This document shows positions 1 through 64,000 of a stretch of 64,000 bases of DNA, in pieces. Made by a program: the position numbers and the translations under genes. The stretch spans positions 186,001 to 250,000 of the forward strand of contig JAIUOE010000003.1 of NCBI GenBank assembly GCA_020161395.1, in the 5' to 3' direction. The stretch's first letter is position 1; each line of letters starts with the position of its first letter. Source of the stretch: Bacteroidota bacterium (GTDB lineage Bacteria > Bacteroidota > Ignavibacteria > Ignavibacteriales > Ignavibacteriaceae). The notes under the pieces were generated by a model, which ran no database searches, was not told where the DNA came from, and was given only the letters and a program-made list of their open reading frames with translations.

Positions 1-72
1 TCCATACCAAACTACAAAGTTGCATATACAGTTCAAATAATCAATTTTTTCGTTTTTAAATTTCATCGAATA

Positions 73-86
73 TCTCATTTTGAGAC
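73..86. promoter_or_regulatory. Palindromic activator site at left edge (candidate)
   Basis: TCTCA-TTT-TGAGAC is a 5-bp inverted repeat around a 3-bp centre. It matches the palindromes at 4411, 4439 and 26290. It lies just after the stop codon of the TPR-barrel gene, so it would sit upstream of the next minus-strand gene, outside the window. By analogy with the other copies it is probably an enhancer for a sigma-54 activator. The remaining bases 1-72 hold no gene that I can support. Confidence 0.45.
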
Positions 87-88
87 GC

Positions 89-2983
89 CTAAAGCATCCA
101 GAATAGTGAGGCGCTGAAGGATCTCGAGCTGTACCCGGTTGTTTCTCTGGAGGTACTTCCGATTTGGGCTCTACCGTTTATCCGGAGATTGGAAAGAATA
201 TTATACGATCCCTGAAAGTAGAATTCCCTCAACCAGTAGGAACTTTCAGGAATGTAACCGAATCTTCCGCCCGCAGAAAGATCAAGCTGATCATCCTTGT
301 AAAAATTCCAGTCGGCGAACAAACTGTGCGACAGGAAACTCTGCGGTGAATAATAGAATATTGACTTCCTGGCGTATATCGTCGAATAGAATTCGTAACC
401 TGCCAGTAACTCGGGATAGAAGTATCTGCCGACTCTCAATTCAGTATTGGCTCCCCTGTTGCCATCTGATATCATCAAATAGGTATAAGCTCCTGAGACT
501 CTGTATTTTGAGGGAAGATTATACCATCCTTCACCTTTTATCATTTCCACTCTGAGTCTGTCTCTTAATGCTCCAAAAGGATAAACCAGCGCTGCCGAAT
601 AAAGCATGGTGGCAGCTTCCTGTTGGATATAAGTAATCTGAGCATGATACTCTTTCTCAACATTCGCACGAATAAATGCCTCGTACAAAGGATATTTTTT
701 CTTTGGCGACAAGAACGATTGTTCACCATATGAAAGTCCAATCAGAAAAGGTTCAAACGGTCGAATGAACAGAGACCCCTTCCAGGTATTCAATTCCACC
801 TTTGTGTAGGGACTCGCAAGTCGCCCCAGACTTCCCTGCAAACCAAGAGATAAAAAGGATGTGATTCCCATATCTGATGCAATGCCGTAATTTAAATAGC
901 TGAAATCAGTATTGTCACCGAAATATGAGATAAACGGATTTAACAGAATGTACTGTGGAAACGAACCAAGCAGTGCACCCAGACCGGTGACGGGCAACCA
1001 GCCAATTCTCTGATTTATAAGCGCTATTTGAGTTGTGTCAGTATTTCCGACCAAAAGCGAATCGTAAATGTCCCGCGCTCTACCATACTCTTGAGTCTGT
1101 GCGTAGGCGTCACCAAGAAACAGTTTAACTGCAAAATCTGCGTTATCCTCTTTCACAAGTCTCTCAAACTCGGTGATCGATTTAGTGTAGTCACCTTTGA
1201 AGAAAAATACTTTCGCTCTCTCCAGATCGATAAGGTAATCGTATTCACCGGTCAGAAGAGAATCATAAATTTGAATTGCCCTGTCATAATTCTTCAAACA
1301 GGAATTAATGTCAGCATATTCCTTCAGGACTGTTCTGTTGCCTTCATGCTTCGAAAGAAAGTCATCATAAACTGTTAGAGCACCGGTACAATCACCCGCC
1401 CGGATCATCTCTCTTCCCTTTTCGAGACTCTCAAAAAGTGCTTCCTCGGCTGCTCTCGCTTTGGAAGTCTCCAAATTGGAGAGAAGCGTTTCCAGTTCCG
1501 GATGTGTCGGCTCGATGGTTTTAATCATCTCGATATATTCGGCTGACTTGTCAAAATTATTTTTTTTCATCTCCAAAGATGCCAGTCCGACGAGTGCTGT
1601 TACCTCTTTAGGTTTTGCTTTAAGTACTTCGTTTAAGTACTGATATGCCAGATCTTCATCTTTTCCAAGCCAGACCGATACGATTCCTCTTTGTAATTTC
1701 AACTCGAGATCTGTTGGATCTTTCGCAATACAGAAGTCAAGCTGATCCAAGGCTGTGTAATTATCCTGATAGTCAACAGCAATTCTTGCATATATCTTTC
1801 TCAGTTTACAGTCAGGAGAATCAGGATTTGCTTCGAAGTAAGCTTTCAGCAGGTTAAAAGCTTCTTCATTCCTCTCAAGATTACTAAGCAATCCCACCAT
1901 CTCTGTGAGAGCCTTGATGTCGTTTGGATTTTTTTGAAGCAGTTTTTCAAGTTCTAAAATCCGTTTTGTATAACTTTCAACTCTTACGGCTTTAACTTTT
2001 TCATATAAAGCCATCCATTTTTTATCTTCTTTATACTTTTCCTGAAGAATGATGAGTTGCTGCCATGCCTCTTCCCATCTCTTATAAACAATCAGTTCAT
2101 CAATAAGAAGAAAACGGGTTTTATCATCTTTTGGATTGTTTCTGAGTATCCTGTAATATTTATCAATGGCAAACTCCGGTGGAGGTGGAGGTGGCTTCTG
2201 ATTTTTCTGCTCCCAGGTTCCGGTTGTGTCTTTGTAAAGATTTGTAAAGTATTTACCGAGTACCTGATCAAGTCCATCCTGAGCTTCTTTAAAGTAGGGT
2301 CTCAGTTTTAAGGCGGTTTCGAATGCAACTTTTGCTTCCTCGCTCTTTCCCAGCCAGTAAAGAATGTAGCCGTAACGGCTCCACAGTCTGTGATCATTAG
2401 GGAATTTTTTCACGAATCTTGCAAGGATGGGCTCTGCTTTTGCATACTTTTTAAGATAACTCAAAACCTCGGTGTATCTGATAACTTCATCAGAGGAAGG
2501 TTCTTCCAGTTCGAGATATTTGTCGTACCATTCTTCACTCTGAACCCAGTTAAACATCAGTTTATAACACTTTGCGATCTCAAGATAGTTTTTCGGATTC
2601 TTTGGATTGATGGCTATTTCACGCTGATATCCCTTTATAAGAGCGTTTAAATCACTGTTAAGCTTCTGGTTTACCCTGGCAAGATCATTCTGATATTCGT
2701 TGTTACCAGGAGCAAGCTTGGCAGCAATTCTGTAGTCATTTTGAGCGTTTACAAGCTGATTACGCTTCTCATAGCATTTCCCCCTAAGATTGTATCCGTC
2801 AGGTTTTGAAGGAAATGCGCCCACATATTTATTCAATAAATCGATAGCTTCCCCGTACTTGCCTCCATTCATCATGGTTATGGCATCATTTTTATACTTC
2901 TCAGGATTTCCCTGCGGATGTGCCAATGAGATAAAAGCAAGAAAAAACAGTGCTGTAAAAATCAGGATACGGGGATTTCTCAT
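89..2983 (-). CDS. TPR-repeat protein with C-terminal outer-membrane beta-barrel
   Basis: A 964-residue exported protein. An N-terminal signal peptide (about residues 1-24) is followed by an array of tetratricopeptide repeats to about residue 655, broken by a polyproline run at 264-269. The last 300 residues are rich in alternating aromatic and polar residues and look like a transmembrane beta-barrel. This order (periplasmic TPR superhelix, then barrel) is that of polysaccharide secretins such as BcsC, PgaA and PelB, where the TPR part guides the polymer and the barrel exports it. The gene starts 8 bp after the ATPase-GGDEF gene ends, so the two are probably co-transcribed. The export role is inferred from architecture; no synthase is visible in the window. 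Confidence 0.75.
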   Translation of the reverse strand: MRNPRILIFTALFFLAFISLAHPQGNPEKYKNDAITMMNGGKYGEAIDLLNKYVGAFPSKPDGYNLRGKCYEKRNQLVNAQNDYRIAAKLAPGNNEYQNDLARVNQKLNSDLNALIKGYQREIAINPKNPKNYLEIAKCYKLMFNWVQSEEWYDKYLELEEPSSDEVIRYTEVLSYLKKYAKAEPILARFVKKFPNDHRLWSRYGYILYWLGKSEEAKVAFETALKLRPYFKEAQDGLDQVLGKYFTNLYKDTTGTWEQKNQKPPPPPPEFAIDKYYRILRNNPKDDKTRFLLIDELIVYKRWEEAWQQLIILQEKYKEDKKWMALYEKVKAVRVESYTKRILELEKLLQKNPNDIKALTEMVGLLSNLERNEEAFNLLKAYFEANPDSPDCKLRKIYARIAVDYQDNYTALDQLDFCIAKDPTDLELKLQRGIVSVWLGKDEDLAYQYLNEVLKAKPKEVTALVGLASLEMKKNNFDKSAEYIEMIKTIEPTHPELETLLSNLETSKARAAEEALFESLEKGREMIRAGDCTGALTVYDDFLSKHEGNRTVLKEYADINSCLKNYDRAIQIYDSLLTGEYDYLIDLERAKVFFFKGDYTKSITEFERLVKEDNADFAVKLFLGDAYAQTQEYGRARDIYDSLLVGNTDTTQIALINQRIGWLPVTGLGALLGSFPQYILLNPFISYFGDNTDFSYLNYGIASDMGITSFLSLGLQGSLGRLASPYTKVELNTWKGSLFIRPFEPFLIGLSYGEQSFLSPKKKYPLYEAFIRANVEKEYHAQITYIQQEAATMLYSAALVYPFGALRDRLRVEMIKGEGWYNLPSKYRVSGAYTYLMISDGNRGANTELRVGRYFYPELLAGYEFYSTIYARKSIFYYSPQSFLSHSLFADWNFYKDDQLDLSAGGRFGYIPESSYWLREFYFQGSYNILSNLRINGRAQIGSTSRETTGYSSRSFSASLFWML

Positions 2984-2991
2984 GCAAAAGC

Positions 2992-4290
2992 CTATAAAAC
3001 TTCTCTTAAAATTGCGTCTGCATTCTCAGTGGATGCGTTTGATACATACGAATAGGAGTAGATCAAACCAAAAGCACGCTGGATAAAATTCGGGTCGTTG
3101 GACTGAAGATTTGCTCTTAATTTTGCAATCAGTACACTAAGAGCTCTTTCGTCAGCCTTGCTTAAGAGGACAAGTATCGTGAATCCGTCAATACACAATT
3201 TCTCTTTTAATGTCAAGGATAACCTGACAGCATTCCCAAACTGGTTCATCGAAACTATTCCGGCAGCCTCTGCCTGAGGATCGAGTTTAAGAGCAATCAA
3301 AGTGAACGGCTGTCCAGTACTTTTATAGAGTGCAACCTGGTTATTTAAAATCAGATTAAACTCCTCCTTGCTGTACTGATTAGTATGAGTCATGGGAACC
3401 TGAACCACTTCCACTTCAATTATAGGACGGTATTTCGGAGGAATATTAGCTGATACCTGAGGCGGTGCCGCTGCGTTCACTGCATTACCGTGCGGAGCTA
3501 CCGGATAAGCCTGGGCAGTAGGAATTACAGACTGCTGAAAACCCTGACCTTGTGAGGGATTCAACATCTCAGATCTGGTGCCGGTAGTCGACTCGAAAAC
3601 CACTCCCTTGTAAGGTTCAAACGAGAATGGTGTGGTAAACTGACCCTCAGTATGTCCGATGTTTGGGGTAATAGTGGCTTTTCCGCCCTGTCCCCTGCTT
3701 CCCTCACCTTTTTGAAGATAAATAATTGCAGTAGTGTACTGAACAATATTATCAACAATATTTTGAGCGAATGGCGTTGCCGGTTCACCAAGAATATATA
3801 AACTTGTTACATTTTTATCTTCTATACTTTCAATAGTACGGAGAAACGCCTGCTGAAGCAGGGTTATGTTTTCAAATCCAACAAAATAAGTCAACTCATC
3901 GAAGACGAGCCGTGCCGGTTGATATTGTTCAACGACATTGACGATATCATTCAGATATTCAACAAGATAGTTGTCGGGGTTGCCAGACTCGTAAACATCA
4001 AGAGGTGGGGTCACCTTTACAACGATAAGTTCACCGTTATCCATATGAGTTTGCAAATCAAAATCAACTGAAGCAGCAAGGATCATCAAATCCTTTGGAC
4101 GCATGCTCGTAAAATAGAGACATACCTCTTTTTGCTCGATACCTGCCATGGCGTACTGAAGACCGAGAGTAGTTCTTCCTGATTTGCGGGGACCTATGAG
4201 AACATAAGTTCCACCACGGTAAAAACCACCCCAGGACTCATCAACTATTGAGATGCCGGTGTTTATAAGATTTATTTTTCCGTTTGCCAT
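2992..4290 (-). CDS. RecA/KaiC-like ATPase domain fused to degenerate GGDEF-like domain
   Basis: 432 residues in three parts. Residues 1-235 are a RecA/KaiC-type P-loop domain. Its Walker A is GPRKSGRT (33-40), with Arg where Lys is normal; the Walker B strand LVFDE ends at D131-E132. Residues 240-290 are a Gln/Ala/Pro-rich linker. Residues 300-432 follow the GGDEF fold pattern (LIALKLD near 331-337, then IDGFTILVLL near 367-376), but the GGDEF signature is reduced to IDGF, so cyclase activity is unlikely. BcsE, the c-di-GMP sensor of cellulose synthesis, also combines an inactive P-loop domain with a degenerate GGDEF domain; homology to it is not shown here. A sigma-54 promoter and two palindromes lie upstream. 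I expect a signalling adaptor for the export gene that follows. Confidence 0.7.
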   Translation of the reverse strand: MANGKINLINTGISIVDESWGGFYRGGTYVLIGPRKSGRTTLGLQYAMAGIEQKEVCLYFTSMRPKDLMILAASVDFDLQTHMDNGELIVVKVTPPLDVYESGNPDNYLVEYLNDIVNVVEQYQPARLVFDELTYFVGFENITLLQQAFLRTIESIEDKNVTSLYILGEPATPFAQNIVDNIVQYTTAIIYLQKGEGSRGQGGKATITPNIGHTEGQFTTPFSFEPYKGVVFESTTGTRSEMLNPSQGQGFQQSVIPTAQAYPVAPHGNAVNAAAPPQVSANIPPKYRPIIEVEVVQVPMTHTNQYSKEEFNLILNNQVALYKSTGQPFTLIALKLDPQAEAAGIVSMNQFGNAVRLSLTLKEKLCIDGFTILVLLSKADERALSVLIAKLRANLQSNDPNFIQRAFGLIYSYSYVSNASTENADAILREVL

Positions 4291-4323
4291 ATCTTCTTTG
4301 CTTTTTGTTGTCGTGGATAATTA

Positions 4324-4338
4324 GCAATAATCATGCCA
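4324..4338 (-). promoter_or_regulatory. Sigma-54 (-24/-12) promoter
   Basis: On the minus strand the sequence reads TGGCATG-ATTA-TTGC, matching the sigma-54 consensus TGGCAYG-N4-TTGC with correct 12-bp spacing between GG and GC. The predicted transcript start is near 4312, leaving about 22 nt of leader with an AAAGAAG ribosome site before the ATG at 4290. Two palindromes about 105 and 133 bp upstream fit enhancer sites. Confidence 0.8.
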
Positions 4339-4410
4339 ACCCATACTTGTTCGAAAACGGCGATAATAACGCATTTTCAAAACATTTCTGTAAACTTTTA
4401 CTCGATTAAT

Positions 4411-4425
4411 TCTCATTATGAGACA
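4411..4425. promoter_or_regulatory. Palindromic enhancer-like site A
   Basis: TCTCA-TTA-TGAGACA: perfect 5-bp arms around three bases, reading TGTCTCATAATGAGA on the minus strand. It is centred about 105 bp upstream of the transcript start predicted from the sigma-54 promoter, a usual distance for a bacterial enhancer-binding protein. Confidence 0.65.
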
Positions 4426-4438
4426 CTTTTACATAGTG

Positions 4439-4453
4439 TATCATTATGAGACA
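4439..4453. promoter_or_regulatory. Palindromic enhancer-like site B
   Basis: TATCA-TTA-TGAGACA: the same element as site A with one mismatch in the left arm. Its centre is 28 bp from that of site A. It lies directly after the stop codon of the GH9 gene. Paired sites upstream of a sigma-54 promoter are typical of cooperative activator binding. Confidence 0.6.
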
Positions 4454-4454
4454 A

Positions 4455-6158
4455 TTATTTATAAAAATGAGAAAAAACGAATACTGCTGTAGCGTTCGTC
4501 ACAATTGTTGGTTCGTTTGTGATATAATCCTGCCTGTCGTCATAATATTTTACTTCCGGCGAATTGAATTTGTCGTAAGTTGAATTCGTCCGTTGTATAT
4601 TATAACCCTTCAAAATTTCCGCCGGAACCGGTCCTGCCGCTACCGCACCGGGAAGATAACCTTTATTAAAATAGCCGACCTGTGAATGAAAATTTCGTGT
4701 GAATCTGCTACCGATGTTGTAAATAAATGATACACCCCATGGATTTTTGCCGAGAACATAATCCCTTTGATAGCTTGCCACGGAATCGTATAATGAAGAT
4801 TTCGTCAGATCTCTAAAAAGTATGGATTGCATCGCAATTCCGAGAAGCGTATGTGTAGTTCCCCACGAGAATGAAGTACCCTCTCCAAAAGGAGTTTTTT
4901 TCCGGGTGTCATTAAAGGCTGAAAGATTGTTTTCGATGTACTGTTTCATATTTGACGAATATTTTGCCACTCTGTACTGTGCCAGGGAATTAATATTCCC
5001 CCAGCTCCACCAGTAGTCTGAATCTGCTTTTTTAGCGAGGGTTTTAGCCTCTTCAAGATAAGAGGCGATACCTGTGGAAATGTACATCTCAATTGCTCCC
5101 AATGCAAGTTTTCCCTCATACTTGCTGTCCTGATACAACCCTATCGGATTGGTATCCACATCAGGTGCACTGTTTCTCAAAGCAAAAATATTGTTTGCGG
5201 CCTTCATCAGCTTATCGGAGAAAGCAGCATCCTGAAAACGGGTCTTCCAGATTCTGCTTCCCATTGCAAGTGCTGCCGTATAGATACCTATGAGATTTTT
5301 ACCCATTCCGGCAAAAGCGGGTCTGTCAAATTTGAGGGTATCATTCTCAGGCATCCGCCAGCCGACAGTCTGATCTCTTTTGTCCTGTACCTGAATAATC
5401 AGGTTGTTCGGTTTATAATTCATACGAAGCAACAGATCAAGTCCGACTCTTGCCTCTTCAAGAACATCGGGAGCTCCATCCTTATTCTTGTCAAATTCCA
5501 TTTTTTTGGAATTGAACTCGTATGCAAAAAGGAGCATGTAGGTTGAAAATGCAGTTGTATTCAGAAATTTTGTAAAATCGCCCGCATCATGCCAACCTCC
5601 TGTTACATCAGTCTTCCCTGCCCTGTCATCACCGACAACATTTGGAGAATCGTAAAGGTGACATACTTTATGCAAATAAGGACCTGTGGGTCCGCACCTT
5701 TGGACTTTAAAAAACAGCAGGAGAGAATCAACTATTGTATTATAGATACCCTCTCCAATCTTGAAATTGGAAGAACGGCTCCCATCCACATCAATAACGA
5801 AGGTGCCTTCCGAACCAAAACCGGTAAAATCAATTACATGGCAGAAATTGAACCCGCCCCACCCTGCAATGCTCGGTTGTATCCGGCTCTCAAAGACATC
5901 TTTTCCGGACTTCACATCTTTAATGTAGAATTTAACGCCACCCATGTCCTTTTTTGAAAGCACAACGGCAGTTTTTACATCAAGCCTCCTGAATCCGACC
6001 TGATTGACCCTCACAAAGACATCTGATGCAAAGTCTCCCCTGTCATCAGTAACCACCGGGATAAGTTTGACATTATCGTCAGCTTTGTTGGTTGAGGAAA
6101 AGAAACAGGATGAAAACAAAAGTCCTGCAAGGAAAATAAAAATGGTTTTTCTGCTCAT
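4455..6158 (-). CDS. Glycoside hydrolase family 9 lipoprotein
   Basis: A 567-residue GH9 enzyme, a family of inverting endoglucanases and related beta-1,4-glycanases. A lipoprotein signal ends at C18 (FSSC), so it should be membrane-anchored. Residues about 45-135 match the immunoglobulin-like CelD_N domain. The catalytic domain follows, with the paired aspartates in GWHDAGD (D191, D194) and the acid Glu near the C terminus (E549 in YITNEP). The start overlaps the stop of the fatty-acid hydroxylase gene by 4 bp, so it is the last gene of the envelope operon. It could cut cellulose or another beta-glucan, or process a polymer made by the cell itself; the neighbouring export-like genes make the latter possible. 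Substrate is not determined. Confidence 0.88.
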   Translation of the reverse strand: MSRKTIFIFLAGLLFSSCFFSSTNKADDNVKLIPVVTDDRGDFASDVFVRVNQVGFRRLDVKTAVVLSKKDMGGVKFYIKDVKSGKDVFESRIQPSIAGWGGFNFCHVIDFTGFGSEGTFVIDVDGSRSSNFKIGEGIYNTIVDSLLLFFKVQRCGPTGPYLHKVCHLYDSPNVVGDDRAGKTDVTGGWHDAGDFTKFLNTTAFSTYMLLFAYEFNSKKMEFDKNKDGAPDVLEEARVGLDLLLRMNYKPNNLIIQVQDKRDQTVGWRMPENDTLKFDRPAFAGMGKNLIGIYTAALAMGSRIWKTRFQDAAFSDKLMKAANNIFALRNSAPDVDTNPIGLYQDSKYEGKLALGAIEMYISTGIASYLEEAKTLAKKADSDYWWSWGNINSLAQYRVAKYSSNMKQYIENNLSAFNDTRKKTPFGEGTSFSWGTTHTLLGIAMQSILFRDLTKSSLYDSVASYQRDYVLGKNPWGVSFIYNIGSRFTRNFHSQVGYFNKGYLPGAVAAGPVPAEILKGYNIQRTNSTYDKFNSPEVKYYDDRQDYITNEPTIVTNATAVFVFSHFYK

Positions 6159-6805
6159 GTATTACCGCTCTGAAGATTATCCTTTTTTTCAAGCTGATTG
6201 AAATCACTGCCAAAAAATTTATCAAACACAGGAAGGCTTATTGCAAATCCTGCCTTGTCCGTTTGGAAATGGTGTTTCATATGATGATTTTTAATCGCCA
6301 GCCAGAATTTATTCTTCATCCTGAAATGATGGATTGCATAGTGTGTCATATCGTAAAGCAGGTACCCCCCGACATATCCCGTATAAAAGGGATAAAAATA
6401 AACCTCGCCTAAGAGTGCCATAAAGACGAAATAGAACAATATCGCCAATGGAATACTGACAGAAGGAGGTAAAACCAGTCGCAAAGGGTCAGAGGGATAG
6501 TCGTGATGCACACCATGGATAAGGAAATGGATCTTTTTCCCAAACTCAGACTGAAATTCGAAATGGAAAAGGAACCTGTGAATGGTATACTCTGAAATCT
6601 CCCATGCAATAAAACCTGCTGTTACGAGCAAAAATATCGTCAACGCTGTTAAGCCGGTGAGCGTCGCCTGATAAAACAGGAATGCAATCACCGGAACAAA
6701 AATAATCACCGGAATGGAAGGGTGCACCTTTGAAAAAAATTCGAGAATGTCATTCTCGAACATTCTGGGTGTTTCCTTTTTATTTGAAATGAAGTTTTTA
6801 GACAA
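6155..6805 (-). CDS. Fatty acid hydroxylase superfamily membrane protein
   Basis: A 216-residue multi-spanning protein with the histidine clusters of the fatty-acid hydroxylase/sterol desaturase family, which bind a di-iron centre: H76 and H81, HGVHH (97-101), H155/HH159-160, and HHMKHH (174-179). Family members put a hydroxyl on acyl chains, for example 2-hydroxylation of sphingolipid or lipid A acyl groups, using O2. The start is TTG at 6805, preceded by a GGAG site at good spacing; an ATG at residue 15 is the alternative. It lies in the envelope operon, 15 bp after the M16 gene and overlapping the GH9 gene. The substrate is unknown; its presence implies some exposure to oxygen. Confidence 0.82.
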   Translation of the reverse strand: MSKNFISNKKETPRMFENDILEFFSKVHPSIPVIIFVPVIAFLFYQATLTGLTALTIFLLVTAGFIAWEISEYTIHRFLFHFEFQSEFGKKIHFLIHGVHHDYPSDPLRLVLPPSVSIPLAILFYFVFMALLGEVYFYPFYTGYVGGYLLYDMTHYAIHHFRMKNKFWLAIKNHHMKHHFQTDKAGFAISLPVFDKFFGSDFNQLEKKDNLQSGNT

Positions 6806-6820
6806 CTAATCTCTCCACCG

Positions 6821-8323
6821 TTAATTAAAAAGGTCTTCCACTTTAATTATTTCCACATTTTCAGGTTTGATTTTTATCTGAAATTCAGAAATAAATTTAT
6901 CTTCTTTCAAAACACTCTCCGGTTTTGGAGTCTGGTAAACTATCGGTGATGGTGTGTTCTTTACAAGTTTATCTTTAAGGTCACTCGCATTTTCTGTTAC
7001 GAACACCACTACCATATTTTCAAGACTAAAATACTTCCTGATTGCCGAATTAACTGCGTCAATCGTCACACCTGACATCATTTCTCTGAATTTTTGCAGA
7101 TGGCCCGGTTCTTTGATACCATAATATTTGTCATCGAGCGCATATCCGAGTCGCATATCGGTATTGGGAGCATAATGTAATACATACTTCTGCAGAAATT
7201 TACGAGTCATCTCAAAATCATCTTTTCCGATACCGTTCTTCGCAAGAAGATCAAACTCACGCATTGCTGCTCTAAAGGCAAAATGTTTTGTTTCATTCGG
7301 AACCGGTCTGATCCACATCTCAAACAGATGCTTTTTTAGAGGAACATTCACCGGTGGTTTCGAAAGTCTTCCACCATTCGGATAGTATTCGATGTAACTG
7401 TAATCACCATAGTTCAATCCCCGAGCTTCCCGAATCACCTGATAAAGATGTGAACTTGAATTTCTGTGTTCACCAAGCCATGAATTTGCCAGGGCTAATG
7501 GATACCACTCCGGATTACTCCGTAACAGATCAATCGGATAACCCATGGATATTGCTGTTGCATTGGTCTTTTTTTCGACAATCACAACTTTTAACCCTGA
7601 AACCTGACCGGGATTGATTTGAACACCGGGATTATTCAATCCATCGGGTAGTTTTTGCAGATTAACCCAGAGATTCTGTACGATACGGTCGTCGAATCCT
7701 CCTCCTACACCAAGTATGAAGTTCTCCTTGTTGAAATATTTTTTATAAAACCATTTTACATCATCAAGGGTAATGTTTTTCAAACTTCCGATTGTCCCGG
7801 TAGTCAAGTGACCGTATGGAGTGCCCTGAAAGATTTTGTTGTAGAGCACCGCTTTACCGAGCTCTTCATCACTCGAATATCTCAAAGTGGTTGAAAGATA
7901 ACTGATTGCCTCATCTTTCACCCTCTGAAAATCTTCTTCTCTGAATCCGGGATCAAGGAGTTGTTCAGTGAAAAGTGTAAGGTACTCCTCAAGATTATCA
8001 AGATGTACCGACCCGGAATATACAAGATTCTCTTTTGAAACAGATGCCGAATAACCCGCAGCCAGCGGATAAAGTTTTTCCAAAATCTGGGAATAAGTAA
8101 GTTTGGAAGTGCCTCCTTCATTTAGTAAGGCAGCGGTGAGAGCAGCAAGCCCTTCTTTTCCTTTAGGATCATCCTTGGAACCTGCGTTAAACCAGATTCT
8201 GAATGTTACTACCGGTTCCTGGGTTTTTAACAATACAATTCTGTTTTTATCCATTGAGTTTACGCTCGTTACGAGTATCAGTAAAAATAAAAAGCCGGTG
8301 TATTTAAGTGTTTGGTTCATCAT
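6821..8323 (-). CDS. M16-family peptidase-like protein, zinc motif absent
   Basis: A 500-residue M16 (pitrilysin/insulinase-like) protein with an N-terminal signal peptide. The M16 fold is recognisable, including the second half (SMGYPIDLL and following), but the HxxEH zinc motif is missing: the aligned region reads GLAALTAALL. It is therefore likely the non-catalytic partner in a heterodimer with the protein encoded 1 bp upstream, as in mitochondrial processing peptidase and many bacterial M16 pairs. It should act in the periplasm or outer envelope. A good AGGA ribosome site precedes the ATG. Confidence 0.85.
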   Translation of the reverse strand: MMNQTLKYTGFLFLLILVTSVNSMDKNRIVLLKTQEPVVTFRIWFNAGSKDDPKGKEGLAALTAALLNEGGTSKLTYSQILEKLYPLAAGYSASVSKENLVYSGSVHLDNLEEYLTLFTEQLLDPGFREEDFQRVKDEAISYLSTTLRYSSDEELGKAVLYNKIFQGTPYGHLTTGTIGSLKNITLDDVKWFYKKYFNKENFILGVGGGFDDRIVQNLWVNLQKLPDGLNNPGVQINPGQVSGLKVVIVEKKTNATAISMGYPIDLLRSNPEWYPLALANSWLGEHRNSSSHLYQVIREARGLNYGDYSYIEYYPNGGRLSKPPVNVPLKKHLFEMWIRPVPNETKHFAFRAAMREFDLLAKNGIGKDDFEMTRKFLQKYVLHYAPNTDMRLGYALDDKYYGIKEPGHLQKFREMMSGVTIDAVNSAIRKYFSLENMVVVFVTENASDLKDKLVKNTPSPIVYQTPKPESVLKEDKFISEFQIKIKPENVEIIKVEDLFN

Positions 8324-8324
8324 G

Positions 8325-9653
8325 TCAATTTCCTGTAAGAATTACTTGGTTCCTGCTCTCTTTAACAAAATACTTTTTGACGGCATTTTGAATATCCTGA
8401 GGAGTTATGTCCATCATCTGGGTGTAAAATTCATCAAGTATTTCGATATCTCCCGAAAGCGTAATAAACATCGGCAGAACTGAGGCGACCGCCTCGGGAC
8501 TGTCTAGACCCATGAGGAACTGGTATTTCATCCTCTTCTTCAATTTGTCCAACTGTTCCTTTGAGACCAGATTGTTTTTGTAATAATCAATCGTTTTTTC
8601 GATTTCCTGGTTAACATAATCCAGATCTTTCTCCGCTTTAACTCTCGAATAGATCATAAATGGAAACGGATCCCTTCTGGTCTGAGCTCCACCGGCAATA
8701 AACTGGACTTTTTGTTCGTCAAGCACGAGTTTTTTGTACAATTCACTCGTCTCTCCAAAGGCAATATCCGCAAACGGGATCATCGACATATAACCTTTGT
8801 TAAAAACATTAAATCCATCATACTTGTATCCGATTGCCAGAAGAGGAAGAGTTTTACCGTCATATTTAATTTTTGCTTCCCTCGGCGCTGTTTGCTTTGG
8901 CTCCATTTCAATTTTTGGAGGAGTATAGCCTGTTTTCCATGATGAATAATATTTTTCGACCATTCCCGTCACACTCGCTACATCAAAGTCACCTGTAATA
9001 ACGAGAACACAATTTTCGGGTCTGTAGTAACGATTGTAAAAAGAGAGACTGTATTCATACTGGTTTGGCATCTCTTTTATGTCAGCTTCAAATCCGATAG
9101 TCGTATGCTTATAAGTGTGTTTGTCAAAAGCCATATCCTGAAATTTTTCAAAAAGCACTGAAAACGGATTTGTGACACTTTTTCTGTATTCACCGTAAAC
9201 AGCACCTGCTTCCGTCATAAACTGGTCTTTTTTATAATTCAGATTTTGGAAACGGTCGGATTCCAGATCCATGACCTTATCCAGGTCTTCTGCAGCAAAA
9301 TTCAAATGGTAAACCGTAAGGTCATCATCTGTATAGGCATTTGCATCGGCACCGATGGAAGTGGTAACCGAGTCGTAAAGCGGATACTTGTTAGTACCGC
9401 GAAACATCATGTGCTCAAAAAAGTGGGCAAATCCGCTTTTTCCGGGTTCCCACTCGTCACGGCTTCCCGTTCTGACGACGGTATAGTATGAAACCAGACC
9501 GCTTCCCGGCATCGGGATAAGAAGGGCTTTAAATCCGTTTTGAAGTGTAACCCTGTGAACTTTGTAAGGGAAAACACCACCGGCAAATATTTCAGTAGCT
9601 GTCATGATAATTAATAGCAGGATAATTTTAGTTATTGAATAACCGGGTTTCAT
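8325..9653 (-). CDS. M16-family zinc metallopeptidase, active subunit
   Basis: A 442-residue M16 peptidase with signal peptide. The inverted zinc motif is present as HFFEH within GFAHFFEHMMF, followed by the expected downstream Glu (EAGAVYGEYRK). These enzymes degrade short unfolded peptides in a clam-shell chamber; with the inactive paralogue encoded next it probably forms an envelope peptidase. It sits 17 bp after the dipeptide epimerase gene in the same operon, beside cell-wall peptide enzymes. The actual substrate cannot be told from sequence. Confidence 0.9.
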   Translation of the reverse strand: MKPGYSITKIILLLIIMTATEIFAGGVFPYKVHRVTLQNGFKALLIPMPGSGLVSYYTVVRTGSRDEWEPGKSGFAHFFEHMMFRGTNKYPLYDSVTTSIGADANAYTDDDLTVYHLNFAAEDLDKVMDLESDRFQNLNYKKDQFMTEAGAVYGEYRKSVTNPFSVLFEKFQDMAFDKHTYKHTTIGFEADIKEMPNQYEYSLSFYNRYYRPENCVLVITGDFDVASVTGMVEKYYSSWKTGYTPPKIEMEPKQTAPREAKIKYDGKTLPLLAIGYKYDGFNVFNKGYMSMIPFADIAFGETSELYKKLVLDEQKVQFIAGGAQTRRDPFPFMIYSRVKAEKDLDYVNQEIEKTIDYYKNNLVSKEQLDKLKKRMKYQFLMGLDSPEAVASVLPMFITLSGDIEILDEFYTQMMDITPQDIQNAVKKYFVKESRNQVILTGN

Positions 9654-9670
9654 TAAGATGTCTCCGTTAA

Positions 9671-10801
9671 TTAAATTTTTTCTATTCCAATTCCTGGTAA
9701 CGATGAAAGAGTAACCTTTCCATCCGTTATTGTAGTTCCTTTATAAATATCATTGCTGATGAGAAGTGCTCCATCAAGATCAGCCCATAACGCCATCGGT
9801 GAAAGCTGTGCTGCGGCTGAAATGGCGCATGAAGTCTCGGTCATACAACCTATCATCACTTTTAAACCCAATCCATCAGCAAGACTTACCATCTTGTTGG
9901 CTGTTCTCATTCCGCCACATTTCATCAGTTTGATGTTGATACCTGAGTAAACTCCCTTAGCCTTTAGAACATCCGCAAGCCCCTGAACCGCTTCATCGCC
10001 TATGGTTGGCAGAGGGCTGTTTTGGGTAAGCCATGCGTTATCGTCAAGATTCTTTTTGTCCATCGGCTGTTCGACAAAAACAACACCTTTTTCTTTGAGC
10101 CAATGAATCATGTCCAGAGCCGCCTGTTTGTCCTTCCAACCCTGATTAACATCGACACAAATCGGTTTATCGGTAACCGAGCGAATGGTTTCAATCATCT
10201 CTTTATCCGTATCACGACCGAGTTTTACCTTAAGTATTTTGTACTCGGCAGCTTCCCGTACTTTCTCTTTTACCACTTCCGGTTTGTCTATTCCTATTGT
10301 AAAACTTGTATTAGGAGTTTTGGCAGGATCGTAACCCCAGATTTTATACCAGGGCTGTCCGATCAATTTACCGACCAGATCATGCAAGGCTATGTCAACC
10401 GAGGCTTTTGCAGCGTAGTTCCCTGTATCCACAGTATCGATGTAATCTACTATCTCTTCCAGTTTGAAAGGGTCACTGAATTGATCAAGTTTCACTTTTG
10501 AAAGAAAAGCAGTTGCCGTCTCGTGACTTTCACCCAAATAGGGTGGCATTGAGGCTTCACCGTAACCCGTAACATCTCCAAACTGAATTTCAGTAAGCAT
10601 TACTGGAGTGGTGGTTCTTGAACTCGTTGCAAGAGTAAAAACATGTTTTAGTTCAAGGGTATAAGGTCTGAAACTTAACTTTAGTTTATTGCTGTTCATT
10701 TTATTTATTGCGAATTTTGTTATTGAGGCTCCATTTCCTGCCACTACCGCAGCTCCTGCCAGTAACGAAGCTTTTTTTATAAAATCTCTTCTGGAATCCA
10801 T
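9671..10801 (-). CDS. Tat-exported dipeptide epimerase (enolase superfamily)
   Basis: Enolase-superfamily enzyme of the L-Ala-D/L-Glu (dipeptide) epimerase group. The start is placed at 10801 (MDSRRDF) because it begins the twin-arginine signal SRRDFIKK and leaves a 7-bp gap to the previous gene; the longer reading would overlap that gene by 50 bp. The barrel domain shows the KxK motif (LKVKLG), metal ligands in VDVNQG, VEQP and IGDEA, and the second catalytic Lys in NIKLMKCGG. About 376 residues. It follows an NlpC/P60 endopeptidase gene, the pairing seen in the Bacillus ykf murein-peptide operon (YkfB with YkfC). A Tat signal is unusual for this family and suggests work in the periplasm. 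Exact dipeptide specificity is unknown. Confidence 0.85.
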   Translation of the reverse strand: MDSRRDFIKKASLLAGAAVVAGNGASITKFAINKMNSNKLKLSFRPYTLELKHVFTLATSSRTTTPVMLTEIQFGDVTGYGEASMPPYLGESHETATAFLSKVKLDQFSDPFKLEEIVDYIDTVDTGNYAAKASVDIALHDLVGKLIGQPWYKIWGYDPAKTPNTSFTIGIDKPEVVKEKVREAAEYKILKVKLGRDTDKEMIETIRSVTDKPICVDVNQGWKDKQAALDMIHWLKEKGVVFVEQPMDKKNLDDNAWLTQNSPLPTIGDEAVQGLADVLKAKGVYSGINIKLMKCGGMRTANKMVSLADGLGLKVMIGCMTETSCAISAAAQLSPMALWADLDGALLISNDIYKGTTITDGKVTLSSLPGIGIEKI

Positions 10802-10808
10802 TATCGTC

Positions 10809-11999
10809 TCATTTGATATAGTCTGAAACCGAAATCTTTTTAATTCCGGGTGAATCAACCTTGGTCAAAATCCTTCTTGCCGAGACAAGCATCCCGGTTC
10901 TGTAAGCGCTAAAGATCGGGCTTGCGGAGTCAAAACTGTTAATACCCACCATCCCGGCTGCATGGATAAATTCTTTGTTCCCCATGTAAATGCCAACATG
11001 AGTAATTCGCTGTTTTTTCCCCTCCTCGGGTTTAGGACCAAAGAAGAGCAAATCCCCTCTTTTCAGGTTATCATATCCTTTTGAAACATCGACCTCCTCA
11101 CCATACAGACACTGTTGAGAGGCATCCCTGGCAAGCATGATTCCATTCAGGAAATACACCGTTTTGGTAAATCCGCTGCAATCCATTCCTTTTGGGGAAG
11201 TACCGCCCCAGAGATAAGGCACTCCCAGGAATTTTTTAGCGGTTTTGATTATTGCGTTTGAATCGGGATTTTGTCCCTTGATCCATTTTTTAAGCGGTGA
11301 AGCCGATTTTTTGGATACAAAACCTTCTCTGCCATCCGGAAGTGTCACTTTATAACCGTTTTTGCCGGTCGATTTAACCTGCAGGATACCCCCTGCTGTA
11401 ATGTCCGATATTGTACCGCCTTTTGCATTCTCATCTTCATAAACAAAACCATAAACATCTGTGAAGATTACCTTGTCGGCTCTGTACCAGCCTTCCATCT
11501 CTTTTTTGGTGAACGATTGAACTCCGGCATCATCAACCCAGCCAATATATCCTTCAGGATTCTGAACCAAAAACCAATTGTCATCATCCTCTTTCAAAAT
11601 AGTGACAGGAGTTCCCATCAAAGCCTGAGTAACAAGTTCCGCAGGATGAGAAGGTTTCGATCTGATGTTCGCTACTGAAAGTGTGACCACCCCATATTCA
11701 TAACCTTTTAGGGATTTTGAAGGGAGCCTTTCAACGATATCGTTGATTGTGTAGTTATATAGCATCTTCTTCATATCTTCGAGTGCTGCCGGTACGGTAG
11801 TCTCGCCGGAGACAGTAAGGATGTTACGCGGCATATCCAAATCAAATTTAAGATCCAGAATAGCCGTCCGCTTATCCGGGGCATATTTTTCAGTAATGAC
11901 CATATATACACCATCTATCTGCGATATGGTGGCAACTTGTGCTGACATTCCGGTTCCTAAAATTAAGATCAGACATAAAACAACTGCAATATTTTTCAT
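10809..11999 (-). CDS. NlpC/P60 endopeptidase with SH3 domains
   Basis: A 396-residue exported protein. After a signal peptide (1-20) come a less conserved N-terminal domain, two bacterial SH3-like domains (about 103-160 and 180-235), and a C-terminal NlpC/P60 cysteine peptidase domain with catalytic C274 (GMDCSGF), H334 (RITHVGIY) and H346 (FIHAAG). Such enzymes cut gamma-D-glutamyl-diamino acid bonds in peptidoglycan stem peptides. The next gene encodes a dipeptide epimerase that could act on released L-Ala-D-Glu, which supports a murein turnover role. It starts 14 bp after the MBOAT gene. Confidence 0.9.
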   Translation of the reverse strand: MKNIAVVLCLILILGTGMSAQVATISQIDGVYMVITEKYAPDKRTAILDLKFDLDMPRNILTVSGETTVPAALEDMKKMLYNYTINDIVERLPSKSLKGYEYGVVTLSVANIRSKPSHPAELVTQALMGTPVTILKEDDDNWFLVQNPEGYIGWVDDAGVQSFTKKEMEGWYRADKVIFTDVYGFVYEDENAKGGTISDITAGGILQVKSTGKNGYKVTLPDGREGFVSKKSASPLKKWIKGQNPDSNAIIKTAKKFLGVPYLWGGTSPKGMDCSGFTKTVYFLNGIMLARDASQQCLYGEEVDVSKGYDNLKRGDLLFFGPKPEEGKKQRITHVGIYMGNKEFIHAAGMVGINSFDSASPIFSAYRTGMLVSARRILTKVDSPGIKKISVSDYIK

Positions 12000-12013
12000 A
12001 AACCTTCTAAAAA

Positions 12014-13525
12014 TTAAAATTCAAAATAGATAGGAGGAACCATTTCAGCCATCATTATCTGAGAAGCCAGATAGATTACGAATCCAAGAACAAGTCCCTG
12101 TGCCCAGAATGGCAAATTCATAAGCCCCGTTTTTATCTTCTCTTTTGCTCCTTCAGGGAAAAAGATGATAATGAGTCCAATCACAAAAAAGATGAGCACT
12201 CCCGGGAATCCACCATAGAACTGAGTAAAAACCACAGCGTGCAGGTTCTCTGTAATCTGTGTGTAGATCATTGGAATTTTGTCTAATGAATCAACTCTGA
12301 AGAATATCCAGGTAATGGTGATGATATTGAAAGTGATGAAACCTCTAACAAAATTCAATACTCTTCCCCCTTCCTTCACACCAGCTTTCATCAATCCTTT
12401 TGCCCGGAGTTTTTTCGTCAGCACTGAATATCCCATTATGATGCCATGAACGGTACCCCAGATGATAAAACCCCAGGTGGCTCCGTGCCAAAGTCCGCAG
12501 ACGGCAAATGTTACAATCAGCGCTATTGCATTCCCGTATTGCTTCATGTTCCTTAACCCCATTTGCATCGGGGTAAAAAGATAATCAAGCAGCCACCTCG
12601 AAAGAGAGATATGCCAGCGTCTCCAGAAATCGGCAACACTTGTGGCTTTATATGGTGAATTGAAGTTGTCGATAATTTTGTATCCGAACAGCAAAGCCAT
12701 CCCCACAGCCATGTCAGAATAACCCGAAAAATCGAAATAAATCTGAATCGAATAGCCATATATGGCGAGTATATTCTCTGCGCCGGTGAATCTTAGAGGA
12801 TCCTCAAAGACTCTTGTGATAAAATTCAAGGATATATAGTCGGCAATAATCAGCTTTTTGATTATTCCCGAAGCAAGATAAAATACTGCCAGTCCGGTTG
12901 TCGTTTTCCCTTCCGGAGAAGTGAGGAGGTCCTGTTTAATCTGTGGAATAAACTCATCCGCCCTGTCGATAGGACCTGCCTGAATGTTCCCGAAAAAGGC
13001 AACATACAGCATAAAATCATCGAGACGGGGCAATTCCTCATATTTTTCGTAATAAATATCGAAAAGAAAGCTTAATACCTTGAATATGTAAAATGAGATA
13101 CCGATTGGAAGCATGATATCGAGTGCTGTAAATTCTGTCTCCTGAAGAGTTGCAATTTGACTGAGCACAAAATTTGTGTACTTGAAGTATGCAAGTAATC
13201 CGACATTCAGGATCACCATTCCCCAAAGTACATACCTTCGCTTGTCTGTATCAGCAATTCCGAAGAGTATCTTTCCAAAATAATAGTTTACAACCCCGAC
13301 GCCCAACAGGAGGATGAGGAATAAACCGCCAATTTTGTAGTAGATAAACGCCGAGAACAACAGTAGAAATGTAGCTCTTAATCTCTGATTCGGGTAAATT
13401 GCATGATAAACAAGAAGTCCCAAAGCAAGAAAGAACATAAAAGTAAGCGTACCAAACTGAAGCGGATTGTCCGGACTGTAAACGAACAGCCCCGCCAGTT
13501 TGGAAAAATCGATGACAGAATTCAA
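12014..13525 (-). CDS. MBOAT-family membrane O-acyltransferase (DltB/AlgI type)
   Basis: A 503-residue multi-spanning membrane protein of the MBOAT family. The conserved region FWRRWHISLS (from about 300) and the invariant catalytic His (H347 in GLWHGATW) are present. DltB and AlgI relatives move an acyl group from a cytoplasmic donor across the membrane to an exported acceptor. Directly upstream are genes for an acyl carrier protein, an acyl-AMP ligase and an SGNH protein, the same four roles as DltC, DltA and DltD. The likely job is O-acylation of an envelope glycan or lipid with an acyl group supplied by the carrier protein; the acyl group and acceptor are unknown. Confidence 0.88.
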   Translation of the reverse strand: MNSVIDFSKLAGLFVYSPDNPLQFGTLTFMFFLALGLLVYHAIYPNQRLRATFLLLFSAFIYYKIGGLFLILLLGVGVVNYYFGKILFGIADTDKRRYVLWGMVILNVGLLAYFKYTNFVLSQIATLQETEFTALDIMLPIGISFYIFKVLSFLFDIYYEKYEELPRLDDFMLYVAFFGNIQAGPIDRADEFIPQIKQDLLTSPEGKTTTGLAVFYLASGIIKKLIIADYISLNFITRVFEDPLRFTGAENILAIYGYSIQIYFDFSGYSDMAVGMALLFGYKIIDNFNSPYKATSVADFWRRWHISLSRWLLDYLFTPMQMGLRNMKQYGNAIALIVTFAVCGLWHGATWGFIIWGTVHGIIMGYSVLTKKLRAKGLMKAGVKEGGRVLNFVRGFITFNIITITWIFFRVDSLDKIPMIYTQITENLHAVVFTQFYGGFPGVLIFFVIGLIIIFFPEGAKEKIKTGLMNLPFWAQGLVLGFVIYLASQIMMAEMVPPIYFEF

Positions 13526-13537
13526 TACAGTACCTTT

Positions 13538-13768
13538 TTACGAAATTTTGGAATCGACAAGTCTCTGAAGGTCACCCAGATTTTTGCATTTAAGAACTTC
13601 AATGTGCTTCAGTCTTATCTTGTATTCTTTCTCAATCGAAAGGATCACATTGGCATGACTAAGTGAATCCCAACCGGGTACAGTATTTGCTTTAGTCTCA
13701 TCCTGAATGTCGTAATCTTCGAGTTCAAGTTGTTTAAGTATAGTATTCTTTAGTCTCTCTGATATCAT
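13538..13768 (-). CDS. Acyl carrier protein (DltC-like role)
   Basis: A 76-residue acidic acyl carrier protein with the phosphopantetheine attachment serine S35 in the GWDSLSHA motif. Length and helix pattern fit a stand-alone carrier. It lies 15 bp after an acyl-AMP ligase gene and 12 bp before the MBOAT gene, so it should receive the activated acyl group from the ligase and present it to the membrane acyltransferase. It is not the housekeeping AcpP: it has an unusual basic C-terminal third, and no fatty-acid synthesis genes flank it. Confidence 0.88.
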   Translation of the reverse strand: MISERLKNTILKQLELEDYDIQDETKANTVPGWDSLSHANVILSIEKEYKIRLKHIEVLKCKNLGDLQRLVDSKIS

Positions 13769-13783
13769 TATGGTTCTTTCTGT

Positions 13784-15490
13784 CTAATGTTTGTTCAATT
13801 CTTTCATTTCGGCGATTCTCTCTTTGTTGGCTTTTCTGCTCGGTTTACCGGCAGAACTTTTAATCAGCCATCTTGGAGGTACAAGATATACATGCGTGAT
13901 CGTAAGATCAACCGAAGTCCCTTTCTCCTTCACACGCTGAATCAGTCGTTTTTTCTCTTTCTCGTCAGTTAGTGGAGTTTCGGCAACAACGCTGATTTCC
14001 TCCGTGCCGAGTTCCACATTATCTTCGCCGAATGCAATTACCCTGCCCGGGATGATGTCGCTTACCACTCCAATGGCATCTTCGACATCTTCGGGATAAA
14101 TGTTTTTACCGGCGACAATAATTATGTCTTTTTTACGGCCAATTACGAAGAGTTCATCATTCTGTTTAAAGCCGTAATCTCCGCTGTGATACCAGCGATC
14201 CTTGAGAACTTCAGCAGTTTTTTCAGGGTAGTTTCTGTAGCCGTCGAACATAGAAACCGATGTGATGATTATCTCGCCAACTCCATGTTCAGGAAGCTCA
14301 TTACCTTTCTCATCAACAATCCTTACTTCACATCCTTTTATTACCTTTCCGGAAGAAACGCAGATTCTTGATGTTTTCCCCGGAATTGGTGGAGTGACCA
14401 CTCCCTGAGCAAGGCTTTCACGATCCACTTCGATGGTGGTAATCGGTTTACCCGGTTCTGTTTGTGTTGCGGCAAATGTTGTTTCTGCCATCGCATAGGA
14501 AGCCGATAAACCGAGAGGATTAAATCCATATTTGCCAAAAGCGGCATTAAATTTTTTATGACTCTCGTTTCTTACAGGTTCACTGCAGTTAATCACAAGT
14601 CGCAAAGATTCGAGGGAAACAGATTCCATCTCATCCTCCTCAATCCTGTCAGCCATGAAATTGTAGGCAAAATTAGGCAGCCAGCACACTGTGGCTTTTT
14701 CCGCATTCAAAGCTTCGAACTGTAGTGAAGGCGCAAGCACCCACTCAAAAGGATCAACCTGCACAGAAGTTATTCCAAATGCAAGTGGAAGATGGAAAGC
14801 AGCTATCAGCCCCATGTCATGATATAATGGAAGCCAGCTTACAATTTTGTCATCCTCAGTCAGATTTATTGAAAGGGCGTAGTTGTCCACATGATCCAAA
14901 ACTGCCCGCTGGGAGAGCAGCACCGGTTTCTGAAGTCCCGTTGTTCCTGATGAATGTTGCAGAAGGAAAGGATCTGATTCAACAATTGAGTCTCTGACTG
15001 ATGTCAAATCATTAATTTCTTCTGCTGAGGGTGAAAATTCTCTCTCCCATTCCAAAGGAAAGAAGAGCCCTTTTATCGTACTCCCCTCGTGGTGCACGAG
15101 CGGGGCAATAATCGGTTCAAGGTCCGCTTCAGTAAATATCCAGTCGAGTCCGGAGCGCTGGGACATCCCTTCCACACCGGATTTAAACTTGTCAGGATGA
15201 AGTCTGGGATTTGGATATGCAAGCACTGCCGGGATGGCACCCAAGCCTGCTACACCGAGATATAAAGGGAAAAACATCGGGTTGTGCCTGATTATGATGG
15301 CACACACTTCATTTCTCTTTATTCCCTGTTTCTTTAATAAAATGGAAAATTTGTTGGCGGTTTCCAACAAATCTTTGAATGACCATCTAAATGGTTCCTC
15401 ACCGGCTCTCCAGTGAACTATGGCGTCTTTATTGGGAAAACGCCGGGAGTTATCCTCCCAGCGTTGCCAAACATTATTATAATGTTTCAA
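13784..15490 (-). CDS. Acyl-AMP ligase (fatty acyl-AMP ligase-like)
   Basis: A 568-residue ANL-superfamily adenylating enzyme. The phosphate-binding motif is LLQHSSGTTGLQKP (177-189), followed by WLPLYHDMGL, a feature of fatty acyl-AMP ligases, and YHSGDYGF with RKKDIIIVAGKNIYPED near the C-terminal hinge. Such ligases load acyl groups on carrier proteins rather than on CoA. The adjacent ACP gene supports this. In the cassette it takes the DltA position. The substrate is probably a fatty or other carboxylic acid rather than D-alanine, as the sequence resembles fatty acyl-AMP ligases; this is an inference from overall motif pattern. Confidence 0.87.
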   Translation of the reverse strand: MKHYNNVWQRWEDNSRRFPNKDAIVHWRAGEEPFRWSFKDLLETANKFSILLKKQGIKRNEVCAIIIRHNPMFFPLYLGVAGLGAIPAVLAYPNPRLHPDKFKSGVEGMSQRSGLDWIFTEADLEPIIAPLVHHEGSTIKGLFFPLEWEREFSPSAEEINDLTSVRDSIVESDPFLLQHSSGTTGLQKPVLLSQRAVLDHVDNYALSINLTEDDKIVSWLPLYHDMGLIAAFHLPLAFGITSVQVDPFEWVLAPSLQFEALNAEKATVCWLPNFAYNFMADRIEEDEMESVSLESLRLVINCSEPVRNESHKKFNAAFGKYGFNPLGLSASYAMAETTFAATQTEPGKPITTIEVDRESLAQGVVTPPIPGKTSRICVSSGKVIKGCEVRIVDEKGNELPEHGVGEIIITSVSMFDGYRNYPEKTAEVLKDRWYHSGDYGFKQNDELFVIGRKKDIIIVAGKNIYPEDVEDAIGVVSDIIPGRVIAFGEDNVELGTEEISVVAETPLTDEKEKKRLIQRVKEKGTSVDLTITHVYLVPPRWLIKSSAGKPSRKANKERIAEMKELNKH

Positions 15491-15503
15491 ATGGTTCTCT
15501 AAG

Positions 15504-16871
15504 TTAGTTTTTACCGTAATAATCCATCAGTGCATCAAAAAGCATGCGGGCTACTTTCTTATAACCTTCTGCACTGAGATGTGTCATGTCAGCAGTGGTA
15601 AGTTTGTCTTTGCCCCAACGCTCCATTGCACCTTCGCCACCCATCGCAGCAAAAAGATCCCAGAACGCAACACCGGCTTTCGAAGCGACATTCTTTTGGA
15701 CTGTTACAAGTTTTTTCACCATATCGTTTGTTTCGAACTTCGAACCGACTTTTTTGCCTTTATCTCCAACTCCGACAATCAGGATTGGAACACCGGGCAT
15801 TGCACTCTTAATATGGTTTACCACATCGGTAAATTCTTTTTCATAGTTCGTTGTGTTTTTCACTTTGTCTACTGAGTTCAGACCAAAACTTAGAATTACC
15901 AAATCATAGTTCAAATAGCCATGAAAAGCTTTGATGTTATCTTTTGGAATTCTTTTGAGAGCGTTACCATCATCTCCTCTAAGCGGGAAATTATCTACAT
16001 AAACGCCGTTGCCGGATTCGAGGCTTACTCCATAAAGTGCAGCCTGATTGTCTTTGTCAGCAGTAAGTTTGAATGATTTTGAACCTTTGTAGGTAATGTC
16101 AGTGACATTTACACCTTTTCCGGATTTGAATGGAGCTGAATTTTCGCCACCTTTATCAAATTCGTATTTGAAATTACCTGAACCTTCTGTGTAGAATACT
16201 CTCACTTTGTCGAAAGTTCTTACAGTTTTATATTTCCAGGTTGTTTCATACTTTACCCAGCTTCCGCTTTTTGGAACAAAGACTCCACCGGAAATACCTG
16301 CGCCTCTTTTAGGGTTGCCGTTGATTACGAGCTGTGAGTCCCAGTTTCCCGAAAAATCAAGTTTCGTGGTTGCTCTGTATGCTTTATCCTGAGTAGTAAT
16401 TGCAACAAAACCGACACCGGTTCCGCCGAATTTCTCCTGAAGTGCTTCGCGGAAATCTGCACAAATATTGTCACCTTCAATGGCTGAATCTCCAAAATAA
16501 GCAATTCTTACAGTACCGCTTTTTGAGCCCTTTAAAGCAGAGGCAAATCCTTTAAGCTGGGATGTGTTTCCCGAAATGGGTACTTTCGATTGTAAATCAC
16601 CCTCAATTCTAAGCTCAGAACTGTAATTCTCGACACTTAAAACATCGTTGTTCACGAGTACGCCATAAGCATCAGCGAGCCCTCTGAAATAGTTGTATTC
16701 ATCAATTCTTTGAGTTATCTCGTCAGCTTTTACATCCGAAAGAACATCCACTTTCTTGGTTGTAAAAGGACCGATTTCGATTCCTTCGGGGATGTAAGTA
16801 AAACCGTACATGGTAATAGCGGCGATTGCCAACAGGAGGAAAGACCGAAATCCGGCAAATTTGTTTGACAT
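15504..16871 (-). CDS. Membrane-anchored SGNH/GDSL hydrolase-like protein (DltD-like position)
   Basis: About 455 residues. The start is set at 16871 because GGAG lies 8 bp before that ATG; the in-frame ATG at 16883 and the longer reading lack a ribosome site. One N-terminal transmembrane segment is followed by an extracytoplasmic domain with SGNH blocks: GDS in IAYFGDSAIEG, FGLNS in block III and the DMTH catalytic Asp-His near the C terminus. In AlgJ/AlgX, PatB and DltD such proteins complete acyl transfer to the glycan. It is the first gene of the envelope operon, 13 bp ahead of the acyl-AMP ligase gene. Confidence 0.82.
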   Translation of the reverse strand: MSNKFAGFRSFLLLAIAAITMYGFTYIPEGIEIGPFTTKKVDVLSDVKADEITQRIDEYNYFRGLADAYGVLVNNDVLSVENYSSELRIEGDLQSKVPISGNTSQLKGFASALKGSKSGTVRIAYFGDSAIEGDNICADFREALQEKFGGTGVGFVAITTQDKAYRATTKLDFSGNWDSQLVINGNPKRGAGISGGVFVPKSGSWVKYETTWKYKTVRTFDKVRVFYTEGSGNFKYEFDKGGENSAPFKSGKGVNVTDITYKGSKSFKLTADKDNQAALYGVSLESGNGVYVDNFPLRGDDGNALKRIPKDNIKAFHGYLNYDLVILSFGLNSVDKVKNTTNYEKEFTDVVNHIKSAMPGVPILIVGVGDKGKKVGSKFETNDMVKKLVTVQKNVASKAGVAFWDLFAAMGGEGAMERWGKDKLTTADMTHLSAEGYKKVARMLFDALMDYYGKN

Positions 16872-17001
16872 GTTATTCTCCATATTAAATTGTTTTCGGT
16901 TAACGAAAAATGAGGTCTGATTTAAATACAAATTTAATAAATTATTCCGATAAATCGCATTATATTAGCAAACAAGATTGCAAAATAATCCATTAAAAGT
17001 C

Positions 17002-18324
17002 ATGAAATCAAAAACTTCGCTTCTAATTTGTACTATCGTATTACTTTTAAGTTCCCTCGGCTTTGCCCAATCGACGGTTTACCGTGTTACATTCGATGAG
17101 GAAATCTCACTTTCTCTCGTTCCCTACCTAAAAAGGGCACTTGAACTGGCAACAAAAGAGAAGGCAGATGCTCTGATAGTCGAGATAAACACCTTTGGCG
17201 GCAGAGTTGACGCTGCCACGCAACTGAAAGACCTGCTGATTGATGCAAAAATTCCTACCCTGGCTTTTGTTAATAAGAGAGCCATTTCTGCGGGTGCACT
17301 CATTACCCTCTCCTGCAAAAAAATTGCCATGGCACCCGGAAGCACGATGGGAGCCGCGACGGTGGTTGACCAGGAGGGTAAAAAAGGATCTGAAAAATAT
17401 CAGTCGTATATGCGGGCTGAGATGAGATCTACGGCACAAAAAAACGGCAGAAATCCTAAAATTGCTGAGGGCATGGTCGACGAAAGAATTGTAATACCCG
17501 GGCTGGTGGATTCCACACAACTGGTCTCGCTCGATGATGTCGAGGCAGTGAACCTGAAAATGGCTGACACAATAGTCGGTTCGGCAAAAGCTGCGGCAGA
17601 GGCTTTTGGTTACTCCAATCCCCTGATCATCGATGTGAAAACCAACTGGGCTGAAGAATTCGTACGATTTTTGAACAACCCGATAATCGCCTCCCTGCTT
17701 ATAATGCTCGGACTCGCGGGTATATATACTGAAATCAAAACTCCCGGATTCGGTGTGCCGGGTATTCTTGGCATTGTATTTCTCACTCTGTTTTTTGGAT
17801 CTTCTCTAATTCTTGATCTGGCTTCATGGTTCGAAGTGGTGCTTTTTATCTTGGGCCTTGCAGCTATTCTGGTTGAAATATTTCTGATTCCCGGATTTGG
17901 AGTTGCCGGTGTGGTCGGTATTCTCCTTATGATCGCTTCCCTCTTCTTTTCCCTGGTTAATACCGAAGGATATTTCGACTCTTCCCTTATTCAGATGGCT
18001 ATTATTCAATTGGGGTCGGCAATTTTTGGATTCTTTTTCCTCGGATTTCTTGCTTACAAGTTCCTTCCAAACACCAGGACATTCAAGGCTTTCGTACTGG
18101 ATACAGAATCGGGTTCAAAAACCGGCTTTACTTCTGCTCCTGATTATTCCGGACTCGTTGGAAAGGAAGGTACAGCGCTTACTGTCCTGAGACCTGCAGG
18201 CACAGCTTTGATTGAGGAAAAGAGGTACGATGTTGTAACTCAGGGAGATTATATCGAAAAGGACTCACCCCTCAAAGTAATTATGGTGGAGGGTGTAAGA
18301 ATAGTGGTTCAGAAACGGATGTAA
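17002..18324 (+). CDS. NfeD-family membrane-bound serine protease
   Basis: About 440 residues from the ATG at 17002 (an upstream in-frame TTG gives eight more residues, with no better ribosome site). A signal peptide is followed by a ClpP-class serine protease domain with the nucleophile region RAISAGALI and APGSTMGAA, four to five transmembrane helices, and a C-terminal OB-fold NfeD domain. Homologues of the long NfeD type cut membrane proteins and partner with stomatin/flotillin-like proteins; no stomatin gene is next to it here. It is divergent from the envelope operon and convergent with the lipoprotein gene at 18389. Confidence 0.88.
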   Translation: MKSKTSLLICTIVLLLSSLGFAQSTVYRVTFDEEISLSLVPYLKRALELATKEKADALIVEINTFGGRVDAATQLKDLLIDAKIPTLAFVNKRAISAGALITLSCKKIAMAPGSTMGAATVVDQEGKKGSEKYQSYMRAEMRSTAQKNGRNPKIAEGMVDERIVIPGLVDSTQLVSLDDVEAVNLKMADTIVGSAKAAAEAFGYSNPLIIDVKTNWAEEFVRFLNNPIIASLLIMLGLAGIYTEIKTPGFGVPGILGIVFLTLFFGSSLILDLASWFEVVLFILGLAAILVEIFLIPGFGVAGVVGILLMIASLFFSLVNTEGYFDSSLIQMAIIQLGSAIFGFFFLGFLAYKFLPNTRTFKAFVLDTESGSKTGFTSAPDYSGLVGKEGTALTVLRPAGTALIEEKRYDVVTQGDYIEKDSPLKVIMVEGVRIVVQKRM

Positions 18325-18330
18325 AAAAAA

Positions 18331-18362
18331 AGGCTGCCGGATAATCGATATCGGGGCAGCCT
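18331..18362 (-). terminator. Rho-independent terminator of the sucD-to-lipoprotein operon
   Basis: AGGCTGCC at 18331-18338 pairs with GGCAGCCT at 18355-18362. On the minus strand the stem is followed by eight or more T, so it ends transcription of the gene at 18389. Its T-run overlaps the stop codon of the convergent NfeD gene. Confidence 0.85.
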
Positions 18363-18388
18363 CTTAAGAATAACTTACTCAGTTGAGA

Positions 18389-19441
18389 TTATTTAATTTT
18401 CTCAACTATGTTCACGATGAGTGATTTTTTAACACTCGTGAATGGAATCTTTTTACCTGTTTTGTCGGGTATCTCACCGCTGAAAGCGATTTCCTCAACA
18501 AGATTTGTTCTTGACTTCTGAAGTTTGCCTTCTTTATCATTGTAGTAAACCTTGCCGCCACCGGTAATCAAGCTTTTATCAACTTTGATTCCCTGCTGTG
18601 CGAGTTCGGGATTAAATTCATACGATGCATCATATCCTGCATCAATTATGGAAATGTCGCTACCGTTGAATTTACCTTTTTCTTTAAGCGTGTAAAGCTG
18701 TGTAGCATTCAACTGGTACATCCTGCTGGGATCTGCAACGGGTGGTTTTTTGTCACTATAGGTCTCATTGGCTTTAAGGCTGCCATTCGAAAAGTTTCTA
18801 AACACCTGAAGAATCATTCCCTTAAGATTCTCTGCAACTTCAGTGGTTGCCATTTCTCTCTGCTGTGCAGAAATTGAATCTTTACCATTTGTTTTTGGAA
18901 GTGCATTGTCAACAATTTTATCGACTTTGTAGACTTCGCGAATTGTCCCTTTTTTATCGATTCTTGCCATAAAAGAATTACCGGATAAAGCCTCATAGAA
19001 GCCAAAATCGATTCTGCTTGTGGAATCGAGTTTGTCACCCGTTTTATACTCTTTTACGGTACCGTTTAGATCTGATTTCACATATACGCTTCTGGTTGTT
19101 ACTTCAACCTCTGCTATTGTATCTTTGTCAACATCCTTCACTTCAAAATCGATAATAAGTACATTTCTCTGATCAACTTTTTGCGAAATGACGGTATCAG
19201 CCTTCATATCCTGTGTAATTTTGTTGATAAAAGCCACTTTGTAAGTGAACTTATCTCCTTTTTCCAGTTTGTAACCGAAAGTTGTAACACCTTCTGCGGC
19301 TTTTACATCTTCCACTTTGAGATAATTGGTATCTATTTCTGTGGCACCCTGAACGGCTTCAGAACCTTTTTCTCCACATCCCGAAAGAATCACGACGGAA
19401 GACAGAACGAATATTGAAAACATTAGTTTTCTTAATAACAT
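18389..19441 (-). CDS. Lipoprotein of unknown function
   Basis: A 350-residue lipoprotein with lipobox LSGC (Cys at about residue 22). The mature part is rich in beta-strand-like segments and charged residues; it contains KLEKGDKFTYKV near the start, as in proteins that measure or bind hydrophobic ligands, but I cannot assign a family with confidence. It is the last gene of the operon sucD-ndk-nudix-namZ, 4 bp after the muramidase-like gene, and ends at a strong terminator. A role in the periplasm or outer-membrane inner leaflet is likely from the signal only. Confidence 0.75.
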   Translation of the reverse strand: MLLRKLMFSIFVLSSVVILSGCGEKGSEAVQGATEIDTNYLKVEDVKAAEGVTTFGYKLEKGDKFTYKVAFINKITQDMKADTVISQKVDQRNVLIIDFEVKDVDKDTIAEVEVTTRSVYVKSDLNGTVKEYKTGDKLDSTSRIDFGFYEALSGNSFMARIDKKGTIREVYKVDKIVDNALPKTNGKDSISAQQREMATTEVAENLKGMILQVFRNFSNGSLKANETYSDKKPPVADPSRMYQLNATQLYTLKEKGKFNGSDISIIDAGYDASYEFNPELAQQGIKVDKSLITGGGKVYYNDKEGKLQKSRTNLVEEIAFSGEIPDKTGKKIPFTSVKKSLIVNIVEKIK

Positions 19442-19445
19442 GTTG

Positions 19446-20729
19446 TTACCTTAAGTTAGTGTATAATAAATACTTGTTTCTAAGTTGCATGAACTGCTGC
19501 AGCTCCGGTTTGTAACCTTGAACAACAGCCTCCCACCCTGACTTTTCCAAAACTTCCCTGATCCCATTTTTCCCGGCTTTACCGCTGAATCCTTTTTCCC
19601 TGATTTCAAATTTTCCCGGATAAGCCTTTAACAAATGATCAAGGAGGAAAAAACCGAATTTCACAGACTCGAATTCAGGAGTTGTTTCTTTTATTCTTAC
19701 CCCGTTGCATTTTTCATTCAAATACTTGGGCTTGGTCGCTGCAGCACTTTCACGGGGAGTAAATTCAACTGTTTCCACTTTTTTGATGCCGGGGAATCGT
19801 GAGATCGCTTCAGCCAGTTCGCCTGAATTTACAAATGGAGCTCCAAAGATCAGAAACGGATCCTCGGTTCCCCTCCCTTCCGAGAGATTCGTATTCTCAA
19901 GAAGACAGTTACCGGGATATACTTTTGCCGCAAGTACCGACCTTAGATTCGGTGACGGATTCAACCATTTCATGCCTGTAGAGTCAAATTCCGTCTCTCT
20001 GTAATAACCTTTCATCCTGACAACATCGACATCACACTTAATCTCTTTTCTCTTTAGAATATCATCCTTAAAAAAGAGTGCAAGTTCGCCGACGGTCATC
20101 CCATGCGCAATGGGCAATGCTGTTATACCGACAAATGAAAAAAGAGACTCGTCAACAATTGGACCATCCACATATGTGCACGCGATGATATTCGGTTGAT
20201 CGATAACCAGCACCGGTATCCCTTTTTCACCACACGCTTCCATTACATAATAGAGGGTTGAAATGTATGTGTAGAATCTAACTCCGACATCCCTTATTGA
20301 GAAAAGCATGACATCAACCCCGGCGAGCATTTCAGAGGTTGGTTTTTTTGTCGCCCCATATAACGAATAAACCGGCAATCCCGTTTTTTCATCTTTGGAA
20401 TCGTCTATTTTCTTTCCTGCAGCCGCATCACCACGGAAACCATGCTCAGGACCAAACACAGCAGTAATTTTGATCTTCTTATCGAAATGGAGAGCATCTA
20501 CGAGATGTTTACCATCTGCCGTAATCGCAGAATGATTTGTTACCACTCCAACCCGTTTTCCTGCAATCTCCGGGACCTTCTCTTCAAGAAACACATCAAC
20601 ACCGTTTTTGAATTTCTCTTTTTCAGAAGCATTTAACGATGTATCTGATCCTGATTCTGTATTTCTTTGACATCCGAATAAAGTAAAAGGAAGGAGAAGA
20701 AAAAAAACAGCCACAGAAATCCTGATCAA
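19446..20729 (-). CDS. NamZ-type (DUF1343) exo-beta-N-acetylmuramidase lipoprotein
   Basis: A 427-residue DUF1343 protein with a lipoprotein signal (LFGC, Cys 20). Family landmarks include VGVVTNHSAIT, VFGPEHGFRGD and PVYSLYG. The characterised member NamZ of Bacillus releases terminal MurNAc from peptidoglycan fragments. The gene overlaps the NUDIX gene by 4 bp and is followed after 4 bp by a lipoprotein gene. It adds to the wall-turnover enzymes encoded at 9671-11999. The catalytic assignment rests on the family. Confidence 0.87.
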   Translation of the reverse strand: MIRISVAVFFLLLPFTLFGCQRNTESGSDTSLNASEKEKFKNGVDVFLEEKVPEIAGKRVGVVTNHSAITADGKHLVDALHFDKKIKITAVFGPEHGFRGDAAAGKKIDDSKDEKTGLPVYSLYGATKKPTSEMLAGVDVMLFSIRDVGVRFYTYISTLYYVMEACGEKGIPVLVIDQPNIIACTYVDGPIVDESLFSFVGITALPIAHGMTVGELALFFKDDILKRKEIKCDVDVVRMKGYYRETEFDSTGMKWLNPSPNLRSVLAAKVYPGNCLLENTNLSEGRGTEDPFLIFGAPFVNSGELAEAISRFPGIKKVETVEFTPRESAAATKPKYLNEKCNGVRIKETTPEFESVKFGFFLLDHLLKAYPGKFEIREKGFSGKAGKNGIREVLEKSGWEAVVQGYKPELQQFMQLRNKYLLYTNLR

Positions 20730-21274
20730 AGCTTCTCCATAATTTTGTGCTTAGCCATAGCCCATGCTGCAAGTGTCATACCATCAAATATTTTTCCTTG
20801 GTAGACCATCGCTTCAAACATGGGAATGAGAATTTCCACTACCCTTAATTCCTCTGTATCGTCCGGGTTCTTCATGTCAGGGACAAGGTCTCTTGCAAAA
20901 TAAACGAAACAGTTTTCGTTCGTCACACCGTTAAATGGACAGAATTTGCCGATTTTTGTCATTTTTTTTGCAGAAAAACCGGTTTCTTCCCTTAATTCGA
21001 GCATAGCAGTTTCCTCAGGTGTCGAACCTGTTTTAATTCCGCCACACGGAAACTCAAGAGAAAACCTCTTGTTCAAATAACGGTATTGTTCCACGAGAAG
21101 CAGGTTACCTTCGTCATTTACAGGAATGACCATTGAAGAGCCGTTAGTATCCACATAATAATATTTTCCTTTGAAACCCGTTGAGGGGATTACAAAATCA
21201 TCAATGCGGTAATTCCAGAAAGGATTTCTGTGATACTCCCGGCTCTTAAGTTTTTTCCAGCGGGAAATTGGCAT
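20726..21274 (-). CDS. NUDIX hydrolase (ADP-ribose pyrophosphatase-like)
   Basis: A 182-residue NUDIX protein. The Nudix box GxxxxxEx7REExGF is seen as G-GIKTG... with LELREETGF, which binds the metal and substrate pyrophosphate. Length and the upstream beta-sheet region resemble ADP-ribose/NDP-sugar pyrophosphatases. It overlaps the ndk gene by one base and the muramidase gene by four, so it belongs to the same transcript. The substrate is not fixed by sequence. Confidence 0.87.
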   Translation of the reverse strand: MPISRWKKLKSREYHRNPFWNYRIDDFVIPSTGFKGKYYYVDTNGSSMVIPVNDEGNLLLVEQYRYLNKRFSLEFPCGGIKTGSTPEETAMLELREETGFSAKKMTKIGKFCPFNGVTNENCFVYFARDLVPDMKNPDDTEELRVVEILIPMFEAMVYQGKIFDGMTLAAWAMAKHKIMEKL

Positions 21275-21705
21275 TAAAGAGGGTAGTTATTCAACCGTTC
21301 ATCACGGGAAAAGAAATGAGAAATCTCTATAAGTGCATTTTCATCGCTGTCGGAACCGTGCACAGCATTTTCAGCTTTACCGCCGGCATATTTTTTTCTG
21401 ATTGTGCCCTCTTCTGCTTGTGCAGGGTCTGTTGCTCCGATCAGTTTTCTGAAATCAGCCACTGCATTTTCTTTTTCGAGCATTAATGGAACACATGGTC
21501 CTGATGACATGAATTCAACCAGCTCACCGTAGAAAGGTCTCTCTTTGTGAACTTCGTAGAATCCTTTTGCTGAATCCGCGCTCATTCTTGTCATTTTCAT
21601 CGCTTTTACTTTGAATCCGGCTTCGGTTATCATTGTGATAATTTGACCGATATAATTGTTTCTTACTGCATCAGGTTTAATGATTGCAAAAGTCAGATTG
21701 CTCAA
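21274..21705 (-). CDS. ndk: Nucleoside diphosphate kinase
   Basis: A 143-residue Ndk that transfers phosphate from ATP to NDPs through a phosphohistidine. The opening FAIIKPDAV and the active-site H116 in NAVHGSDS are intact, and length is normal. It lies 22 bp after sucD. Ndk and succinyl-CoA synthetase interact in several bacteria, and the adjacency fits channelling of the nucleotide made by the synthetase. Confidence 0.95.
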
Positions 21706-21727
21706 TATTTTCTCCTAAAATTTAGAT

Positions 21728-22624
21728 TTATGCGTTAACTTTTTTCTTTGATTTGGCATCGAGTGCCTTTTTCATTGTGATACCAATCTCTGCGGGCGAA
21801 TTTACAACTTTGATACCTGCTTTTTTCATCGCTTCCATCTTTTCGGCGGCAGTACCTTTACCTCCGGAGATAATTGCACCGGCATGTCCCATTCTTCTTC
21901 CGGGAGGTGCAGTCTGTCCGGCAATAAATCCTACGACAGGTTTTTTCACATTCTTTTTGATAAATTCGGCAGCCTCTTCTTCAGCGGATCCGCCGATCTC
22001 ACCGATCATCACGATTCCCTCGGTTTCAGGATCTTCATTGAACAGTTTGATAATGTCAATGAATCTTGAACCAATGACGGGGTCTCCACCAATTCCGACA
22101 CAGGTTGACTGTCCGATACCGAGATCACTTAATTGCTTTACGGCTTCATAAGTCAAAGTTCCTGAACGGGAAACAACACCAACATTACCCGGTTTATGGA
22201 TGAAACCGGGCATAATTCCAATTTTCCCTTTCCCGGGGGAAATAACACCGGGGCAGTTTGGTCCGATCAGCACGATACCTTTTTGTCTGATCAGATGATA
22301 AACAGGAATCATATCAGCCGCAGGAATTCCTTCGGTAATGCATATGATCACTTTTATTCCTGCGTCTGCAGCTTCAAGTATTGCATCTGCAGCGAACGAT
22401 GCAGGGACAAAAATCACAGAAGTGTTGGCTTTTGCAATATCCACTGCTTCCTGAACTGTATTGAATACGGGTATTCCCTCAAACTCAGTTCCACCTTTTC
22501 CGGGTGTTACTCCCGCAACCACTTTTGTCTTATATTCCACCATTTGTCTGGTGTGAAAAGATCCCTCTCCTCCCGTAATCCCTTGTACCACAAGGCGGGT
22601 TTTCTTGTCAACAAGAATGCTCAT
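21728..22624 (-). CDS. sucD: Succinyl-CoA synthetase alpha subunit
   Basis: A 298-residue alpha subunit of succinyl-CoA synthetase, the TCA-cycle enzyme converting succinyl-CoA to succinate with ATP or GTP formation. The CoA-binding Rossmann domain begins with [12 protein letters not shown], and the phosphohistidine loop [10 protein letters not shown] is present near residue 247. The beta subunit gene sucC is not in the window. It is the first gene of the operon with ndk. Confidence 0.95.
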
Positions 22625-22706
22625 ATTCGTATCCTTTATTCTGCAAAATTTTCAAAATAATCATGCAAGATAACTATTTGTAAAGAATTAATTTATCTGA
22701 AAAAAA

Positions 22707-22734
22707 AAGGCTGCCCGTTTTACCGGGCAGCCTT
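22707..22734 (-). terminator. Rho-independent terminator of the surface-protein gene
   Basis: A perfect 11-bp stem (AAGGCTGCCCG at 22707-22717, CGGGCAGCCTT at 22724-22734) with a 6-nt loop. On the minus strand the stem is followed by a run of T, so it ends the transcript from the large surface-protein gene. The same AGGCTGCC stem occurs at 18331. Confidence 0.9.
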
Positions 22735-22779
22735 GGGTTCCAAAATATTTTTGGATTATTGCATCACTGCATTATTGGA

Positions 22780-25700
22780 TTATTTCACGAGCATCATTTT
22801 TTTTGTGCTGCTGAATTTTCCTGCATCTATCTTGTAAATGTAGACGCCTGTAGGAAGTGCTGCAGCGTCAAAGCTGACTTCATATTCACCTGCGGTTTTT
22901 ACCTCGTTGAGTATGGTTGCTACCATCTCTCCAGTAATCGAGTAAACCTTTATTGTGACAGGGCTTTCAGTTGGAATCGCAAATCTTATAATCGTCGAAG
23001 GATTAAAAGGATTCGGGTAATTCTGTGAAAGGTTGTATTCTACCGGTACTGTGGCACCTGTGGTCTTGACAGACATTGGTGAGTCGAGTGAGTAGAGTAC
23101 TCCATTTTCTGTTCCCGCCCATACGATATTCGAAGAAGGTGTTGAGAATACCGAACCGGCACCGAGACCTGAGAGTCCCAGGTTAGTCCAAGTGCTTCCA
23201 TTATCTGAGCTTCCAAAAATACCATTTGACCATGAAGCCGCATAAACATTGTTGTTTGCATCTGTCGTTACTCCATAAATGAATGCCTGTCCGACCGGTG
23301 TGGAGGTCCAGGTATTCCCGTTGTTTGTTGATCTGATGACACCGGCACCATATGTTCCGGCATAAATATTTCCATTTGGTGAAATTGCAAGTGCCCAAAT
23401 GTGAGGGAAACCTGAGTTAAGATCTGTCCAGGCTGCTCCACCATTGGTTGACTTGATGATACCACCACCGAATGATCCGGCATATATGTTTCCGGAGGCA
23501 TCTATTGCGAGTGCATGAATTGCAGTACTTAACACACCGGTATTCAATGATGTAAATGAGGCACCATGATCTGCTGATTTAAGTACTCCGAATCCCCATG
23601 TACCTGCATAAAGGTTGCCTGACTGATCAATCTTTATCGCCCTGACATCTTTGCCTGTGAGCGAAGTCAGCGACCATGAAGTTCCACCGTTGGTTGATTT
23701 GAACAATCCCTGTTCTGTTCCTGCATATATGGTTCCGGATGCATCCACTGCGATTGACCAAACATAGCCAACAGTCATCGTTGGATTGATTCTCTCAAAT
23801 GTTGAGCCATTTTTCCTGTATATCTTTCCACCGATCGTGCCAACAAGCAGATTACCATTGTTGTCAGAGGTGATTGCCCAGATAAATTCGTTACTCATAA
23901 ACTGACCCTGGGTTGTCCAGTTGCCGGTTCCTGATCCCGAACTTCCACCTGATCCGCCTGAGCCACCCGATCCACCAGTGTAGTTGAACAGGTGAACTGT
24001 AACAGAGGCATAGTCATCTTCTGTGTTGATACCATTGTTCGGTGTGGAATCAGGATCATACTGATCTGAATGAGTTATTTCAGCAATATTCATCACATTT
24101 GCATCTACAGGAATGTTACCTGTGAATCCGGTATTGTTCATCTGTCCCTGACCTGTGAAGTTCTTGCAGATCATCTGACCGTTAATAACACCGGTAACGA
24201 AGTTCATGTCTGCTTTTGGAGCAAGTATGGAACCCCGTATGTCAATTCCCTGTATGGTAACGCTTGTAGCCTGATGGAAATTGTAAAGTACATTGCTTAT
24301 CGAAGTGCCGGTAACTGTAAGACCACCTCTCCAGCTTACACTGGTTCCGCTAATGTTTATGAGTACCACAGAACCGTTTGGCACATTGATTGCCATATTG
24401 TTTGCCTGTGAAAGCTGTGCACCGTCAACATTGAAGACATTAAGAAGTGGATGAGTTCCGTTCAGTTCCAAACCACCCCACTGGAAAGTTACATTTCCAT
24501 TTGCAGGATAATTTGAGAGTGAGGTAGATAAATTCAAGAGATAAGAGGAAGCTGCTGCGAAATCGACAACACTTCCTTGTCTTAAAGAACCGTTGTTGAT
24601 GCTTACTGCATTGATCGGAAGATTTGTTGAATGACCGTAAACAACATTTCCTGAATAGACAGCACCCGAAATGTAGGTAAGATCGTTACCTACTACAAGA
24701 ACATCTTCGGTTCCGGGAGCAAATGTCAGTTTGTCACCAACACTGTACCCGGCAAAGTGTGCATTATGACCGACAGCAACTTTTCCTTCTGTATCGGATG
24801 AAGGCTGGAATGCATCATTCAATACAAACAGGTTGTAGCCAGTTGCAGGTCCAAGATTGAAATAGTTTGAGTTTAATGACTGAAGATTTACGGTTGTTGT
24901 CATTTGAAGGGTTGCAGAAGCTCCGTTTGCAAGGCTTCCTACCGTCCACACTCCTGTGTTGCTGTTGTAGCTTCCCTGTGATGCTGAAGCGGAATTGAAA
25001 GTCAAGCCCGAAGGAAGATGATCAGTTACTGCAACATTAGTTGCTCCGCTCAAACCATGATTGGTAACTGTAATGGTGAACGAGATAACATCACCGTGGT
25101 TACCACTTGTGGAAGAGGCGGTTTTTGAAATGCTTAAATCTGCTGATGAAACCCATGTAACACTTGCATTGGTTGTCACGGTTGTATTCACAGGAGTTGC
25201 CAAAACGATTTTTTGCTGATCGTTTGGTCTTGTTTTGTGAATGTAGCGGGTTCCCTGTGGAATTATATGATGTGCAGTGGCTGAAACAGTTGCGGTATTT
25301 TGTGAGCCCTGGGTAAGTATCAGATTGCTGACTGTTCCGGTTGCATCTGTAACTGCGGATGAGAAATTTAAACTTCCTGAAGTCGATGTAAAACCAACAT
25401 TCACTCCCTGCATTGTCTGAAAGGATGCGTTATACGCTGTCAGGTTAAATACTGCATTCTGTCCAACAGGAATCGATTGTGTTCCGGGATTAAAAAGCAG
25501 AGTTGAGAGTATCGATCCGCTGTTCGAATTTGCATTCGCATCGGCAATAATGCTCAAAGCTCTGTTTTTGATTGTTGAATTTGTTACTGTACTTGCGTCA
25601 ACTCCATCACTAAAGTGCCAGATTGCGATCTGAATTGCTGCAGCTTCAGTTGCCGTTGGAGTTCCTGTAAAAGGAGCATAATTATTTAAAATGTAGGAAA

Positions 25701-26043
25701 TATACTGATTGGTTGGACCATCATCAGTATATTCGTTTGGGGAGGAAGTCGACCAGGTAGCAAGCCAATGCGAAATGTCGATGCAATAGAACTTGGCTGC
25801 AGTCCCGTTCAAGTCTCCGTTAAGAGTTCCTGCCCAGACATTCATTGTTGTCCCGATTGGGAACTGGAAACTGACATTTTGTCCTGTTCCGGTTCCAAAA
25901 ACCCTTACAGTAGTGCCGGATGACATCACAGGTGGTGTGACCGGGACAACTGAAGGTTTGTTTGAGATTGAATCAGGTACCACTGCGAAAAGTTGTGATA
26001 CTGTGATTGATAAAAACAGAATAAAAAGGTTGATTCTTTTCAC
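22780..26043 (-). CDS. T9SS-secreted surface protein with putative internal thioester domain
   Basis: 1087 residues starting at GTG with an AGG ribosome site 7 bp upstream. After a signal peptide, residues 50-175 resemble the TQXA/thioester domain of Gram-positive adhesins: C87 in FYCID and Q138 in IQIAIWHF are placed to form a Cys-Gln thioester. Then come an Ig-like region (185-260), a DUF11 domain (about 300-385), a choice-of-anchor-A domain (about 393-645), a Gly/Ser linker (690-706), a beta-propeller of photosynthesis-system/BNR-like repeats (about 709-990) with repeated GNIYAGT and STNGG, and a C-terminal T9SS type A sorting domain containing YNLSQNYPNPFNPSTII. It is likely a cell-surface adhesin. 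It is monocistronic, behind a sigma-54-like promoter and a palindrome shared with the export genes. Confidence 0.85.
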   Translation of the reverse strand: MKRINLFILFLSITVSQLFAVVPDSISNKPSVVPVTPPVMSSGTTVRVFGTGTGQNVSFQFPIGTTMNVWAGTLNGDLNGTAAKFYCIDISHWLATWSTSSPNEYTDDGPTNQYISYILNNYAPFTGTPTATEAAAIQIAIWHFSDGVDASTVTNSTIKNRALSIIADANANSNSGSILSTLLFNPGTQSIPVGQNAVFNLTAYNASFQTMQGVNVGFTSTSGSLNFSSAVTDATGTVSNLILTQGSQNTATVSATAHHIIPQGTRYIHKTRPNDQQKIVLATPVNTTVTTNASVTWVSSADLSISKTASSTSGNHGDVISFTITVTNHGLSGATNVAVTDHLPSGLTFNSASASQGSYNSNTGVWTVGSLANGASATLQMTTTVNLQSLNSNYFNLGPATGYNLFVLNDAFQPSSDTEGKVAVGHNAHFAGYSVGDKLTFAPGTEDVLVVGNDLTYISGAVYSGNVVYGHSTNLPINAVSINNGSLRQGSVVDFAAASSYLLNLSTSLSNYPANGNVTFQWGGLELNGTHPLLNVFNVDGAQLSQANNMAINVPNGSVVLINISGTSVSWRGGLTVTGTSISNVLYNFHQATSVTIQGIDIRGSILAPKADMNFVTGVINGQMICKNFTGQGQMNNTGFTGNIPVDANVMNIAEITHSDQYDPDSTPNNGINTEDDYASVTVHLFNYTGGSGGSGGSGGSSGSGTGNWTTQGQFMSNEFIWAITSDNNGNLLVGTIGGKIYRKNGSTFERINPTMTVGYVWSIAVDASGTIYAGTEQGLFKSTNGGTSWSLTSLTGKDVRAIKIDQSGNLYAGTWGFGVLKSADHGASFTSLNTGVLSTAIHALAIDASGNIYAGSFGGGIIKSTNGGAAWTDLNSGFPHIWALAISPNGNIYAGTYGAGVIRSTNNGNTWTSTPVGQAFIYGVTTDANNNVYAASWSNGIFGSSDNGSTWTNLGLSGLGAGSVFSTPSSNIVWAGTENGVLYSLDSPMSVKTTGATVPVEYNLSQNYPNPFNPSTIIRFAIPTESPVTIKVYSITGEMVATILNEVKTAGEYEVSFDAAALPTGVYIYKIDAGKFSSTKKMMLVK

Positions 26044-26081
26044 TTTTTGACCTCATGTGATTAAAATTCGAATCACAATGT

Positions 26082-26096
26082 TCAAAAAGCGTGCCA
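26082..26096 (-). promoter_or_regulatory. Sigma-54-like promoter of the surface-protein gene
   Basis: The minus strand reads TGGCACG-CTTT-TTGA. The -24 half is a perfect match; the -12 half has A in place of the consensus C. Spacing is correct. The predicted start is near 26071, about 28 nt before the GTG at 26043. A palindromic site like those at 4411 and 4439 lies upstream. The rest of 26097-26289 shows nothing else I can support. Confidence 0.6.
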
Positions 26097-26289
26097 AACT
26101 CTTATTTCACTTGTTATTACATGATTTAGTACGCGAAGGGGTTATGAAGCAATGTTTGATGTGTATTATTTTGAGATTAATGGATTTACGCTGAATCAAA
26201 ATGGACAGCCGCGAAAAGAGGTCTGAGAGGTGTTAGCGGCAGGATTTATGCAGTTTTAAGTGTTTTATTAAATTTTGCTGATTTTAATG

Positions 26290-26304
26290 CCTCATTATGA
26301 GACA
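26290..26304. promoter_or_regulatory. Palindromic enhancer-like site upstream of the surface-protein gene
   Basis: CCTCA-TTA-TGAGACA, the same element as at 4411 with one left-arm mismatch, in the same orientation. It lies about 225 bp upstream of the predicted sigma-54 start and directly abuts the stop codon of the hydrolase gene at 26305. Confidence 0.6.
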
Positions 26305-27171
26305 TTATTGTAAAATAAACTCCAGAACATCACGGTTAAAATATTCCGGTTGTTCGAACTGGATAAAATGCCCTGTTTCGTCGTAAGTCTTTATCGTAAA
26401 ATTAGAAATCCTGGAACGGAATGTTTCGATGATATCCTTAGGGGTCAACCAGGGATGGACGAATGTATTTGGAATCAGTTTGTCATGCTCGCCGAAGATT
26501 CCTAAAGCAGGAGTTCTAATTGCATCGAGCCGGTAAGGTACATCGGAATTAATTACCCCGAGAGCACTTCGTGCAATTATTGTGGCATGGAGCCGGAATT
26601 CAGATGAATTTCTTATCGCTGTACGGTCGTCGATCATGAATTGTGCGTCTAGAGGGAAGTTTTGGAAGTTAACCTTAACATTATTGGCTATCTGCTGTTC
26701 ATTATTGGAGATTATCTTATCTGCATTCAAATAACTTTCAATCAGGAGCTTTTCATCATCCGAATAGGTTTCGGCTCCACCCGGAGCAACAAGAACCATT
26801 TTGTTAATCTTGTCGGAGTGATCAATCGCCAGTTTTAATGCTATAACACCTCCCATTGAATGTCCACATACTGTAAATTTATCATAGCCCAAAATTTTCA
26901 TCAGTTCAATGATTACTGAAGCATAGTAGTCCATGGTTGCCGGATGGAGAATTTTGGAAGATTTACCATAACCGGGCAGGTCAACAGCAATGCAACGGAA
27001 GTGTTTTGAGAGGAAGTCCAGATTTTTATTCCAGGCTGGGATGTAACTGCCAAGACCGTGAAGGAATACGACGGGTTCGCCATCGCCCATGTCAGTATGG
27101 GCGATGACGGTTCCCGCTTCAATTTCGGTTTTCGTTATCTCAAACTTATAGTTGAGGTTTTCGAATTCCAT
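26305..27171 (-). CDS. Alpha/beta hydrolase (cytoplasmic)
   Basis: A 288-residue alpha/beta-fold hydrolase without a signal peptide. The oxyanion region VVFLHGLGSY, nucleophile elbow GHSMGG, catalytic acid region GEHDKLIP and the catalytic His in ETGHFIQFEQPE are all present. It is similar in layout to the lipoprotein hydrolase encoded just upstream; the two genes share one base (TAATG), suggesting coupled translation and an old duplication. It could split an ester or a C-C bond after the substrate is imported. It ends the acyl operon. Confidence 0.88.
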   Translation of the reverse strand: MEFENLNYKFEITKTEIEAGTVIAHTDMGDGEPVVFLHGLGSYIPAWNKNLDFLSKHFRCIAVDLPGYGKSSKILHPATMDYYASVIIELMKILGYDKFTVCGHSMGGVIALKLAIDHSDKINKMVLVAPGGAETYSDDEKLLIESYLNADKIISNNEQQIANNVKVNFQNFPLDAQFMIDDRTAIRNSSEFRLHATIIARSALGVINSDVPYRLDAIRTPALGIFGEHDKLIPNTFVHPWLTPKDIIETFRSRISNFTIKTYDETGHFIQFEQPEYFNRDVLEFILQ

Positions 27172-28112
27172 TACTTTATGAAATCGAGTATGGCTTTATT
27201 GACTTCAGAGGCTTTTTCTATTATCAACATGTGTCCGCATTGATCGATTTCAACCAGCTTGCTGTTTGGAATTTTAGCAGCACCGGGTTTGAAGATATCT
27301 TCAGTGAATCCGGGATTAAGATACGGATTAGGGATAAGTCCATCCTGTTTTCCATAAACAATAAGTGTCGGCACAGTAATGTTTTGGAGCCTGTTCCAGG
27401 TGGGTTCGTCAAGCATCGCACCTACGCATTTCAGCACCGCATAAGTGAATTCCTTCATCTCAGTGGCTTTTGCGTTTCTGGCACGCTCCTCCACCATCCA
27501 TTCCCATTTGTCATCCCAACTGTAAAAATTACTCGCCAGATTTCTTCTGATACCGTCTTCTGGGTTCAGGCGAACACCTTTGGGAGTCAGTGCGTTTCTA
27601 AGCCACTCCCCTTCCCCGTACTGGAATCGTTCAAAACCTGCCGGGGCAGCAAGAACGATGCTTTTAATCAATCCGGGGTATTTCAGGGCGAAAATCATCG
27701 AAATCTGCCCACCCATCGAGTGACCAACTAATGAAACATTTTTCAGTTTGAGAGTTTCGATCAATTTTTTGACCGTTTCAGCATAAAAACTGAGAGTATA
27801 AGGGTAATCACCTTTTTGTGATTTGCCGTAACCGGGAAGATCGACAACAATTACTCTGTGTTTTTTTGCCAGCTCGGGAGCAACATATCTCCAGAATCCG
27901 GCGTTGCTTGCCAAGCCGTGAATCAGAATCAATGTGTTGTCACCCGACCCAAGGTCAGCATAAGCCACAGACGGATTTTCGAGAACGGTCTTCGTTGGAT
28001 ATGAGTAATCGACATCCTGAAATTGAAGTGCCGGTGCATCTGTGTATTTAAAGCCCGCACATCCTGTAAAAAGGAAGAGTCCTGTAAGCGCAATTGCAAA
28101 TATTTTTTTCAT
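27171..28112 (-). CDS. Alpha/beta hydrolase lipoprotein
   Basis: A 313-residue alpha/beta hydrolase with a lipoprotein signal (FTGC, Cys 18). It has the HGLASNAGFW oxyanion region, GHSMGG nucleophile elbow, GKQDGLIP acid region and GHMLIIEKA catalytic His. It should face the periplasm or be attached to the outer membrane. With the barrel protein encoded 11 bp upstream it could hydrolyse an ester on the way in, the acid product then going to the symporter and acyl-CoA ligase of the same operon. Substrate unknown. Confidence 0.87.
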   Translation of the reverse strand: MKKIFAIALTGLFLFTGCAGFKYTDAPALQFQDVDYSYPTKTVLENPSVAYADLGSGDNTLILIHGLASNAGFWRYVAPELAKKHRVIVVDLPGYGKSQKGDYPYTLSFYAETVKKLIETLKLKNVSLVGHSMGGQISMIFALKYPGLIKSIVLAAPAGFERFQYGEGEWLRNALTPKGVRLNPEDGIRRNLASNFYSWDDKWEWMVEERARNAKATEMKEFTYAVLKCVGAMLDEPTWNRLQNITVPTLIVYGKQDGLIPNPYLNPGFTEDIFKPGAAKIPNSKLVEIDQCGHMLIIEKASEVNKAILDFIK

Positions 28113-28123
28113 CGTTTCCTCCT

Positions 28124-29665
28124 TTAGAACATGAGCCAGCTAAGCGTTGTAAAAAATGTCCAAGGGTCTTTCGGTTTCTCTCCGGTATATGTCGAGAGCG
28201 GAGAATCGTAAAAATCACCTGTCATCATATAGGCTCCATGCACTCCGATTGTGAGAAAGACTTTGAGATTGTACTTCATTTCAAAGTTAATTTCACTCCC
28301 CATGAAGTTCCCGCCGCCTTTTAGACTGTTGTTCGAAAGAGCTGCAGCAAATCCGACTTTGCCGTAAAGTTTGTTAGGAATAAAATCTTTGTAAAAGTTG
28401 AGGAATCCCGCTGTGACACCAAGACCCATGTTGGAAATGTCGTGCACTGCCGAATAGTATCTGTTAACGACCTGAGGATCGGGGAAAAGAAGGAAGGCTC
28501 TGTGATTGGAATAGATTCCAACGGGTGAACCGTAAACATTTCCGGTAATTACAGATGAAAGAGTTCCATCAGCTACTCCGTTTGCATCTCCCGAAGTGTA
28601 CAATGCCTCGAAAGAAACTTTATCGTTGGCTGTCATACCATATTTGTACTGAACTGATGCATTTGCAGAGAAGCCAAAAATATCTGATATTTTGCCATTG
28701 GAACTTCCAACAGTATCAAGGATACCAAAATTTGACATAAAGAATCCGTCGATCCACCAGCGGGAAGCTAAAAAGTCGCGGTTCCATGCGAAATGACCAC
28801 CGAGCCAGCCAATGTGTCCCTCATATTTTTGATTTACACCGGGGAATTTTACTCTGGTTGCACCATTGTAATCAGCGAGAGCAGAGTTCAATCCTTGGCC
28901 AAGAATCGATATGCCACCACCGCCTTTGCCCTTATCATAAACATACCAGGCGTCTATTCCTGCTTCAATCAATGGAGAAGGGTGCCAGAGGAAATCGATC
29001 ATCCAGAGGATGACATCATCATCTTTGCTTATCTCATTTTCCCAAAGCTGGAACATTCCAAGTCTTAGTTTTGTCGATGGTGAAGGGTCGATGTAAGATG
29101 AAATACCAACACCCTGTGTTCCCCAGTAAGATAGTTTATATGCACTCGTTTGTGCAGTCGTGAGCGTATTAATATTCGGGTCTCTGACATTATCAAAAAT
29201 GCGTTGCATTCCGATTACTACATTCCAGTTGGCATCTTCGGGTCTTAGCTCGACATTAGCCATGAGAGTCTGGAGGTTGATCTGTCCGCCGTTTATAGCT
29301 CCACCACGATTGTTGCCGACACCGTAAGCCTGGTCACCCCAGGTATAATCAATTTTAAATAAAGCACGGAAAGTGGCGTAATCATCTAGTATTTGCGGTT
29401 TGTAGATGAACATGGGAACAAATCTTTGTTCGAAATACCATGTTGTCTGCGGAATCGTGAATGTTGAGTTTTGACCGAAAAGTCTTCCGATAACCTGCCC
29501 CTGAAGAACATCATTGGTTGGAGATACATTTCCTGATGTCATTCGTGTAAACGAATATCCGATAAACTGGAATTCACGGGGAGGTTTTTCTTCGAGTCTG
29601 GTGTCCTGTGCAAAAGCAATCAGCGGTATCGCCAGGGCGAGAATAAGAAGTCTGATTTGTTTCAT
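28124..29665 (-). CDS. Outer-membrane beta-barrel protein (alginate-export-like fold)
   Basis: A 513-residue protein with a signal peptide and a long series of amphipathic strands rich in Gly, Trp and Tyr, ending in LSWLMF, a typical barrel end with a terminal aromatic. The overall pattern (barrel throughout, FEQRFVP and MQRIFDN segments) resembles AlgE-type export porins, but it more likely serves uptake here, as the operon encodes a symporter and an acyl-CoA ligase. A 9-bp hairpin lies just upstream of its ribosome site. Confidence 0.78.
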   Translation of the reverse strand: MKQIRLLILALAIPLIAFAQDTRLEEKPPREFQFIGYSFTRMTSGNVSPTNDVLQGQVIGRLFGQNSTFTIPQTTWYFEQRFVPMFIYKPQILDDYATFRALFKIDYTWGDQAYGVGNNRGGAINGGQINLQTLMANVELRPEDANWNVVIGMQRIFDNVRDPNINTLTTAQTSAYKLSYWGTQGVGISSYIDPSPSTKLRLGMFQLWENEISKDDDVILWMIDFLWHPSPLIEAGIDAWYVYDKGKGGGGISILGQGLNSALADYNGATRVKFPGVNQKYEGHIGWLGGHFAWNRDFLASRWWIDGFFMSNFGILDTVGSSNGKISDIFGFSANASVQYKYGMTANDKVSFEALYTSGDANGVADGTLSSVITGNVYGSPVGIYSNHRAFLLFPDPQVVNRYYSAVHDISNMGLGVTAGFLNFYKDFIPNKLYGKVGFAAALSNNSLKGGGNFMGSEINFEMKYNLKVFLTIGVHGAYMMTGDFYDSPLSTYTGEKPKDPWTFFTTLSWLMF

Positions 29666-29692
29666 TGTTTCTCCGGCATGGAACGGGGTGAC

Positions 29693-29718
29693 CGGGGTCG
29701 GACACTTTTCCGACCCCG
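29693..29718 (-). promoter_or_regulatory. Intra-operon hairpin between the lipoprotein and barrel genes
   Basis: CGGGGTCGG at 29693-29701 pairs perfectly with CCGACCCCG at 29710-29718 around an 8-nt loop. No T-run follows on either strand, so it is not a plain terminator. Its place in the 79-bp gap between two operon genes, the longest gap in the operon, suggests an RNA processing or stability element that sets the ratio of the two products. Confidence 0.5.
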
Positions 29719-29744
29719 TTACGCCCGTGTTCAGGAATTTTTGT

Positions 29745-30671
29745 TTAGTTTTTTACATATTTTTGGATCCAGGTAACACCAAGAGCGAAGCCGTTATATT
29801 TGGTGCTGCCAAATCCTTCTGCTGCTGTTGGAGCTGTGAAACCTGTGATCGCAGGGGTGGTCTGAATAACTTCATACCAAAGTCCTGCTGTATTTACGCG
29901 GTAGATACCTGTGGATGTAAGAGCTGATGGAACAGTCTGGTTCAGGGTTATTTCTCTGATTGACATATCTGCAACTGCTTTTGTTGAGTATGTACCTTCA
30001 AATGTAACCTGTACATTCGAAGAGTCAGTTGAGATTACTTTATAGGTGCCGTTTGCATTGAAAGTGGCGTCAATTTTTTTGGTTTTGGAAACTGTTTTAA
30101 GTCCCGGAGCCACATTAGCGCCATCTGAAAGCCATGTTCCAATAAGTGGTTCGGTTTTTGGAGCCTGTGGAACATATTTCTGTGTCCATGTTGCACCAAG
30201 TTTAATACCGTTGTACTTTGTTGATCCGAATCCTTCGGCTGCAGTTGGAGCTGTGAAACCTGTAATTGCAGGATTTGTCTGAATTACTTCATAAGTAAGG
30301 TTGCCGCTTGTGCTAACTTCAAAAATACCTGTTGAGGTAAGTGAAGTTGGAACTGTCTGGGAGAGTGTGATGGTCTTTATGGTCGAACCGGTATTATCCG
30401 TATAAGTCCATGTACCTTCGAATGTTACCTGTACATTTGAAGAGTCGGTTGAAACCACTTTGTAGGTTTTGTTGGTGTTGAAGGTGGCTACAACTCTTTT
30501 TGTTTTTGAAACAGAAACGAGGCCTGGTGCCACATCGGTACCCTCAGAGACCCAGGTTCCAACAAGCGGGTCAACGGTTGGTGTCGGTGGTACTACCGGG
30601 TTTTCGTCTTTGTTGCAACCTGTCAGCACGATTGCGAGGAAAAGGATTGAGAGTGAAAAGAGCTTTTTCAT
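29745..30671 (-). CDS. Lipoprotein with two tandem copies of a lipocalin-like domain
   Basis: A 308-residue lipoprotein (LTGC, Cys 19; Pro-rich spacer). The mature protein is two near-identical domains, about 35-172 and 174-308, each starting PL(V/I)GTW and containing TKKIDATFN-type, STDSSNVQVTFEGT, and TAAEGFGSTKYNG segments. The GTW start and beta-rich pattern resemble small lipocalin-like or DUF-type ligand-binding domains. It lies 12 bp after the acyl-CoA ligase gene and before the barrel gene, so it may carry a hydrophobic ligand across the periplasm. Function is inferred from context only. Confidence 0.75.
   Translation of the reverse strand: MKKLFSLSILFLAIVLTGCNKDENPVVPPTPTVDPLVGTWVSEGTDVAPGLVSVSKTKRVVATFNTNKTYKVVSTDSSNVQVTFEGTWTYTDNTGSTIKTITLSQTVPTSLTSTGIFEVSTSGNLTYEVIQTNPAITGFTAPTAAEGFGSTKYNGIKLGATWTQKYVPQAPKTEPLIGTWLSDGANVAPGLKTVSKTKKIDATFNANGTYKVISTDSSNVQVTFEGTYSTKAVADMSIREITLNQTVPSALTSTGIYRVNTAGLWYEVIQTTPAITGFTAPTAAEGFGSTKYNGFALGVTWIQKYVKN
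29763..30575. repeat. Two-copy DNA repeat inside the lipoprotein gene
   Basis: The two domains of the lipoprotein gene are also similar as DNA, offset by about 417 bp. For example GAGCTGTGAAACCTGT occurs at 29831 and again at 30248. The close match means a recent in-frame duplication or ongoing gene conversion. Edges are approximate. Confidence 0.75.
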
Positions 30672-30683
30672 GTTTTTCTCCGG

Positions 30684-32192
30684 TTATTTTTGGTTGGTTA
30701 ATTGTTGTCGGTTTATTTTCCCTGCCTCGTTTTTTGGGAGAGCCTGGAGGAATTCAATGTGTTTAGGAATTTTATATTTTGCAAGTCCCTCTTTGCAAAA
30801 GTGGATTATCTCTTCGGAATTTAAATTATGATCCTGATTTAGCACGATGAAGGCTTTCCCTGTTTCACCCCATTTTTCATCCGGCACTCCGATAACGGCA
30901 CATTCTTTTATTGCAGGATTCTGATAAAGATATTTTTCAACTTCTGATGGATATACATTCTCACCACCACTTATATACATGTTTTTCTTCCGGTCAACCA
31001 CGAAAAAGAATCCGTCGGAGTCTTTTAACAGAATATCACCTGTATGAAACCATCCATCAGTGATTGCCTCGGCGGTTTGCTTCGGTTTCCGCCAGTAGCC
31101 TTGTGTAACAACGGGTGATTTCAACCACAACTCGCCGGGAGTATCAACAGGGAGTTCATTTCCATTTTCATCAACTATTTTTGCCTGAATGTATGTATTT
31201 GGAAATCCTATTGAACCTTTTTTACTTATCGCATGATCGTGATGTAGTGAAAAACAATTTGGACCTACTTCAGTTAGTCCGAAACCCTGTCTGATCGGAA
31301 TCCCTTTTTTGTGCCAAAGATTTATGAGAGGAATCGGCATCGGCGCACCGCCAACAATGGCAAATCTCACTGAACTCAGGTCAGTTTCCTCGAAGCGTGG
31401 AGAATCAGATAACATCTGAAGCATTGTCGGAACACCAAAAAGAAGAGTTGTCTTTTCCTTCTCCATCAGATCGAGAATAGTATCAGGTTCGAAAGAATTT
31501 AATAATGTATGTGATCCACCGACAAAAAGGAACGGAGTTAGGAGAACATTCCACCCGCCGGTATGGAAAAACGGAGCGTAGCTTTGTGTATGATCCGTAT
31601 GCGTCAGATTTAACCGCAGGACAGTATTAACCGCATTCCAGAAAAGTTGTTTATTTGTGATTATGACTCCTTTTGAAAGGCCGGTTGTACCGGCTGTATA
31701 AAGGATCATTACCGGGTCTTCAAAGTCAGCAACATTTTTGAACTGCAATTTTGTATCTGAAAATTCAGCCGTCAAAAATGTGTTTATGCTTTCCATTTCA
31801 ATTTTATGTGGAATCGGTTCGAGAGTCGTAAGTGCTTTTACTTCACCGGAAAAAACCGACTCATGGATAAAAACCGATGGTTCCGCATCGTAAATAAGAG
31901 TATCAAGCTCTCTCGGAGTAAGTCTGAAATTTAACGGAACGAGTATCATTCCGGCTTTTACACAGGCAACAAAAAGCAGTATAAATTCTGCTCTGTTTTT
32001 CGAGTAAACAGCGATCCTGTCTCCTTTTTCGAGTTTGAGATCATAAATGAACCAGTTGGCAAGTGCGTTTGCACGACAGTTGAAATCGTAGTAGTTCCAT
32101 TCCTTCCCTGTCGAATGCTCCCTAAGGAAAAATTTATCGGGCGAATATGTTGCCCATTTACCGCACCAGTCGGTTTCCAAAAACTCTTTCAT
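30684..32192 (-). CDS. Acyl-CoA synthetase (AMP-forming)
   Basis: About 502 residues from the ATG at 32192, chosen because GGGAGG lies just upstream and the ATG overlaps the symporter stop as ATGA. ANL-superfamily motifs are intact: ILYTAGTTGLSKG, QGFGLTEVGP, GWFHTGDI, RKKNMYISGGENVYPSE and the catalytic Lys region EAGKINRQ. It resembles medium/long-chain fatty acid or aromatic acid CoA ligases. In the operon it would activate the carboxylate imported by the symporter encoded upstream. Confidence 0.9.
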   Translation of the reverse strand: MKEFLETDWCGKWATYSPDKFFLREHSTGKEWNYYDFNCRANALANWFIYDLKLEKGDRIAVYSKNRAEFILLFVACVKAGMILVPLNFRLTPRELDTLIYDAEPSVFIHESVFSGEVKALTTLEPIPHKIEMESINTFLTAEFSDTKLQFKNVADFEDPVMILYTAGTTGLSKGVIITNKQLFWNAVNTVLRLNLTHTDHTQSYAPFFHTGGWNVLLTPFLFVGGSHTLLNSFEPDTILDLMEKEKTTLLFGVPTMLQMLSDSPRFEETDLSSVRFAIVGGAPMPIPLINLWHKKGIPIRQGFGLTEVGPNCFSLHHDHAISKKGSIGFPNTYIQAKIVDENGNELPVDTPGELWLKSPVVTQGYWRKPKQTAEAITDGWFHTGDILLKDSDGFFFVVDRKKNMYISGGENVYPSEVEKYLYQNPAIKECAVIGVPDEKWGETGKAFIVLNQDHNLNSEEIIHFCKEGLAKYKIPKHIEFLQALPKNEAGKINRQQLTNQK

Positions 32193-33697
32193 TTCTTTCC
32201 TCCCGGCAATTTTTGAAACAAAAGTGCTAGCAAACATGAAATAATAATCGCTACAGCAGCAGCCACTCCCGGATTCTCTCCTGTGGCAACAGTGAATGGA
32301 ACAGCAATCTTGCCATAATACATTGTAAAATGAACTGCGACTGCTGCCACAGATGCAACCATCACACCGGTTCTGTTAACACTTTTGACAAACATACCGA
32401 AAATAATTGGCACGAATGCCGCTGAAAAATAAGCATAGACGCCATTTTGTGCAAAAATGGCAACACTCAATTTCGGGTTGACAAGCTGATCATAGGTCAG
32501 TAATATTGATACTACTGCAAGTATTGCTATTACTCCCCTGTTTATGAGAATCATCTTTCTTTGGTCAGGCTCCGACTTAAAGTATTTGTCGATCACAAAA
32601 GGTTTCAGAATATCCTGTGTTATAGTGCTTGAGAGTGATTGAATAAGACCCTCAAGTGTGGAAATTCCCGCAGAAATCAATCCCAAAACCACAAAGAGGG
32701 AGACAAAAACAGGGAAAACCGTTACCACATATGCAGGAATTATGCCGTCGGTCTTAAGGGCGATCTCTCCTGCTTTCAGATCCGGGAACTGTAACCGGGC
32801 GTAAAGTCCGACAAATACAACGAGGAAAAATATCCCCTGGGCAATTGCACCACTTATAAGATAAGATTTCACGCCCTTAGGATCTTTTATCAAGAGCGAT
32901 TTTGTGATTATATGGGGTTGGCACACTATAGCTGCCCCGATCACAATCTGTGCGATAAATATCTCGAAGAAATCCCTGAAAAGAAAGCTTGACTCGTTAT
33001 AAACCTGAACCAGTCTTCCGTCAATACTTCCTAGTTTATCTATGAAACCGCTTATTCCATCATTGAAATAGTGATACCCTGATCCAAGCATGATAAATGC
33101 CACAAAGAGCATTATTATTGCCTGAACTGTGTTGGTATAGACCATTGAATTGGCGCCACCAAACATCATATAACCAAACACAAATATTACTGTTCCAATG
33201 AGAACATATATTTCGGGTACATCAAGTGTTTTCGCAATCACTTTTGTGAGTCCGACTGCTATCAGCACAATAAAAGTCAGGAGCAGAAGTGATAAAACTG
33301 CAAAATAGAGTCCGAATCCCTTGCTTTCATACTTCTTACCCATCCACTGTGCGAGTGTGCCCGCCTTAACTGAGGAGCCGAATTTTCTAAATCCAATCGT
33401 CAGGACAATCAGCGAAATTATAGCAGCCGCCGGATAAACCAGTCCGTAAGAAATAAATCCGCTGATTCCGTATGTAGCCACAAGACCGGGATTAATAACG
33501 AAAGTAGCAGCGCTTGTCATCGAGGCAGCAAGTGCAAATCCGACAGTCCATGGAGGGAAATTTACACTTCCAACTGCATAGTCATCCATCGATTTGACTT
33601 TGAGCGCACCTCTGATTACAAAGAAAAGAGTCACAGCGATATAAGCCGATATTAAAACCCAACCCGCAGTTACAAGTTCACTTGAGGCAAGTCCCAT
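32189..33697 (-). CDS. Sodium:solute symporter (SSS family)
   Basis: A 502-residue membrane protein with about 13 transmembrane segments and SSS-family features, including ALAASMTSAATFVINPG and the GLISAGISTLEGLIQSLSS region with the Ser/Thr that bind Na+ in this family. Members carry proline, pantothenate, acetate and other carboxylates. A strong AAAGGAG site precedes the ATG. Its placement between the KASIII-like gene and the acyl-CoA ligase gene (4-bp overlap) suggests a carboxylate substrate. Confidence 0.9.
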   Translation of the reverse strand: MGLASSELVTAGWVLISAYIAVTLFFVIRGALKVKSMDDYAVGSVNFPPWTVGFALAASMTSAATFVINPGLVATYGISGFISYGLVYPAAAIISLIVLTIGFRKFGSSVKAGTLAQWMGKKYESKGFGLYFAVLSLLLLTFIVLIAVGLTKVIAKTLDVPEIYVLIGTVIFVFGYMMFGGANSMVYTNTVQAIIMLFVAFIMLGSGYHYFNDGISGFIDKLGSIDGRLVQVYNESSFLFRDFFEIFIAQIVIGAAIVCQPHIITKSLLIKDPKGVKSYLISGAIAQGIFFLVVFVGLYARLQFPDLKAGEIALKTDGIIPAYVVTVFPVFVSLFVVLGLISAGISTLEGLIQSLSSTITQDILKPFVIDKYFKSEPDQRKMILINRGVIAILAVVSILLTYDQLVNPKLSVAIFAQNGVYAYFSAAFVPIIFGMFVKSVNRTGVMVASVAAVAVHFTMYYGKIAVPFTVATGENPGVAAAVAIIISCLLALLFQKLPGGKK

Positions 33698-33709
33698 TTC
33701 GTTTCTCCT

Positions 33710-34699
33710 TTAGAATTTTACCAAAGCTGACGCAAATGCAAGACCGCCACCTGAGCCAACGAACATCAGATAGTCGCCCCTTTTAATTCTGCCCGACTTG
33801 TACGCTTCATTTAAAGCCATCGGAATACATGCAGAACCGGTATAGCCGTAGGTTGACATTATAACTTCACCTTTGTCCCGCGGTACTCCAAGATTGTCGA
33901 GTGTCTGCCAGATTGAATTGATATTGATCTGAGTAAAGAAATATCTGTCAACTTTATCCGCAGAAATTCCTTCCTTTTGACACGCTTTTAAAACCATCTT
34001 TGTCCAGATTTCAGGATTCAGCTCTTTTGGGAATTTTTTCACAAATTTAAGCAGGTGATCCTTTTTTTCCAGTACTTCAGCAGTTAAGGGATATTTAGTT
34101 CCACCGGCATAAATTCCCATCCACTCGTTGTATTGCCCGTCAGAGAAAAGTTCTCCGTTAAGGAAACCTTCACCATCGTTTGAAGATGTCAGGACAACCG
34201 CTCCGGCACCATCGGCAAAAAGGGTTACAGTTTTTTTATCATGTAAATCAAGGAATTTACTCATTGCATACCCGCCAATCACAAGAACGGTATTGCAATC
34301 CGGGTCCCCGGCAACAAATTTTGCTGCAGTATTTAAAGCTGTAACAAAACCCGCACAAGCGGTATTAATGTCAAATGTTCCGGCATTGACGGCACCAATT
34401 CTGTGTTGAATGATTGATGCTGTGGACGGTGACACGAATTCGGGAGTGTCTGTCGCAATTATTATCAGATTAATATCAGCCGGTGAAATCCCGGCATCCT
34501 TGATAGCTTCCACAGCCGCTTTTTCGCAAAGATCGGCTGTGGATTCATTCTCCGAACACCATCTGCGTTCTCTGATCGTAAGGTTTTCTCTCAACCAGGT
34601 GTCGACATCTTCTCCGAGAATATCGTTGAAAAATTGATTCGTCACCACTTTTTCCGGTGCAAAGGCACCAATACCTGCAATTCTGGCTTTTCTGATCAT
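33710..34699 (-). CDS. KASIII-like thiolase-fold enzyme with altered catalytic triad
   Basis: A 329-residue FabH-like protein of normal length. The acyl-accepting cysteine is kept (C115 in INTACAGF). The His of the HQAN motif is replaced by Thr (TQIN, T256) and the Asn of GNTSA by Tyr (GYTGSA, Y286). FabH needs that His and Asn to decarboxylate malonyl-ACP, so a standard condensation is unlikely. Relatives with changed triads act as acyltransferases or non-decarboxylating thioester enzymes. The gene lies 4 bp after fabG and 12 bp before the symporter gene. Possible roles: acyl transfer between CoA and another nucleophile, or a Claisen reaction with a different donor. Confidence 0.82.
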   Translation of the reverse strand: MIRKARIAGIGAFAPEKVVTNQFFNDILGEDVDTWLRENLTIRERRWCSENESTADLCEKAAVEAIKDAGISPADINLIIIATDTPEFVSPSTASIIQHRIGAVNAGTFDINTACAGFVTALNTAAKFVAGDPDCNTVLVIGGYAMSKFLDLHDKKTVTLFADGAGAVVLTSSNDGEGFLNGELFSDGQYNEWMGIYAGGTKYPLTAEVLEKKDHLLKFVKKFPKELNPEIWTKMVLKACQKEGISADKVDRYFFTQININSIWQTLDNLGVPRDKGEVIMSTYGYTGSACIPMALNEAYKSGRIKRGDYLMFVGSGGGLAFASALVKF

Positions 34700-34703
34700 C
34701 TTC

Positions 34704-35447
34704 TTACATCACCAGTCCACCGTCGACACTAAGGACGGTTCCATTTACATAATTGGATTCATTAGAAGCGAGGAAAAGATATGCGTTTGCAATATCTTCA
34801 GGGGCACCAAGCCTTCCGAGTGGAGTTTTTTCAACAAGCATGTTAATTACTTTTTCAGGAATTGTACCTACCATTTCGGTGGCGATGAATCCGGGAGCTA
34901 CAGCATTAACACATATTCCTTTTCTGCCAAGCTCTCTTGCCCAGACTTTTGTCATCCCGATAACACCCGATTTTGTAGCTACATAGTTTGTCTGACCAAA
35001 ATTTCCGTACAGACCGACAACAGACGAAGTGTTGATGATTTTGCCGGATCCTTTTTCAATCATTACATTCATTACTGACTTTGTACAGTTGAAAACACCG
35101 GTCAAATTTACATCAATTACCATTTTCCACTGTTCTGGGGTCATTTTGGCGAGACTCGCATCACGGGTGATTCCGGCATTGTTCACAAGGATGTCAATGG
35201 TCCCGAGAGTCTCAACTGTTTTTGCAGCAGCTTCGGTTGTTGACTTGAAGTCTGTCACATCCACCTTTACAAACAGAGCCTTTTTACCCTCATTCGTAAG
35301 GGAAGACACAAGTTCATTTCCAAGTTCTTCATTTACATCCCAGATTGCAACGGCTGCGCCTTCTTCAGCAAATCTCAGAACTGCTGCTTTCCCGATGCCT
35401 CTTGCACCACCGGTGACGATTGCAACTTTGTTTTCAAGTCTTTTCAT
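34704..35447 (-). CDS. FabG-like short-chain dehydrogenase
   Basis: A 247-residue SDR of the 3-oxoacyl-ACP/acetoacetyl-CoA reductase type. It has TGGARGIG (12-19), NNAGITRD, S141/S142, and the catalytic Y155-K159. D37 after the second strand (AIWDVN) suggests NAD(H) rather than NADP(H), which would favour the oxidative, degradative direction. It is the first gene of the eight-gene acyl operon and has a 20-bp palindrome 23 bp before its start codon, probably the operator of the adjacent GbsR-type regulator. Confidence 0.9.
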   Translation of the reverse strand: MKRLENKVAIVTGGARGIGKAAVLRFAEEGAAVAIWDVNEELGNELVSSLTNEGKKALFVKVDVTDFKSTTEAAAKTVETLGTIDILVNNAGITRDASLAKMTPEQWKMVIDVNLTGVFNCTKSVMNVMIEKGSGKIINTSSVVGLYGNFGQTNYVATKSGVIGMTKVWARELGRKGICVNAVAPGFIATEMVGTIPEKVINMLVEKTPLGRLGAPEDIANAYLFLASNESNYVNGTVLSVDGGLVM

Positions 35448-35469
35448 ATTTTTTAATCTCCATTTTTAT

Positions 35470-35489
35470 CGTTTGAAAAATTTAAAACG
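35470..35489. promoter_or_regulatory. Candidate GbsR-type operator before the acyl operon
   Basis: CGTTTGAAAAATTTAAAACG is an imperfect palindrome that matches the site at 36029 at 17 of 20 positions (consensus CRTTTSAAAAATTTRAAACG). It lies 23-42 bp upstream of the fabG start, where a repressor would block the promoter. Confidence 0.68.
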
Positions 35490-35522
35490 AAAAGAGCGCA
35501 ACCTTCCCTGAATATTTTTCAT

Positions 35523-36017
35523 TTAATATTCAGAGTAAAGTCTTTTTCTCTCCTCTTCCCACTCGGTTTGAAAATTCAAATAATGAATTTCCATTAATTT
35601 GTAGAATCTCTCCATCTCTTCAAGCCGTCTAGCGGTAACACTGTTTTTCTCGAGATCGGCATCCTTTGCCATTTCTCTCAATATGCCGGCAATTCTTGTA
35701 TTATTCCGGATGAGATCAAAATTATTAAGAAACGCATTCTCGAAAATTTCGGGCTCTATCTCGTAATAATCTTTCCTGTTGTTCTCAGCTACCCATGCTT
35801 TTCTAATCAGCTTTTTGTCACGGAGTCTTCTGAGAATCTGGCTGACGGGACCCTTGCTCCTCCCAAGTTGCTCGCAAATATCGTCGAGAGAAACAGGTTG
35901 CGGACTGAATATCAACAACGCCACTATATGACCCATCAGCTTGTTCAAGCCGAAAGCCTTGTAGGCATCGCCGAAGCGACGAATCATATCATTTTTTATC
36001 TGTTCGTTTTCTATCAT
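35523..36017 (-). CDS. GbsR/MarR-family transcriptional regulator
   Basis: A 164-residue regulator of the GbsR subgroup of winged-helix proteins. The N-terminal FGLNKLMGHIVALLIFSPQP is characteristic; the DNA-reading helix is in DDICEQLGRSKGPVSQILRRL, and the C-terminal half is a helical dimerisation region. GbsR in Bacillus senses choline; relatives sense other small ligands. A 20-bp palindrome just before its start and a near copy before fabG indicate autoregulation and control of the divergent-function operon that follows on the same strand. It probably represses until the pathway substrate or its CoA ester is present. Confidence 0.86.
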   Translation of the reverse strand: MIENEQIKNDMIRRFGDAYKAFGLNKLMGHIVALLIFSPQPVSLDDICEQLGRSKGPVSQILRRLRDKKLIRKAWVAENNRKDYYEIEPEIFENAFLNNFDLIRNNTRIAGILREMAKDADLEKNSVTARRLEEMERFYKLMEIHYLNFQTEWEEERKRLYSEY

Positions 36018-36028
36018 TGGGTTTTTAA

Positions 36029-36048
36029 CATTTCAAAAATTTGAAACG
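36029..36048. promoter_or_regulatory. Candidate autoregulatory operator of the GbsR-type gene
   Basis: The core TTTCAAA-AA-TTTGAAA (36031-36046) has perfect 7-bp arms, flanked by CA and CG. It lies 12-31 bp upstream of the regulator's start codon and shares its extended sequence with the site at 35470. Confidence 0.68.
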
Positions 36049-36089
36049 ATTAAAATTAAGCAAAAGATAATTCATGTGCAAGAAAAAAA

Positions 36090-38825
36090 TCAGACGATGT
36101 ACTTTTTTATCGTATGGATGAGACTGTCACGCTTAAACGGCTTGGCAATATAGTCGGTGCACCCCTCACTCAGGAAAATTTCCCTGTCACCCGGCATCGC
36201 AAATGCTGTTATTGCAACGATTGGCAAAAGAGCAAACCGGGGCATTTTACGAATAAGTCTTGTAAGTTCCACGCCATCCAGACCTTCCCTGAGGTTTATA
36301 TCCATGAGGATGGCAGCAAATTTTTCATCCCCTTCCAAAAGTTTTAATGCCTCTTCTCCATTTCTGGCATGCTGTACTTTACAAATTTTTGCAAGATGCA
36401 TCGACACTATTTCAAAAGGTGTATCTTCATCATCAACATACAGAAGTGTAGCCAACTTGTCGGAAGAAACCGTTAATTCCTCAACTGAAGTGCGGGTTAC
36501 TGTTTTTCTTTTTTTGGTCGAGGTTGACTTCGGTAATTTCAACAGAAATGTCGTCCCAATATTTTCTTTGCTTTCAACTCGAATTTTCACTCCGAGGAGA
36601 TCACAAAGTTTCTTTGTTATGGTCAAGCCGAGGCCTGTTCCTTCAAAATTACGCCCCATCCCCTCACTAACCTGTCTGAATTCCTGCCAGATCAGATTCA
36701 GATTTTCCGGTTTTATCCCGATTCCGGTGTCTGCTATTGCAATCTCCACAAATTCTGTTTCATCCTCCTCCAAAACAGAAATTGAAATGGTCACACTTCC
36801 ATTCAGTGTATATTTAAGAGCATTGCTGATTATATTGTTAAATATTTGAAAGAATGCTCTCTCATCCGAGTAGACTGTTACCTGTTTGTGATCAGATTTT
36901 AACTCTACTGACAGGTTCTTTTTCTTTGCAGTTTTATCGTTCAGTCTGATTACCTCTTGTGCAAGGGTCAACAGATCAAAATCGAACAAATCGAAAGATT
37001 GCTTTTCCGCTTCAAGTCTTGAATAATCAAGAATCAAATTCAGAGTCTCGATTAATCTTTGAGCTCCCGAATTTATGATTTTTGCCATCTCGAGAATTTC
37101 AGAGTCCGTGGCAACTTCTTCCAGAATCTCAGCATATCCAAGTATACCTATCATTGGAGTCCTGAGCTCGTGGCTCATGTTAGCCATCAAATTGGCTTTG
37201 ATTCTGCTCAGCTCCTCTCCTTTTATTTGTGCATACTTTATTGTCGACTCGATCAGTTTTTTGTCGGTAAGATCGATTCCAATTCCGATCAGGAGACCGC
37301 TCGACACCCGGATGTTTGACCAGATTGAATCAAGATATCCACCGTCATGTTTTCTCACACGGAATTCTTCCCATGCGATTTCTGCCCGAAGCATATAATC
37401 AGCAGCCCGTTGTCTTTCTCCTTCGTCGGGATATGCCTCCTCCATCAGATTAATCCTGTTGATCAGATCGTTCGAATAACCCGTCTTCTTTTCGAACTCG
37501 GCATTGACCATTGTTACATTAGTTTTCGGGTCAAACCGGGTAATCATAACTGGAATAGTGTTGATTATCCTCTCAAACAGCTCCTTCTGTGCTGCGAGTT
37601 GCTGCTCGTCTTCTTTTCGGATTCTCTCGCTCTCTACATGTTTGAGCACAAAGGAAATATCACCCGATATCTCATTTATCAGGTCTATCTCACTTTTATC
37701 AAAAAATCCGGGCTCTTTCGAGAAGAGTTGAAGAATAAATCTTACTTCTTCATTAACTACCACCGGGAAAATACCAAGGGAACGGAGTTCATACTGATTG
37801 ATGACAGAATTTTTGATCGAATTAAAAATCAATTGCTTCTTGTGAGTAAGAATATTCTCTCTCACCATGGGTTCATCAAGGTAAAGAAACAGATCGGATT
37901 CAGGGATCCTTTTTTGATCATTACCAAAAACAAATTTTTCCGGTTCTGCTGTCTTGAAATGACAGGGACACAGGAGAAGGGTTACAAGATCAAATTCGGC
38001 AGTTTCAAGGAAAATGGAACCAATCGTTTGTATCAGAACCGTTTCCTCTTCGATAGTCATCAGGCTTCTGTTTACCATGCTCAGAACTCTGTATAACCTG
38101 TTAAGCTTCTCAAGCTCATTTTCGTATCGAATCAGATGAGAAACATCTCTAATCGAGCAAAGGTATGACTGTCTTTGATCAAATTCGATCGGAGTGACCC
38201 TTAATTCACAGGTTTTAATTTCATTGGTACCGGTCAATATATTGATTATTGATTTGGTGCCTGCTACCGCCGGGAATCCGAATTCTTTTCCAAGCAGTGA
38301 GGTTTTCAACCTGAACATCTCCTCAGCAGCCGGATTTGAAAAGATGATAATCCCCTCCTGATTGACCACAAGCATCGGATCAGGATTTTGCTGAATTACC
38401 TTGTTTAGTTTTGCTTCCGACTTTTTGACCAGATTCAGAGCCATCACATGATCGGCGTAAACCTGGAATTGTGCGAGAAAAAGTTTGGAGGGGAGCGGAC
38501 GCGTTAGATACGCATCGGCGCCCGATTCAAGTCCTTTGACCTGATGGTCACTTTCTTTAAGGTATGCGGTTATCAGTATTACAAATATATTACTGGTAAG
38601 GGTATCCGCTTTGAGGATTTTGAGGAGTTCTATGCCGGAGAGATCAGGCATTTCGATGTCAAGCAATATGATATCAGGAAAGATGCTCTGAGCCATCCTC
38701 AGACCATCTTTTCCCCCAACCGCAGTGAATGTTCTAAATCCGGCCTTCTTGAGAATATATTCCTGACTCTGAATTAAATCGGGATTATCGTCAACAATAA
38801 GTACTGAGATAGTTTCGTTCTTCAT
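36090..38825 (-). CDS. Hybrid histidine kinase: REC-PAS-GAF-PAS-HisKA-HATPase-REC
   Basis: About 911 residues from the ATG at 38825 (preceded by AAAGAG; an upstream TTG would add six). Order: receiver with phospho-Asp D56 (LLDIEMPD), PAS (about 140-230), a GAF-like region (about 245-395), a second PAS (about 420-530), the phosphoacceptor in NMSHELRTP (about residue 552), ATPase domain with IADTGIGI and GTGLGLTI, and a C-terminal receiver with LMDINLREG. No membrane segment, so a cytoplasmic kinase. The N-terminal receiver may take input from a partner kinase in the operon. It lies 19 bp after the kaiB-like gene. Confidence 0.88.
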   Translation of the reverse strand: MKNETISVLIVDDNPDLIQSQEYILKKAGFRTFTAVGGKDGLRMAQSIFPDIILLDIEMPDLSGIELLKILKADTLTSNIFVILITAYLKESDHQVKGLESGADAYLTRPLPSKLFLAQFQVYADHVMALNLVKKSEAKLNKVIQQNPDPMLVVNQEGIIIFSNPAAEEMFRLKTSLLGKEFGFPAVAGTKSIINILTGTNEIKTCELRVTPIEFDQRQSYLCSIRDVSHLIRYENELEKLNRLYRVLSMVNRSLMTIEEETVLIQTIGSIFLETAEFDLVTLLLCPCHFKTAEPEKFVFGNDQKRIPESDLFLYLDEPMVRENILTHKKQLIFNSIKNSVINQYELRSLGIFPVVVNEEVRFILQLFSKEPGFFDKSEIDLINEISGDISFVLKHVESERIRKEDEQQLAAQKELFERIINTIPVMITRFDPKTNVTMVNAEFEKKTGYSNDLINRINLMEEAYPDEGERQRAADYMLRAEIAWEEFRVRKHDGGYLDSIWSNIRVSSGLLIGIGIDLTDKKLIESTIKYAQIKGEELSRIKANLMANMSHELRTPMIGILGYAEILEEVATDSEILEMAKIINSGAQRLIETLNLILDYSRLEAEKQSFDLFDFDLLTLAQEVIRLNDKTAKKKNLSVELKSDHKQVTVYSDERAFFQIFNNIISNALKYTLNGSVTISISVLEEDETEFVEIAIADTGIGIKPENLNLIWQEFRQVSEGMGRNFEGTGLGLTITKKLCDLLGVKIRVESKENIGTTFLLKLPKSTSTKKRKTVTRTSVEELTVSSDKLATLLYVDDEDTPFEIVSMHLAKICKVQHARNGEEALKLLEGDEKFAAILMDINLREGLDGVELTRLIRKMPRFALLPIVAITAFAMPGDREIFLSEGCTDYIAKPFKRDSLIHTIKKYIV

Positions 38826-38844
38826 TTTCTCTTTTAATTTCAAT

Positions 38845-39117
38845 TTACACTTTTATTTCAAGTCCAAGCAATACTCTTTGAGTATCAGTGAGATCACCAA
38901 CAATTCTTCTTACCGGAAGAGGAAGAATTTTTATCAATGTCGTGGTTGCGAGCACCTGATCCTGCACGGCAAGTTCAGGACTGTCCAGAACATCTATAAT
39001 AAGAAGTTCATAGTCATCATTTAAATTTGATTTACAAAGGCTTTTCAGATTTGACACCGCCTGTTCCGAGCGGGCAGTTTTACCTGTTATATAGAGTTTT
39101 AGTTGATATTTCCTCAT
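38845..39117 (-). CDS. KaiB-like protein
   Basis: A 90-residue KaiB-domain protein: LKLYITGKTARSEQAVSNL at the start, YELLIIDVLDSPELA, then the conserved TTTLIKILPLPVRRIVGDL. In cyanobacteria KaiB switches fold to bind KaiC and the kinase SasA, which itself has a KaiB-like domain. Here the gene is directly joined to a kinase gene (TAA then ATG), so a SasA-like pairing split over two genes is plausible. No kaiC lies in this operon; a KaiC-like fold occurs in the separate protein at 2992-4290. Confidence 0.88.
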   Translation of the reverse strand: MRKYQLKLYITGKTARSEQAVSNLKSLCKSNLNDDYELLIIDVLDSPELAVQDQVLATTTLIKILPLPVRRIVGDLTDTQRVLLGLEIKV

Positions 39118-40308
39118 TTATTCCTCCGCCAGGGGTAATTCCACGGTAAAAGTTGTCCCCGCTCCCACTTCACTTTCCACCGTAATTGTCCCGCCGTGAC
39201 CGTCAACGATTTTCTTAACGATCATCAAACCCAGTCCGGTACTTTTTTCACCACCTGTACTTTTTACACTCGTCTTGGCAAATGGTTTGAAAAGTTTTAT
39301 AATTTCATTCGAGGGAATCCCCTGCCCCTGATCTTTTACCACCAGCCTCGCCTTTTTCAGGTCTTTCATGATGGCAACAACTGTGGTGGTGTTTTGGTAT
39401 GAGTATTTTACAGCGTTTGTTAAAAGGTTGGTGATGACCTGATCTATCTTGTTCAGATCGGCGTATAGTGGAAGTGATTCCTCCGAAGAGACAAAATTTA
39501 TGAAGATATTCTTCTTTTCTGCAAGCGATTTATTAAGGGTAACTGCATCCCTCACGAGTTGTACAAGATCAAACCGTGTCTTGTTCAGATTCATTTGTCC
39601 GGACTCTATGCTGGAGATATCCAGCAACTCAGTCACCATGTTTAGCATGAACTTTGACAAAGAATCAATTTTTTCCAAAAAACTGACTGCCTCTTCCGAA
39701 AGTTTTTCCTTCTCCTCCAGTATAAACTCTGAAAGATTCATTATAACCCCGAGCGGATTTCGTAAATCGTGAGCCGCCATCCCCAAAAACTGATTTTTTA
39801 GTTTGTTCAGAGCCTCAAGTTCATGATTTTTTTTAGCCAGTTCTCTTTGAATATTAACCAGATCGTTATTCACCCGGCTTAGTTCTTCATAAAGGACTGT
39901 CTCGATTACCCGTTCTTTTTTATCCTCAGGGGCCATCTGTGCTTTAAACAACTGACGGAGCATATTGGTCTGGTCATTATTTATCGACATCATCTGAGAC
40001 ATCATGTCATCAAAGTTTGCCCTGTGATTTGTTCCCAGAATTATGATTTTGTTGTCGATCTTGACCGAATTGAAAAAGAACTTTGCTGTTTTTTCACCAC
40101 TGATAATGGAGAGTTGTTTACTGAAGGATGCACCAACGGATTTGGTTTCAACGAAGAACTCCAGGACTTTCGCGATATCTTCGTTTGAAAATATTTCGAT
40201 TAAAAGCCGGTCAATAAAACGGTTGTTTTCAAGTCCGGTATTGTTTATCTCTACCGATAAAACCCGTCCGGAAATATCACAAGTGAGTACAAGTCCGGTA
40301 TTTTCCAT
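39118..40308 (-). CDS. Soluble histidine kinase
   Basis: A 396-residue kinase without membrane segments. Residues 1-95 look like a divergent PAS-type sensor; a coiled coil (about 140-170) leads to the phosphoacceptor helix GMAAHDLRNPLG, and the ATPase domain has NLLTNAVKYS, VKDQGQGIP and STGLGLMIVKKI. The layout resembles SasA-like kinases, with the KaiB-like domain encoded separately in the next gene. It follows the B12-sensor gene after 14 bp, so light or cobalamin state may be its input. Confidence 0.88.
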   Translation of the reverse strand: MENTGLVLTCDISGRVLSVEINNTGLENNRFIDRLLIEIFSNEDIAKVLEFFVETKSVGASFSKQLSIISGEKTAKFFFNSVKIDNKIIILGTNHRANFDDMMSQMMSINNDQTNMLRQLFKAQMAPEDKKERVIETVLYEELSRVNNDLVNIQRELAKKNHELEALNKLKNQFLGMAAHDLRNPLGVIMNLSEFILEEKEKLSEEAVSFLEKIDSLSKFMLNMVTELLDISSIESGQMNLNKTRFDLVQLVRDAVTLNKSLAEKKNIFINFVSSEESLPLYADLNKIDQVITNLLTNAVKYSYQNTTTVVAIMKDLKKARLVVKDQGQGIPSNEIIKLFKPFAKTSVKSTGGEKSTGLGLMIVKKIVDGHGGTITVESEVGAGTTFTVELPLAEE

Positions 40309-40322
40309 AATGTCTGTTTCTA

Positions 40323-41387
40323 TTAGTTCAGAATAAAGCCGTTAGCTAATTCGATGGCACCTTTTGCATCTTCTGCGAAACCGTCGGCACCTATTTCTTT
40401 CCAAAGGTTTTTTGCGATCTTAAACGGATACCCACCGACAAGTACCTTGATATTCTCAAAACCGGGGGTGTTTTTTACTTTGGAAATAAAACTTTCAACA
40501 TCTTTAATATGATAGGTCATGGTGGCAGAAATTGCCAGCACTTTGGCATTGTGGTTCTCGAGAGCTCTGAGAATACTGTCAACCGGGGTATTCGCTCCGA
40601 AATAGTAACTGCTCCACCCCTCCATTTCAAAAAAATCGGCTACCATCCTCGCACCTATCTCGTGCAATTCATTCGCGACACAACTGACAACGATATTTCT
40701 GTTTACCGAGTTGTCATAGTTGAAAAGAAAAGGGTAAAGCTGTGACATTATAAGTTGGGTCGCTGCTGTAACAAAATGCTCATGGGCAACGGTAATTTTG
40801 CCCCTCTGCCAAAGCAGTCCTGTCTCCAGCATCGCCGGTTGAAAAACATTAAGATAAATATCCTTGATCGGTGTGCCCGAATGATACATGTTCATAACAA
40901 TGTTCATCGCCGATCTTCTGTCCCCTTTTAAGAGATAGTCGAGATATTCAGCAGCATTTTCCCTAAGAGGATTTTCCTCATCAAAATAGCTGTAATCAGC
41001 GGGCGAATTCTCTCTAAATGCAGCAACACCCTGGTCGAAAACTGTCGCTGTCACAAGAAATTCCTCCTCTGAAAGAAATTTCCTCAAATTATCCCGCACC
41101 AGGTCGAAGAACCGATAAAACTCGTCGTTTACAATATTTAGAGAGGAAAAAAAGATTTTTGCCCATCTCATGTATTCGATAAACAATTCGGGCTGCGAAA
41201 GTCTGACAGCTTCTGCAAGATAGCTGAGCTTGTATTCGCAATCCTGCAGATAGAGATCGATGTGTCTCTGAGTGTAGCTTTTCTTGAACGATGGGGAGAC
41301 TTCAAAATGGTTGTCCAATACCATCCGGGAAATCATTTTTTTGTTTCCCTCAAGCTTCCTGCCGATTAAATTCGATTTTTCCTTCAT
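40323..41387 (-). CDS. CarH-like B12-binding photosensor without DNA-binding domain
   Basis: 354 residues. The C-terminal half holds the four-helix and Rossmann cobalamin-binding domains of CarH. It has the W-x9-EH motif that marks adenosylcobalamin light sensors (W193, E203, H204) and the E-x-H-x-x-G motif (E240, H242, G245) whose His ligates cobalt. Spacing between Trp and the axial His is 49 residues, close to CarH (46). The usual N-terminal MerR domain is missing; residues 1-130 are instead helical and unlike any DNA-binding domain I recognise. It sits between two histidine kinase genes, so the light signal is probably passed to a kinase rather than to DNA. Cobalamin binding without light sensing is the alternative. 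Confidence 0.83.
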   Translation of the reverse strand: MKEKSNLIGRKLEGNKKMISRMVLDNHFEVSPSFKKSYTQRHIDLYLQDCEYKLSYLAEAVRLSQPELFIEYMRWAKIFFSSLNIVNDEFYRFFDLVRDNLRKFLSEEEFLVTATVFDQGVAAFRENSPADYSYFDEENPLRENAAEYLDYLLKGDRRSAMNIVMNMYHSGTPIKDIYLNVFQPAMLETGLLWQRGKITVAHEHFVTAATQLIMSQLYPFLFNYDNSVNRNIVVSCVANELHEIGARMVADFFEMEGWSSYYFGANTPVDSILRALENHNAKVLAISATMTYHIKDVESFISKVKNTPGFENIKVLVGGYPFKIAKNLWKEIGADGFAEDAKGAIELANGFILN

Positions 41388-41393
41388 AACGGG

Positions 41394-42539
41394 TTACTCA
41401 TTCTGATTAATTGATACAGGATACTCGGCATAAAAAGTTGTGCCCTTTTCATTGGAAGATTCAAAATAGACTTTTCCCTGCAAATACTTTTCAGAGAGAA
41501 GTTTCATGCTGTAAGTCCCAAGTCCTCTTCCTTTTCCCTTGCTCGAAAAAGAACGGTTAAAAATTTGAAGTTGAACGATACTCGGCATAAAGGAATGATT
41601 ATTCACAGAGAAAATAATTTTGCCCTCTTTTTCCACACACGACACCGTTATTACAGAACCGACGGGATCTGCTTCAAGGGCATTCTTTACCATGTTTCCA
41701 AGAACTCTCCCAAGCAGGCTTCGGTCGTTTACTATTTCAATATCTGTCACTTCTCCCGGAACGAGTGATTTCCCTTCTGCGACAACATGATTTTTGTAAA
41801 GCTCGATTGTCTCGTGAACCATCCTGGCACTGCTGAATGTTGCGGGACGGATATCGAGTTGCCCACCTTCAGCAGCTATAAGCTGTTTTTGAGCCTGTAT
41901 TTCTTCGATAAGACGATTGGATAATTCTTCGATGCTTTCACTGAAGATTTCGAGTTCATCAGGTTCCGCTTCCCGGAGAATCTGGGTGTAACCTAAAATA
42001 CCACCTGCAGTGTTGAGAATGTCGTGGAAGAAAATTCTTTCGAGAGCCTGACGCCTCTTTTCGTTGGAAATGTCGGCAACGGTAAATACTGTGAAATCCT
42101 CTCCTTCAAGTGAGAGTCGAGTCGATTTCACACGCAAGTCAAGCGCGGTACACCCGTCACCTTGAATGATCCTGCATTCCTGAACATCTTCATACTGCCC
42201 GCTTTGTGAATTGAGAATGGATATCACCGCTCCGCAGGTTTTACAAAATTCTGATGTTCCACATCCGGCTTCATTCTCGAAGGCATGCTGGCAGTTTATA
42301 GCCTCACCGGGTCTGAATCCCCGTTTTAGAAAATCGTCTTCAGCGGCAAGATAATTCAGCAGGCTCTTGTTGGCAAAAACTATCTCCCGTTCTTTGTTTA
42401 ATATCATGACAAATTCAGGAATTGCGTGTAAGACGGAAGTTATGTCTGAATGAGACTCAATTTTATTAATTTGAGCCAGAAGAATATGTTCAGGGGTCCG
42501 TTCGGGAGGTGCGAACGATGTTTTGAGTGCGGTACTCAT
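41394..42539 (-). CDS. PAS histidine kinase with cysteine cluster
   Basis: A 381-residue soluble kinase. A PAS domain (about 35-150) carries four clustered cysteines, C83, C93, C99 and C102, in the order CQH...GCG...C-x2-CG, a pattern able to bind an iron-sulfur cluster or metal. The phosphoacceptor box is the atypical FFHDILNTAGG (H172), and the ATPase domain ends GRGLGTYSMKLL. It is the first gene of the signalling operon, 6 bp ahead of the B12-sensor gene, and is preceded by a 19-bp palindrome. Redox sensing is a reasonable guess. Confidence 0.83.
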   Translation of the reverse strand: MSTALKTSFAPPERTPEHILLAQINKIESHSDITSVLHAIPEFVMILNKEREIVFANKSLLNYLAAEDDFLKRGFRPGEAINCQHAFENEAGCGTSEFCKTCGAVISILNSQSGQYEDVQECRIIQGDGCTALDLRVKSTRLSLEGEDFTVFTVADISNEKRRQALERIFFHDILNTAGGILGYTQILREAEPDELEIFSESIEELSNRLIEEIQAQKQLIAAEGGQLDIRPATFSSARMVHETIELYKNHVVAEGKSLVPGEVTDIEIVNDRSLLGRVLGNMVKNALEADPVGSVITVSCVEKEGKIIFSVNNHSFMPSIVQLQIFNRSFSSKGKGRGLGTYSMKLLSEKYLQGKVYFESSNEKGTTFYAEYPVSINQNE

Positions 42540-42572
42540 AGTTGTCTCGTTATTTAAATTATCTCTACTTCA

Positions 42573-42591
42573 AGTTAAAATAATTTTAACT
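42573..42591. promoter_or_regulatory. AT-rich palindrome before the signalling operon
   Basis: AGTTAAAATAATTTTAACT: perfect 9-bp arms around one base, about 34 bp upstream of the kinase start at 42539, in the 74-bp gap after hemY. There is no GC stem or T-run, so it is better read as an operator than as a terminator. The binding protein is unknown. Confidence 0.5.
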
Positions 42592-42613
42592 AATATTCAA
42601 GAAAATTCAGAGA

Positions 42614-43990
42614 CTACAAGTATTTTTTTACCTTTTCCGCCGCCGGTTTTGAGTTTTTAAAGCAATCACCTATCGAAATGCCTTCCCTGAAATTTCCGGA
42701 GAATAAGAGCCCTGGATTTTCTGCTTCAATTTTGTTGAAATAAATATCGTGCAGGTAATAACCAAGGTTATACTGCGGTATCGCCCTGTCCCACATCCTT
42801 GATTTGGAAAAAACAGGTTCACCTGAAATTTTCATGATGTGGCGCAATTCCTCAATCACTTTCGATTCGATTTCGTTGCCAAAACGACGGAACACATCGA
42901 AGTTCTTGGCACCACCGATAAAAACAGTGAAGGCGGCAAGATTCGAGTTACACCTGTTTTCAAAAATTACGGAACTCCAGATCGCACCGAGGAAAATTTT
43001 CTTTTCCTTGCTTGGAATCAAAAAACCAAACCCGTCAAGAGGTGTTCTGATTTCGCTCTTTTTGAAGGCGACGAAGAGTACTTTTACAGGAGGATGGTAG
43101 ATTTCTTTGAAATGTGATGAAAGTTCCCGGTCAAAATCTGCAAACACATCTGCCGAGACATGTGCAGGAAGTGTCGAGAGAAGTATGTCGCACTTGATCG
43201 TGTGAGGAGTACCGTTCTTCTCATATGTAACGGAATATCCATCCCCCTCCCTGGTCACCTTGGAAACTTTACAATTGTAGTGAATTCTGTCAGGAAATTG
43301 TGCAGCTATTGTGTCAGGAAGAATCCCCATCCCCGACCGGAACGAAAACATTTTCGCACTCTGTTTCGACTCCTCATTGCGGGCTTTTGCCTGTTTACGC
43401 TCTTTTGCGCCTTTTATCACGCCCTTTATCAGTCCGCCGTATAACTCCTCTAAACGGTAGAGTTTTGGAAAGGCTGATTTCACACTCAGTTTCTCGGCGT
43501 CTCCTGCAAAAACACCAGAAACGAAGGGATCGATCGCATAATCAAGAAATTCCCTTCCGAGTCTTCTCGTTACAAATTCGGCGAGACTCTGATTGTATCC
43601 ATCCTTCGATTTTCCAACAAACGGTTCTTTCATCACTCTGATTTTTGCCATTGGTGAGAAGAGCCTCGTTTTAAGGAAAGCACCCGGACTTGTTGGCAAC
43701 GACATCAGTTCATCATTTTTAAGGATGTACCTTTTGTTCGAAGTCTCACTTGCGTAAATCATCTCATCATCGAGCCCAAGCTGGCTGACCATTTCACGAA
43801 TGTAGGGGGAAGTTTCGAGTCCGCTGTTGGGACCAAAATCCATCAGGAAGCCATTTTCCTTTTCAGTCCTTATACTTCCGCCCGGTTTATCACCCGCTTC
43901 GAGTATCGTGAAATCCACTCTATCACGAAACAACCAGTGAGCTGCTGTAAGCCCAGAAATTCCTGCGCCAAGTATTACAATATTTTTCAT
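42614..43990 (-). CDS. hemY: Protoporphyrinogen oxidase (HemY type)
   Basis: A 458-residue FAD enzyme that oxidises protoporphyrinogen IX to protoporphyrin IX. The dinucleotide-binding start GAGISGLTAAHW and the downstream DKPGGSIRTE are typical, as is the C-terminal LLFSGNFREGISIGDC. HemY-type enzymes use O2, whereas the operon's HemN is the O2-independent step, so the pathway may work across oxygen levels. The gene starts 1 bp after hemH and ends the haem operon. Confidence 0.92.
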   Translation of the reverse strand: MKNIVILGAGISGLTAAHWLFRDRVDFTILEAGDKPGGSIRTEKENGFLMDFGPNSGLETSPYIREMVSQLGLDDEMIYASETSNKRYILKNDELMSLPTSPGAFLKTRLFSPMAKIRVMKEPFVGKSKDGYNQSLAEFVTRRLGREFLDYAIDPFVSGVFAGDAEKLSVKSAFPKLYRLEELYGGLIKGVIKGAKERKQAKARNEESKQSAKMFSFRSGMGILPDTIAAQFPDRIHYNCKVSKVTREGDGYSVTYEKNGTPHTIKCDILLSTLPAHVSADVFADFDRELSSHFKEIYHPPVKVLFVAFKKSEIRTPLDGFGFLIPSKEKKIFLGAIWSSVIFENRCNSNLAAFTVFIGGAKNFDVFRRFGNEIESKVIEELRHIMKISGEPVFSKSRMWDRAIPQYNLGYYLHDIYFNKIEAENPGLLFSGNFREGISIGDCFKNSKPAAEKVKKYL

Positions 43991-43991
43991 A

Positions 43992-44996
43992 TCAGGGGTT
44001 CAATATTTCTTTTTTTCCGGTAAGTTCAGATGAAACAAGCTCAGCAAGACCTTCCACGAAAGTTTTTGAGTCGTTCAATCCTGTCATTACTATGTAATTT
44101 TCAATTTTAGCCTCTTCAGCATTATGCCGGTACTCGATGTCCAGTTCGAATGATGTCTCAACATGATCGGAGACAAAACTTATCGGGACAACAAGCACAT
44201 CCTTCACTCCCTTGCTTCCAAGTTCCATTAGTTTGTCGTCAGTCGCCGGTTCCAGCCATTTTACGGGACCTACCTTACTCTGAAACGAAAGATGATACAT
44301 GTGGGAATAACTGCGCAGTTTCATCACCGTCTCCATGGTGTTTCGAATTTCACCGCTGTACGGGTCACCTTTTTTTACGAGACTGACGGGGGTGCCGTGT
44401 GCACTGAAAAGAATATTCACCATATTCCTTCGTTCTTCTGGAAATTTGAGAAGACACTCATCGATTCGCTCATTAATGGCTTTCACATAAAGAGGCTGGT
44501 TGTAGTAGTTTCTGATATAAGCAACCCGGGACATGTCGCCCTTGTACACCCGTTTCCACTCATTGAATGATGAACCGGTTGTCGTGATGGAGTAATGCGG
44601 GTAGAGGGGAAGCAGTATAACCTTGTCATAGTTTCCTGCAGCAACTTTTTGTGCTGTCTCTGCCGTCAGTGGATTCCAGTAACGCATTGCAGTGAACACA
44701 TCTATCGAAAAAGATAATTCTCCTTCTTTAGTAGAATGAAGTTCCCTCAGCCTCGCTTCGAGCATCGATCTTTGAAGTTCTGTCCACTCGTTTATAGGTG
44801 ACTTTCCACCGATCAAATGGTACTCTTCCGCAACCTTTGGGGCTCTCCTCTTCGAAATAATCTTTGCGAAAAGCTTCTGCCCAAAAGGAAGATTGAATAT
44901 ATCGGGATCGCTAAACAGATTGCGAAGAAACGGTTCTATCGCATCCATGGAGTCGGGACCACCCAGATTCATTATTACAACAGCTATCTTGTTCAT
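43992..44996 (-). CDS. hemH: Ferrochelatase
   Basis: A 334-residue ferrochelatase, which inserts Fe2+ into protoporphyrin IX. Landmarks are VVIMNLGGPDS at the start, SAHGTPVSLVKKGDPY containing the catalytic His, and VPISFVSDHVETSFELDIEY with the second conserved His and acidic residues. Length is normal. It lies 38 bp after hemN and 1 bp before hemY. Confidence 0.95.
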   Translation of the reverse strand: MNKIAVVIMNLGGPDSMDAIEPFLRNLFSDPDIFNLPFGQKLFAKIISKRRAPKVAEEYHLIGGKSPINEWTELQRSMLEARLRELHSTKEGELSFSIDVFTAMRYWNPLTAETAQKVAAGNYDKVILLPLYPHYSITTTGSSFNEWKRVYKGDMSRVAYIRNYYNQPLYVKAINERIDECLLKFPEERRNMVNILFSAHGTPVSLVKKGDPYSGEIRNTMETVMKLRSYSHMYHLSFQSKVGPVKWLEPATDDKLMELGSKGVKDVLVVPISFVSDHVETSFELDIEYRHNAEEAKIENYIVMTGLNDSKTFVEGLAELVSSELTGKKEILNP

Positions 44997-45034
44997 ATTT
45001 TTCAGTTCCTGATCACTTTCATCAATGTATTTGC

Positions 45035-46417
45035 TTATACCGTCCTTGAATATCTTCCCTGGTCTTCTTTTCGTTCGATGAAACCGTCAAATTTCATGGC
45101 AATGTTTCTAATAAGGAGTCTGCCTTTGTTCGAAACCTGAAGTCCGTCATCATTAATTGTGAGGAGACCATCCTCTTCCATCCCTTTCAGGTTTTGAAGT
45201 GAGGAGGCAAAATACTCTTTGAAATTTATTTTGAATTCCTTTTCAAAGTTTGAAAACTGCAGTTCAAAGTCACACATCACTTTTGTAATGACTTCCCTTC
45301 TCAGGAGGTCGTCGTCTGTCAGATAGATGCCTTTGTGAACAGGCAGTTTTTCATCATTCAAAGCATCAAAATATTCTTTTTCCTTCTTGAGGTTCTGGGC
45401 ATACACCCTTCCGATCTGACTGATGCTTGTAATTCCAAATGCATAAAGATCGGCACCGGCATTGGTACTGTATCCCTGGAAATTTCTGTGAAGCTTTTTG
45501 TCTCTCAGTGCAACTACCATCTCGTCTGTTGGCTTGGCAAAGTGATCCATTCCAATAAACACATAACCGGCTTTCACAAGTTCTTCAATGGTCTGTTGTA
45601 GTATCTCAAGTTTTACTTCCGGTTTCGGGAGATCTTCCTGCTTTATGAGACCCATGTGTTTTTTCATCCAGGGGACATGTGCATAGTTGAAAACGGCGAT
45701 TCTGTCGGGAGAAATGTCTATGACCGCCCTGACAGTCTTGAGAAAATCTTCTTTGGTCTGAAACGGGAGACCGTAAATCAGATCAAGGTTGATGCTTGAA
45801 AATCCAAGCTCTCTCACCCAGTCAACTACCTGCCGCGTCATGCTTTCAGGTTGAATCCTGTTAACGGCTTTCTGTACTTCGGGAGTGAAATCCTGTACCC
45901 CCATTGAAATCCTGTTGAAACCACCGCTTCTTAACGCCTCGAGGTGGGCTCTCTCAAGTCCTCTCGGGTCAATCTCACATCCGGCTTCGATTGAAGGATC
46001 AATCTTGAAAGAAGTATTAATGTAGGAAACGAGGTCAAATATTTCATCGGGATCCAGATGTGTTGGTGTCCCACCGCCCCAGTGCAACTGGGTCACAGGT
46101 CTGTCCACATCGAGATAAGTTCTCAGGAGGTCGATCTCGTTCTTGACATATTTTATGTACTCTTTTATCCTGTCTCTGTTCCGTGTGATAATCATGTTAC
46201 AACCGCAGAAATAGCAGAGAGTATCGCAGAACGGGAGGTGATAGTAGAGAGAAAGTGGTGGCTTTACCGCCGCAGTATTTGTCTTTACTATCTCATCGAG
46301 GTAATTGTCTGCAGTGAATCCCTCATGAAAGTGAGGAGCAGTCGGGTAGCTGGTATAGCGTGGTCCCGGCTGGTCATATTTTTTTATAAGGTCTATGTCA
46401 AAATCGAGTTCAAACAT
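45035..46417 (-). CDS. hemN: Oxygen-independent coproporphyrinogen III dehydrogenase
   Basis: A 460-residue radical-SAM enzyme that decarboxylates coproporphyrinogen III to protoporphyrinogen IX without O2. The iron-sulfur motif CxxxCxxC is C64, C68, C71 within YYHLPFCDTLCYFCGC, and the extra Cys typical of true HemN (C73) is present, which separates it from HemW. GGGTPTHL and the C-terminal HemN domain are seen. It lies 11 bp after hemE. Confidence 0.95.
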   Translation of the reverse strand: MFELDFDIDLIKKYDQPGPRYTSYPTAPHFHEGFTADNYLDEIVKTNTAAVKPPLSLYYHLPFCDTLCYFCGCNMIITRNRDRIKEYIKYVKNEIDLLRTYLDVDRPVTQLHWGGGTPTHLDPDEIFDLVSYINTSFKIDPSIEAGCEIDPRGLERAHLEALRSGGFNRISMGVQDFTPEVQKAVNRIQPESMTRQVVDWVRELGFSSINLDLIYGLPFQTKEDFLKTVRAVIDISPDRIAVFNYAHVPWMKKHMGLIKQEDLPKPEVKLEILQQTIEELVKAGYVFIGMDHFAKPTDEMVVALRDKKLHRNFQGYSTNAGADLYAFGITSISQIGRVYAQNLKKEKEYFDALNDEKLPVHKGIYLTDDDLLRREVITKVMCDFELQFSNFEKEFKINFKEYFASSLQNLKGMEEDGLLTINDDGLQVSNKGRLLIRNIAMKFDGFIERKEDQGRYSRTV

Positions 46418-46428
46418 TGTAAGTCCAA

Positions 46429-47475
46429 TCAGTTATGATATTTATGGCTGTCGCTCTTAATAAAATCAACAAGAGTCTTAAGATTTTCAGGTTTTACATC
46501 CGGAAGAATTCCATGCCCCAGATTGAAGATGTGACGGTGACCTGAATCAAGGGATGCCAGAATTTTATCAGCTTCATCCCTGATGGTTTGTTTGGGTGCG
46601 TAAAGAATTGTCGGGTCCATGTTTCCCTGAACAACTGCACGGTCACCGATTTCTCTTTTTACTGCTGCGAGATCAACCGTCCAGTCGAAACTGTAACCAT
46701 CAGCACCGAGTTCTGCCAGTTTTGAAAAATTATAATTCACTCCCTTGGCAAATACAATTACGGGAGCATGAGGTTTCAACTCATCGACAATTCTTTTGAT
46801 GTATGGCTTCGAGAATTCTTCAAACTGCGATGGTGAGAGAATGCTTCCCCAGGTGTCAAAAACCTGGACAGCATCGGCTCCCGCGGCAACTTTTGCTTTA
46901 AGATATCCAATGATTACATTTGTCAGCATGTCGAGTATCTTGTGGGCTGATTTTCTCTCATTGTAAACAAATTCTTTGATTTTACTGAAGTTCTTGGATC
47001 CTTTCCCTTCAACCATGTATGTAAGGAGTGTCCAGGGTGCGCCGGAAAATCCGATAAGGGGTACTCTGCCGTCAAGTTCTTTTACTGTGAGGGAAACAGC
47101 ATCCATAACATATTTCAGTTTGTCGATCGGGTCGAATTCAGAAATGCGTGCAAGGTCGGCAGAATTTCTTATCGGGCTCGGAAAAACGGGTCCCGTCCCT
47201 TCATTCATAATAAATTCAAGCCCCATCGCTTCAGGAATTACAAGAATGTCTGAAAAAATAATTGCAACATCAACCCCGATTATGTCAACAGGCTGAATCG
47301 TCACTTCTGCAGCAAGTTCAGGAGTTTTACACATGGTTATGAAATCGGCTTTTTCACGAACAGCGCGATACTCGGGAAGGTATCTTCCTGCCTGCCTCAT
47401 AACCCATATGGGAGTTCTTTCGGTTTTTTCACCTTTAAGGGTGCGAAGAAAGAGATCATTCTTAAATATTTTCAA
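46429..47475 (-). CDS. hemE: Uroporphyrinogen decarboxylase
   Basis: A 348-residue HemE that removes four carboxyl groups from uroporphyrinogen III. The signature PIWVMRQAGRYLPEYR and GFSGAPWTLLTYMVEG are intact, as are IIFSDILVIPEAMG and the catalytic Asp in that segment. It overlaps the end of hemD by 14 bp. Confidence 0.95.
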   Translation of the reverse strand: MKIFKNDLFLRTLKGEKTERTPIWVMRQAGRYLPEYRAVREKADFITMCKTPELAAEVTIQPVDIIGVDVAIIFSDILVIPEAMGLEFIMNEGTGPVFPSPIRNSADLARISEFDPIDKLKYVMDAVSLTVKELDGRVPLIGFSGAPWTLLTYMVEGKGSKNFSKIKEFVYNERKSAHKILDMLTNVIIGYLKAKVAAGADAVQVFDTWGSILSPSQFEEFSKPYIKRIVDELKPHAPVIVFAKGVNYNFSKLAELGADGYSFDWTVDLAAVKREIGDRAVVQGNMDPTILYAPKQTIRDEADKILASLDSGHRHIFNLGHGILPDVKPENLKTLVDFIKSDSHKYHN

Positions 47476-48265
47476 ATTTATTCTCCAAAATTTTATTTTT
47501 CAATTCTATCAGTAAAGTTTCCATGGTATAGACGGAGGGAACAAGAAAAACCGTATATCCGCTCTTTTCTATTACTTCGGCAGTCACATCCCCTATTGCA
47601 CAGGCAGGGTACAGTTTCAGTGCCTGATCGGCGAATACACCTAACACCTTCACAAAATTCTTAAAGGTTGAAGGGCTGGTAAAGATCAGGTAGTCGGGCG
47701 CAAAATGTGTCAAATATTCCCTGATTGACTGATATTCGTGTTGAAACGGGGGATCGTTTTTATAAACAATCACTCTTTCCACTTCCGCTCCCATCTCTTC
47801 CAGATTGTCTGCAAGTGATTCCTTCGAAAGATTACCGACGGGCAAAAGGATCTTTTTATTCCCGATGCTCGCCTTGCCAAAAAATTCCACCAGTCCGTCC
47901 GCCGTGAATGTTGCTGGGATTATCACTTCATTTTCGGGAAAATATTCCAAGACCTTTTTTGCAGTTTTTTCTCCAACACAAGCGATGGAAAGAGACTTAA
48001 AATCTGACAGGCTTATTCCAAGTTTATCCATTATCTGAATTGTGGAATAAAGTGCATGCACCGAAGTGAAGATTATTATCTCAAACTCCCCCGTTCGGGA
48101 AATAGCGTCGAGAGATGTTTCATTGATCACGGGAGTCATTCTAATCAACGGGATGTTTCTTCCATCAAACCCGTGCTTTAGAAAAAGCTCGAGTGTTTCA
48201 TCAGACTCTGATTCAGCCCTGAAGGAAATAACGAATGGTTTTCTCTCACCCATATTGAAAGCCAA
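47462..48265 (-). CDS. hemD: Uroporphyrinogen-III synthase
   Basis: A 267-residue HemD, which closes and inverts ring D of hydroxymethylbilane. The family is poorly conserved; the two-domain alternation, the segment IIFTSVHAL, and YLIFTSPSTFKNF support it, together with position between hemC and hemE. The start shown is a TTG two bases after the hemC stop, with AGGA upstream; an ATG four codons later is the alternative. Confidence 0.87.
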   Translation of the reverse strand: MAFNMGERKPFVISFRAESESDETLELFLKHGFDGRNIPLIRMTPVINETSLDAISRTGEFEIIIFTSVHALYSTIQIMDKLGISLSDFKSLSIACVGEKTAKKVLEYFPENEVIIPATFTADGLVEFFGKASIGNKKILLPVGNLSKESLADNLEEMGAEVERVIVYKNDPPFQHEYQSIREYLTHFAPDYLIFTSPSTFKNFVKVLGVFADQALKLYPACAIGDVTAEVIEKSGYTVFLVPSVYTMETLLIELKNKILENKFENI

Positions 48266-48267
48266 TT

Positions 48268-49194
48268 TCAGGAGATCCTGTCGATTGTGGCAATTATTTC
48301 TTTTCCACCATCATCAAACATGTCTTTGGCAAGTCCGATACCGAGTTCCTCAGCTTCATATTTGCTGCCTCTTACATATCCTCTCATCGCCTGAGTACCA
48401 TCAATCGTTCCGATATACGCCTTAAGGAAAAGTCCGTTAGGTTTTGTGATGGCATGGGCAGCGATCGGCACCTGACATCCTCCTTCAAGCTGACGGAGGA
48501 ACGCTCTTTCGGCAGAAACCGCGGCAAAGATATTATTATCGTGCAGGCAATCGACTATTTTCATCGATTCTACATCATCTTCACGGGTCTGAAGCCCGAG
48601 TGCACCCTGACCGACTGCGGGTAGCATCAAATCAATCGGAATGATCGATGAGATATGTTCTTCAAGTCCGAGTCTCTCAACTCCTGCTCTTGCAAGAATA
48701 ATTGCATCCCAGTCACTGTCCAGAAACTTTTGAATTCTGGTTGGTACATTCCCTCTTAGCTCGGCAACTTTAAGATCGGGTCTTAAATTAAGAAGCTGAC
48801 TCCTTCTTCTAAGTGATCCTGTAGCTACAGTTCCGTTTTCAGGAAGTGAATCTATTGTCGTCCCTTTTTTCCGGGCAATCAACACATCGTTTACATCATG
48901 TCTTTTTGAAACAGCAGCGAGGGCGAGTCCCTTCGGCATGTTTGTTTCCAGATCCTTCAGAGAGTGTACGGCGAGGTCGACCTGTCCTTCGAGAAGAGCT
49001 GTTTCAAGTTCCTTCGTAAAAAGTCCCTTGTCACCAATTTTTGAGAGGGCAACATCGAGAATTTTGTCTCCCTTGGTGTTTATGTGGATAACCTCCACTT
49101 CAATACCCGGGTGATGTCTCATCAACTCTGATTTTACATGTTCAGTCTGCCATAAGGCAAGCTTGCTTTGTCTTGTTCCAATTCTAATTTTCAT
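48268..49194 (-). CDS. hemC: Porphobilinogen deaminase (hydroxymethylbilane synthase)
   Basis: A 308-residue HemC that links four porphobilinogens. The dipyrromethane cofactor is carried by C240 (LEGGCQVPI), the catalytic Asp is D81 in HSLKDLET, and the start KIRIGTRQSKLALWQ is typical. It lies 22 bp after hemA. Confidence 0.95.
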   Translation of the reverse strand: MKIRIGTRQSKLALWQTEHVKSELMRHHPGIEVEVIHINTKGDKILDVALSKIGDKGLFTKELETALLEGQVDLAVHSLKDLETNMPKGLALAAVSKRHDVNDVLIARKKGTTIDSLPENGTVATGSLRRRSQLLNLRPDLKVAELRGNVPTRIQKFLDSDWDAIILARAGVERLGLEEHISSIIPIDLMLPAVGQGALGLQTREDDVESMKIVDCLHDNNIFAAVSAERAFLRQLEGGCQVPIAAHAITKPNGLFLKAYIGTIDGTQAMRGYVRGSKYEAEELGIGLAKDMFDDGGKEIIATIDRIS

Positions 49195-49216
49195 AAAAAA
49201 ACAGTATCTCTATTTA

Positions 49217-50503
49217 TTAATCTTTTTTGATTTCTTCGTTAATGCCCTGCGGTTCAAACAGACTTGAGATAACCGAAGTGTAGTTCGCCACTTCCTGATA
49301 GTTCAGACCGCTTTCCGCCACCTGTCTCAGCCTGATTGTCGGATTATGAAGCAGTCGCCCGACGAGTCTCTTTGTCATGTCATCAAGTTTCTTGAGGTCA
49401 TCTTCATGAATTTTGTGCCGTATTTTTTCAATCTCTTCCTGTCTGATATCCTCGAAGAAGTCACGGATTTTTTTGATTGTCGGTATTACTTCAAGGGTGT
49501 TGTACCAGCTAAAAAGATTCTGCATCTCTTCAATTATAATATTCTCGACGGCAGGAATCTCTTTTTCCCGCCTCTTGATGTTCTGGTCGATTATCTTCCC
49601 AAGGGAATCGATATCATTATAAAACACACCGTCAAGTTTTGCAACTGAAGGGTCAATGTCTCTCGGCAGTGCCAGGTCCATCAGACAGACGGGAGTTCCC
49701 CTTCTTTTCTTGACAATCGCTTTAACCTCGTCAAGATTTATTATTATTCCGGGAGCGGAGGTAGCAGAAACAATTATATCGAAATTGTGAAGATTCTCCT
49801 TGAGGTTTTCGAACGGAACTATTTCACCATAGACTTTTCTTGCGAGTTCCTCGGCACGGGAAAGGGTTCTGTTGGCAATTGCTATTTTCCCAATCCCTTT
49901 GTCTTTCAAGTGAACTGCAGCCAGCTCCCCGGTTTCGCCTGCACCTATTACAATGGCTGATTTGTTTTCGAACGAGGAAAAAATCTTTTCGACAACCTGA
50001 ATCGCTGCATAACTCACTGATACCGCACCTTCACCAATTGCGGTTTCGGATATGCTTCTCTTCCCTACTTTAACAGCGGTATCAAAAATTCTCCGCATTA
50101 CCGTTCCCGCAAAATTCATGTCAATTGCGAGTTGGAAAGCCTCTTTCATCTGGCCGTGTATCTGACTGTCACCAAGGATCAAAGAATCGATACCCGATGT
50201 GACACTAAACAGATGTTTGACTGCGCCGCATGAGAAAAAATTGAGGAAATTCTTGTTCGAGAGCCCGTCCACTTTTTTGAAGTCAAGAAGAGCATCCTGA
50301 ATTTTTGCTATATTCAGGTCGTTCTCGACGGGTAAACCGAATATCTCAGTACGGTTACAGGTGGATATTACAAATCCGTCAGTAAGATATTCTCTTCTGA
50401 GGACATCCATGAACTCGGTTATCTCGTTCTTCGAAAGGTGTAGTGCCTCTCTCTGTTCGATGGATGCTGTATGATGATTTATTGAAGTACCAATCAGGTT
50501 CAT
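49217..50503 (-). CDS. hemA: Glutamyl-tRNA reductase
   Basis: A 428-residue GluTR, the first committed step of the C5 route to 5-aminolevulinate. The nucleophile is C49 in STCNRTEIFG; the NADPH domain carries VIGAGETGELAA, and the C-terminal dimerisation helices are present. hemL and hemB, also needed, are not in this window. It follows hemX by 33 bp. Confidence 0.95.
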   Translation of the reverse strand: MNLIGTSINHHTASIEQREALHLSKNEITEFMDVLRREYLTDGFVISTCNRTEIFGLPVENDLNIAKIQDALLDFKKVDGLSNKNFLNFFSCGAVKHLFSVTSGIDSLILGDSQIHGQMKEAFQLAIDMNFAGTVMRRIFDTAVKVGKRSISETAIGEGAVSVSYAAIQVVEKIFSSFENKSAIVIGAGETGELAAVHLKDKGIGKIAIANRTLSRAEELARKVYGEIVPFENLKENLHNFDIIVSATSAPGIIINLDEVKAIVKKRRGTPVCLMDLALPRDIDPSVAKLDGVFYNDIDSLGKIIDQNIKRREKEIPAVENIIIEEMQNLFSWYNTLEVIPTIKKIRDFFEDIRQEEIEKIRHKIHEDDLKKLDDMTKRLVGRLLHNPTIRLRQVAESGLNYQEVANYTSVISSLFEPQGINEEIKKD

Positions 50504-50536
50504 ATTGAATCTCCGGTCAAACCGGGAATAAAATTT

Positions 50537-51364
50537 TTATTTGTTAAATTGATGGAAACTTGAACCCAGAATACCGGTGATCCCAAGTGCTATGATTGCC
50601 GCTACAAAACCGGTGATCGAGTAGATCATGAATTTTTTACCATAAAGTCCGGTCGTAAAACGGGTTACAATTCCGATGCCATAGATGAGCCAAACTGCTC
50701 CCGTAGAGAGGAGTTTTGGATCCAGCAGGCTAAAATTCGGGAACGCCACAGGTAACCAGATTGTTCCAATCAGTATGGCGATGGTAAGCAGGGCAAATCC
50801 GACAAAAACTGAATTTACCGCAAGTTTTTCGAGCATTTCAAGACTCGGGAGACGGTTGAATATCAACCCGAACTGATTTAACTTGATCTTTTTGTACTGC
50901 ACCGTAAATAAAATTGCATACACAGCCGAAATGGTTATGGCTGCATATCCAAAAAGTGCCGATATCACATGAAGCCCAAGCAGTCTGTTCTTCAAAACCG
51001 CCGGAACATCAATCAGATCCTGTATGAACAGTGACGATATGGTTTGAAAAACGAGCGAAAACAGTATAATAAAAGAACCTGTCGCTCTGATATCTGAGGA
51101 AAGTTCTATCAAAAAATAGGAAAAGGCGACCGAACAGGCCAGAACCGTGAATATTTCAAACTTTGTTGTTATCGGCGGATGGTCAAAATGAATGGTCCAT
51201 AAAAGAAGATATACAGTGTGAATGATCAGAGTTACGAATAAAAATATCCTCTTCACATTGTGCAATACGGGTTTATCTTTGAAAAAATCGACAAGATAAA
51301 CAAAAAATATCACAGCATATAGGAGCGGAAGAGAATAATTTAGCAGGTGAATGGTCTCAAGCAT
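50537..51364 (-). CDS. hemX: HemX/CcsA-like membrane protein
   Basis: A 275-residue protein with about eight transmembrane helices, of the cytochrome c assembly (CcsA/HemX) family. It lacks a clear WWD haem-handling motif, as do HemX proteins, which are encoded before hemA and in Bacillus influence GluTR level. It is the first gene of the haem operon; the 193-bp region upstream is AT-rich and should hold the promoter, but I cannot place it. A role in haem delivery for cytochrome c maturation is the alternative. Confidence 0.82.
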   Translation of the reverse strand: MLETIHLLNYSLPLLYAVIFFVYLVDFFKDKPVLHNVKRIFLFVTLIIHTVYLLLWTIHFDHPPITTKFEIFTVLACSVAFSYFLIELSSDIRATGSFIILFSLVFQTISSLFIQDLIDVPAVLKNRLLGLHVISALFGYAAITISAVYAILFTVQYKKIKLNQFGLIFNRLPSLEMLEKLAVNSVFVGFALLTIAILIGTIWLPVAFPNFSLLDPKLLSTGAVWLIYGIGIVTRFTTGLYGKKFMIYSITGFVAAIIALGITGILGSSFHQFNK

Positions 51365-51557
51365 TGTATGTTTGCCGGGCTTAAAAAATATTTATTTGTA
51401 CTGACAAATATACGAAAAAAACCTTTTATTTGGGTTTGTTCTTATACTGTCATTTATTAAATTTGTGGACATTTTCTTAAATTATTTTTTTAATTTAGCA
51501 TCTAAAATAACTTATAATTTTTTAAATATCATAACCAAAAAGAGAACCGGAAGTACA

Positions 51558-52298
51558 ATGAAAAAAACAATCCTGGCATTAGTTACCATAGCCTTCATTT
51601 TCGCTGGCTGTGGCGGCAAAGAAACACCAAAAACCCCTGCTAACAGCAAAGAAGCTGTGCCTGTTGCAGTTAGAGGCGGAGAAATCCTCGAAATCATCCA
51701 GACCTCAGCCTACACTTATATGAGAGTAAAAGAGGAATCAGGCGAAATTTGGATCGCTGTCCAGAAAGTGGACGCAAAAGTCGGCGAAAACCTTTATTTT
51801 ACACAGTCAATGGAAATGAAAAATTTCGAAGGCAAGGAAGCCGGAAAAACTTTTGAAAGCATCCTTTTCGTAAATGATCCTGCCAAAGACAAAGCATCCT
51901 TCGGCGGTCAAGTCGGAAATGCAACTGAACTGCCGGCTGACTTCAAACACCCTGAAAAAGAAACCGCTCCACAGGAAGCTGTAAAAGTTGAAAAAGCTCC
52001 CGGTGGCGTTACCGTTGCCGAAGTCTTTTCCAAAAAGAATGAACTGAAAAATAAATCAGTCAAGTTGAGAGGAAAAGTAATGAAAGTAAACGCCGGAATT
52101 ATGAACACCAACTGGATTCATATTCAGGATGGAACCGCCGCCGGAAAAGAATACGATCTTACCATCACCTCCGGTGAAGTTCCTGAAGTTGGACAAACTG
52201 TCCTTATCGAAGGAAAGGTTTCTGTAGATAAGGATTTTGGCGCCGGCTACAAATATGATGTGATTATCGAAGAAGCAAAAATTCTCGAGAAAAAATAG
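51558..52298 (+). CDS. Lipoprotein with C-terminal OB-fold domain
   Basis: A 246-residue lipoprotein. The start is set at 51558 because GGAAG precedes it and it begins the signal peptide MKKTILALVTIAFIFAGC; 31 more residues upstream would mask the signal. Residues about 40-125 form one beta-rich domain; residues about 160-246 match the tRNA_anti-like OB-fold (VKLRGKVMKVN, IHIQDGT, VLIEGKV). Similar exported OB-fold proteins occur in many bacteria without known function. It is divergent from the haem operon and ends at a clear terminator. Confidence 0.82.
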   Translation: MKKTILALVTIAFIFAGCGGKETPKTPANSKEAVPVAVRGGEILEIIQTSAYTYMRVKEESGEIWIAVQKVDAKVGENLYFTQSMEMKNFEGKEAGKTFESILFVNDPAKDKASFGGQVGNATELPADFKHPEKETAPQEAVKVEKAPGGVTVAEVFSKKNELKNKSVKLRGKVMKVNAGIMNTNWIHIQDGTAAGKEYDLTITSGEVPEVGQTVLIEGKVSVDKDFGAGYKYDVIIEEAKILEKK

Positions 52299-52340
52299 TC
52301 AGGTCTCAAAGCTTTAGCAGCATCTTAATCTGAATTTTGT

Positions 52341-52373
52341 GAGGCTGTTTCGATAGCAATATCAAGCAGCCTC
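52341..52373 (+). terminator. Rho-independent terminator
   Basis: GAGGCTG at 52341-52347 pairs with CAGCCTC at 52367-52373, followed by TTTTTG. It ends the plus-strand lipoprotein gene. The stem belongs to the same AGGCTG family as those at 18331, 22707 and 54097. Confidence 0.8.
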
Positions 52374-52395
52374 TTTTTGTTTTAAATGCCGGTAA

Positions 52396-53022
52396 TTATT
52401 CCATCCCGAGTTCCTGTTTGATTCTGGCTATCTCCTCTTTGAGTGTCTCCACTTCCAGCCTTAACAATCTCACCTCATCTTCGATCAGGGGTCTGAACCC
52501 GATGCCCATCGAATCTTCATTTTTCTGAATTTCAGGCTGCCCGTAGAAAAGATGCAGGTATTTCAATCCTCTTCCCCGCGTTCCGGGGACCACAGAGCAA
52601 AGAGGATCCTCCCTCGAAGATAGTTTTGCCACTGTCTCTTCCACTGCCGTCAGATCAATGAAGTCATATATTCTTTCGCATCTGTTTTTTATCTCTCCGG
52701 AGGTTTGTGCCCCCCGCAACATCAGGATACAAAGGACAGCTTCTTCGGGAAGCGACACTGAAAGTTGCTCTGTCAGCAGTTCCCTGTACTTGGGCACTTT
52801 GATCCCTGCTCCTGTAACCCGAATTACAAGTCTTTTTTCTCGAAGCTGCTCGATACATTTTTCGATTTGATCCTCCGAATACTCAGTTACGGGATCCCGG
52901 TTGCTTTTCTGATTACATGCATTGGATATTGCGTTCAAACTCATCGGATAATATTCCGGAGTTGTATGCTTTTTCTCGATAAGTGCACCAAGAATTCTGA
53001 CTTCGATTGCTGAAAGTAACAT
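52396..53022 (-). CDS. yceH: YceH-family (DUF480) winged-helix protein
   Basis: A 208-residue YceH-family protein with two winged-helix domains. Signature parts are LSAIEVRILGALIEKKHTTPEYYPMSLNA (only partly quoted family block, residues 3-31), NQKSNRDPV, and MLRGAQTSGEIKNR. The C-terminal 35 residues form a coiled coil rich in Glu and Leu. The molecular function of the family is not established. It is convergent with the lipoprotein gene and divergent from 53143. Confidence 0.9.
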   Translation of the reverse strand: MLLSAIEVRILGALIEKKHTTPEYYPMSLNAISNACNQKSNRDPVTEYSEDQIEKCIEQLREKRLVIRVTGAGIKVPKYRELLTEQLSVSLPEEAVLCILMLRGAQTSGEIKNRCERIYDFIDLTAVEETVAKLSSREDPLCSVVPGTRGRGLKYLHLFYGQPEIQKNEDSMGIGFRPLIEDEVRLLRLEVETLKEEIARIKQELGME

Positions 53023-53142
53023 TCTCTTTTTTCTTTTTGTTTGACTTTTAAAGTTAAGGAGTTTTCGTAAATTACGGATTGATTTTTTCTGATTAATCCT
53101 TTTTTAAAACTTATTCGACTAATAGAGAAAAGAGACTTCTGC

Positions 53143-54063
53143 ATGACGAGTGTAAAGATGTTTTTACTGTTGGCTCTTATGATGAGCCAGGCAGCCCTTC
53201 CACAATTAAACAATTTCCTTGTAAAAACCTCCGATGGAGAACTTCAATTCCTTGTTTACGGTGAAACGGTCAATCCTTTTGCCCCGTTCGACAGTCCCGG
53301 ATCCATTCAAAAAGTAAAAAAAATTTCCAAACCTGTGGTTAACGACAAGGTTTTGAGCCTCGACACTTCTAAAATGGACTTCAAAATCTTCGAGACTTCG
53401 GTTCAAGGGGTTGCTGGTCTGAAATTTTATTATTTCGATAAACAGGAGATTTATCTAATTAAACTGAATTTTGTGAATGACAAATCGTTTCAAAATTTGC
53501 AGCAGTTTCTGGGAACCCTCTTTCAGGAATTAAAGATTGTGAACGCTGAACCGGGATTAAGCTTCAGAAAGGCACAATACAAGGCTGATGTAACAGGGAC
53601 TGGAGCAAAAACCCCGCTTACAGTCACAGCCCTCTTGGATACCAGAGGCGGAAAAAAGGAAGTAATTTTTGGATTTACAGACCAACCCGAGGTTTACTCG
53701 AAAGTGGCTGAATTTGGTTATCCCCGCATCGAGGTCGATCTCAATGCCCTTTCTGAACAAAAACTTTTCGAATACTATAATATCATGGCGTCCGAACTTT
53801 ACGAAGTGGTGACGGATGCTCAGGCATTTTATAAAAAAGATAAGGCAAACGGTGGCGGTGGCAACTCTTTTGTTGGTTACCAGATCCCCGCTCAAATGAA
53901 GGAGACACAGAATTGTATTTTCAGCATAGAATCGGTTACTCCGGGTGAAATAAAACTGATTGCCACATCGAAGCTAAAAGTGATGGGGCAGGATGGACAG
54001 AACCCGCTGAAGGTAAGATTTACCACCAGACCCGATGATATGCAGCCTGAAGTGGCGAACTGA
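53143..54063 (+). CDS. Exported protein of unknown function
   Basis: A 306-residue protein with an N-terminal signal peptide (about 1-20). I recognise no family. The mature part appears as two beta-rich domains; the first has repeated Lys-rich strands, and a Gly-rich GGGGNSF sits at about 250. It is monocistronic: its own upstream region and a terminator at 54097 bracket it. Confidence 0.7.
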   Translation: MTSVKMFLLLALMMSQAALPQLNNFLVKTSDGELQFLVYGETVNPFAPFDSPGSIQKVKKISKPVVNDKVLSLDTSKMDFKIFETSVQGVAGLKFYYFDKQEIYLIKLNFVNDKSFQNLQQFLGTLFQELKIVNAEPGLSFRKAQYKADVTGTGAKTPLTVTALLDTRGGKKEVIFGFTDQPEVYSKVAEFGYPRIEVDLNALSEQKLFEYYNIMASELYEVVTDAQAFYKKDKANGGGGNSFVGYQIPAQMKETQNCIFSIESVTPGEIKLIATSKLKVMGQDGQNPLKVRFTTRPDDMQPEVAN

Positions 54064-54096
54064 TTCCCTTTTCCTTGTTGCAATTTCCGGAATTTT

Positions 54097-54119
54097 GAGG
54101 TTGTCTCCGTGACAGCCTC
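54097..54119 (+). terminator. Rho-independent terminator
   Basis: GAGGTTGTC at 54097-54105 pairs with GACAGCCTC at 54111-54119 (one G-T pair) around five bases, followed by TTTTTATTTT. It ends the exported-protein gene at 54063. Confidence 0.85.
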
Positions 54120-54224
54120 TTTTTATTTTAAATGAATTTGAAAAATTACATCTCTCCACCCCAATGTTTGAATCCTTTTCCATACTTAATGCATCGGATT
54201 AATACTGAAAGGAAATAATTATTA

Positions 54225-55007
54225 ATGGAAATTATCACCCTCCTGATTGCGTTCATCGTTGGAGTCGTTATGGGTTTGACCGGTGCCGGAGGTTCGATCC
54301 TCACTGTTCCTGTCTTTGCATACCTGCTCAAACTTGATGTCTTGACAGCAACGACATATTCCCTCTTTGTTGTAGGGACTACTTCTCTCGTTGGCGCGAC
54401 GAAGAACATGGTATCAAGGAACATCGACATTAAACCGGCGCTCTATTTTGCAGTGCCTTCACTCATAATGGTGGTCGTAACCCGAGCAATAATTGTTCCT
54501 CTCATTCCTGATCTGTTGCTTTCTGACTCCGGTTTTCAGGTAACCAGGCAGAATTTTCTTTTGGGGCTTTTTGCCGTCATGATTGTTTATGCAGGAATCT
54601 CCATGCTAAGAAAAAGAGATTCTGAGATGGTGGTTGAGCAAAACAACAAGCGTCTTTTCACTCAGGGTGCAATTCTTGGGGTGGTTATGGGACTTCTTGG
54701 TGCCGGAGGCGGATTCATGATCGTGCCGGTGCTTGTTCTTTTTGCAGGCATGGAAATGAAAAAGGCAATCGGCACTTCCCTGCTTATAATTTCGATAAAT
54801 GCATTGAGCGGTTTCTTTGCCGGATTTTTAACGATACAACATATCGACTGGGTACTGCTGATCAAATTTTCACTTCTGATGATTGCAGGTATACTGACTG
54901 GCGGATATTTTACACCAAAAATTGATACGGTTACATTAAAAAAGGGGTTCGGCTACTTTATCCTGCTCGTAGCCCTCTACATGATTTTGAAGGAGTTTAT
55001 CCTCTAA
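54225..55007 (+). CDS. TSUP-family sulfite/sulfur-anion exporter (TauE/SafE)
   Basis: A 260-residue membrane protein with the internal duplication of the TSUP family: VMGLTGAGGSILTVPV near residue 15 and VMGLLGAGGGFMIVPV near 152. Members export sulfite, thiosulfate or organosulfonates. A good AAAGGA site precedes the ATG. The two genes after it encode a rhodanese and a CstB-like enzyme; in Staphylococcus aureus the cst operon likewise combines tauE with persulfide-detoxifying enzymes. Confidence 0.9.
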   Translation: MEIITLLIAFIVGVVMGLTGAGGSILTVPVFAYLLKLDVLTATTYSLFVVGTTSLVGATKNMVSRNIDIKPALYFAVPSLIMVVVTRAIIVPLIPDLLLSDSGFQVTRQNFLLGLFAVMIVYAGISMLRKRDSEMVVEQNNKRLFTQGAILGVVMGLLGAGGGFMIVPVLVLFAGMEMKKAIGTSLLIISINALSGFFAGFLTIQHIDWVLLIKFSLLMIAGILTGGYFTPKIDTVTLKKGFGYFILLVALYMILKEFIL

Positions 55008-55080
55008 TTAACCCGGCAGAATAACTCATGCATCTCACCGGGTATCTGAATGGATTTTATTAAAAACTAAAGGAAACGAA

Positions 55081-55422
55081 ATGTTAAGAAATCTTTTTTT
55101 TGGAAACAGCAAGGTTAAAAACCTTTCTGCGAAGGAATTTCATGACGGGTTCAAGAGTGATCCCGATGCTGTTGTCATCGATGTGAGAACTTCAGGTGAA
55201 GTGGCTTCCGGATACATACCGGGTGCAAAACACATCGATTTGATGTCTGCAGGATTTGCAGGTCAGGTCGAAAAACTGGATAAAAACAAAAGTTACTACA
55301 TCTATTGCAGAAGCGGAAACAGAAGTTACCAGGCAGGCTTAATGATGTCAAAAGCCGGATTCGAAAAGGTGTTCAACCTCTCGGGCGGCATCATGAGCTG
55401 GAAATTCGAAACTAAAAGATAA
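55081..55422 (+). CDS. Single-domain rhodanese
   Basis: A 113-residue rhodanese (sulfurtransferase) with active-site C76 in the loop YYIYCRSGNRSYQAG and the VVIDVRTSGE start of the domain. No signal peptide, so cytoplasmic. It carries sulfane sulfur between donors; the gene lies 11 bp before the CstB-like gene and likely supplies or accepts its persulfide. Confidence 0.92.
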   Translation: MLRNLFFGNSKVKNLSAKEFHDGFKSDPDAVVIDVRTSGEVASGYIPGAKHIDLMSAGFAGQVEKLDKNKSYYIYCRSGNRSYQAGLMMSKAGFEKVFNLSGGIMSWKFETKR

Positions 55423-55433
55423 GGAGATGAAAA

Positions 55434-56849
55434 ATGTTCTTTAAACATATTTATGAACCCGGACTTGCTCATGCCAGCTACATTGTTGGTTGCCAAAAAA
55501 CAGGTGAAGCTCTCGTTATCGATGCCAAGAGGGATATCGAAGACTATATCAAAATTGCGGAACAGGAAAAATTAAGAATAACACATATTGCCGAGACCCA
55601 CATACATGCTGATTTTCTCGCCGGTTCACAGGAACTTGCTGAAGTCACTGGAGCAAAACTTTACTTGTCGGATGAGGGTGGTGCCGACTGGCAGTATTCA
55701 TTTCCCCATGTTGGATTAAAAGACGGTGATTCCTTTATGGTCGGAAATCTTAAAATCGAGGTGATGCACTCACCCGGTCACACACCTGAACATATTTCAT
55801 TCATTCTGACCGACACTCCTGCCTCACCACATCCTGTAATGATCTTTACCGGTGATTTTGTTTTTGTCGGAGATGTAGGAAGACCTGACCTCCTCGAAAA
55901 AGCTGCCGGAATTGCAGGCACAAAAGAAGCAGGTGCCCGCCAGATGTTCCAATCTCTGAAAAAGTTCAGAGCCCTCCCCGACCATCTTCAGGTTTGGCCC
56001 GCCCATGGGGCAGGCTCCGCATGTGGCAAGGCTCTCGGAGCCGTTCCTTCTTCGACAGTAGGCTACGAAAAGCTCGTAAACTGGGCATTTAAGATCGATG
56101 ATGAAGAGAAATTTGTCGAAGCGCTGCTTGAAGGACAACCGGAGCCTCCAAAGTATTTCGCAATGATGAAGAAATTGAATAAAGCGACAAGACCTTTGCT
56201 TACCCGCGTACCTGAACCCCGCAGATTACATACCGAAGGAATGCTTGATGCTCTAAAATCAGGTATCCGTATAATTGATACAAGGAATAAACTGTCATTC
56301 TCAGGCGGGCACATCCCTGGAAGCATCAACATACAGGATAATTCGGCTTTCAGTACATGGGCAGGATGGATACTCAATTATCAGGATCCATTTATTCTGG
56401 TTGCACCTTCTCACCGGATTGAAGCCCTCACAAAAGCATTGATCAGGATCGGACTCGATAACATTTACGGCTATCTGGAGGATGTGGAAGAACTTGCTGA
56501 CTCAGGACTTGAACTGGAAACGCTGCAGCAGTTTACATGTAAGGACCTGGAGGATAACAGAGATGAAATTTTTATTCTCGATGTTCGCAATGAGACTGAA
56601 AGAATTGCGGCAAGAATCGAAGGCTCTCATCATGTCTTCGCGGGCTGGCTGACTGAACATGTCGACAGATTACCCGCAGATAAAACAATTGTAGTTCACT
56701 GCGCCGGTGGTGACAGGTCTGCAATAGCTGCAAGCCTGCTGATGTCAATGGGTTTTGAAAATGTTGCCAACCTCACAGGTGGTATCAATGCCTGGATTCA
56801 AAGCGGACACCCTGTGGTAAGCGGAGTCGAGCTTGAACCGGTGTCATGA
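55434..56849 (+). CDS. CstB-like persulfide dioxygenase fused to two rhodanese domains
   Basis: 471 residues. The N-terminal metallo-beta-lactamase domain has the iron ligands of persulfide dioxygenases: H56 and H58 in THIHADFLAG, the SPGHTPEH His and the Asp in FTGDFVFVGDVGRPDL. A first rhodanese domain (about 265-355) lacks the Cys (VAPSHRIEA), and the second (about 375-465) keeps it at C423 (VHCAGGDRS). This order (dioxygenase, pseudo-rhodanese, active rhodanese) is that of CstB, which turns persulfides into thiosulfate. With the TSUP exporter it would remove excess sulfane sulfur or sulfite. No CstR-type regulator is seen nearby. Confidence 0.9.
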   Translation: MFFKHIYEPGLAHASYIVGCQKTGEALVIDAKRDIEDYIKIAEQEKLRITHIAETHIHADFLAGSQELAEVTGAKLYLSDEGGADWQYSFPHVGLKDGDSFMVGNLKIEVMHSPGHTPEHISFILTDTPASPHPVMIFTGDFVFVGDVGRPDLLEKAAGIAGTKEAGARQMFQSLKKFRALPDHLQVWPAHGAGSACGKALGAVPSSTVGYEKLVNWAFKIDDEEKFVEALLEGQPEPPKYFAMMKKLNKATRPLLTRVPEPRRLHTEGMLDALKSGIRIIDTRNKLSFSGGHIPGSINIQDNSAFSTWAGWILNYQDPFILVAPSHRIEALTKALIRIGLDNIYGYLEDVEELADSGLELETLQQFTCKDLEDNRDEIFILDVRNETERIAARIEGSHHVFAGWLTEHVDRLPADKTIVVHCAGGDRSAIAASLLMSMGFENVANLTGGINAWIQSGHPVVSGVELEPVS

Positions 56850-56879
56850 ATTACCTTCGGTGACTAAATACCGGTAATT
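56849..56879. terminator. Possible bidirectional hairpin between convergent genes
   Basis: AATTACC at 56849-56855 pairs with GGTAATT at 56873-56879, followed by ATTTTC on the plus strand. It overlaps both stop codons. The stem is short and AT-rich, so termination is only possible. Confidence 0.4.
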
Positions 56880-57495
56880 ATTTTCTCTGGTACACAATCC
56901 CGAGCGAAAGTGGCGATTTCTCCAATTTTGAAAGAATCATCCCAATTTGAGTTCCGGGATTGTCGTTCCAGTCAGTAGTGTAGATTTTATTCTCAGTCAT
57001 TAAACCCGCACCGGGGGATTTTAAGTCTTCCGTCTTCGATGAATCGTTGAGCAGCACTTCATCCACTGAAGGTTTTCCGAGTTGTTTTTCAAGTTCCGAT
57101 TTTACTGCCTTGTAGATGGAAACTGCCCCGTCAGGATTTTTTTCATCAACCACAAATTTGACTGTTCCTGAGAACAGGCTTCCCGACTCATCAAAAAAGT
57201 AGAATACTTCAGCCTTGTAACCGTAAACTTCGCCGGAAAACACGAGTGCAGTGGAATCATCTTTGGTTACCTTCAGCTTTTCGACTTTTTTCACCTCATC
57301 CGCCGTCATCCCCCATTGCGCCGAGCGGAATCCCTTGATTGCCGGTTGTTCCACGGTCTGTGTCTCAGCAGGTTTTTCCTCTTTTGAACAACCTGTCAGC
57401 AAAGTAAACAGAGGAAGTAATAGAAAAAGCGAAAAAATAATTCGAAATCCGGCGGGAATATTTGAAGATGTTGTAGTCAGGAATCGTAAATTCAT
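56878..57495 (-). CDS. Lipoprotein of unknown function
   Basis: A 205-residue lipoprotein (LLTGC; Cys at about residue 35 after a long N-region; the start may be further downstream). The mature part begins with FRSAQWGMTADEVKKVE, a pattern found in several small envelope proteins with a BamE-like or DUF-type fold; the remainder contains VYGYKAEVFYFFDESGSL. No function can be given. It lies just downstream of the archaemetzincin gene on the same strand but with its own space of 36 bp. Confidence 0.72.
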   Translation of the reverse strand: MNLRFLTTTSSNIPAGFRIIFSLFLLLPLFTLLTGCSKEEKPAETQTVEQPAIKGFRSAQWGMTADEVKKVEKLKVTKDDSTALVFSGEVYGYKAEVFYFFDESGSLFSGTVKFVVDEKNPDGAVSIYKAVKSELEKQLGKPSVDEVLLNDSSKTEDLKSPGAGLMTENKIYTTDWNDNPGTQIGMILSKLEKSPLSLGIVYQRK

Positions 57496-57531
57496 TGGTA
57501 ATGTCCGTATGTAAAAAATATGAACTTAAAT

Positions 57532-58092
57532 TTACGAAATATTTATTTTTTTGAAGCATTCGGGACAGTAAAATCCCCCTTTAATATCTATTTCTTCCAC
57601 CGAAGTTGATGTGTGCATAACACAATCCCACTCGAGGCAGTGAACCAAACCCATGTTATGCCCCAGTTCATGATATATCTCTTTCAGAGTGCGGGTAAAG
57701 AGCAGGTCGAAGTCAGCTTCACCTGTGTAGAGTTCCTCATGAAGTCTGAAGAGGGAAACAACTGAGAGTTTGCCCCTCAGTTGTGCCTCACCATAAACAT
57801 ATTTGAACACCGGATTAAAGAGATCCACATTCAGCAGCGCCATTCGGAAGGCAGTGTTTCCGTTATGAGTGATCACAAGGTGCTGCAGGATGTCAGGTGT
57901 ATAATACTGATTCCTCTCCTCATTCAGAGCTGATTCCAAATCGAACAGTGATTCATATTGATGTACCTCCAGAGGAAGTCTCATTTCAATGTCAGCTTTG
58001 ATTTTCTTAAAGAGAATTGAATCCGTAAAGCCGAGAAACTCGATCTCGAAAATCTTCCTGTTGTTCTTTTTTGAGAAGAAGTTTTTTAACAA
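57532..58092 (-). CDS. amzA: Archaemetzincin-like zinc metalloprotease
   Basis: A 186-residue protein with the archaemetzincin signature HExxHxxGxxHCx4CxM...CxxC: H141, E142, H145 and H151 form the catalytic zinc site, and C152, C157, C176 and C179 a second zinc site. No signal peptide, so cytoplasmic. Family members are found in archaea, animals and some bacteria and have aminopeptidase-like activity on few known substrates. It lies 19 bp after the sigma-54 regulator gene, so it may be part of that transcript. Confidence 0.9.
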   Translation of the reverse strand: MLKNFFSKKNNRKIFEIEFLGFTDSILFKKIKADIEMRLPLEVHQYESLFDLESALNEERNQYYTPDILQHLVITHNGNTAFRMALLNVDLFNPVFKYVYGEAQLRGKLSVVSLFRLHEELYTGEADFDLLFTRTLKEIYHELGHNMGLVHCLEWDCVMHTSTSVEEIDIKGGFYCPECFKKINIS

Positions 58093-58111
58093 TCTTGCAT
58101 CCCTGCAGGAA

Positions 58112-59443
58112 TCAGCGTTCGATGTTGTATTTACTCATCTTGTTGTATAAGGTAACTCTGTCAATTCCGAGTACCTTGGCAACTTTTGAGATATTAAACC
58201 CGTACTTCTCCAGCATCCTGATGATGTGTTTCTTCTCGACTATTTCCAAAGCCTCTTCCTCATCCGATTTTTGAGCATGAATATTGAAAGGAAGGTCATC
58301 GGGCTTTATCTCACCGCTCCTTCTCATTACAACGGCTCTTTCGATGGCATTCTCCAGTTCCCTCACATTTCCGGGCCAGGGATATGACTGCAGGAACTCC
58401 ATTGCATCTTTTGAAATCCCTTTAATGTTCCGGTTCATTCCCGATGCAAATTTGGTCAGAAAATGCTCAGCCAGATGGGGAATATCCTCTTTCCTCTCCC
58501 GGAGTGGTGGTATTGTAATGCTGAAAACATTAAGCCGGTAATAAAGGTCTTCCCTGAACCTGCCATCTTTTACCATCTCCTCAAGAGATTCATTCGTAGC
58601 ACAGATCACCCTGAAATTACTCGAAATCAAATCATTTCCACCTACACGGGTGAACTGTTTCGATTCAATAACCCGCAGAAGGTCGATTTGTGTTTTTGGC
58701 GAAACGAGTCCGATTTCATCCAGAAAAATTGTGCCGTTGTCGGCAAGTTCAAACTTCCCTTTTCTCTTATACTGTGCACCTGTAAATGCACCTCTTTCAT
58801 GACCAAACAGTTCACTTTCGAGAAGTGATTCGGGAAGTGCACCGCAATTAACTGTTATCATAGGGAAATATTTTCTGGGAGAATTTATGTGAATCGCCTT
58901 TGCGACGAGTTCCTTTCCCGTCCCGCTCTCACCGTAAATAAGCACAGTGGTGTCCGCACCTGCAACAGTATTGATCAGTTCATAAATCTTCCGCATTTCG
59001 GGAGATTCGCCGATAAGATTGTCAGGCTTTATAAGGTCTTCAATCCGCTCCTTCAACTTTCTGTTTTCATTAACCAGTTCCCTGTCTTTCAAAGCCTTAT
59101 GAATCAGATGAGTAAGTTCATCGGGATCCACAGGTTTTGTTACATAATCGTATGCACCCTCTTTCAATGCCTGAATGGCTGTTGTGACAGAAGCAAAAGC
59201 CGTTATCATTATCACTGTTGCATGAATGTCAATCTGTTTTATTTTTGCAAGAAGTTCAAGACCGCTCATTCCGGGCATTTTAATATCGAGCAACACAATG
59301 TCAAATTTGTCCACATCATATACTTTTAGAGCCTCTTCCCCGCTGTCCACAGGGGTTACTTCGAATCCTTCCTCTTCAAACCAGTGAAAAAGCGATTCCC
59401 TGAATATTTTTTCATCGTCAACTACAAGAATTTTCTTTCCCAT
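58112..59443 (-). CDS. NtrC-family sigma-54 response regulator
   Basis: A 443-residue enhancer-binding protein: receiver (1-120, phospho-Asp D53), AAA+ ATPase (about 140-370) with Walker A GESGTGKE and the sigma-54-contacting GAFTGA loop, and a C-terminal Fis-type helix-turn-helix (ISKVAKVLGIDRVTLYNKM). Its start codon overlaps the stop of the haem-binding kinase gene by one base, so the two form one system. It is a candidate reader of the TGTCTCA palindromes, but no such site or sigma-54 promoter is seen next to its own gene. Confidence 0.93.
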   Translation of the reverse strand: MGKKILVVDDEKIFRESLFHWFEEEGFEVTPVDSGEEALKVYDVDKFDIVLLDIKMPGMSGLELLAKIKQIDIHATVIMITAFASVTTAIQALKEGAYDYVTKPVDPDELTHLIHKALKDRELVNENRKLKERIEDLIKPDNLIGESPEMRKIYELINTVAGADTTVLIYGESGTGKELVAKAIHINSPRKYFPMITVNCGALPESLLESELFGHERGAFTGAQYKRKGKFELADNGTIFLDEIGLVSPKTQIDLLRVIESKQFTRVGGNDLISSNFRVICATNESLEEMVKDGRFREDLYYRLNVFSITIPPLRERKEDIPHLAEHFLTKFASGMNRNIKGISKDAMEFLQSYPWPGNVRELENAIERAVVMRRSGEIKPDDLPFNIHAQKSDEEEALEIVEKKHIIRMLEKYGFNISKVAKVLGIDRVTLYNKMSKYNIER

Positions 59444-61023
59444 TATTTAACTTTCGGCAATGTTATCAAAATTGTTGTTCCGCTGTTCGAGGTCTTCTCA
59501 ACCTCGACATTTCCTTCGTGTGCATGAATGATTCCATACACAACCGACAATCCGAGTCCTGTACCTCTGACTGCTTCTTTTGTCGAGTAAAATGGTTCAA
59601 AGATGTGGGGTAAATCTTTCTCTGCGATACCACATCCCTGGTCAATAATTCTAAGATCAATATGTTCCCCTGCATCATCCACTTTAATTGTAATTGTGCC
59701 TCCACCGCTCATTGCCTCGATGGCATTAATCAGAAGTGATAGAATTACCTGTTGAATTTTCTGAGGATTACCGTTCACAATTACGGGTTCTGTGGGAATT
59801 TCTTTTACAAGTTTTATCCTGTTTATCTCGAGGTGGTGGTTGATCAGCATCTCTGACCGGGTGATAATCTCAGCAAGATTGGAATAAAGATACTGCTCGT
59901 CACCCCGGTGCGAGAAGAGGAGAAGATCTTTAACAATACCCCCGCATCTTTCTGATTCTTCGGCAATCAGCATCAGGAATTTTATAATGTCTTCGAATTC
60001 AGTTTTGTTTTCGAGTTTGTTCAATTTCTTTATTATCAGTCTCGAATAGTTTAATATCCCGGCGAGAGGATTGTTTAACTCGTGCGCCACCGTTGCAGAC
60101 AGCTTTCCGAGTGATGCAAGTTTTTCAACCTGAATTATGCCGGCATATACATTTTTGAGCTCGTCGGTTTTTTCTTCGATCTTTGTATTAAGTGTATCGT
60201 TCCACTCTTTTATCTCTTTGTATGCAGAGTCAAGCTTCATTGACATGTCGTTAAACTGGGATGCCATTTCACCAAACTCATCGTTGCTGTTTAATTTGAT
60301 CCTGTAATTAAGATTGCCACCCGCAATCTGTCCGATACCTTTGGTTATTTTTTTAATCGGTCTTACCACGAGAAATGTAACAAGTAGAGCTGTCAGTATC
60401 GAAATCACCGTCATCCCGACCAGCGAGTTTGTGATTACCGTCTCGATATTCGCCTCAACTATGTCATCGATATTCTCAAGCGACATCTTTACTTCAAGAA
60501 TTCCGAGAATTTTCGAGCTGTGTGCATCGGAGTGACAACCGGAAGTGGAACAGTCTTTTTCGTTTTCAATCGGATTCAGCAAAAGCATATATTTGTTCGT
60601 TCCGTCATTCACTATCCTTCTGCGGTCAATCAGCGACAGTTTCTCAAGTGGTCTCTGATCCGTTGAATGGCATGGCGAGCAAATGTCCGACTTTATGCTG
60701 ACACTCTGCTTCAGATATTTCTTGTCACCTGCAAATCTCACAAATCCTTCTTTGTCATAAAGCTTAATGGAGAGGATTCCATCCTTTTTCTCAAGATTTT
60801 TAAATATTTCATTCACATGTTCTTTGGAATTAAGAATCATGCTGTACCGTGTTGAATTTTTTATCAATTCGCTAAGATTGTAGGCATTTGTGGAGAGTGA
60901 TTCGATCATGTCTTCACGCAGTTTTGCCGTAGTTAGAAGTGTCTGTGTAACAAGCATAATCACCAAAACCGCAGAAGTGATGAAGACCAGTTTGAAGCTT
61001 AAGCTTCCGGTAATCTTTTTCAT
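59443..61023 (-). CDS. Sensor histidine kinase with two haem-binding motifs
   Basis: 526 residues. Two transmembrane helices (about 11-31 and 196-219) bracket a periplasmic domain that holds CSPCH (115-119, CxxCH) and C158-x4-C163-H164, a CX4CH variant, so two covalent haems are likely. HAMP (about 220-272), a coiled coil, H314 in AHELNNPL, and an ATPase domain with GTGLGLSVVYG follow. It most likely senses redox state or a haem-binding ligand and phosphorylates the sigma-54 regulator encoded next. The multihaem cytochrome genes start on the other strand 200 bp away. Confidence 0.9.
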   Translation of the reverse strand: MKKITGSLSFKLVFITSAVLVIMLVTQTLLTTAKLREDMIESLSTNAYNLSELIKNSTRYSMILNSKEHVNEIFKNLEKKDGILSIKLYDKEGFVRFAGDKKYLKQSVSIKSDICSPCHSTDQRPLEKLSLIDRRRIVNDGTNKYMLLLNPIENEKDCSTSGCHSDAHSSKILGILEVKMSLENIDDIVEANIETVITNSLVGMTVISILTALLVTFLVVRPIKKITKGIGQIAGGNLNYRIKLNSNDEFGEMASQFNDMSMKLDSAYKEIKEWNDTLNTKIEEKTDELKNVYAGIIQVEKLASLGKLSATVAHELNNPLAGILNYSRLIIKKLNKLENKTEFEDIIKFLMLIAEESERCGGIVKDLLLFSHRGDEQYLYSNLAEIITRSEMLINHHLEINRIKLVKEIPTEPVIVNGNPQKIQQVILSLLINAIEAMSGGGTITIKVDDAGEHIDLRIIDQGCGIAEKDLPHIFEPFYSTKEAVRGTGLGLSVVYGIIHAHEGNVEVEKTSNSGTTILITLPKVK

Positions 61024-61197
61024 TTTAAGTTTCTTAAATAAAAAAATGAATTCGTAGTGTTAAATTATAATAATTTAGTATATTAAAACAATGAAAATTT
61101 AGATTTTTCCCTCCTTAAAAAAAATATTTTTGAGTTTTCAAAGATTTAATTTGCAGGAGTCAGAAAAATACCTTAATTTTTAGTATCTCAAAATTGT

Positions 61198-61203
61198 TAT
61201 AAT
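61198..61203 (+). promoter_or_regulatory. Possible -10 element for the cytochrome operon
   Basis: TATAAT lies 17 bp before the ATG at 61221, which would leave a leader of about ten bases. No clear -35 element or ribosome-binding site is visible. No sigma-54 -24/-12 pair is found in 61024-61220 on either strand. Confidence 0.35.
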
Positions 61204-61220
61204 TATATCGGTTCTATTTT

Positions 61221-62483
61221 ATGCGAACAATTTCCACACTTTTTGTCCTCCTCATCCTGGCAGCACCTGTGTTTGGCCAGAGTATAAACGGCAGGATCAG
61301 TTCATCTGTCTACATGTTTGAGAGATATGATGCCCCTGCCACCTCCGACTTCCAAGCCAGAGGTTACCATTCTGCGATCCTTAATCTGAATTACGAAAAA
61401 TTCTCTTTAAGGACTCATTTAAATTACGAGAATTACTTCAATACAAGCGCCGATTCAAGATTGAGGGTCTATAACCTCTATTTTGAAGCCAGAAAACTTT
61501 TTGACATAGCAACTGTGAAGATTGGAAGACAACCTGTCTTTTCAACAATTGCCGGCGGGGTTTTCGATGGTGTTTCGGTAAATGCAGCTTACAAAATGTT
61601 CGGACTCGATGCATGGTATGGCGGAAATGTCCCTGCTTACCAGAAACTTGAGATCACCGACAGTTGGAAAGACGACTATTTACTCGGTGGAGAATTGAAG
61701 GCTCAGATTATCCCACAACTGCTCATTGGTGTTGGTGGATTCGTCAAGAACTTTAAGCCTTATTCATATACGGCTACCCGTCTTGATGACGCTTTCAACC
61801 CCATCTCGGTGCTGATTCAGGAAAAATCGAACCAGTATAAATTCCTCCAGGGAAGAATCTCGTATGATCAGGGCGAAGGCTTTCAGTTCAACGCAAGATA
61901 TGAATATGACATGAATTATCAGAAAACATCCAGAATTGAGTTCGATGGTGTCTCAAGTCCTGTGAAAAACTGGCATTTCAATGTCTATTATAACTACCTC
62001 GCACCAAGGATCAGATACAATTCAATCTTCTCTGTGTTCGATTTTGCCAACACCACAGAACTTGAAATCGGTGCCGGATACGACCTGACGAAAAGCATCA
62101 CACTCAACGGTAGAGTTGGAGTTGTAAGCTATCAGGGCGATAATGCAAGCAGGTTCACAATCTCTGCAAACACAAACTTTGGCTCATTGAGCTACAGAAA
62201 AAGTATGGGTTATGCCGGTGAACAGGATGCAATTTCGTTGTATCTCGCCAAGTCGCTTTTCGACGGGCTTATTACCCCTTCAGCAGGAATTGCTTATACG
62301 AGTTATAAACTCTCTCCTGACGCAGAAACAAACAGTCTGACAACAATTATGGGGGGTCTGAATATCAGAGCCATCAGATGGTTGTCTTTCGACCTTCAGG
62401 CTCAATACCTGAACAACAAAATATACAAGAACGATCTCAGAATGTTCTTCAAAGCTAATTACTGGTTTAACACAATTTTTTAG
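61221..62483 (+). CDS. Outer-membrane beta-barrel protein of the cytochrome operon
   Basis: A 420-residue protein with a signal peptide (about 1-19) and a full-length series of amphipathic strands (NYEKFSLRTHLNYENYF and others) ending in the terminal Phe of NTIF. It is shorter than MtrB-type barrels. The next gene, 4 bp on, encodes a 14-haem cytochrome, and then a lipoprotein cytochrome, so it may form a porin-cytochrome conduit or hold the cytochromes at the outer membrane. Family not identified. Confidence 0.75.
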   Translation: MRTISTLFVLLILAAPVFGQSINGRISSSVYMFERYDAPATSDFQARGYHSAILNLNYEKFSLRTHLNYENYFNTSADSRLRVYNLYFEARKLFDIATVKIGRQPVFSTIAGGVFDGVSVNAAYKMFGLDAWYGGNVPAYQKLEITDSWKDDYLLGGELKAQIIPQLLIGVGGFVKNFKPYSYTATRLDDAFNPISVLIQEKSNQYKFLQGRISYDQGEGFQFNARYEYDMNYQKTSRIEFDGVSSPVKNWHFNVYYNYLAPRIRYNSIFSVFDFANTTELEIGAGYDLTKSITLNGRVGVVSYQGDNASRFTISANTNFGSLSYRKSMGYAGEQDAISLYLAKSLFDGLITPSAGIAYTSYKLSPDAETNSLTTIMGGLNIRAIRWLSFDLQAQYLNNKIYKNDLRMFFKANYWFNTIF

Positions 62484-62487
62484 ATAG

Positions 62488-63711
62488 ATGGCTATGAAAA
62501 CAAAATATATTTACTCAAGTCTGACGATCCTTGCTGTTGCGTTTCTGCTCTTTTCGGCTTTTACTTCAAGAAGCCACCTGACTTCAGATTCAACATCAAA
62601 GGTCATCAAATTTTCACACGAGCTCCATTCATCAGTAATGGAATGTGCGGATTGCCATACCGGAATAACAACCGCTACTTCTCTTAACCAAAGAATGCTG
62701 CCCGAGAAATCAGTCTGCGCAAGCTGCCACGATGTCGAAAATTCCGACAAATGCGGCACATGCCACTACGAAGATGTTTACGAACCTCTTAAACAAAAAA
62801 CATCAGGCCTTATTTTCAACCACGCTTTTCATCTTAAAAATGCTCCTCTTGCAAAAAATGGAGAGAAGTGTCTCGGATGTCATAAAGATGTGAACCTTTC
62901 AACAGGCGTCGAAATAAGAGGGAAATACAATCCGACAATGGAAGCCTGCTGGACATGTCACGCAGAAACCAAACTTGCTACCAATGCATGTGAAGCCTGC
63001 CACATCTCCACTGCAAGTCTGATTCCTCAGACCCACAAGCTTGCTGAATTCTCGACCAGACACAAATTTGCTGCCATGGCTCCTGGAGCCAACTGCATGA
63101 TGTGCCACGATAATTCAACATGCCAGGATTGCCATCTTGCCAATTCAGTTATGACGGAAGGCAATACAGGCGAAAGTTTCTACAAACCAAGCGAAGGAAG
63201 CAATTTCACCGATGGAGCAAAGGTTCAAAAACTTTCCAGAGTGCACGATCTTAACTACAGATTCTCCCATGGAATCGATTTTAAGGGAAAAGCCTCTGAT
63301 TGTCAGACCTGCCACCAGACTGAAACTTTCTGCTCTACCTGCCACAACCAAAAAGGCGGCGATTTTGCTCAGGCAGGGTTCGTCCCCTACTCCCATACAA
63401 AAACCAATTTTGTTATGATTGGTGTTGGCTCGGGTGGTGGTGAACATGCACTGCTGGCTAAAAGAGACCTTGGTTCATGTGCTTCCTGCCACGATGCATC
63501 AGGTGCTGATCCTGTCTGTGTACAGTGTCATAACGATGCTGACGGTATCAAAGGAACCAATCCGAAAACTCACCTTTCCGGATTCATGAGAAGCGAAAAT
63601 GGAGACTGGCATAAAGACATGAATTCAGTCTGCTACAATTGTCACACTGATGCAAACGCAAAACCTAACGGAATAACCGGTATAGGATTCTGCGGTTATT
63701 GCCATAAATAA
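62488..63711 (+). CDS. 14-haem c-type cytochrome
   Basis: A 407-residue exported cytochrome. After an N-terminal signal/anchor (about 10-27) there are 14 CxxCH motifs, with variants CADCH, CGTCH, CLGCH, CWTCH, CMMCH, CVQCH and CGYCH, plus many spare His residues for bis-His ligation. This density (one haem per 28 residues) fits an electron conduit like those of dissimilatory metal reducers. Start is ATG 62488; MKTK two codons later is the alternative. It needs cytochrome c maturation genes, which are not seen here, although hemX-like at 50537 is possible. Confidence 0.93.
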   Translation: MAMKTKYIYSSLTILAVAFLLFSAFTSRSHLTSDSTSKVIKFSHELHSSVMECADCHTGITTATSLNQRMLPEKSVCASCHDVENSDKCGTCHYEDVYEPLKQKTSGLIFNHAFHLKNAPLAKNGEKCLGCHKDVNLSTGVEIRGKYNPTMEACWTCHAETKLATNACEACHISTASLIPQTHKLAEFSTRHKFAAMAPGANCMMCHDNSTCQDCHLANSVMTEGNTGESFYKPSEGSNFTDGAKVQKLSRVHDLNYRFSHGIDFKGKASDCQTCHQTETFCSTCHNQKGGDFAQAGFVPYSHTKTNFVMIGVGSGGGEHALLAKRDLGSCASCHDASGADPVCVQCHNDADGIKGTNPKTHLSGFMRSENGDWHKDMNSVCYNCHTDANAKPNGITGIGFCGYCHK

Positions 63712-63728
63712 TCGCCGAGGTTAAGTAA

Positions 63729-64000
63729 ATGAAAAAGTTATATTTTTATTCTGTTTTGTTGTCCGTATCATTAGCGTTCCTCTTTGCAGGTTGCAGTAAG
63801 TTGAAGGAAGACATTCCTGCAGCTCCCGCTGTCAATGCTCATACCGAAGGAATTGTTAAAAGAGGTGCACCCGACCATCACTCCGTTCTGATCAAAAATC
63901 AGAAGTATAATATGAAGCCGTGTACAGCATGTCATGGCAGTAATTATGCCGGCGGAATCATGGGAGCAAGTGCTTCATGCTTAAAATGCCACACTCAGCC
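63729..64000 (+). CDS. Multihaem lipoprotein cytochrome (partial, cut by window end)
   Basis: The first 90 residues of a lipoprotein (LFAGC, Cys 22) with two CxxCH motifs visible (CTACH and CLKCH) before the window ends. It starts 17 bp after the 14-haem cytochrome gene, so it is in the same operon. The lipid anchor suggests an outer-membrane position. The true length and haem count are not visible. Confidence 0.88.
   Translation, partial: MKKLYFYSVLLSVSLAFLFAGCSKLKEDIPAAPAVNAHTEGIVKRGAPDHHSVLIKNQKYNMKPCTACHGSNYAGGIMGASASCLKCHTQ

Follow-up and report, generated by a model that had tools for sequence, protein, structure and literature searches.

The gene at 40323..41387 (minus strand) of the window, by which we mean the whole stretch of 64,000 nucleotides analyzed here, raises the question of what a B12-binding protein of light-sensor type would sense without a DNA-binding domain of its own, and to which partner it would pass the signal. 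The open reading frame is intact, starts with ATG and encodes 354 amino acids. Its C-terminal part consists of a helical cap (residues 142-221; 40725..40964, minus strand) followed by a Rossmann B12 domain (residues 227-354; 40326..40709, minus strand), which were matched by the Pfam families B12-binding_2 (residues 146-217, E 2.4e-14) and B12-binding (residues 231-344, E 9e-21), both above the curated cut-offs. No other domain was detected in the receptor at E up to 1, and the preliminary description was therefore right that MerR or any other DNA-binding domain is absent by Pfam scan. The two motifs that it had named were likewise recovered from the translation: the W-x9-EH motif of the cap reads W193-Q-R-G-K-I-T-V-A-H-E203-H204 (W193 at 40809-40811 and E203-H204 at 40776-40781, minus strand), and the cobalt-ligating ExHxxG motif of the Rossmann domain reads E240-L-H242-E-I-G245, with H242 (40662-40664, minus strand) as the predicted cobalt ligand. 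We aligned the window receptor with those of 80 related loci (numbered with the prefix L below), which were retrieved with the window's own peptides and for that reason lean towards near relatives; W193, E203, H204 and H242 were invariant in 81/81 aligned members. The combination of Pfam domains above cut-off and complete invariance indicates that these motifs did not arise by chance.

Over its whole length, the protein is closest by sequence to the photocobilins among characterised proteins, ahead of CtMerR and TtCarH. The best phmmer matches in the PDB were the photocobilins 8j2x/8j2w (E 3e-23), followed by the MerR-type B12 receptors CtMerR (E 5e-16) and TtCarH (E 5e-8). In the AlphaFold model of the receptor (pLDDT 94.4, pTM 0.89), residues 139-354 superimposed on photocobilin 8j2y with Z 26.6 (rmsd 1.9, 210 aligned); the three closest structures by Z were photocobilins, with Z-scores of 26.6 and 25.9, and the order by Foldseek E-value placed the CtMerR B12 domain first and a photocobilin third. 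Thus, the label of a CarH-like sensor that has lost its DNA-binding domain was only partly sustained: a B12 domain of light-sensor type and the lack of MerR stood, whereas the affiliation to CarH gave way to the photocobilins, which are closer by both sequence and Z, and the N-terminus proved to be a globin. The receptor shares with CarH/LitR (TtCarH, 5C8D) and CtMerR (8JBS) the fold of the B12 domain and the W-x9-EH triad, but it differs from CarH/LitR in having no MerR domain, an extra globin, and no His at the place of TtCarH His132. This His makes the bis-His light state in TtCarH; the residue after W193 is Gln194 here and Gln in SasPcob, and CtMerR also lacks the His according to the accessible text of PMC11796333, so that the upper His is a trait of TtCarH rather than a strict family trait. 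Across the 81 members, position 194 was occupied by 62 Q, 9 L, 8 H, and 2 E. The same source gives a SignatureFinder signature for light-responsive domains of this type (GxxW, EH, GxxH, GxxxP; PMC11796333), of which the receptor carries three of the four parts, with N239 instead of the Gly of GxxH; that Gly is present in 56/81 relatives and the whole four-part signature in 53/81. The same genome also encodes a W-x9-EH protein that would be CarH-like, with a MerR-like front and a B12 domain recognised by eye (L155:6146-7066), as well as a standalone 211-aa B12 domain with W-x9-EH (L154:6125-6760).

The region in front of the B12 half had been described as an unrecognised helical region, and this description was overturned by the family profile and the model fold (Z 17), both of which identify a phycobiliprotein-like globin, or photoglobin (residues 1-127; 41007..41387, minus strand). 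A search with the single sequence gave a weak match of residues 36-77 to the C-terminal globin of SasPcob (10.4 bits), and no Pfam Phycobilisome match was obtained with the window receptor's own N-terminus at E up to 1. A profile was built from 65 N-terminal sequences, those of the window and of 64 loci out of the 72 in which the N-terminus is complete; it matched the photocobilin 8j2x/8j2w globin at E 2e-8 and then phycocyanin, allophycocyanin and smURFP from E 5e-7. At E up to 1, 49/65 of these N-termini matched Pfam Phycobilisome, the best at 1.3e-10. In the model, residues 1-126 superimposed on allophycocyanin (Z 17.3, rmsd 2.1, 125 aligned) and residues 1-127 on smURFP (Z 17.0, rmsd 1.9); the fold search with the whole model returned mostly B12-domain matches, with 2 of the 50 listed rows confined to the globin. 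Two alignments (phmmer and profile) equated D49 (41241-41243, minus strand) and W75 (41163-41165, minus strand) with Asp270 and Trp296 of SasPcob, and D49 was kept in 72/74 and W75 in 73/74 members having a residue there. The residue at position 46, presumably the place of the phycobilin-attaching Cys by the profile alignment and phycobiliprotein numbering, is Tyr in the window and Cys in 17/73 relatives. A Cys at this place, in the form C-x-x-D, was seen for example in L008, L017, L020, L053 and L068. Because the globin fold and the bilin-contact residues D49 and W75 are both kept, we concluded that the receptor is photocobilin-like, with the globin first.

The accessible parts of the photocobilin work (Zhang et al. 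2024; PMC10979010) report that photocobilins bind AdoCbl together with biliverdin, that the Co-C bond is cleaved under green as well as red light, that Asp270 and Trp296 of SasPcob contact biliverdin, that AbDPcob lacks the Asp and binds biliverdin weakly, and that the standalone SasPcob alters a cyclase in trans. In SasPcob, illumination with green light removes a band near 570 nm and raises absorption near 356 and 500 nm. The receptor resembles SasPcob (8J2W/8J2X) and AbDPcob (8J2Y) in combining a photoglobin with a B12 domain, in the W-x9-EH motif and in the lower His, and it further resembles SasPcob in the bilin-contact Asp and Trp, in the Gln after the Trp, and in standing alone without an enzyme domain. 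In contrast to the solved photocobilins, the globin is N-terminal, so that the order is reversed, and identity over the B12 domain is 24-26%; the receptor gene is also followed, unlike in photocobilins, by a kinase gene with a PAS-like front, mostly in genomes without a heme oxygenase. Photoglobin-B12 fusions are already known, and the domain order is not in itself new, since photocobilins are stated to occur with an N-terminal as well as with a C-terminal B12 domain (PMC10979010). Bilin-binding globins of the BBAG-2 group likewise couple a biliverdin globin with a B12 protein, although, in the accessible part of PMC10151467, the two are separate neighbouring genes, whereas they are fused in the receptor.

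The conserved pocket poses a problem of supply. Heme oxygenase (PF01126) was absent from the window's genome, from the 58 near genomes searched together with it, and from 42 of 48 family genomes searched (present in 6/48); D49 and W75 were kept in all 42 genomes without it. The supply of biliverdin is thus left unexplained by heme oxygenase in this and in most family genomes. A Cys at the attachment place did not go with heme oxygenase either (1/6 genomes with the enzyme vs 11/42 without). Anaerobic heme degradation by ChuW/HutW, which yields anaerobilin, was rejected as a general source of bilin, as 0/49 genomes passed the cut-off and most HutW-model matches were at the level of HemW/HemN paralogues. 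In Bacteroidales, a HutW/ChuW-like radical SAM gene with 241-268 bits (cut-off 400) lies beside the receptor in L062 (4593-5942) and L083 (4589-5884) and on the opposite strand in L077 (3915-5207), and a partial HemN-like open reading frame, listed with these without a model score, lies beside it in L056 (614-1438). Given the zero count above cut-off and the paralogue-level matches, these genes are only a local lead to how a linear tetrapyrrole might be made anaerobically.

The receptor gene lies in a compact operon, in which all genes from HK2 through the hybrid kinase share the minus strand and are 0-14 bases apart. As had been noted, histidine kinases flank the receptor on both sides: HK2 (41394..42539, minus strand; a HATPase_c/GHKL kinase, Pfam HATPase_c E 2.6e-13) upstream, and HK1 (39118..40308, minus strand) directly behind. 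The KaiB-like neighbour was borne out as well: a 90-aa KaiB-family protein (38845..39117, minus strand; Pfam KaiB E 2.7e-25), the one KaiB match found in the genome, whose best NCBIfam matches are KaiB models, yet below their cut-offs. It is followed by a hybrid kinase of the order receiver-PAS-PAS-HisKA-HATPase-receiver by Pfam, with a weak GAF_2 match below cut-off (36090..38843, minus strand), and by a winged-helix, MarR-like regulator (35523..36017, minus strand; Pfam HTH_24/HTH_27 just over cut-off). HK2 is also found upstream of the receptor, and the regulator is also present, in L007 and L130. Upstream of HK2, on the same strand and ending 74 bases before it, open reading frames form a heme-synthesis run (ccsA-like, hemA, hemC, hemD, hemE, hemN, hemH, hemG; 42614..51364, minus strand), in which hemN and hemG were above NCBIfam cut-offs and the others were named by reading the sequence. 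In L131, from a second genus, the receptor is embedded in a cluster of heme genes at a different location. Elsewhere in the window, 62488-63711 (plus strand) encodes a multihaem cytochrome-like protein, with many CxxCH-like motifs by eye.

HK1 consists of a PAS-like front (residues ~1-95), a coil, a HisKA domain with H180 as phosphoacceptor, and a HATPase domain, the last two by Pfam. H180 and the N-box Asn were invariant in 39/39 chosen HK1s, the best Foldseek matches of the HK1 model (pLDDT 86, pTM 0.55) were histidine kinases, and the front domain appears PAS-like from the order of strands and helices in that model; no Pfam PAS domain was called in the 39 HK1s at E 0.01. Separate models of the front domain and the kinase core were built from these 39 proteins. 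A kinase core (HATPase model) was found within 2 kb downstream and on the same strand in 70/80 loci, and in L065 the core comes later in the same protein, so that 71/80 loci have a kinase; this count replaces the 75/80 obtained by a loose rule. Among the others, L049 and L063 are truncated where their contigs end, four Hymenobacteraceae loci have a PAS-like protein alone, of 165-201 codons and without kinase (L020:7026-7520, L041:6914-7483, L053:7025-7546, L060:6891-7493), and L040, L067 (at a contig end) and L072 have neither kinase nor PAS-like domain. The front domain itself (HK1 residues 1-100) lay within 600 bases downstream in 65/80 loci; besides the last three, the 15 loci without it were nine Paenibacillus loci, L031, L058 and L076, all with other kinases lacking this domain. 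Of 82 matches to the PAS model at E<0.001 among the locus open reading frames, 78 were directly downstream of a receptor, three directly or closely upstream of one, and one was the window's HK1, met again in another copy of its locus.

The linkage held in L130-L137, relatives of the window's genome, where front domain and kinase were present in 8/8 loci, including L130 with its split receptor. In a wider draw of Chloroflexota, the phylum of genome G014, the receptor was found at E 1e-50 in 8/400 genomes and a kinase stood directly behind it in 2/8 loci, namely L153 (the L023 genome again), with PAS-like domain and kinase, and L147, with a HisKA_2 kinase without the PAS-like domain. In L146 the kinase is replaced by the PAS-like front domain fused to GGDEF, directly behind the receptor (7833-8870, minus strand). 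A small PAS-like protein was found in L150 and weakly in L151, small open reading frames in L148 and L149 matched only the longer front model and weakly, and in L152 nothing was found downstream of the receptor; L150, L151 and L152 have a PAS-model match upstream of it. A kinase also follows the receptor in Azospirillum thermophilum and A. brasilense Sp7, but none does in Skermanella rosea. Since the PAS-like domain is the most constant neighbour of the receptor while the outputs attached to it are exchangeable, these results suggest that it is the part that the receptor touches by docking. The earlier proposal that a B12-based light signal may enter a phosphorelay is supported, at the level of gene order, by a linkage that extends far beyond this genome.

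Thus, we proposed that the protein is a standalone photocobilin-type receptor of globin-then-B12 order that sets the activity of HK1 by docking, a reading to which we assign a probability of about 0.66. Light sensing, AdoCbl binding, photolysis and output by protein contact would follow by analogy with the photocobilin papers, whereas the docking on the PAS-like domain and the choice of bilin are purely our conjecture. AdoCbl would be bound in the base-off form, H242 would lie beneath the cobalt, and the adenosyl group would pack on W193 against E203/H204 of the partner subunit; green light would break the Co-C bond and thereby change the shape or assembly of the dimer, and the globin, built for a linear tetrapyrrole by its D49 and W75, would widen the spectrum towards the red. 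As the receptor has no output domain of its own, it would have to act on a partner, most likely the PAS-like front of HK1; docking there would set the kinase activity, and phosphate would then pass from HK1 to receivers of the same operon. The PAS-like domain would serve as the receptor's adaptor with exchangeable outputs, alone or with GGDEF in relatives. Counting against this proposal are N239 in the light signature, the lack of heme oxygenase here and in most family genomes, hosts that may rarely see light, the broken or missing receptor in three congeners, and the loci in which kinase or PAS-like domain is wanting, among them most of the Chloroflexota draw and Skermanella rosea.

We weighed this photocobilin-type reading against explanations that give the protein another input or another function. 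The B12 half might belong to a corrinoid carrier protein of methyltransferase, since MtgC and MtbC were its top NCBIfam matches; given scores of 77.3 and 68.6 bits (cut-offs 370 and 350, respectively), with W-x9-EH and a globin in the protein, with a kinase linkage among the neighbours instead, and with no methyltransferase by Pfam among the eight window proteins scanned, we rejected this assignment as highly improbable. A sensor of AdoCbl, redox or oxygen rather than light, in which AdoCbl occupancy or the oxidation of cobalt would set the kinase and the globin would be structural or report tetrapyrrole status, deserves more weight. The hosts include Lokiarchaeota, a methanogen and syntrophs, and some of these groups are probably dark-dwelling in anaerobic habitats and may rarely see light; D49 and W75 persist where heme oxygenase is missing; and the position of the receptor after the heme-synthesis run here and inside a heme cluster in L131 would suit such a function. 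This explanation is at odds with the adenosyl-packing W-x9-EH motif, which has been described in light-labile AdoCbl receptors and is fully invariant here, and with the photocobilin identity of the closest structures by Z, and we consider it unlikely.

A milder departure, compatible with the HK1 part of the proposal, is that the globin no longer binds a bilin and serves only to shape the dimer, which would leave a green-only B12 receptor. The Tyr at position 46, where relatively few relatives have Cys, the absence of heme oxygenase from the genome, and the weak binding of biliverdin by AbDPcob (PMC10979010) all point in this direction, whereas D49 and W75 are almost invariant here and AbDPcob has lost the Asp. 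We regard loss of bilin binding as a serious candidate, somewhat short of even odds.

The neighbouring KaiB led us to the relation of the module to clock genes. Besides the window, KaiB was found in 8/80 loci (L011, L023, L034, L053, L057, L070, L077, L086), also in L130 and L136, and 4.8 kb upstream in L146; KaiC stands alongside in L011, L023, L034, L053, L057, L077, L136 and L146, and is above the NCBIfam cut-off in L011 and L057. Genome-wide, KaiB was over cut-off in 18/49 genomes and KaiC in 9/49. In 7/18 KaiB genomes, the window's included, a KaiB copy is linked to the receptor within ~6 kb, for which P is ~5e-14 under uniform placement, a figure that ignores shared ancestry. Between HK1 and KaiB, six loci (L011, L023, L057, L077, L086, L136) have a receiver protein with invariant Asp56, to which a PAS is added in two; the tails of these proteins belong to a single family. 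The likeness of the tail to the C-terminal domain of KaiA is weak (Pfam KaiA E 4.5e-4 in 1/6, RsbU_N E 1.8e-3 in 1/6, best PDB matches to KaiA at E 0.077). KaiC then follows KaiB in L011, L023, L057, L077 and L136, and the contig of L086 ends after KaiB. The module of some Bacteroidota and Chloroflexota is continuous with genes for KaiB, KaiC and a receiver protein whose tail is KaiA-like. Departures from this arrangement are L053, where receptor and KaiC-KaiB are separated only by the front protein that lacks a kinase, L146 with its GGDEF protein, L086 with a receptor without globin, and L034 and L070, with no such receiver gene between HK1 and KaiB. A single inherited event was rejected as the origin of the linkage: on a quick tree, the Kai label requires nine changes, at least six of which are forced by starred branches, and shuffles were as low in 45/500. 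This tree has 87 rows, leaves out L007 and L080 (fragmented), L130 (broken), L147-L152 and plasmid rows, and scores L146 and the globin-less L086 as Kai-linked. We concluded that the Kai linkage is recurrent, by gain and/or loss.

The receiver with its weakly KaiA-like tail before KaiB in the six loci resembles KaiA3-KaiB3-KaiC3, but the window differs from that system in having KaiB only. According to the accessible text of PMC11372060, KaiA3 is present in five non-cyanobacterial genera and its cognate kinase is not yet identified; 'B12' is absent from the main text, in which the cluster is not reported with a B12 photoreceptor. The accessible text of two papers on KaiB/KaiC in Bacteroidetes likewise contained no B12 or cobalamin, in a search that was short on subscription journals. 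Schneider 2022, on photoglobins, may already describe part of the photoglobin-kinase linkage. A broader reading, which we hold to be rather unlikely, is that the photocobilin and HK1 form the light-input arm of KaiA3B3C3-type clocks outside cyanobacteria, with a globin tetrapyrrole not made by heme oxygenase. Light acting on B12 and on a bilin would reach HK1 via the PAS-like adaptor domain, HK1 would phosphorylate the receiver of the KaiA-like protein and so tune KaiC, and the window's lineage would retain sensor, kinase and KaiB but neither KaiC nor the KaiA-like gene. In the window's genome no KaiC was over cut-off (best 31.7 bits vs 546) and none was found at E 1e-60, and the operon has no KaiA-like receiver gene; for these reasons it is more likely here that the signal passes from HK1 to the hybrid kinase at 36090-38843. 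A single-domain KaiC-like ATPase (Pfam E 4.1e-17) is also encoded in the window, at 2992-4290 (minus strand) and far from KaiB; it has a long C-terminal extension and, by score, is not a circadian KaiC.

The module varies in its sensor as well as in its outputs. L066, L069, L081, L082, L085 and L086 have a B12 protein without globin, with kinases behind all six, and L007 and L080 contain receptor fragments. In G051, a genome of the same genus, the receptor is split into two open reading frames, with stops in the stretch (L130:10839-11902), and the kinases and KaiB around it stay whole. In G050, of the same genus, it is split in two by an interrupting stop (probably L007:673-1527, since equal match coordinates and identity suggest that L007 and the G050 contig are one record), and no receptor match was found in G049, of the same genus and 90% complete. 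From these three genomes we concluded that the receptor is dispensable in some lineages.

If the proposed module is real, the B12 light sensor gains a partner domain and a kinase, as a compact unit across bacteria and archaea; HK1 would become a candidate for the cognate kinase sought by the authors of KaiA3, and the question would be posed of which tetrapyrrole fills the conserved bilin pocket in genomes without heme oxygenase. Receptor and kinase are both present in a cultured strain, Azospirillum brasilense Sp7. Because several relatives carry circadian-clock genes next to the receptor, it can also be put forward, and tested, as a candidate light input to a bacterial clock.
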